Virus record (IMG/VR): IMGVR_UViG_3300046804_002125
Coordinates: 1 to 21,600 of that record
Direction: 5' to 3' (one strand)
Length of the DNA stretch: 21,600 nt
Source: a virus
Within the stretch, counting starts at the first letter, position 1, and each line of letters opens with the position of its first letter. Shown here one piece after another: positions 1-21,600 of this stretch. Position numbers and translations under genes: made by a program. The notes below the pieces were generated by a model that was not told where the DNA came from, ran no database searches, and worked only from the letters and a program-made list of their open reading frames with translations.

Positions 1-628
1 CACTTGCAGCAGCTCTAATGGCATTATCAATAATCGGATTGCCAACGGCATTAGGAATCACAGACGCAACAATGTTCTGTTTTAATGCGTCAGCAATTGG
101 TACGCCTTGCGCAACCTGAACACTCGTATTGATGATGCCTTGACCAACCGCTTGTGCAATTGCAGCATTTGTAATGCCAAGTGCATTGCCAATAGCAGAG
201 GCATAAGGCCCAAGGACAGGTGCAGCAATCAATCCTGCTGCAACACCTAAAAAGTCTTTGAACGCTTGGTCTGGGTGCTCGCCTTTATAGAACTGACCTT
301 CGCCTACAGGAATAAGTTGATCGCCCTGTACGGCATACATCTGAGCATAACGCTCACGATTAGGCCCACCAGTCTTGCCTGCTATATGGTAGAACTGATT
401 ACCATTGACATCGGTATATGGCGTGATTGATGTGCTTGAATGGCCTATTAAAGCCTGGTACAACGGATGCGCTGGGTCTACGTTGCGAGCAATGTACTCA
501 AGCGCAGTAGCTGGCCTTACGGTTTCAGTCGTTTCATTCTCGCCGCTGAACACATCGGTGACAGTGCCAAAGTCCGTTACACCAGCAAACGGATTGTTCA
601 GTACGATGTTAGGGCCGAGATTAGCCAT
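1..628 (-). CDS. Ala-rich putative virion/ejection protein, C-terminus outside window
   Basis: An open frame runs from an ATG at 628 to the left edge, giving 209 codons and no stop; the C-terminal part is outside the window. The N-terminal third is polar (starts MANLGPNIVLNNPF). From about residue 125 it becomes rich in Ala, Gly, Ile and Val with small-residue helices (for example VAAGLIAAPVLGPYASAIG). Such Ala/Gly-rich, weakly hydrophobic segments are common in podovirus internal or DNA-ejection proteins and in some tail proteins, but I recognise no specific family. The ATG directly abuts the stop codon of the gene before it (TAA then ATG), so the two are translationally coupled. It is the last visible gene of the late operon, after the fibre genes. 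Real gene: confident. Role as an ejection-type virion protein: inference only. Confidence 0.7.
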   Translation of the reverse strand, partial: MANLGPNIVLNNPFAGVTDFGTVTDVFSGENETTETVRPATALEYIARNVDPAHPLYQALIGHSSTSITPYTDVNGNQFYHIAGKTGGPNRERYAQMYAVQGDQLIPVGEGQFYKGEHPDQAFKDFLGVAAGLIAAPVLGPYASAIGNALGITNAAIAQAVGQGIINTSVQVAQGVPIADALKQNIVASVIPNAVGNPIIDNAIRAAAS

Positions 629-967
629 TTACAGTCCTAGTGCATTGATGATCTGTTGATGAATCAATAAGTGGCCTTGCAGCCATTCATAGAAGTCATC
701 TTCCTGGTTCCAGTCTGTATCAAAGAGATCAAACGGGTTTTCCAATCCAAGTTGCTCTGCCAGTGCATTATGCTCAACAGAATGCGCCCACAGCCAGTCG
801 TCCAAGTCCTCAATGTCAGCATCAGCAATCGGGAATCGAGGGATAAGTATTCCCGTATCAGCAAGCTGATTCGCAAACGTTTGGTGCTGGACGGCGTTTT
901 CAAAGAGCATCTCTCGCAAGCCATCGCTGTCACCAAAAACAACGTTAGATAGAGTCTCCAGATTCAC
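629..967 (-). CDS. Acidic 112-aa protein with three H-x3-H helical repeats
   Basis: A 112-aa, strongly acidic protein of unknown function. The start is a GTG at 967, preceded by TAGTAGG with a 5-nt gap; the next ATG is at residue 20 and would cut off the first repeat. Three 21-residue units are visible, at residues 17-37, 55-75 and 92-112. They align without gaps: each has an aromatic or Met at position 4, Leu at position 5 and His at position 12, and ends in a Leu-rich stretch; units 2 and 3 also have His at position 8 (AHSVEH and GHLLIH). This gives H-x3-H pairs on one helix face, a geometry that can bind metal, although unit 1 has Asn instead of the first His. It follows the oxygenase gene and is coupled by TAA/ATG to the next gene. 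I do not know the function. Confidence 0.75.
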   Translation of the reverse strand: MNLETLSNVVFGDSDGLREMLFENAVQHQTFANQLADTGILIPRFPIADADIEDLDDWLWAHSVEHNALAEQLGLENPFDLFDTDWNQEDDFYEWLQGHLLIHQQIINALGL

Positions 968-991
968 TGGAGCCTACTACTAAACTAAAAC

Positions 992-1003
992 AACAACGTT
1001 GTT
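992..1003. repeat. 12-bp perfect palindrome between two late genes
   Basis: AACAACGTTGTT reads the same on both strands and is flanked by A-rich and T-rich runs, in the 59-bp gap between the oxygenase stop and the GTG of the 112-aa gene. It could be a weak, low-GC transcription terminator or a protein site. Part of it (AACAACGTT) recurs at 938-946, inside the next gene. No function can be assigned from the sequence alone. Confidence 0.4.
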
Positions 1004-1026
1004 TTTAATTTTAACGAAATGGGCCA

Positions 1027-1629
1027 TCACACCTCCAGCTTTAAACCAGTTAAATCCATCTCTTCCCCGACTGTACCCACAGGGAAGGTATTAAAACTTA
1101 ATGAAATGCGTGTCTGCTCACCCTGAACCGTAGGTACCATGTGCGTTAAGGATGAAGGGAAAAGAATCAATCGGCCAGTGAATGCCTCAAACCACCATGA
1201 CTCTGAGTTATACGCATTCCAGTTATCGGTGGGAAACTTGATCTGCTGCCAGCCGTCTTTGTAAAAGTAAATCCTATCATCAGGATTGGTCTGCAAGTAA
1301 AACACGCCTGAGATGTAGCTATTGGGGTGGGCATGTTTGTGGTGATACTGACCCTGCTCACTGTAATTGCACCAGCTTTGTGTGATGCGTAGGCTGACGT
1401 TGTGCTTGGGATTGACCGTGGCTTTGAAGTATTCAGCTACGCTGTCCTCAATGAATGATCGCAGGCTTGTCATGGCCGGATTGCGAAGCACGAAGTTATC
1501 CGTGCTTGTTGTGTTGCCCATGTTAGGCCGAGTCTCAAGCTCACGCACAAAGAACATTTCCTCGTCCGTGAGTTCACGGCCAAGGTCTGCAAAACCTACA
1601 GCGGTTGGAAATAAGTTATGCAGGTTCAT
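1027..1629 (-). CDS. Putative 2OG-Fe(II) oxygenase (TIGR02466/PF13759 type)
   Basis: A 200-aa protein with the layout of the phage 2-oxoglutarate/iron-dependent oxygenase family TIGR02466 (PF13759). The N-terminus is LFPTAVGFADL. The core HKHAHPNSYISGVFYL (residues 97-112) holds the His-rich iron-binding stretch. The distal ligand is probably His163 (LTHMVP), and RISLSFN has the Arg (174) that usually binds the 2-oxoglutarate carboxylate. Length fits the family. I chose the ATG at 1629 because GAAGAGGA sits about 6 nt upstream; a TTG at 1644 would add five residues but lacks a site of its own. The substrate of this family in phages is unknown; hydroxylation of a protein or nucleotide is usually proposed. 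Here it lies among fibre and virion genes, not DNA-metabolism genes, so it may act late. Family assignment is fairly sure; activity is inference. Confidence 0.82.
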   Translation of the reverse strand: MNLHNLFPTAVGFADLGRELTDEEMFFVRELETRPNMGNTTSTDNFVLRNPAMTSLRSFIEDSVAEYFKATVNPKHNVSLRITQSWCNYSEQGQYHHKHAHPNSYISGVFYLQTNPDDRIYFYKDGWQQIKFPTDNWNAYNSESWWFEAFTGRLILFPSSLTHMVPTVQGEQTRISLSFNTFPVGTVGEEMDLTGLKLEV

Positions 1630-1699
1630 CAATATCCTCTTCAAGCATGTGAATCGCTGTATTAATACCGAGAAAGAGGTCTTCCTTTGCGTTTTCCAT
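1616..1699 (-). CDS. Possible 27-aa acidic peptide overlapping the oxygenase start
   Basis: A small frame starts at ATG 1699 and ends in TAA at 1616, encoding MENAKEDLFLGINTAIHMLE plus seven more residues (acidic C-terminus). It fills the otherwise empty 79-bp gap between the 75-aa gene and the oxygenase, and overlaps the oxygenase start by 14 nt in another frame, so its ribosomes would terminate close to the oxygenase start. The upstream sequence is A-rich but has no clear GGAG. It may be a real leader peptide coupling translation, or chance. Comparison with related genomes would decide. Confidence 0.35.
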   Translation of the reverse strand: MENAKEDLFLGINTAIHMLEEDIDEPA

Positions 1700-1708
1700 T
1701 TGTTTTTT

Positions 1709-1936
1709 TCAAATAGAATCAGCGCCGATAGAATCAGCGCTAACAGAAATTATTTCTTCAAGCGCAACATCTTGAGATGCCAGCAGAGGGGAGAACCGAT
1801 CGTTAAGGTAACTACCGCCGATATAAACTTGATTGTCATCTGTGTACTCAACAAAGCCCTCAACATTCCAATCATCACTGGCAACGATGATGTTGACCAC
1901 AATGCCGTTGGCATCAACCTGTGCCATGCGTTTCAT
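1709..1936 (-). CDS. Small fibre-associated protein (75 aa)
   Basis: A 75-aa protein starting MKRMAQVDANGIVVNIIVAS and containing FVEYTDDNQVYIGGSY. Short proteins with this pattern (a short beta unit, a Trp, then Y-x-D-x-N-x-x-Y-I-G-G) commonly lie next to tail-fibre genes of phages, where they are annotated as hypothetical or tail-associated proteins. The ATG at 1936 overlaps the stop of the polyglycine protein (ATGA) and has AGGT 8 nt upstream; an internal ATG at 1927 is less well placed, and a longer frame reaching to 2011 would run inside the glycine-rich gene. The C-terminus is a short tandem repeat (ADSIG-ADSI). Likely a partner or accessory of the fibre upstream of it; this is inference. 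Confidence 0.7.
   Translation of the reverse strand: MKRMAQVDANGIVVNIIVASDDWNVEGFVEYTDDNQVYIGGSYLNDRFSPLLASQDVALEEIISVSADSIGADSI
1714..1741. repeat. 14-15-bp tandem repeat at the 3' end of the 75-aa gene
   Basis: ATAGAATCAGCGC occurs twice in a row (about 1714-1726 and 1729-1741) with a 15-bp period, in frame, so the protein ends in ADSI-G-ADSI. In-frame repeat growth by replication slippage at the gene end is the simplest reading. Confidence 0.7.
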
Positions 1937-2859
1937 GCTAAGTACCTCACAATTACAACACCGTCGTATCCGTCTGCTCCATTGGCGTTGTTTGGACTGC
2001 CACCAGACCATCCTCCGCCACCACCACCGCTTCCAAAAGATGTAGCAGCGCTTGATGTGTTCGTATTAGATGCGCCATTATTGACACCACCAGAACCGGC
2101 TCCAGTACCCCCAACACCTCTTGTCGGCGCTGTTCCTGATGGTGTTTTTAACGCTCCACCACCGCCGCCAGAACAAATAACGGTCATTCCTGTGAATGAT
2201 GTGAAGTTTGCGGCTGTAAAGTTGGAGTCGATGTTTGTCAGCGTATAACCAGCGCCTCCATTACCAGCAGCACCGCTTCCTGATGTAGACCCTGCAACAC
2301 CTGCTGCTGTAGCTCCACCACCACCACCAGATACATAAATACTGCCGTTATTAGTTCCTGCGCCGCCAGCATTTGTATTGGAACCTGACGCTGTACCACC
2401 ATTACTTCCTGGATCGCACTGACCACCACCGCCGCTGCCACCAGCAGCACCTGTACCATTAGGGGACGCCGATCCACCTCCACCACCACCAAGCGAAGAA
2501 ACATAAGTAGTTCCACCAAGCGCAAATGAAGATGTGCCTCCACTTCCTCCTTTAGCAGCAGAAGTTGCTCCAGCACCTTTACCGCCAACAGTAACGGTAT
2601 AATTATTTGCTGTAACAAATATGCTTGTGAATAAATCTATCTCTCCACCACCGCCACCACCGGCAACCTGGTTTCCTCCTCCAGCACCACCGCCGCAAGA
2701 CATGACTTCAATATTTCCACTACCTGCTGTAACCGTAAAAGTTCCGGAGGCCGTGAAGATGTGGTATTTATAAGAGCCAACGGTTTTTACTTCATTTCCA
2801 CCGGTAGCGCTTATTTTAGTTGAAGCACTAGCAAGCAATAAATTAAGAATGCCTGTCAT
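1933..2859 (-). CDS. Glycine-rich tail adhesin-like protein
   Basis: A 308-aa protein. Residues 1-45 form a beta unit (GSYKYHIFTASGTFTVTAGS) followed by IEVMSCGGGAGGG, the opening typical of phage glycine-rich tip domains (Pfam glycine-rich domain type, PF21722). The rest is a succession of poly-Gly runs (GGGGGG, GGSGGGG) separated by short Ser/Thr/Asn/Ala loops, ending in WSGG...GYDGVVIVRYL. Such runs can pack as polyglycine-II helices, as known for the Salmonella phage S16 adhesin gp38, where loops between the runs contact the receptor. AGGGAA lies about 6 nt before the ATG. It follows a fibre gene and is ATGA-coupled to the 75-aa gene. A receptor-binding tip is likely but inferred; the loops would be the host-range determinants. 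The poly-Gly codons create long spurious frames on the other strand. Confidence 0.8.
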   Translation of the reverse strand: MTGILNLLLASASTKISATGGNEVKTVGSYKYHIFTASGTFTVTAGSGNIEVMSCGGGAGGGNQVAGGGGGGEIDLFTSIFVTANNYTVTVGGKGAGATSAAKGGSGGTSSFALGGTTYVSSLGGGGGGSASPNGTGAAGGSGGGGQCDPGSNGGTASGSNTNAGGAGTNNGSIYVSGGGGGATAAGVAGSTSGSGAAGNGGAGYTLTNIDSNFTAANFTSFTGMTVICSGGGGGALKTPSGTAPTRGVGGTGAGSGGVNNGASNTNTSSAATSFGSGGGGGGWSGGSPNNANGADGYDGVVIVRYLA

Positions 2860-2868
2860 CGTTATTCC

Positions 2869-3876
2869 CTAGGTCAAACCACTGCCAGAAATCAGCCAAG
2901 TCGTAGATGTCATCTTGACCGCTGTTGCCATGCCATATTGAGCAAGACTTCGTGATCCAGTCGTACCAGCACCGGCTAAATACATCGTATCGCTTGTAAT
3001 CGCTATTGTGACAACTTGCGAGGTCATGTTGATAAACGTCAACACAGTTCCTGTTGGATACGCTACGTTTGCATTTGAATCAATCGTAAATGTTCTTGCA
3101 TTTGCGTCGGTTGAAGGATGAAAAATAACTTTTCCAGCATCACCTGCTACCGTTGTATATGCTGCTGATTGCGAGTTTATTGGAGCATTGATATAGCCCA
3201 ACGTTTGATCAATAGATGCTGCCGTAAACCCTGTGGCAGATGGGTCTGGAAGTCCTAGTGCACGATTAGCCGCAAGCGTCGAAGGCGCAAGCAATGAAAC
3301 ATAATTAGTTCCGTTGTCCGTATCTTCATACAACCGCAAATCAGCAGGGCCAGATGATGTACCACTGACATTTACCGTACCAACAAACGTACCTACTCCA
3401 TTATCATCGACACTTGCTGATGAACTCTGTATAACACTACCAGTTACCCCATCAAAACGTGTAATTGCATTGTCAGTAGCGCTACTTGGGCCGGTTACGC
3501 CGCCTGACTTTAATCCGCCCGATGATGAAAATGTCCCATCAAGCGTCCAAGTATCATTAGGGGCTAACGTAACTTTGGCAATTTGTCTTGTAGTTGATCC
3601 TGATGAGTTGTTATAAGTAATGGTTACCGTAACAGCAGCCGTATCTTTATTTTGAATTGTGATCCATTTGATGACGCGCTGCGTTGATGAACCTGGAGAT
3701 GCAACAAGCGTAACGGCAGATGTACCATTTAATGCGCCATCAGTAGCTCCTTCCGTTAAAGAACTAGAAGTGCTATCAGCCCATGCAGCCGTAAATTCTG
3801 GGTTGTTTGTCGCGGCAGCGCCCGACATCACAGCCTGAATAGTTTTAGTAGTTGAGTCGAGAACTAAAGTTGCCAT
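2869..3876 (-). CDS. Tail fibre protein
   Basis: A 335-aa fibre-type protein. Residues 1-110 form a beta-rich N-terminal domain (KWITIQNKDTAAVTVTITYN) that may attach to the tail or to another fibre. The middle contains ATDNAITRFDGVTGSVIQSS, a motif very common in fibre stalks of environmental phages, then ADLRLYEDTDNGTNYVSLLA. The C-terminal 110 residues (LGYINAPINSQSAAYTTVAG onward) form a beta domain resembling the C-terminal part of the 232-aa protein at 6132-6830 (both have an AYT...D..K motif, a central ...TSDTMYLAGAG-like strand and an ...ISGSG end). AGGAAA is 6 nt before the ATG. No enzyme motif is visible. It lies between the frameshifted long fibre and the polyglycine protein. A structural role in adsorption is well supported; the exact position in the tail is unknown. 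Confidence 0.8.
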   Translation of the reverse strand: MATLVLDSTTKTIQAVMSGAAATNNPEFTAAWADSTSSSLTEGATDGALNGTSAVTLVASPGSSTQRVIKWITIQNKDTAAVTVTITYNNSSGSTTRQIAKVTLAPNDTWTLDGTFSSSGGLKSGGVTGPSSATDNAITRFDGVTGSVIQSSSASVDDNGVGTFVGTVNVSGTSSGPADLRLYEDTDNGTNYVSLLAPSTLAANRALGLPDPSATGFTAASIDQTLGYINAPINSQSAAYTTVAGDAGKVIFHPSTDANARTFTIDSNANVAYPTGTVLTFINMTSQVVTIAITSDTMYLAGAGTTGSRSLAQYGMATAVKMTSTTWLISGSGLT

Positions 3877-3885
3877 GCTTATTTC

Positions 3886-4113
3886 CTATGACAAAATCCA
3901 AGCAAAGTTTTTTGCAATACTGCTTCCTCCACCTGACGCTGTAGCCCACGAAAGTGTTCCAGTGCCATTGGTAGAAAGAAACTGACCGTTTGAGCCATCA
4001 ACGCTTGGCAAAGTCCATGTTACGTTGCTTGAAACTGTGGCTGGGCCTTGAAAAGCAACATAATTTGAAGAATCTGAATCAGAAAATCTTACGTCGCCCT
4101 GCGCATTGAGTGT
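3886..4113 (-). other. Out-of-frame C-terminal part of the long tail fibre (-1 shift)
   Basis: Directly after the annotated end of the long fibre, the -1 frame encodes 75 residues that look exactly like a fibre C-terminus: TLNAQGDVRFSDSDSSNYVA, then ATVSSNVTWTLPSVDGSNGQ, and FLSTNGTGTLSW, ending ...KNFAWILS and TAG at 3886. This stop lies just ahead of the ribosome binding site (AGGAAA) of the next gene, so the reading frame fills the gap perfectly. There is no ATG or GTG in this frame and no Shine-Dalgarno, so it is not an independent gene. The -1 frame is open upstream at least to a G5 run (minus strand) at 4147-4151, so the shift can lie anywhere between there and about 4113. Either one base is missing (mutation or sequencing error) or a programmed frameshift makes two fibre forms. 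Confidence 0.8.
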
Positions 4114-5768
4114 AATGTTGTAAATATTCCTGCTGCTGGCGTTGTACCCCCAACAGTTCCATTGATATTGATGCTGGCAGTGCCAGTTAAATTAGTAACG
4201 GTTCCTGATGTTGGAGTACCTAGTGCGCCACCATTTACAACAAATGCACCTGCCGTACCTACATTTACTGCAAGCGCTGTAGCTACATTCGTTCCTAAAC
4301 CACTAACACCTGTTGAGATTGGCAGACCGGTTGCATTGGTTAAGGTGCCAGAAGAAGGGGTTCCTAATACACCGCCGTTTACAACGACAGCGCCAGCAGT
4401 TCCAACATTGACTGCCAATGCAGTAGCGACATTAGTGCCAAAGCCTGATATGTCAGTGCTTAGCGCAACCTGTGTCCAGGCAAATGCAGTGCCGTTCCAT
4501 TTCAAGAACCTGTCTGCCGTCGTAGGCGCAGTAACAAAACTCGTGGAGTTGATCGTATCTTGATACAACAACTGATTAGCGGCACCGCCTGCAATATCAG
4601 CGGCTGAGGTCGCTGAACCAACGGTTACGGTTGATGGTGCTACGTTCTCCCAGTACGGGCCTGTAGAGTCGTATTGAAGTAGATCACCGTTTGCTACGCT
4701 TGTGATGCGCACATTGTGCAGCTCATCAAGCTCCCATCCGTTGTTAATGTTAAGAAAGAGTTCGCCTGACGACGAATTGACTTTAATAACCCAACCTAAA
4801 AATACCGTGTTAGCAGGTGCTTGAGGTCTGGTTGCTGTAAATCCACCAGCAGTTTGCGATAGGTAAACTGGATCGCCAGCCGTAAAACCATTGGTATTAA
4901 CACCACGTACTGGGCCAAATGTAGCAATAAAACCTTCAGCGCCAGCGCTGATCGATTCAATTACAACGCCAAGTGTGGCAGCAGAAAGTGGTTCACTATC
5001 GGCATCGGCAAGCGTTACAGCGGGACGTTGACCTTGAGCGCCATTGACTGCAACAACCTGGCCGACTGTAAGCGTACTTCCACTATTGTTGTAAACAAGA
5101 ACTACGTTTTCCTGCCCGATCTGTACGTCAGCGTTGCCGCCTTTTAGGCCAAAAGCAAGCGCACCATCCCCAGAGTCATACCAAAGTTTGCCAACCGCAC
5201 CTGTAACCGTAGCCGTGGTATCAAATTGGATGTAATCGGGTGTGCTAATACCGCCTGTAATGCTATCTAGGCTCGTAATATTGGTGTTTGCACCTGAGTT
5301 AGCAGCGCCAAACGTGTTGTAACTGATTGTTCGAGCAGCAGAGCCATTGAATGATGTGCCAGACGCATCACCAGAACCGCTGTTATTAAAGGTAACAGCA
5401 TAGGTTGTCGTACCAGAACCTCCGCCACTGACTGAGGCCCAGCTTAGACCTGATGCAGTTGTCGAATCAGCAGTCAAAACATAACTATGCGCACCAACAC
5501 CAAGCCTAATATTGTCAGTGCCATCGTAAACAATGATGTCACCTTTGGTTGTCGTAGGTGCTAACGCATCAAATGCTGCACCAGCTACCGTTTGTCCTGT
5601 GCCACCACTACCGATATTAAGTGCGCCGCCAATGGTGATCGTGCCCGATGTCGTGACTGGGCCGCCACTGGTTGTTAATCCTGTCGTACCGCCAGAGACA
5701 TTAACGTCCGTTACGGTGCCTGAACCGCCACCTCCACCTGATGTTCTAGAGACTGTCTTTAATGGCAT
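4089..5768 (-). CDS. Long tail fibre protein, reading frame broken near the C-terminus
   Basis: A 559-aa fibre protein as it stands; about 627 aa if the -1 frame continuation is included. It starts MPLKTVSRTSGGGGGSGTVT, followed by the T-I-x-I-G-G and TGQT motifs (LNIGSGGTGQTVAGAAFDAL) and TTKGDIIVYDGTDNIRLGVG, all typical of phage fibre stalks. A central domain around residues 225-345 (QENVVLVYNNSGSTLTVGQV ... GDPVYLSQTAGGF ... WVIKVNSSSGELFLNI) is a recurrent beta domain of fibre proteins. Two related units of about 36 residues follow (GTNVATALAVNVGTAGA). AGGAG is 7 nt upstream of the ATG. The frame then ends abnormally in HSMRRAT, unlike any fibre end, while the -1 frame carries the expected C-terminus. 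Function: adsorption fibre; confident on class, not on position in the tail. Confidence 0.85.
   Translation of the reverse strand: MPLKTVSRTSGGGGGSGTVTDVNVSGGTTGLTTSGGPVTTSGTITIGGALNIGSGGTGQTVAGAAFDALAPTTTKGDIIVYDGTDNIRLGVGAHSYVLTADSTTASGLSWASVSGGGSGTTTYAVTFNNSGSGDASGTSFNGSAARTISYNTFGAANSGANTNITSLDSITGGISTPDYIQFDTTATVTGAVGKLWYDSGDGALAFGLKGGNADVQIGQENVVLVYNNSGSTLTVGQVVAVNGAQGQRPAVTLADADSEPLSAATLGVVIESISAGAEGFIATFGPVRGVNTNGFTAGDPVYLSQTAGGFTATRPQAPANTVFLGWVIKVNSSSGELFLNINNGWELDELHNVRITSVANGDLLQYDSTGPYWENVAPSTVTVGSATSAADIAGGAANQLLYQDTINSTSFVTAPTTADRFLKWNGTAFAWTQVALSTDISGFGTNVATALAVNVGTAGAVVVNGGVLGTPSSGTLTNATGLPISTGVSGLGTNVATALAVNVGTAGAFVVNGGALGTPTSGTVTNLTGTASININGTVGGTTPAAGIFTTLHSMRRAT
4186..4445 (-). 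repeat. Two diverged fibre-stalk repeats
   Basis: Two copies of a roughly 36-residue unit, each GTNVATALAVNVGTAGA followed by V-V-N-G-G-x-L-G-T-P-x-S-G-T-x-T-N, lie side by side at about 4186-4302 and 4338-4445. They are almost identical as protein but differ at many third codon positions, so the duplication is old or the two copies were acquired from related fibres, and recombination has not homogenised them. Confidence 0.75.
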
Positions 5769-5781
5769 CAGTGGCTCCTAA

Positions 5782-6123
5782 TCAGAGTCCGTCACCTGGG
5801 GTGATGTAAATCGCTGCCGCACTTGATGAGGTGATTGCAGTGAAGTAAGCGTTTGGCGGAAACGTGAGAATTTCATCAGTTCCTGCAAGCAAAGGCAAGA
5901 CTGTTTTGCTATTCGAGCCAGAACCTGTCGGAATAACACAATTGCTGTCAGCCGTTGCTGCATCCATTGCAAAGGACAGGAAGGCTGTAACAGCGCCATC
6001 GTTGATGACTCGATACTGATTGCCGCCAAGCGTGGTTGATGGCACTTGCACCGAGGAAGGGGCAGTCGTTGCCGCCGTGATCTTAACGGTCTTGCCAGAA
6101 ATGGTAAATGCTTGGATTCCCAT
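5782..6123 (-). CDS. Small beta-rich structural protein (113 aa)
   Basis: A 113-aa protein starting MGIQAFTISGKTVKITAATT. It reads as alternating beta strands and Gly/Ser turns (YRVINDGAVTAFLSFAMDAA, ILTFPPNAYFTAITSSS, IYITPGDG), with one Cys and no enzyme motif. The pattern suits a small beta-sandwich virion protein such as a fibre base or decoration protein. AGAGGT lies 5-6 nt before the ATG. It sits between the 232-aa fibre-like gene and the long fibre, so it may connect or cap fibres. I do not recognise the family. Confidence 0.72.
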   Translation of the reverse strand: MGIQAFTISGKTVKITAATTAPSSVQVPSTTLGGNQYRVINDGAVTAFLSFAMDAATADSNCVIPTGSGSNSKTVLPLLAGTDEILTFPPNAYFTAITSSSAAAIYITPGDGL

Positions 6124-6131
6124 GTTTACCT

Positions 6132-6830
6132 CTATGTCGTCACTGAACCGCTAACTATGCAAACAGTGCTACTTAAAAACAATACTGCTGCCACACCACG
6201 AGGATTGATCGTCAATGTGGCCTGGTCGCCGTCTTGACCTGCTAAATACGCCGTTGTAATAGAACAAGTGATTGTTGCAGTAGCGCTTGTGTTATTCACA
6301 ATACCAACTACGTCACCATTCAAAAACACAGCGTCAGGTATAACAACGCTTCCACCAGAACCAATCTCTACATACTTGGCGACATCGGTTCTTGCTAGCG
6401 TGTAAGCGGTTGTTTTAGCCCCAACAGGAGGGATGCTGTAATAACCTCCCGTACTGAGCAACAAGAACTGCGTACCGTCATAAATGATGTCGCTTACTGC
6501 TCCAGAAGGAATTGCTCCAGGGCCAAGCGCTGACCCATTGGGGTAAACAATGTTCTTAACGCCTTGGCCATTGACATTGATCGTTGATGCGCCTGTATTA
6601 GCAATACTAGTCTTGAATTGTATTCTAAGACCTGCCGTGTAAGTTGTTGTTAAACTTGAAAAAGTTACAACGTAGGCATTCACCACGCCTGTATCAACAG
6701 CGTAGTTGCTGTAAGTGTTTGCATCGTTGACCGCACCAGAAAGCGTGCTGAAGTTGCTATCAAGCTGTGACAACGGGATAGTTGTCGTCGCTGTAGCAAA
6801 GGTATTAGGTACAACAATAGGCTTAGTCAT
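6132..6830 (-). CDS. Tail fibre-like protein (232 aa)
   Basis: A 232-aa protein. The N-terminus (PNTFATATTTIPLSQLDSNF STLSGAVND) is the usual start of many phage fibre and tail proteins. Residues about 48-125 (VVTFSSLTTTYTAGLRIQFK, then ANTGASTINVNGQGVKNI and IIYDGTQFLLLS) match a widespread fibre domain in which a small carrier fold displays strands. The C-terminal 95 residues (TTAYTLARTDVAKYVEIGSG onward) form a beta domain resembling the end of the 335-aa fibre. Its ATG shares one base with the stop of the preceding 625-aa gene (TGATG), so translation is coupled and no separate binding site is needed. A fibre or fibre-anchor role in the tail is likely. Confidence 0.8.
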   Translation of the reverse strand: MTKPIVVPNTFATATTTIPLSQLDSNFSTLSGAVNDANTYSNYAVDTGVVNAYVVTFSSLTTTYTAGLRIQFKTSIANTGASTINVNGQGVKNIVYPNGSALGPGAIPSGAVSDIIYDGTQFLLLSTGGYYSIPPVGAKTTAYTLARTDVAKYVEIGSGGSVVIPDAVFLNGDVVGIVNNTSATATITCSITTAYLAGQDGDQATLTINPRGVAAVLFLSSTVCIVSGSVTT

Positions 6831-8707
6831 CAGAACCTCGCACGCAATTCATGCTCTAACTGGAATCCATTGATGACAAAGTTTGGCGTGTTCGATGTCA
6901 CCGTCAAACCAAGATACTTTCCATACTGCTGAGCATCATATTTATAAAGCTGGTAGCCCACAGAAGCCCATCCAATGGCTGTACCACTATTATTAAGCCA
7001 AGGAATGATGTCACCACTGTTATTTTGCCAGTTCACCGTGTTTGTTAGTGAAATTCCTGCACTTGAACGGTTCTCGTTATCGACCGTAATCGTCAAAATA
7101 CCAGCTTCGGTGTCAGGAACGGTCGCTTCAACGCCAAATTTCAACGCTTGTTTGTCACGAATAGGGTCATTTAAGGCCCAAAGCGCTGTTTTTATCTGTG
7201 TTGCAATGGCTTGTGTACTACTTGAGTACAGTTTAACCAGACTTGTGCCATCTGTACCGTACATATTGAGCTGACCGCCTACAGGAGCAGGTGCAATCAC
7301 TATGATTTCACCCTGATAGGTCATAAACCACTTGCGATCAAAGAAAACCGCTTGCAACTTGCGCCCTGCATACACAAACTGAAACGCAGCGCACAAAATA
7401 TTGTTAATGACGACTTGACCACCGTAAATACCAGCAGTGAAATCGATTCCTGGGAAGACACCATCTAGCGCGTCACTAATCTTGCTTGTCGTAGCACCTA
7501 CAAGTGCGTAGATACCGTACCGATTCATGAAGAAAATCGACCTAAAGTAAGCAAATATTGAATACTTGAGGTTAGAACCGATTGATGCCGAGATATTTGT
7601 GTTCGTAAATAGCGTTATACCCGTCGTACTGACACGCACATCAGAGAATACGTTGATTGAATCGGTGCCAAAGATGTACAAGAAGTTATTGGCAGAGACA
7701 ATCTGAATGATGTCGCCATGTAACGTTGCATCAGTAATTGTGATATTGCCTGCCGATACGCTTGTAAAATCGTTATAGCTGTCTGCTGCTGTGTAGTAGA
7801 TCGTACGATTCTGTGCAATCCATACCCTACCGCTAAACGATGCAATCGCAATACCAGGCTGGTTAATTCTTGTGGCCGTAGCAGTAGCGCCAGAGCCAGA
7901 ACCATTATTAACCGTCACATAAAGTAGCGTAGCCGTACCATTGGTCTGCGAACCAGAAGTGTGAACAGGGGCTGTAGAACCTGTCGTTCCAGCGACAGTT
8001 ACCATGTAGTAATTGCCACCAGACGATAGCAATGCGCCTAGTGCGACAGCAGTGCTACCTGCCCATGCTACAGAACCTTGTGAGCCGATATAAATGCTTG
8101 GCGCAGCGGTGTAACCCGTACCGTACTCGGTAATGCTAATAGATGTAACTGCTGAGCCACCAACTGTTGCGGTAGCGGTTGCTTGTACGCCACCAGTCTC
8201 ATTGGGTGGGCCGATTAAAACGCTCGGCGGCGTGGCGTAACCTGTTCCTGCTGCGGTGATAGTGATGGTTGCGACCGAACCGATCCGAACGAGATTCGTC
8301 CCGTCGAATGTAGCGTATCCATAAGTTGAGTCAATGATAAGGATTCGCTCATTCTTCCATTGGGTGATCTGAGTCGTTGATCCACTGAATGTCGAGGATG
8401 CAGCAAGCGTTGATTTAACATTTGTCGAGAGATTGACATACTCAGCGCCTCCATTCGTGAAGAAAGCAAAGAGATACTCTGAACCGCCAATGTTGCCTTG
8501 GCCCATGTAGTAGACCGTGCCACCCCATGTAATCGAACCAACAGCCGTTTGCTTGCCAACCACCTTCAAATTGCCAAAACCAATGGGCATGACGTTCTCT
8601 AGCCATGCAAATTCAGTCTCTTGAATCGAAGTGCGGTTCGCCTTGGTATTGATACCCTTAAAGTCTTTGACAACCTGATACGACTTTTTTTGTTCAGTCG
8701 CGGCCAT
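6830..8707 (-). CDS. Tail nozzle/stabilisation-like protein
   Basis: A 625-aa protein starting MAATEQKKSYQVVKDFKGIN, then TEFAWLENVMPIGFGNLKVV. The D-F-x-G-I-N ... L-x-N-V-x-P-x-G-x-L pattern at the N-terminus is characteristic of podovirus tail proteins that form the nozzle or plug the channel (P22 gp10-like stabilisation proteins and related beta-propeller tail proteins). The interior has repeated Gly-rich strand units (GTGYATPPSVLIGP and GTGYTAAPSIYIGS are a clear internal pair), then segments such as RIWIAQ-like VWIAQNRTIYYTAADSYNDF typical of propeller blades. No Shine-Dalgarno is evident before ATG 8707; the gene starts 2 nt after the adaptor stop, suggesting reinitiation. The position directly after the adaptor supports a role as the distal tail tube or nozzle. 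Confidence 0.75.
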   Translation of the reverse strand: MAATEQKKSYQVVKDFKGINTKANRTSIQETEFAWLENVMPIGFGNLKVVGKQTAVGSITWGGTVYYMGQGNIGGSEYLFAFFTNGGAEYVNLSTNVKSTLAASSTFSGSTTQITQWKNERILIIDSTYGYATFDGTNLVRIGSVATITITAAGTGYATPPSVLIGPPNETGGVQATATATVGGSAVTSISITEYGTGYTAAPSIYIGSQGSVAWAGSTAVALGALLSSGGNYYMVTVAGTTGSTAPVHTSGSQTNGTATLLYVTVNNGSGSGATATATRINQPGIAIASFSGRVWIAQNRTIYYTAADSYNDFTSVSAGNITITDATLHGDIIQIVSANNFLYIFGTDSINVFSDVRVSTTGITLFTNTNISASIGSNLKYSIFAYFRSIFFMNRYGIYALVGATTSKISDALDGVFPGIDFTAGIYGGQVVINNILCAAFQFVYAGRKLQAVFFDRKWFMTYQGEIIVIAPAPVGGQLNMYGTDGTSLVKLYSSSTQAIATQIKTALWALNDPIRDKQALKFGVEATVPDTEAGILTITVDNENRSSAGISLTNTVNWQNNSGDIIPWLNNSGTAIGWASVGYQLYKYDAQQYGKYLGLTVTSNTPNFVINGFQLEHELRARF

Positions 8708-8709
8708 GA

Positions 8710-9345
8710 TCAGTAGGGTGTGCTATAGGGTGTCGGAAGTCTGCGCGTCATCGTCGAAGTCAGTGCTGCTCGCACCCTTTGATCATATTGCGCCTTAAAT
8801 ATCTCAGCCTCACCATAGCTTTGTTCTTTGTACTTAGCGGTATGCGCTGCGTAGTAAGCAACAGGCGTGGTGTAAGGGTCAAGAATGGTTTCAACCGATG
8901 AATTTGAAGTCAAAGGCAGTGGCAATACCACTGTATCAACCTCAATCACATAGTTCTGATCGGGTACAGGGCCAAAAAAGATTGTTGATTGGCCGTAAAG
9001 ACTGAATGCAACGGGTCTACCCGTATAGTTCTGCCAGAAACGCAACTGAGCGTTAAAGTCAGACCATGCCATGTAGCGCAGTGGTATGCGGGTGTTACCC
9101 CAGTACAAGTTGATGTTTAAAACATCAATCGTACGAGTTGCTTCAGGTAATGCCGAGTAATTGAGTGTCTCGACAGCATTGGTTGCTATCGATGATTGAA
9201 GGGTACGAAGGCAACCAGTATCACGAACGACACGCTCACGCGCACCGTTAATGTAGTCTGCTAACTCGGTATCTGTCCAAAAGTTACCAGCCGCATCGTG
9301 CAGAAGCCTTCTAACCTCTGTGATGTACCCAGAGTAAGTTGCCAT
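8710..9345 (-). CDS. Head-tail adaptor protein
   Basis: A 211-aa protein starting MATYSGYITEVRRLLHDAAG NFWTDTELADYINGARERVV. The opening helical pattern (xxxxVRxLLxD...FWTDxELxxYINxARxxVxxxT) is that of phage head-to-tail adaptor proteins of the P22 gp4/SU10 adaptor type, which bind under the portal ring. The middle is beta-rich (WGNTRIPLRYMAWSDFNAQL, RPVAFSLYGQSTIFFGP) and the C-terminus is a helix rich in Glu and Lys with a basic tail. Length fits the family (about 200 aa). GAGGT is 6 nt before the ATG. The gene lies between head genes and the nozzle-like protein, as expected for a connector. Confident on role from motif and position; no exact homologue named. Confidence 0.8.
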   Translation of the reverse strand: MATYSGYITEVRRLLHDAAGNFWTDTELADYINGARERVVRDTGCLRTLQSSIATNAVETLNYSALPEATRTIDVLNINLYWGNTRIPLRYMAWSDFNAQLRFWQNYTGRPVAFSLYGQSTIFFGPVPDQNYVIEVDTVVLPLPLTSNSSVETILDPYTTPVAYYAAHTAKYKEQSYGEAEIFKAQYDQRVRAALTSTMTRRLPTPYSTPY

Positions 9346-9352
9346 TCAAACC

Positions 9353-9694
9353 TCATTGGCTAGAGGCCAAGGAGCTGGACTTTTGCCCCGCCTTTCCTTT
9401 CGGATGAGGAGGGGCTACTCGCTCCACCACCAGGGCTGACAAGTGGCTGGTTTTCATTGGCTCGCGGCTAAATGCAAACTCGCCAAGACGCTTCATCGCA
9501 GCATCATAGTCCGTATTCATTTTCATCCAACCATGTCGAGCCAAATAAGGAATCTTGTTGTCATCGCCATACCCAAAGATGTGTTTTGCAACTTCTTCAG
9601 GTATCCCGATGCAGGTGTCAGGCGGGAACTCATACGGCTGACCATCAAAATGATCGATCAGTGCATGAGCGCCCTTATTGGTAACGTAAATCAC
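9353..9694 (-). CDS. Conserved-looking 113-aa neck-region protein, GTG start
   Basis: A 113-aa protein starting at GTG 9694 (MIYVTNKGAHALIDHFDGQP), with an N-terminal beta unit, a Tyr/Phe-Pro-rich loop (YEFPPDTCIGIPEEVAKHIF) and a disordered basic C-terminus rich in Lys, Pro and Ser. The GTG overlaps the preceding stop by GTGA, so translation is coupled. Small proteins with N-terminal ...F-x-G-x-x-Y-x-F-P-P...P.EVAxHIFG are often seen next to head-completion genes in phages. A role in the neck or in head completion is inferred from position only. Confidence 0.68.
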   Translation of the reverse strand: MIYVTNKGAHALIDHFDGQPYEFPPDTCIGIPEEVAKHIFGYGDDNKIPYLARHGWMKMNTDYDAAMKRLGEFAFSREPMKTSHLSALVVERVAPPHPKGKAGQKSSSLASSQ

Positions 9695-10110
9695 GCTTGC
9701 AGTATATCGCCGTAAACGTACACATCAGCCGTTGCAGCCGCACCTTGTGCTGTCGTGAGCGACAAATAAAGGTTTGGTACAGACGACTTCACCGTAATGT
9801 TGATGCTTGATGCCGTATTAAGCGTCAGATCAAGAAACAGCGTTGAACCTGTTAATGTGGAGTAAGCCTGGGAAGACGCAACAACAGCAGAGCCACCTTT
9901 GCTAGCAGCGGTATAAACGCCGCCAGCAGCCGTGGTCAGTGAAGTTGAAGCATTGGTCACAACAATCCGACGCACAATGTACTTGGACGGATTGCTAAAG
10001 ATCGTGATCATTTGATCGGCAGTCGAGTTCATGTTCGCGCCGATCAGTGTCCCAAGCAGGATACCTCCGAACTGCTGAGGTAGCAGACTACCTACTTTGT
10101 TGGCATCCAT
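9691..10110 (-). CDS. Beta-rich head/neck structural protein (139 aa)
   Basis: A 139-aa protein starting MDANKVGSLLPQQFGGILLG, mostly beta strands with Ala/Ser/Thr-rich turns (YIVRRIVVTNASTSLTTAAG, LFLDLTLNTASSINITVKSS), ending VYVYGDILQA. The fold pattern resembles small beta-sandwich capsid-decoration or neck proteins; there is no enzyme motif. GGAGTAAAGC before the ATG gives a strong binding site. It is the second gene after the major capsid protein. The specific role is not known. Confidence 0.7.
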   Translation of the reverse strand: MDANKVGSLLPQQFGGILLGTLIGANMNSTADQMITIFSNPSKYIVRRIVVTNASTSLTTAAGGVYTAASKGGSAVVASSQAYSTLTGSTLFLDLTLNTASSINITVKSSVPNLYLSLTTAQGAAATADVYVYGDILQA

Positions 10111-10122
10111 GCTTTACTCCAA

Positions 10123-10455
10123 TTACGTGTTGTAAGTACCGGTCGCTGCTTGACCACCATTGATGGTCAGATACTGCGCAGTCACGGTTCCCGATGCTGA
10201 ACTCCATTTGACGTTAACGCCATCAGAGATCACAACGCCGCCAGTGGTTGTTGACGCAGCCATGATGCTGGTAAACGTCGTACCATCCAGACTAGCCTTA
10301 ACCGAAAGGTTAGCAACGGGGAACATGATGTACAGACCGGCAGGGATAACAACATCCGTACCCGCTGCAACAGTCTGCGAACCAGCGTCAAAATAAGCGC
10401 CGTCAGAGTTTGCGGCAAGACCGCTAACAATGATTTTATTAAGTGCAAGTGCCAT
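10123..10455 (-). CDS. Beta-rich protein next to capsid, possible decoration protein
   Basis: A 110-aa protein starting MALALNKIIVSGLAANSDGA. It has repeated short strands (VIPAGLYIMFPVANLSVKAS, VVISDGVNVKWSSASG, YLTINGG) and no Cys. The V-x-x-G-x-x-V-x-I-P-A-G-x-Y motif is typical of small virion proteins exposed on the surface. GGAGTAAAAC precedes the ATG, closely matching the site of the next gene (GGAGTAAAGC), which suggests equal expression. It is immediately downstream of the major capsid gene, the usual place for a decoration or head-fibre protein; this function is inference. Confidence 0.7.
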   Translation of the reverse strand: MALALNKIIVSGLAANSDGAYFDAGSQTVAAGTDVVIPAGLYIMFPVANLSVKASLDGTTFTSIMAASTTTGGVVISDGVNVKWSSASGTVTAQYLTINGGQAATGTYNT

Positions 10456-10465
10456 GTTTTACTCC

Positions 10466-11476
10466 TTACAGGGTCAACGAGTTGTAGCCCGTTACCTTGG
10501 TCATGGCCTTGGGCTTGGTGTTTACCAATTCTGCAATGGTCAACACAGCGCCAACATATCCAATCTGCCAGTTAGGCAAGGTGGACTCAAAGCCAGTAAA
10601 GGCAAACTCAGCCTGTTCGTGAATATACATGCTCATGTAATTCGTGTTGAGCAAGTACAGGGTGCCTTCTGGGCAATACGGATCAGGATAGATCGGTACG
10701 CCAGCAACCATCAACGCACGAAACGCTGCATTGGGGCCATCTTCACCGTTGGCAAAACTCGATCCTGGCGTAATCATGTAGGTTTCTTGGCCTACAAAGT
10801 CTTGTGCCAGCAACGTCCATGTGCCAAAACCGCAAACGCCAAAGGTCGGAACCTCTGCCGAGTTCTTCACGGTACCGGAGATGTACTGAAGCAAGTTCTG
10901 ACGAGTCGGGTTAACCGAGCCAGCAGCGTATTGCTTTGACTTCCACCAGGTGTTGGTTGAACGGTTGATATTGCCGTAAGTCGCTGTACCAGTACCATCA
11001 TCCACAGCAGCGGGAAGACCCGTGAATTGCTGTGTATTGGTGGTGTTAGTGTAAAGCGCGGTTGCCATAGCATCCATCATGACGTTGGTCGCATCATTCA
11101 TGCGAGCCTCAATCAAGGGAATTACAGCGTAGTCTTGCTGAACTGCACCTTCCATACCGAGGAACGGCACGGGTGCAATCATCAGCTTGAGGTTCCACTC
11201 AGCGTTGTATGCACCTTGCTGAACAGCAGGCTGTGCAAACGAACCAGAGTAGTCCGACCACTGCGCGTTAACAAACTGGGAACCCTGAACCGGCACGGTG
11301 ACGGAAGACACACCACCAGAGGCGGTTTGTGAATTCGCCAGCAGCGCGGCAAGCAGGGGCGTTGAGTTATAAAGCTGGACAACCAGTTTGGGAATGAATG
11401 CTCTACGAGTAACGTAGGTCAGTTCATTAAACTGACTGGTGCCCGATGCTGGGAGAATACCACCACCGATAGCCAT
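10466..11476 (-). CDS. Major capsid protein
   Basis: A 336-aa protein, of usual size for a HK97-fold capsid protein without a long prodomain. It starts MAIGGGILPASGTSQFNELT YVTRRAFIPKLVVQLYNSTPLL, the N-arm and spine-like opening of many environmental-phage capsid proteins, then SVTVPVQGSQFVNAQWSD (E-loop region), a long helix (IPLIEARMNDATNVMMDAMA), and a C-terminal A-domain segment (PIYPDPYCPEGTLYLLNTNY, then WQIGYVGAVLTIAELVNTKP). The strong site AGGAGCTAAAC precedes the ATG. It lies directly after the scaffold-like gene, the canonical order. No separate protease gene is visible nearby, consistent with a scaffold rather than a cleaved prodomain. The identification rests on order, size and pattern. 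Confidence 0.88.
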   Translation of the reverse strand: MAIGGGILPASGTSQFNELTYVTRRAFIPKLVVQLYNSTPLLAALLANSQTASGGVSSVTVPVQGSQFVNAQWSDYSGSFAQPAVQQGAYNAEWNLKLMIAPVPFLGMEGAVQQDYAVIPLIEARMNDATNVMMDAMATALYTNTTNTQQFTGLPAAVDDGTGTATYGNINRSTNTWWKSKQYAAGSVNPTRQNLLQYISGTVKNSAEVPTFGVCGFGTWTLLAQDFVGQETYMITPGSSFANGEDGPNAAFRALMVAGVPIYPDPYCPEGTLYLLNTNYMSMYIHEQAEFAFTGFESTLPNWQIGYVGAVLTIAELVNTKPKAMTKVTGYNSLTL

Positions 11477-11499
11477 GTTTAGCTCCTAAAAAACAGCCC

Positions 11500-12039
11500 T
11501 TAACCTAAACCAATAGGCCGCGAACGATTACCGTTACGCAGCTCATTAAACGCAGCAGCCGCCTGCTCTCGCGCAGCGGCAACCGGATTCTTCATAAAGT
11601 TCTGGATGCCCATCTTGTTAATGACAGCCGAACCATTAAAGACCGGTGTAGGACGATCAAGCTGCTTTTCCTGCATGATGTACTGCGCAGCAGTCTCATG
11701 GTTGTTGATACCTTTTTCAACCATGATTTTTTCGATCATCTTGATGTCATCTTCGTTTTCAGCAAACCCTTTCTCTTTCAACACCGAGCGCCGTCTTGCC
11801 AGCTCTTCTTTAGCTTCCTTCTCACGAAGTCTGGCTTCCAAAGCGGCAATTTTTGCCTCTTGTGCTGCAACCGCACGGTTGGTGTGCTCTTCAATCTCAA
11901 TTTCAGGCACCGGCAAGTCAGGGTGCGCTGTTTTAGTGAGTTTTAAGAACTCACGACGAGTCTTAGGATTCTCGGCAAGCGCTTTTGCAAGTGCTGCCAA
12001 CTCATCGCGTGCATCTGGGGTTAGTGATTCGAGTGACAT
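11500..12039 (-). CDS. Scaffolding protein
   Basis: A 179-aa, highly charged helical protein just before the capsid gene. The N-terminus (SLESLTPDARDELAALAKAL) and residues about 52-92 (AAQEAKIAALEARLREKEAK) form a long coiled coil; the middle is Lys/Glu-rich (ENEDDIKMIEKIMVEKGIN) and the C-terminus (AAREQAAAAFNELRNGNRSR) is basic and likely the capsid-binding end, as in P22 and phi29 scaffolds. The lack of Cys and Trp and the low complexity fit a scaffold that guides procapsid assembly and leaves before packaging. AGGAAGGG is about 6 nt upstream of the ATG. Confidence 0.82.
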   Translation of the reverse strand: MSLESLTPDARDELAALAKALAENPKTRREFLKLTKTAHPDLPVPEIEIEEHTNRAVAAQEAKIAALEARLREKEAKEELARRRSVLKEKGFAENEDDIKMIEKIMVEKGINNHETAAQYIMQEKQLDRPTPVFNGSAVINKMGIQNFMKNPVAAAREQAAAAFNELRNGNRSRPIGLG

Positions 12040-12058
12040 GTTCAGCCCTTCCTAAAAC

Positions 12059-12238
12059 TTAGTAAACTTTCTTGGTGTCCCCAGGCTTGCTGAGGCTCAT
12101 CTTGTTACGCGACACTTTGTTAGCGCCAGACAGGCCACCAAACATGTCGTAACGAGGAGGGTTAGTGATCTGACCGTTTTGCTGCTGGTTATCCAGCGGC
12201 TTACGAATCGTTCCAGCGCGAGGCTTAAATAATTCCAT
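12059..12238 (-). CDS. Small basic 59-aa protein before scaffold
   Basis: A 59-aa frame from ATG 12238 to TAA at 12059, starting MELFKPRAGTIRKPLDNQQQ, then a Gly/Asn-rich middle (PPRYDMFGGLSGANKVSRNK) and a basic tail. GGAGCAAGC directly precedes the ATG, a good binding site, and the gene fits without overlap between its two neighbours, so it is likely real although it is short. It is net basic and probably largely disordered. It sits between the 154-aa acidic protein and the scaffold. Function is unknown; a small capsid-internal or DNA-associated protein is one possibility. Confidence 0.7.
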   Translation of the reverse strand: MELFKPRAGTIRKPLDNQQQNGQITNPPRYDMFGGLSGANKVSRNKMSLSKPGDTKKVY

Positions 12239-12247
12239 TGCTTGCTC

Positions 12248-12712
12248 CTAGATAGGAAGGGGTGGTTTTTGCGTACCAGGGACAGGTGATGCAGCCATTG
12301 CTCGCATTTCTGCCGAGGCACCACCAGCTTGAGGCAACGTCTGGATCATTTGCATGATGTCAGCCGGAGCCAATTCTTTTGCTTTGGCATCCATCTCGCC
12401 AAAGGAAGAACCAAGTTGCCGAATCACTTCGGTAAGTGCTTTCGCCTCTTTGGAATCTTCAGGAAACTTTTGGAGCGCACCCATCAACATACCCATGCCG
12501 AGCTGCACATCGATGCGGCCTTGCATCTCTTCGCCCTGCTTGGGTTCTGGTGTTGACATGGGAGAGGCCATAGGTGGCGAATCAGCGCCAGACAACGCAG
12601 GCTTTTCTGCGTCTTCCATATCCTTTTTTTCTTCACCCTCGACTTCGACTTCGACTTTCGTCTTATCGCCACCGCGAATGAGTTTCATAATCTCTTCGGT
12701 TGAGACGGCCAT
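12248..12712 (-). CDS. Acidic Met-rich protein between portal and scaffold (154 aa)
   Basis: A 154-aa protein starting MAVSTEEIMKLIRGGDKTKV with a V-E-V-E-V-E run encoded by a 6-bp tandem repeat, an acidic/Pro-rich linker (SPPMASPMSTPEPKQGEEMQ), and a helical C-terminal half rich in Met and Ala (LGMGMLMGALQKFPEDSKEA, ADIMQMIQTLPQAGG). I chose ATG 12712 because GGAG lies 6 nt upstream; a GTG one codon earlier also exists. Disordered Met/Pro-rich proteins at this position are common in podovirus-like genomes and usually have no assigned role; a scaffold or portal partner is plausible. A candidate promoter lies immediately upstream. Confidence 0.72.
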   Translation of the reverse strand: MAVSTEEIMKLIRGGDKTKVEVEVEGEEKKDMEDAEKPALSGADSPPMASPMSTPEPKQGEEMQGRIDVQLGMGMLMGALQKFPEDSKEAKALTEVIRQLGSSFGEMDAKAKELAPADIMQMIQTLPQAGGASAEMRAMAASPVPGTQKPPLPI

Positions 12713-12731
12713 CACTTACTCCTTTGCGCGG

Positions 12732-12760
12732 TTTGTAAGCGTTTACTCACTTGTTGTCAA
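12732..12760 (-). promoter_or_regulatory. Candidate sigma-70 promoter for the capsid genes
   Basis: On the minus strand a perfect -35 box TTGACA (12755-12760) is followed by a 17-bp spacer and TACAAA (12732-12737), which matches TATAAT at four of six bases. A start would fall near 12725, so the leader before the 154-aa gene would be short, about 13 nt. A near-palindrome GTAAACGCTTAC overlaps the spacer and the start of the -10 region, so a regulator could act here. It lies in a gap with no gene other than the preceding 15-codon frame, directly upstream of the scaffold/capsid block. Presence of the boxes is seen; use is inference. Confidence 0.45.
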
Positions 12761-12762
12761 GT

Positions 12763-12810
12763 CTAGCGACGCGAAGGACGCGCACGACGAAACATTTTGC
12801 GTTGATACAT
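12763..12810 (-). CDS. Possible 15-aa Arg-rich peptide
   Basis: ATG 12810 to TAG 12763 encodes MYQRKMFRRARPSRR: 7 of 15 residues are Arg or Lys. AAAGG lies 7 nt upstream, overlapping the end of the 57-aa gene, so the spacing is right for translation. Arg-rich mini-proteins can bind nucleic acid (the microvirus J protein is an example in a different group). Alternatively it is the tail of the 57-aa protein reached by a +1 shift at AAA-AGG (rare Arg codon), which would give ...SAGKGIDMYQRKMFRR. Either is unproven. Confidence 0.4.
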   Translation of the reverse strand: MYQRKMFRRARPSRR

Positions 12811-12811
12811 A

Positions 12812-12985
12812 TCAATACCTTTTGCCAGCAGAACGGTAAGCCGTCCGGTTCATGGGTGCTCGCTGATACTGCAAGCGAGGTGCTTTATTCATTTCACGCA
12901 AGTCCGTTTCCGTTACGCGAGGTTGATCACCTTGTGAACGGTAGGAATTTTGCATATTGCTTGACGATTCACTGTTTTCGTTCAT
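12812..12985 (-). CDS. Small polar 57-aa protein after portal
   Basis: A 57-aa frame starting MNENSESSSNMQNSYRSQGD and ending NRTAYRSAGKRY. It begins at ATG 12985, which overlaps the portal stop (ATGA), with CGGAGG 5 nt upstream, a strong binding site. The protein is very polar and disordered, with a basic C-terminus. It is clearly placed as a coupled gene downstream of portal. Function is not known. It ends just before the 15-codon Arg-rich frame and might be extended into it by frameshifting. Confidence 0.7.
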   Translation of the reverse strand: MNENSESSSNMQNSYRSQGDQPRVTETDLREMNKAPRLQYQRAPMNRTAYRSAGKRY

Positions 12986-14607
12986 AACGCCTCCGGTTGA
13001 GCAGCACTTTCAGGCTGTTGCTGGGCTTGCATCATTTGAGCAGATTGTTGCGCTTCTTGCATCTTACGCAAATCTTCTTTCAATTGTTGTTTCATGGGTG
13101 GTTCAAGGATGTCAATGAGCCTTTCTTTGGTAATTGCGCCACGATCTGCTAGCGCAAAGGCCAAAGCACGCAAATCTTCGGTAAAGATAGGCGAATTGCT
13201 GTGAGCATCCACTTTCACCACAAAATCGTCGGTAAATTGGCCTGCAATGAACTTATTTTGGTCTAAATCACGATAAGAACGGGCTGAATAGACCTGCATA
13301 CACTTCAAATAGAGCGTTGCCATCTTTTCTAGCGCATCTTCAACGATTAAAGCGCGTTTTTTAGCCCTTGAAGAGCCTAAACGTGCCAATTGTGAAGCAT
13401 GACCAGCACTTCTAACGCCTGATTCGCCCCTACCTTGCAGCACATTCACAATGCCAGAGGCTTCTTCAAACATTTTGTCGATCTGATCAATCTCTCTAAA
13501 GAGATCATTGGGTATCGATGGCGCTAATTGCTCAACTTTCGCGTTCGGCATGTCGGTTGCAAGCAAGCCAGCAGCACGATTAAGCGCAAAATTCTTCTCA
13601 TCAAGCAATCCTGTAAAGCCAATAAGCGCTGTAGGCGGTGCTACTTGCTTAGAAAGCAGGTCAAGAATTTCTGCCATGCGTTTATTTCGCATGTCTTGCA
13701 GGAAAACAAGCCTTCCAACCTCAGAGATACCCCAGTAATAGTCGTACTGAGGTGTTGGGCAAATCTGTACAAAGGGCAATTCACCCTTTAAGAACATGCT
13801 TGCACCTGGCCTGTCATACACAACGACGTTAGGATCGGCAATGGTTACGCACTGATAGTCTTCGGTGTCGTCATTCCAGACCCATAACTCCGTCATCTTG
13901 ATGGTTTCTTCACCCACCGTTGGCTTATAGGTCTGCATCCCAGCGATATTGAGGTTCACATTCCCATACATCGTGGGGTCAGTAGCCGAAAGAATCAGAC
14001 GCTGAATGCCATCAGGTACTTGAGACTGCTGCGATTCACCTATTTGCACCCGCGCAAAGATCGCATCTCGATTGGGGTGCGAGTAAAGACGAGCTTGCAG
14101 TTCGCTCTTTGTGATGTAGTAAATCTGTACGAGCGCTTCTTGCCTATCGGTGTAGGGCGTATCTTCGCGCAGCACACCCATCAAGCGTGGATCAACCATG
14201 TAAGGGTGCATACCCTTTTTAGGAATGAGCTTGATAAAGGTGGAGTTGTAGCAAAGCGCCCAGTTAAGCGCTTGAGCAAAGACCTGATCAGCGTTGGAGT
14301 TCAGCCAGTCATCATTCAATGCGCCAGTGAGCGAAGGAATCATGGACTGATAGCTAGGTTCTACTGAGGCACCAAGCGTGATGGAAAAGCGTGTCGTTTC
14401 TGCCGAGTAAAGAAACGAAGAGAGCTGATCAATGTGAGGGTAAATCTTGTTGTAGTAGGCGGGCGGTGCATCAATGCCTGCTCCAAAAAGATAGTAAGAG
14501 CGCAATGAATCGTATTCGCCAGTCCTTGATTGGATACTGACGGAGCATTTCTCCACTAAGTCATAGTAAAACTGCTCACGCTCAACCAAATCTGTTGGGA
14601 TTTTCAT
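12982..14607 (-). CDS. Portal protein
   Basis: A 541-aa protein with portal-like composition and position. It begins MKIPTDLVEREQFYYDLVEK, then DSLRSYYLFGAGIDAPPAYY NKIYPHIDQLSSFLYSAE, the start of many podovirus portals. Central beta segments (YGNVNLNIAGM, KMTELWVWNDDTEDYQCVTI) are followed by helix-rich LVFLQDMRNKRMAEILDLLS KQV and EASGIVNVLQGRGESGVRSAG, the region lining the channel. The last 27 residues are Gln/Met-rich, as is usual for a disordered portal tail. Length (about 540 aa) fits. It is ATGA-coupled to the preceding 143-aa gene, with no strong site of its own. It forms the dodecameric DNA channel at a capsid vertex and docks the terminase. Confident from context, order and pattern. 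Confidence 0.85.
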   Translation of the reverse strand: MKIPTDLVEREQFYYDLVEKCSVSIQSRTGEYDSLRSYYLFGAGIDAPPAYYNKIYPHIDQLSSFLYSAETTRFSITLGASVEPSYQSMIPSLTGALNDDWLNSNADQVFAQALNWALCYNSTFIKLIPKKGMHPYMVDPRLMGVLREDTPYTDRQEALVQIYYITKSELQARLYSHPNRDAIFARVQIGESQQSQVPDGIQRLILSATDPTMYGNVNLNIAGMQTYKPTVGEETIKMTELWVWNDDTEDYQCVTIADPNVVVYDRPGASMFLKGELPFVQICPTPQYDYYWGISEVGRLVFLQDMRNKRMAEILDLLSKQVAPPTALIGFTGLLDEKNFALNRAAGLLATDMPNAKVEQLAPSIPNDLFREIDQIDKMFEEASGIVNVLQGRGESGVRSAGHASQLARLGSSRAKKRALIVEDALEKMATLYLKCMQVYSARSYRDLDQNKFIAGQFTDDFVVKVDAHSNSPIFTEDLRALAFALADRGAITKERLIDILEPPMKQQLKEDLRKMQEAQQSAQMMQAQQQPESAAQPEAL

Positions 14608-15035
14608 TGCTTTATCTGCAAGTTTTCGTGATCTTTCATCACTACACCAGGTCTGGGCTTCGCCAATGTTACACCTGAGTTCCTGATTGCGGCTAGCCCA
14701 CCAACAGTTTCATCCCGAATCGGATTGAGGTTGTACTGCTTGGCTTGATCAGGCGAACCCCATTTCACACTGAATGGGTTCTCAGCCATTTGCTTTTGCT
14801 GAGCATTCAATAAAGCATGAGGTTGCGCCTCACCCTCACGGGTGGACTTGATGTCACTCATGCCGTAATCCTTGGCGAGTTCTCTTAAGGTGCTATCGGC
14901 GTGTTTGGTGCTGTCTGATTTAAGACCAACGGGTTGTAGAAACACCAGTTGCACATCCGTGCAGCCAGCAGGACAGATAGCTTCTTTGGATTCAAAGAAA
15001 CCGTGTACGGGGCATTTGTAGTCATGTAACACCAT
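14604..15035 (-). CDS. Zinc-ribbon-like protein between terminase and portal (143 aa)
   Basis: A 143-aa protein starting MVLHDYKCPVHGFFESKEAI. Cys8-x2-His11 and Cys21-x3-Cys25 form a probable zinc-binding ribbon reminiscent of FmdB-type N-terminal ribbons; the rest is a polar, probably disordered region (LLNAQQKQMAENPFSVKWGS) ending in a basic segment. The start is ambiguous: an ATG at 15041 overlaps the preceding stop but touches its AAAGG with no spacing, whereas ATG 15035 has 6 nt spacing and is preferred. Such ribbon proteins next to the portal are common in this genome type, often without a known role; head assembly or DNA contact is inferred. Confidence 0.72.
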   Translation of the reverse strand: MVLHDYKCPVHGFFESKEAICPAGCTDVQLVFLQPVGLKSDSTKHADSTLRELAKDYGMSDIKSTREGEAQPHALLNAQQKQMAENPFSVKWGSPDQAKQYNLNPIRDETVGGLAAIRNSGVTLAKPRPGVVMKDHENLQIKQ

Positions 15036-15037
15036 GA

Positions 15038-15421
15038 TCATCCTTTCATCTGTTCATCAAGCGAACGACGACGGTAGTCCTCAGCCCTGGGGCGTATACC
15101 GACATCCAACTTAAAACCCTGACCATCAAAGGTCAGTAACGTGCGCCTCACCATCGCTGGCTTAGGCGTTTCTCGATACTCCACCCAGCGCTTCAAACCA
15201 CGCTGCATGGTGCGTATTTCACCTTTCAATACCTGGGCATAGATTTTATTGACACGACGCTGTACACGCTCTGTAAGCGGCACCTTCTGGTAGATGAAGA
15301 TGTCTCGCAAGTGATAGTGATCAACACCGCATAGCTCAGCAAAGTGAGGTAGCGAAATCCCTCGGTTCTTATCAGCAAAGAACTTGGGTAACTCCTCCAT
15401 CATTTGCGCTTTCGTCAACAT
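15038..15421 (-). CDS. HTH-like protein downstream of terminase (possible small terminase)
   Basis: A 127-aa basic protein starting MLTKAQMMEELPKFFADKNR. Residues about 20-65 (GISLPHFAELCGVDHYHLRD IFIYQKVPLTERVQRRVNKI) have the pattern of a helix-turn-helix, resembling Cro/C1-type domains. The C-terminal half is rich in Arg. It follows the large terminase (TGATG overlap, no clear binding site). One option is the small terminase, which binds DNA ahead of packaging; in other phages this gene usually precedes the large subunit, so I mark it as possible only. Another is a late regulator. The choice of ATG 15421 over GTG 15424 is uncertain. Confidence 0.65.
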   Translation of the reverse strand: MLTKAQMMEELPKFFADKNRGISLPHFAELCGVDHYHLRDIFIYQKVPLTERVQRRVNKIYAQVLKGEIRTMQRGLKRWVEYRETPKPAMVRRTLLTFDGQGFKLDVGIRPRAEDYRRRSLDEQMKG

Positions 15422-17172
15422 CACACACCAATCGCTTTCAGGTAATTGTTGATGGACTTTTGCATCACAGGCTCATCGCGCATGACTTCTTGCTCTTCAC
15501 GCTTTGATCGCGTCACCCGCAAGGCCATCAATCTTGGCATGACTTGCTCAGCAAAGGCAACGGTCGCCAAGGCTGTGGCAATCACACGATCATCTTTGTT
15601 TCTGCCATGCGCTGAAATACCACCCATATCTCGAATCACAGACTTCATCTCTTCGAGCAGCTCCATTGAACGTACGGTCAACATCTGGCGTTCAAAGTAG
15701 TCCTTAAAGTAATTCATCATCCTTTCTTTGGATGAATGGGTGGTTAAGTAACCTAATGAGTTTGATAAACCACCGAGTGAATCATTGCGCCGCCAAAGGT
15801 AGTGCGACATGTGAGCCAGCACATCCATTAAACCTCTTGCCTTGTTAGCATCATAGGTCTGTGCTTGACGCTTTAAGTTCTTGATCTCGTTTAAAACGGC
15901 TTGACCTGGCCCATTGACTTCAAGGTTCAGTGTCGAGTTCTTGTAAGCACCAGCCAAGTAGCAAATCACCCAGGCAAACTGGTAAGTGTTGAGTTCATTG
16001 GTTGCAAACTCAGCCACTTGCTCCATACCGTCTGCATAAGCACGATAAACCTGAATACAGAAGCGATCAGCCCAGTCTGAAGAACCATAAGCAGGGTCAG
16101 CACCAATGACGTAAAACGCATTGTCAATGGGTTCTTCCCAGATTTTAAGTGTGGCTAGTTTCTCTGTGCTTTTAATCAGTGTGGTGTCTTCAAAGAACTG
16201 GCCCAGTGAGAAACGATAGTAGTCTGGTAGATGTTCTTTACAGGCTCTTGCAGCGTCTGTGCAACGAGAGTGTGAGAAGAAACTCGTACCCGTCATGACA
16301 AAGGCATAGTCTTCAGTCGGTGGAAACTCTTGATACATCAAGGCTTCATCTTTTAAGCCTTCAAACATCTTCCAGCGCCACCAGGCCATTTGTCTTGAAT
16401 TGATCTCGATGCCATAGAGCTTCTTAATATCTTTTGTCCATTCCTTTTCTTCGGGGTTGAGCTTCCCATCCCAGTAAACCCGATACTCCTTGCTTTCAGG
16501 TTCAAGCATGTAGAGTTCATTGCGCCACCATCCGCAAAAGATTGCTCTCTGGGTTCTCGCTCGCTTAGCGACCGTCCACATGTCATGCCACATATTGAAC
16601 CCGCGAGCCGTACTCTCAAACAGATAAAGCCGGTTAGGGTTCTTTTCAGCTAAAGATGCCAGCAAGGAAGCTAAGCCTTCTTCATCACCCCAACTCGAAG
16701 TCTCTGTGCCATGCAGGTAAGTAATCCCTTTGCCTCGACCTAGCGACCCCTTGGCTCGCAATCCTGCTACTTGATAGAACAGCCTTGACCTATTCTTCAA
16801 AACCATCTGATTGCGGTTATGCGTCACCAGTGGAATCTTGTACTCCGGTGGCAATCCATCCATGTACATCGCTAAAGTCGTACGAAACTGATCTCGGTTC
16901 TCTTCCGTATCCGTTGTTAGCGTTCCCTGAAACCCAGGATGTTTGAAATGCCAGTAAAGATCAAGTGCAAGTGAGATCGTCGTAATCCCTAACTGCCTAC
17001 CCTTTAACACTACAAAGAAATGCACATCCTCGTTTAAGCCTTTAGCCACTTCCTCCATTACATACTTCTGGCTGCCCAGCAAACGATTCCCAAGCCTTTG
17101 AATCCCTAACTCCTTGGTTTCTACTTTGAGTTCCTTGCAAAACTTGTAGAAATGGTTCAAGTCAAAGTTCAT
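15421..17172 (-). CDS. Terminase large subunit
   Basis: A 583-aa DNA-packaging motor. N-terminal ATPase: Walker A-like KGRQLGIT (57-64, the K/R-x-R-Q-x-G-x-T form used by terminases), probable Walker B ITYLHGTE (150-157) and a coupling motif YLFESTARGFN (183-193). C-terminal RNase-H-like nuclease: VIGADPAYGSSDWADR with Asp359, LEVNGPG with Glu418, and KDDRVIATAL with Asp527/528 as metal ligands. Length is typical for TerL. AGGAAC precedes ATG 17172 by 3 nt. The gene overlaps the stop of the 52-aa gene by ATGA. It cuts concatemeric phage DNA and drives it into the procapsid through the portal. The packaging strategy (cos, pac or direct repeats) cannot be told from the sequence alone. Confidence 0.95.
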   Translation of the reverse strand: MNFDLNHFYKFCKELKVETKELGIQRLGNRLLGSQKYVMEEVAKGLNEDVHFFVVLKGRQLGITTISLALDLYWHFKHPGFQGTLTTDTEENRDQFRTTLAMYMDGLPPEYKIPLVTHNRNQMVLKNRSRLFYQVAGLRAKGSLGRGKGITYLHGTETSSWGDEEGLASLLASLAEKNPNRLYLFESTARGFNMWHDMWTVAKRARTQRAIFCGWWRNELYMLEPESKEYRVYWDGKLNPEEKEWTKDIKKLYGIEINSRQMAWWRWKMFEGLKDEALMYQEFPPTEDYAFVMTGTSFFSHSRCTDAARACKEHLPDYYRFSLGQFFEDTTLIKSTEKLATLKIWEEPIDNAFYVIGADPAYGSSDWADRFCIQVYRAYADGMEQVAEFATNELNTYQFAWVICYLAGAYKNSTLNLEVNGPGQAVLNEIKNLKRQAQTYDANKARGLMDVLAHMSHYLWRRNDSLGGLSNSLGYLTTHSSKERMMNYFKDYFERQMLTVRSMELLEEMKSVIRDMGGISAHGRNKDDRVIATALATVAFAEQVMPRLMALRVTRSKREEQEVMRDEPVMQKSINNYLKAIGV

Positions 17173-17327
17173 GTTGTTCCTGGTTCATATTCGTACTTCA
17201 TACAAGGCTTGGTTGCAATCAGCCCATCTCGGATGCAAATGAGAATCACCTCTTTGCCATCCTCATGTTCTTTTAACCCAATCTCTTGACTCCACCGGCA
17301 TGTCTCGCATGAGGGCTTCCAGTCCAT
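17169..17327 (-). CDS. 52-aa Cys-rich mini-protein overlapping two genes
   Basis: Frame from ATG 17327 to TGA 17169, starting MDWKPSCETCRWSQEIGLKE and ending ...KPCMKYEYEPGTT. AAAGGAG lies 5 nt before the ATG, the best site in this area. It contains C-x2-C near the start and two further Cys (ICIRDG and KPCMKY), a possible four-Cys zinc site. The first 65 nt overlap the end of the 72-aa gene in another frame, and its stop overlaps the terminase start by ATGA. Both overlapping genes have good starts, so both seem real. It is too short for usual gene calls. Function is unknown. Confidence 0.65.
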   Translation of the reverse strand: MDWKPSCETCRWSQEIGLKEHEDGKEVILICIRDGLIATKPCMKYEYEPGTT

Positions 17328-17481
17328 AGCTCTCCTTTAACCATAACACCGTCTTCTCTTCATCAGCCGTCAAAGAACGCTTCTTTCTCTGTTCCTGATA
17401 CCACTTCATCGCCTTATACGGATAGGTTTTATCACCCTCCGTATACCGCTTTATCCAGGCAACCTGAAACTCATGGGTCAT
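17263..17481 (-). CDS. 72-aa basic protein
   Basis: A 72-aa protein starting MTHEFQVAWIKRYTEGDKTY, rich in Lys, Arg and Trp, with a helical middle (KWYQEQRKKRSLTADEEKTV). It starts at ATG 17481, overlapping the stop of the 70-aa gene (ATGA), with GGAGGG 5 nt upstream. Its 3' end overlaps the 52-aa gene by 65 nt in another frame. It is one of three small genes ahead of the terminase. No family is recognised. A packaging accessory or an early/middle regulator are both possible; function unknown. Confidence 0.7.
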   Translation of the reverse strand: MTHEFQVAWIKRYTEGDKTYPYKAMKWYQEQRKKRSLTADEEKTVLWLKESYGLEALMRDMPVESRDWVKRT

Positions 17482-17690
17482 TCAACCCTCCAAACCCTAA
17501 CCCCGTTGTCAATCTTCCTTGCCGTGAACTTCCTACCCGTCCTCTTCCACTCTCGATAACTCGCATTACATACCTTACTTAGTATCTCTCCCTCAATGTA
17601 GAAACTATCACCTACTTCCATTAAATGATAGGGATACTTTCCTTCCTTCTGCTTCTTAGGAATCTCTTTACCCTTCTCTAATGCAATCAT
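17478..17690 (-). CDS. Conserved-looking 70-aa phage protein (first gene of the late arm)
   Basis: A 70-aa protein starting MIALEKGKEIPKKQKEGKYP, then YHLMEVGDSFYIEG and RTGRKFTARKIDNGVRVWRV. The pattern P-x-x-x-M-E-V-G-D-S-F (N-terminal half) and R-K-F-x-x-R-K-x-x-x-G-x-R-V-W-R-V (C-terminus) is a recurrent small phage protein of unknown role, probably a compact beta unit with a basic surface, compatible with nucleic acid binding. I chose ATG 17690 because AAGGAG lies 10 nt upstream; an in-frame extension to 17795 lacks a good site and runs into the control region. It is the most promoter-proximal gene of the minus-strand arm. Confidence 0.72.
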   Translation of the reverse strand: MIALEKGKEIPKKQKEGKYPYHLMEVGDSFYIEGEILSKVCNASYREWKRTGRKFTARKIDNGVRVWRVE

Positions 17691-17771
17691 CTCGGTACAT
17701 CTCCTTATTGTCGATGTACCTATCATACAACCTAAGAACCTAAATGCGTTTTGGGAAATCAATTTTTCCTT

Positions 17772-17785
17772 GGGGCGGGGAGGGG
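17772..17785 (+). other. G-tract with three G4 runs
   Basis: GGGGCGGGGAGGGG, three runs of four G separated by single bases, in the control region, with its C-rich partner on the other strand. Several two-tier G-quadruplex foldings would be possible. It sits about 80 nt ahead of the late-arm start. It may be a structural or protein site; no role is established. Confidence 0.5.
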
Positions 17786-17972
17786 AGTAGTGCACCTAAA
17801 ACCAAGACCCCCGTCCCATTCAACCAACCAATCAGCTAGCTAACTGCATCTGATGTCTGCCCAAGTTGCTACCCGATCAACCCTGAGCACATGCCTACTC
17901 ATGCACTGCGCAGGGGAAAGGTAACCCGCCCTTGTACCAAGTAACCCCAATAGATAAAACCTATCGCGCGGG

Positions 17973-18000
17973 AGAATCTAAAAGAATCTATCAATCTATC
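17973..18000. repeat. Phased AGAATCTA repeats
   Basis: AGAATCTA at 17973-17980 and 17983-17990 are exactly one helical turn (10 bp) apart; AATCTA recurs at 17993-17998, and a full AGAATCTA lies further on at 18094-18101. Such phased short repeats are typical of iteron-like or operator sites. Confidence 0.6.
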
Positions 18001-18066
18001 CCCAAGCCTACCAAATAACCAACCTAACCCTTTACCTATACAAATACATCTCCCTATCTTTATATA

Positions 18067-18092
18067 TATAGGTTCCTAGGAACATAGGTTCC
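18067..18092. promoter_or_regulatory. Operator-like palindrome with TAGGTTCC repeats
   Basis: GTTCCTAGGAAC (18072-18083) is a perfect 12-bp palindrome. It lies between two direct copies of ATAGGTTCC (18068-18076 and 18084-18092), 16 bp apart, right after an alternating TATATATA run. The first copy shares its end with the palindrome. This has the form of a regulator binding site upstream of the early genes. Not tied to any known repressor. Confidence 0.5.
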
Positions 18093-18123
18093 AAGAATCT
18101 AGAGTAGTGGGTTGTAGCGTTTC

Positions 18124-18153
18124 GTATGCGTTACATACCAAAGTATTACATAC
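18124..18153. promoter_or_regulatory. Inverted GTATG/CATAC and direct TTACATAC repeats
   Basis: GTATG (18124-18128) and CATAC (18134-18138) form a 5-bp inverted repeat with a 5-bp spacer. TTACATAC occurs at 18131-18138 and again at 18146-18153, 15 bp apart. It is placed 60-90 bp ahead of the ArdC-like start, where promoter or operator elements are expected. Function inferred only from place and pattern. Confidence 0.4.
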
Positions 18154-18173
18154 ATAGCATTGCATAGTCTTAA

Positions 18174-18210
18174 GATTATCTTCGATGTTCAAACCTACTT
18201 GGAGATAATC
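18174..18210 (+). promoter_or_regulatory. Hairpin covering the ribosome binding site of the ArdC-like gene
   Basis: GATTATCTTCGA (18174-18185) can pair with TTGGAGATAATC (18199-18210): 12 pairs in a row, two of them G-U, with a 13-nt loop. The 3' arm contains GGAG (18201-18204), the only Shine-Dalgarno for the ATG at 18214, so the folded mRNA would hide it. The loop contains one AACCTA copy. It may be a translational control element for the first early gene. Pairing is seen; regulation is inference. Confidence 0.6.
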
Positions 18211-18213
18211 AAA

Positions 18214-19065
18214 ATGGATATTGCTCAAACAATCACTGACCGCATCATTGCTGAATTAGAGCAAGGCACTGCGCCTTGGGTTAAACCGTGGAGCGAAGAC
18301 TGCGAGTCATACAATCCGGTCTCTGGTACGGTCTATCGTGGCATGAATCAGTTATGGCTCAGCATGATGGGCATGGGCCGGTCTAATGCTTGGCTCACGT
18401 TCAAACAAGCTATCGATGCAGGCCTGAGCGTTAAGAAAGGCTCGAAAGGCGTTCCGATCATCTTTTGGAAGCAATTATCTATCAGTAAGAAAGATGATCT
18501 AGGCAATGATGTAAACGCCACTATTCCAATGCTCAAGCATTACTTTGTATTCAATGCTGATGACATCGAAGGCGCAACATTCAGCAAAGGCTCAGGCAAG
18601 CTGCAAGGTTCTATCGATTCTAGAGTGCAGGCAGTAGTCGATAGGCTTGCCCTTACTGGCGGCGTTCAAAAGGCTAGCGGAGCGTTCTATCAGGCAAGCA
18701 AGGATTGTATTGGTATGCCTGAACTAAGCAGCTTTAGATCACTTGCTGACTATCACGCTACTTTGCTGCATGAGTGCGTACACGCTACCGGAGCGAAAAC
18801 AAGGCTTGATCGTCAGCTGATGAACCGTTTCGGCAGCGAAGCATATGCCTTTGAAGAACTAATCGCTGAACTAGGCGCTGCCATGCTTTGCATGAAAACT
18901 GGCGTAGATGGGCAGCTGCAACATGCAAGCTATATCGAGTCATGGCTCAAGGTCTTAAAGCAAGATAAAAACGCAATCATTAAGGCTGCAAGCAAGGCTC
19001 AGGCAGCAATGGATTACTTGATTGATACCAAAGCAGCGGAAGAACAAATGCCATTGGCAGCATGA
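18214..19065 (+). CDS. ardC: ArdC-like antirestriction protein
   Basis: A 283-aa protein with both parts of the ArdC family. The N-terminal domain (residues 1-120: TITDRIIAELEQGTAPWVKP W, NPVSGTVYRGMNQLWLS, AWLTFKQAIDAG, KGSKGVPIIFWK) matches the ArdC N-terminal single-stranded DNA-binding domain (DUF1738 type). The C-terminal domain has the zincin motif HECVH (186-190) followed by ATGAKTRLDR, and AFEELIAELGAAML (212-225) with the third-ligand Glu region of ArdC metallopeptidase-like domains. ArdC proteins bind single-stranded DNA and protect incoming DNA from restriction. First gene of the early arm, as expected for a protein needed on DNA entry. ATG 18214 is preferred over TTG 18160 because GGAG lies 9 nt upstream; that GGAG can be masked by a hairpin. 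Confident on family. Confidence 0.9.
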   Translation: MDIAQTITDRIIAELEQGTAPWVKPWSEDCESYNPVSGTVYRGMNQLWLSMMGMGRSNAWLTFKQAIDAGLSVKKGSKGVPIIFWKQLSISKKDDLGNDVNATIPMLKHYFVFNADDIEGATFSKGSGKLQGSIDSRVQAVVDRLALTGGVQKASGAFYQASKDCIGMPELSSFRSLADYHATLLHECVHATGAKTRLDRQLMNRFGSEAYAFEELIAELGAAMLCMKTGVDGQLQHASYIESWLKVLKQDKNAIIKAASKAQAAMDYLIDTKAAEEQMPLAA

Positions 19066-19070
19066 TGCAA

Positions 19071-19128
19071 CTTATAAGCCATTGGTAACAGTGGCTTATG
19101 GGGTGCACCAAGCACCATTAACCAATGG
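19071..19128 (+). promoter_or_regulatory. Alternative hairpins in the leader of the 63-aa gene
   Basis: ATAAGCCA (19074-19081) can pair with TGGCTTAT (19092-19099), extendable to 11 pairs with two G-U pairs. CCATTGGT (19079-19086) can pair with ACCAATGG (19121-19128), enclosing a small hairpin GGTGC/GCACC (19102-19116). The first and second stems share 19079-19081 and so exclude each other, and the second stem takes up the GG of the GGAG site (19127-19130) of the next gene. It also resembles a post-ardC processing or attenuation element. No strong T-run follows, so it is not a clear terminator. Pairings are seen; switching is inferred. Confidence 0.5.
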
Positions 19129-19138
19129 AGAAAACATC

Positions 19139-19330
19139 ATGGAAGTTAAAAAGCAAAGGCTCACAAAGGAGCAAAAGGCTGCAGTGCAGCATTATGAGTA
19201 TTGCCTAAGGCAAGAGGATCGATACCTTGGCAGCGTTTTCGCAAACGCTCACGGTCAGCGCCTAATTGAAGAAAAAACAAGGCAAGCCTATGAAAACGCT
19301 AAACGCTTAGGCGTTGCACATCTTTGCTAA
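19139..19330 (+). CDS. 63-aa charged helical protein
   Basis: A 63-aa protein starting MEVKKQRLTKEQKAAVQHYE, mostly helical and charged (ENAKRLGVAHLC at the end), with two Cys. ATG 19139 is preceded by GGAG with 8 nt spacing; an upstream frame start at 19022 overlaps ArdC and has no site. It is the second gene of the early arm. No family is recognised. A small helical regulator or host-interaction protein is possible. Confidence 0.7.
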   Translation: MEVKKQRLTKEQKAAVQHYEYCLRQEDRYLGSVFANAHGQRLIEEKTRQAYENAKRLGVAHLC

Positions 19331-19342
19331 GGGATAAACATC

Positions 19343-19516
19343 ATGCAACCAATAACAGATAGCCAATTGCTAGCAATAGCCCCCGATGGCTCGCCTTTAC
19401 GCTCATGGACTGAAGGCGATAAAACCTTTCGGGAGATATATACCTACATCAAAGCACAGTCAGGCATTACTTACGGTGTCATTAACGTGATCGAGACAAC
19501 AACATGCAAAGCCTAA
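19343..19516 (+). CDS. 57-aa protein (short)
   Basis: ATG 19343 to TAA 19516, starting MQPITDSQLLAIAPDGSPLR and containing TYIKAQSGITYGVINVIETT. AAGGGA lies about 8 nt upstream and the leader (AAACATCATG) matches that of the previous gene. The composition is that of a folded alpha/beta mini-protein; one Cys at the end. It spans a gap that would otherwise be empty. Function is unknown. Confidence 0.68.
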   Translation: MQPITDSQLLAIAPDGSPLRSWTEGDKTFREIYTYIKAQSGITYGVINVIETTTCKA

Positions 19517-19581
19517 TCGATTGGCTAATCGCTATCCTTTTTGGGATTGCTCTTGCCTGCGCAATCTTTTTTAACCTTTGA
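19504..19581 (+). CDS. Possible 25-aa single-pass membrane peptide
   Basis: ATG 19504 to TGA 19581 encodes MQSLIDWLIAILFGIALACA IFFNL. Residues 4-25 are hydrophobic with one Asp and Gly, long enough to cross the inner membrane once. It overlaps the end of the 57-aa gene by 13 nt in another frame, and its TGA overlaps the GAGGGG ribosome binding site of the next gene, so all three are tightly packed. The upstream site is weak (CGAG). If real, it may insert in the host membrane (small toxic or exclusion peptide); if not, it is a leader that tunes the next gene. Confidence 0.45.
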   Translation: MQSLIDWLIAILFGIALACAIFFNL

Positions 19582-19592
19582 GGGGAAACATT

Positions 19593-19862
19593 ATGAGCAC
19601 TACATACAGACTTTGCATGAAATTAGCTAACGTCCATCAACCTTGGTTTACCAATCCAAAAGAACAAAACCAATTGCAACCTTGGCGAGTCAAACAACGC
19701 GAAAGGCTTGCCGACTCATTGTTCCAATCAACCTGGCGAGCAGATCGCGGTGCTAACTGGCAAGCGCATCAAGCTGACGTCATGCTAACTGCTAACTTGG
19801 CTTCGCTCATTCGCCAAGATATGACGCCAGCAGCAGCACTTGAATACCTAGGCATGATCTAA
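19593..19862 (+). CDS. 89-aa Trp-rich protein of unknown function
   Basis: An 89-aa protein starting MSTTYRLCMKLANVHQPWFT, containing four Trp and many Gln/Arg (LQPWRVKQRERLADSLFQST) and a helical C-terminus (LIRQDMTPAAALEYLGMI). ATG 19593 follows AGGGGAAACATT with good spacing; a longer frame from 19578 starts in the binding site. It has no recognised domain. It closes the first block of early genes; a hairpin with T-run follows. Confidence 0.7.
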   Translation: MSTTYRLCMKLANVHQPWFTNPKEQNQLQPWRVKQRERLADSLFQSTWRADRGANWQAHQADVMLTANLASLIRQDMTPAAALEYLGMI

Positions 19863-19874
19863 CCCGCTAGCAAT

Positions 19875-19912
19875 GCCCTTAGAAGCCCTTAAAAGGGCTT
19901 TTGGGGCGTTTT
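19875..19912 (+). terminator. Candidate rho-independent terminator
   Basis: AAGCCCTT (19883-19890) and AAGGGCTT (19893-19900) form an 8-bp stem with a 2-nt gap (effectively a shorter stem with a larger loop), flanked by an outer GCCC/GGGC pairing (19875-19878 with 19904-19907), followed by GTTTTC. The T-run is short and interrupted by GGGGCG, so strength is doubtful. It lies between the 89-aa and 66-aa genes and could partly separate early expression. Confidence 0.45.
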
Positions 19913-19937
19913 CTCTACCTAATTGGAGTCAACCTAC

Positions 19938-20138
19938 ATGGAAGAACGTAAACCGCCTACATGGCTCGATCTTATCGACCATCAAATCCAGCCCGATAAA
20001 TGGTTCCGACCGGTCGATCAAGTCTGGCGTGAACATGGTTGGAAGCCACCTTCGACCGAGTGCCTGGAGACTATGCGTAAGCACAAAGCATTTAGAACCT
20101 GGTCGCATTACTCACCCTCGCGGGAGTCCCAATCGTGA
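19938..20138 (+). CDS. 66-aa Trp/His-rich protein
   Basis: A 66-aa protein starting MEERKPPTWLDLIDHQIQPD, with five Trp and a basic C-terminal half (ETMRKHKAFRTWSHYSPSRE). ATG 19938 has GGAG about 10 nt upstream (GGAGTCAACCTAC, which again contains AACCTA). The end overlaps the next gene by GTGA. Another frame over the same bases begins inside the terminator and lacks a site, so it was not used. Unknown function. Confidence 0.65.
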   Translation: MEERKPPTWLDLIDHQIQPDKWFRPVDQVWREHGWKPPSTECLETMRKHKAFRTWSHYSPSRESQS

Positions 20139-20368
20139 TTGATCAAAACAACCCAGAGAACTTGCAGAGTGGCTTGCTCGTTGCAGCGCATATGATCAGA
20201 AGTGCAGCAGGCTTGATAAAAGAACAACAAGCATTGATTGATGAGTTAGTCGAAGCATTGTGGGGCATGGTTACCAGTTATCACGCAGTTGAATACATGG
20301 AAGACCATATGAAACAGTCATCAGCAAAGGCAAGAGCTGCCATTGACAAAGCAAAAGGTAAGCCATGA
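20135..20368 (+). CDS. 77-aa helical protein, GTG start
   Basis: A 77-aa protein starting at GTG 20135 (MIDQNNPENLQSGLLVAAHM), overlapping the previous stop by GTGA, with GGGAG 9 nt upstream. The body is one or two amphipathic helices (IKEQQALIDELVEALWGMVT) and a Lys/Ala-rich end (KARAAIDKAKGKP). Helical small proteins with an I-x-E-L-V-E-A-L core recur in early regions of temperate and lytic phages and are usually hypothetical. Part of the overlapped gene train. Confidence 0.68.
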   Translation: MIDQNNPENLQSGLLVAAHMIRSAAGLIKEQQALIDELVEALWGMVTSYHAVEYMEDHMKQSSAKARAAIDKAKGKP

Positions 20369-20556
20369 CTAAAAAACGATTAAAGGACATTGAGACACAA
20401 GCGATGATCGATAAGTGGCAGGAAGAACTAGCAAGACATGTTGCTTATCTGCCCATCTTGTGCGAGCAGGCAGGGGTTGATGAGCATGAGCTGCACCAAG
20501 CCATAGGTATCCATTTTTACGTTAGATCGATAACCAGATCAGGAGGGATTCAATGA
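20365..20556 (+). CDS. 63-aa small protein
   Basis: A 63-aa protein starting MTKKRLKDIETQAMIDKWQE, with a helical N-terminal half and EQAGVDEHELHQAIGIHFYV. The second helix pair has an HTH-like look but too little to name it. The ATG overlaps the preceding TGA (ATGA), and AAGG is 6 nt upstream. Next gene coupled by ATGA. Function unknown. Confidence 0.68.
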   Translation: MTKKRLKDIETQAMIDKWQEELARHVAYLPILCEQAGVDEHELHQAIGIHFYVRSITRSGGIQ

Positions 20557-20858
20557 AGTATTCACCATTACATCAGGCATACAAAGCCATCTTAGACACT
20601 GAGAGAAGGCTTACAAGAGAAGGCATCGATAGCAAGTGGCTTGACTCGCTATATGACGCATTGTGCTGCGTCAATGAAGAGATGAAGAAGCCAATGCCAA
20701 TGGCTCCGCAATGGCAAAGCATTACAGCAGATGAAGTGCATGAAGCATTTAATTTCGTTGAGCTAGTCAAGCACTTAGACTTTGATGAGCAGAGAGAAGC
20801 CTGGTGCGAAACCTTTGCTGCTTACATTGAAGCCAAGCTGAAGGAGAAGAACACATGA
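20553..20858 (+). CDS. 101-aa acidic helical protein
   Basis: A 101-aa protein starting MKYSPLHQAYKAILDTERRL, then WLDSLYDALCCVNEEMKKP and EAFNFVELVKHLDFDEQREA, ending in a Lys-rich helix (KLKEKNT). It has the best binding site of the cluster (AGGAGG, 7 nt upstream), and ATGA overlaps on both sides. Composition suggests two or three helices. No named family is recognised; it may act on a host protein in the cytoplasm. Function unknown. Confidence 0.68.
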   Translation: MKYSPLHQAYKAILDTERRLTREGIDSKWLDSLYDALCCVNEEMKKPMPMAPQWQSITADEVHEAFNFVELVKHLDFDEQREAWCETFAAYIEAKLKEKNT

Positions 20859-21253
20859 GCCGTGAAGCTATGCAGATGGCGCTAGAAGCGTTGGAACAAC
20901 TTGATGGCATAGACACCGAAACAGAGTGCGTGACAATTGACGTTGACGACGTAATCACCGCCTTGCGCCAAGCATTGGAGATAGATTTAGCAAGGGTTGG
21001 TGAGGTTGGTGTATGGGGCCAGTGCGAACCGCAGCCAGCATTAGAAGACGGTTGGTCAGATTGGGTATGCCCTAAGCCACAGGGTTATCTCATGCAATGC
21101 TGTGATTGCGAGCTTATTCATGAAGTTGATTTCAGGGTAGTCAGATATGAATCTGAAGATTCAGAAGTTTATGAGGTGGTTGATGACCCTAATCTTCAGG
21201 CACAGATGCGGGTGAAAAGACGTGATGACATTTCACCGAAAGGAAACACATGA
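20855..21253 (+). CDS. 132-aa protein with two modules and a Cys cluster
   Basis: Starts MSREAMQMALEALEQLDGID. The first 45 residues are a helical module often seen at the start of early phage proteins (M-x-M-A-L-E-A-L ... V-I-T-A-L-R-Q-A-L-E). Residues about 77-95 (GYLMQCCDCELIHEVDFRVV) form a second module with C-C-x-C, a probable zinc or disulphide unit known from other small phage proteins, ending in an acidic region and a basic tail. The combination suggests fusion of two small early proteins. AAGGAG lies about 8 nt upstream, with ATGA coupling on both sides. Confidence 0.72.
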   Translation: MSREAMQMALEALEQLDGIDTETECVTIDVDDVITALRQALEIDLARVGEVGVWGQCEPQPALEDGWSDWVCPKPQGYLMQCCDCELIHEVDFRVVRYESEDSEVYEVVDDPNLQAQMRVKRRDDISPKGNT

Positions 21254-21507
21254 GCAAAAACAAAAACGCAAAGACACCGGCGGATGGGCCAGTGGCATGG
21301 ATGCACACAACGGCAGCAGGATTGGTTTACTTTCGTAAGAAGCCGCATGACAAAGTATTCAGCCCACAGGCCGTATATACCGCTGAACAAGTAGCCGCTG
21401 CGATTGCTGCCGAGCGTGAGGCGTGTGCAAAGGTGTGTGAGAACAAGAACACACTGCTTGAATGGCCAACATACGCCGCCGCCATACGAGCAAGGGGTAA
21501 GCAATGA
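21250..21507 (+). CDS. 85-aa early protein, Ala/Glu-rich helix
   Basis: A protein starting MSKNKNAKTPADGPVAWMHT, with YTAEQVAAAIAAEREACAKV and TYAAAIRARG. The V-A-A-A-I-A-A-E-R-E-A-C-A motif and a final Y-A-A-A-I-R-A-R-G are widespread in small early-region phage proteins of proteobacterial hosts; no biochemical role is established. GGAAAC precedes the ATG, and both ends overlap neighbours by ATGA. Useful as a hint that the host is a proteobacterium. Confidence 0.72.
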   Translation: MSKNKNAKTPADGPVAWMHTTAAGLVYFRKKPHDKVFSPQAVYTAEQVAAAIAAEREACAKVCENKNTLLEWPTYAAAIRARGKQ

Positions 21508-21600
21508 AATTCAGAAAAAAACCCGTGGTCATCGAGGCCACGCAGTGGTTCAAGAATGGCGACCACCCACAAGATTTCAGTGAACGCGGCCGAGGTGGGC
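21504..21600 (+). CDS. PGDYG-type small phage protein, C-terminus outside window
   Basis: ATG 21504 opens a frame that runs off the right edge: MKFRKKPVVIEATQWFKNGD, then a His/Pro/Gln-rich stretch. The opening M-K-x-R-K-K-P-V-V-I-E-A is characteristic of a small protein found in very many phages (PGDYG-like family), whose role is unknown. The ATG overlaps the previous stop (ATGA), with AGGGG 5-9 nt upstream. Only 32 codons are visible. Confidence 0.75.
   Translation, partial: MKFRKKPVVIEATQWFKNGDHPQDFSERGRGG

Follow-up and report, generated by a model that had tools for sequence, protein, structure and literature searches.

Programmed -1 frameshifting is known from phage tail assembly chaperones, such as gpG/gpGT of phage lambda. 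At the locus described here, a fibre-like gene in a viral contig is likewise distributed over two frames. Comparison with related contigs, however, makes us highly confident that both pieces derive from a single ancestral fibre gene, interrupted by a one-base indel that is private to this contig and that reflects either a mistake in sequencing or assembly or a mutation by which the fibre terminus was lost very recently.

The fibre-like gene and its two frames

The window, i.e., the whole 21,600-base IMG/VR virus record, contains the structural module of a tailed phage on the minus strand, with terminase, portal, major head protein and downstream tail-region genes. The other strand encodes, at 18160-19065 (+), an ArdC-like antirestriction protein with an ArdcN and a zincin-like metallopeptidase domain. 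The features around the end of the fibre-like gene are the following.

4089..5768, minus strand: fibre-like ORF in frame 0, 559 aa (ORF list; in-frame homology to the ORF of the relative up to GIFT)
4147..4151, minus strand: G5 run, the candidate shift site of the preliminary description (ungapped in the MAFFT alignment with the relative)
4118..4119, minus strand: single-base indel in comparison with the nearest relative that has the gene intact (1-nt gap in both the MAFFT and the BLASTN alignment)
3886..4118, minus strand: C-terminal continuation in frame -1, ITLNAQGDVRFSD...AKNFAWILS and then a stop (homology; third-position substitutions relative to the relative)
2869..3876, minus strand: next gene, 335 aa, intact, with fibre-like repeat content (ORF reading)

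The tail-region position and the repeat composition of the ORF at 4089..5768 point to a role as a fibre. Among the curated families, no significant Pfam or PHROG match was obtained for this ORF or for its -1 continuation. The C-terminal part of the ORF reads ...GGTTPAAGIFTTLHSMRRAT followed by a stop, and the translation of the -1 frame is ...ITLNAQGDVRFSDSDSSNYVAFQGPATVSSNVTWTLPSVDGSNGQFLSTNGTGTLSWATASGGGSSIAKNFAWILS, with its stop ending at 3886. The preliminary description had reported an atypical HSMRRAT ending of the fibre ORF together with a fibre-like C-terminus in the -1 frame, which is confirmed by the ORF list and the translations. It had also noted that the -1 segment stops just ahead of the ribosome binding site of the next gene; the segment ends nine bases ahead of the ATG at 3876. 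The last nine residues of the 559-aa ORF, TLHSMRRAT after GIFT, represent out-of-frame read-through. Taken literally, the sequence encodes a fibre that is about 68 residues short and has a nine-residue junk tail, and gene callers would enter a wrong C-terminus for the fibre of the window.

An uninterrupted fibre gene in the nearest relative

The nearest relative is L082 (contig IMGVR_UViG_3300043446_002306, 39,968 bp). In BLASTN, it is 95% identical to positions 5494-21600 of the window and 84% identical to positions 3263-5607. Its fibre is encoded in one uninterrupted stop-to-stop frame of 726 codons across the same junction. It starts with MPLKTVSRTSGGGGGSG, as the fibre of the window does, and ends in SIAKNFAWFLS, the corresponding end in the window being SIAKNFAWILS. 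When viral contigs were searched with the -1 segment, L082 was the top match, with 96% identity over all 75 residues. This similarity to the C-terminus of the fibre of a relative agrees with the earlier description of the -1 segment as a fibre-like C-terminus.

Other differences between the two contigs were observed as well. The L082 fibre has a second AAFDALAPTTTKGDIIV unit that is missing from the fibre of the window, a repeat-number variation near the N-terminus. The identity falls sharply from 95 to 84% inside the fibre gene, near 5500, which suggests recombination or a host-recognition module that evolves faster. Outside the fibre gene, the stretch 987-1832 of the window is unmatched in L082, which has approximately 120 bases in its place. 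This stretch contains a putative 2OG-Fe(II) oxygenase gene (1027-1644, minus strand; PF13759, E 2.8e-22) and represents an apparent gene gain or loss.

Position of the indel and coding constraint

The G5 run had been proposed as the site where the shift must occur. It is ungapped in comparison with L082, and frame 0 remains homologous to the relatives through GGTTPAAG-F-T, to about position 4119. The sole gap is at 4118/4119, some 30 bases past the G5 run in the direction of the gene. Within the approximately 20 kb of DNA that can be aligned with L082 (BLASTN), no other indel has a net effect on the frame; the remaining small gaps are multiples of three or cancel each other nearby.

The substitutions between the window and L082 follow a different frame on either side of this gap. 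Of the 71 substitutions in the 480 bases upstream, 57 affect the third position of a frame 0 codon. For the 233 bases downstream, the count is 20 of 25 at the third position of a frame -1 codon, and 20 of the 23 changed codons are synonymous in that frame. As the third-position pattern switches from frame 0 to frame -1 at the gap, the ancestor encoded one continuous protein. The pattern therefore also means that selection acted on both halves as parts of a single protein, either up to a very recent point on the branch of the window or, should the indel be an error, to this day.

Starting from an ancestral fibre gene in one frame, a single base would have been lost at 4118/4119 relative to the intact relatives. 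This would bring the fibre terminus out of frame and leave a nine-residue read-through tail, followed by a stop. A sequencing or assembly error and a very recent mutation appear about equally probable as the source of the indel. The rest of the contig has no frame errors compared to L082, and a generally error-prone or unpolished long-read assembly is therefore not indicated. Moreover, the site is not a homopolymer, the place of the commonest errors, which counts against the error reading. A single error and a single real mutation would each account for one net frame error in about 20 kb. In a scenario that we consider very unlikely, a genuine indel would persist in a fraction of the phages, whose fibres would then end early and whose host range might differ.

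The C-terminal module in other contigs

The similarity of the -1 segment to other sequences is far from chance, since 288 viral stretches code for related segments, and 80 loci from this search of viral contigs were examined. In these loci, the C-terminal module shares one open frame with the upstream sequence, with L112 left unjudged because this locus begins only 11 codons upstream of the module. A stop within 20 codons after the upstream module was found in none of the 76 loci matching that module, some of which are cut by the locus ends. The motif of the window itself is fused in frame in L085 and L086 (GGTTPAAGTFTDVTLNAQGDVRF). In addition, a degenerate pattern for ITLNAQGDVRF matched nine contigs. 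The frame that contains the module is open in each of them, with D-I-T at the junction in seven and A-I-T in two. An exact search for the junction of the window, with and without extra bases, gave no other contig, and a window-specific downstream 29-mer matches the known relative only; neither search revealed a second contig from the population of the window. The indel appears to be private to the window contig. In bacterial genomes, relatives of the module are distant only, with at most 72% identity.

The module, RFADSDSSNWVAFQxPATVSSNVTWTLPSADGTNGQVLSTNGTGTLSW (L082-L161), recurs in many environmental phage proteins and in many contexts. It is apparently uncatalogued and widely shuffled, the copy in the window having no Pfam or PHROG match. 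We also considered that two shuffled modules, both containing ACATTA, might have been joined at the junction. The relatives made this plausible, since their upstream module ends most often in FTTL and their downstream module has DITLN. A search for the upstream side gave unrelated chance matches only, however, and the idea is speculative.

Alternative explanations

An error, a phase-variable fibre and a programmed shift had been put forward side by side in the preliminary description. The homologues favour the error, or a real private mutation, and the other two are contradicted. A programmed -1 ribosomal frameshift would yield short and long fibres, and it is in line with the fact that both frames are open in an overlap of about 100 nt (4194-4089) and that the -1 frame shows past coding constraint. 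However, no X XXY YYZ slippery heptamer is present in the overlap, as shown by a scan of every codon pair between 4199 and 4089. The downstream RNA (4118-4020) has no notable structure either, its fold of -18.6 kcal/mol corresponding to z = -0.86 versus shuffled sequence in a test confined to structures without pseudoknots. A comparison with related fibres for conservation of the shift site had been suggested. L082 and the other relatives encode the full, long form in a single frame without a shift, so the split architecture is not conserved, and the short form was not found among the 76 loci with the upstream module (some cut by locus ends). Finally, homology traces the frame change to a gap of one base in the DNA itself. 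Programmed frameshifting is therefore extremely improbable here.

Slippage, in the G5 run or at the position of the indel, could in principle make the fibre phase-variable. In favour of this, the fibre region has diverged further (84% identity) than the remainder of the genome (95%), in line with a change in host recognition. Yet the G5 run has no indel compared to the relative, the actual gap is in neither a homopolymer nor a short tandem tract, and the exact junction and 29-mer searches revealed no matching variant in another contig, which makes this explanation very unlikely. There is virtually no chance that the -1 frame is a separate downstream gene. Although it is conserved and ends just before the start of the next gene, in L082 it is the terminal part of a longer fibre protein, and, as had been pointed out before, no convincing start codon with a ribosome binding site can be seen in this frame. 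The separate-gene reading is refuted because relatives carry the -1 segment fused to the fibre. The preferred explanation, a one-base indel in a single fibre gene, calls for caution in general: when a metagenomic contig shows a conserved continuation in another frame, a close relative resolves the case, which here points to a single-base indel and not to recoding.

Comparison with known systems

With the -1 frameshift of the tail assembly chaperones (lambda gpG/gpGT), the window shares two overlapping frames in a tail-region gene. It differs from that system in lacking a slippery site, in not being conserved, in belonging to the wrong gene class and in having relatives that need no shift. The intact fibre-like gene of L082 differs from that of the window by its one continuous frame, in which the one-base gap is absent, and by its extra internal repeat. 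The two genes have in common their genomic setting, about 84% DNA identity in the region and their C-terminal end.
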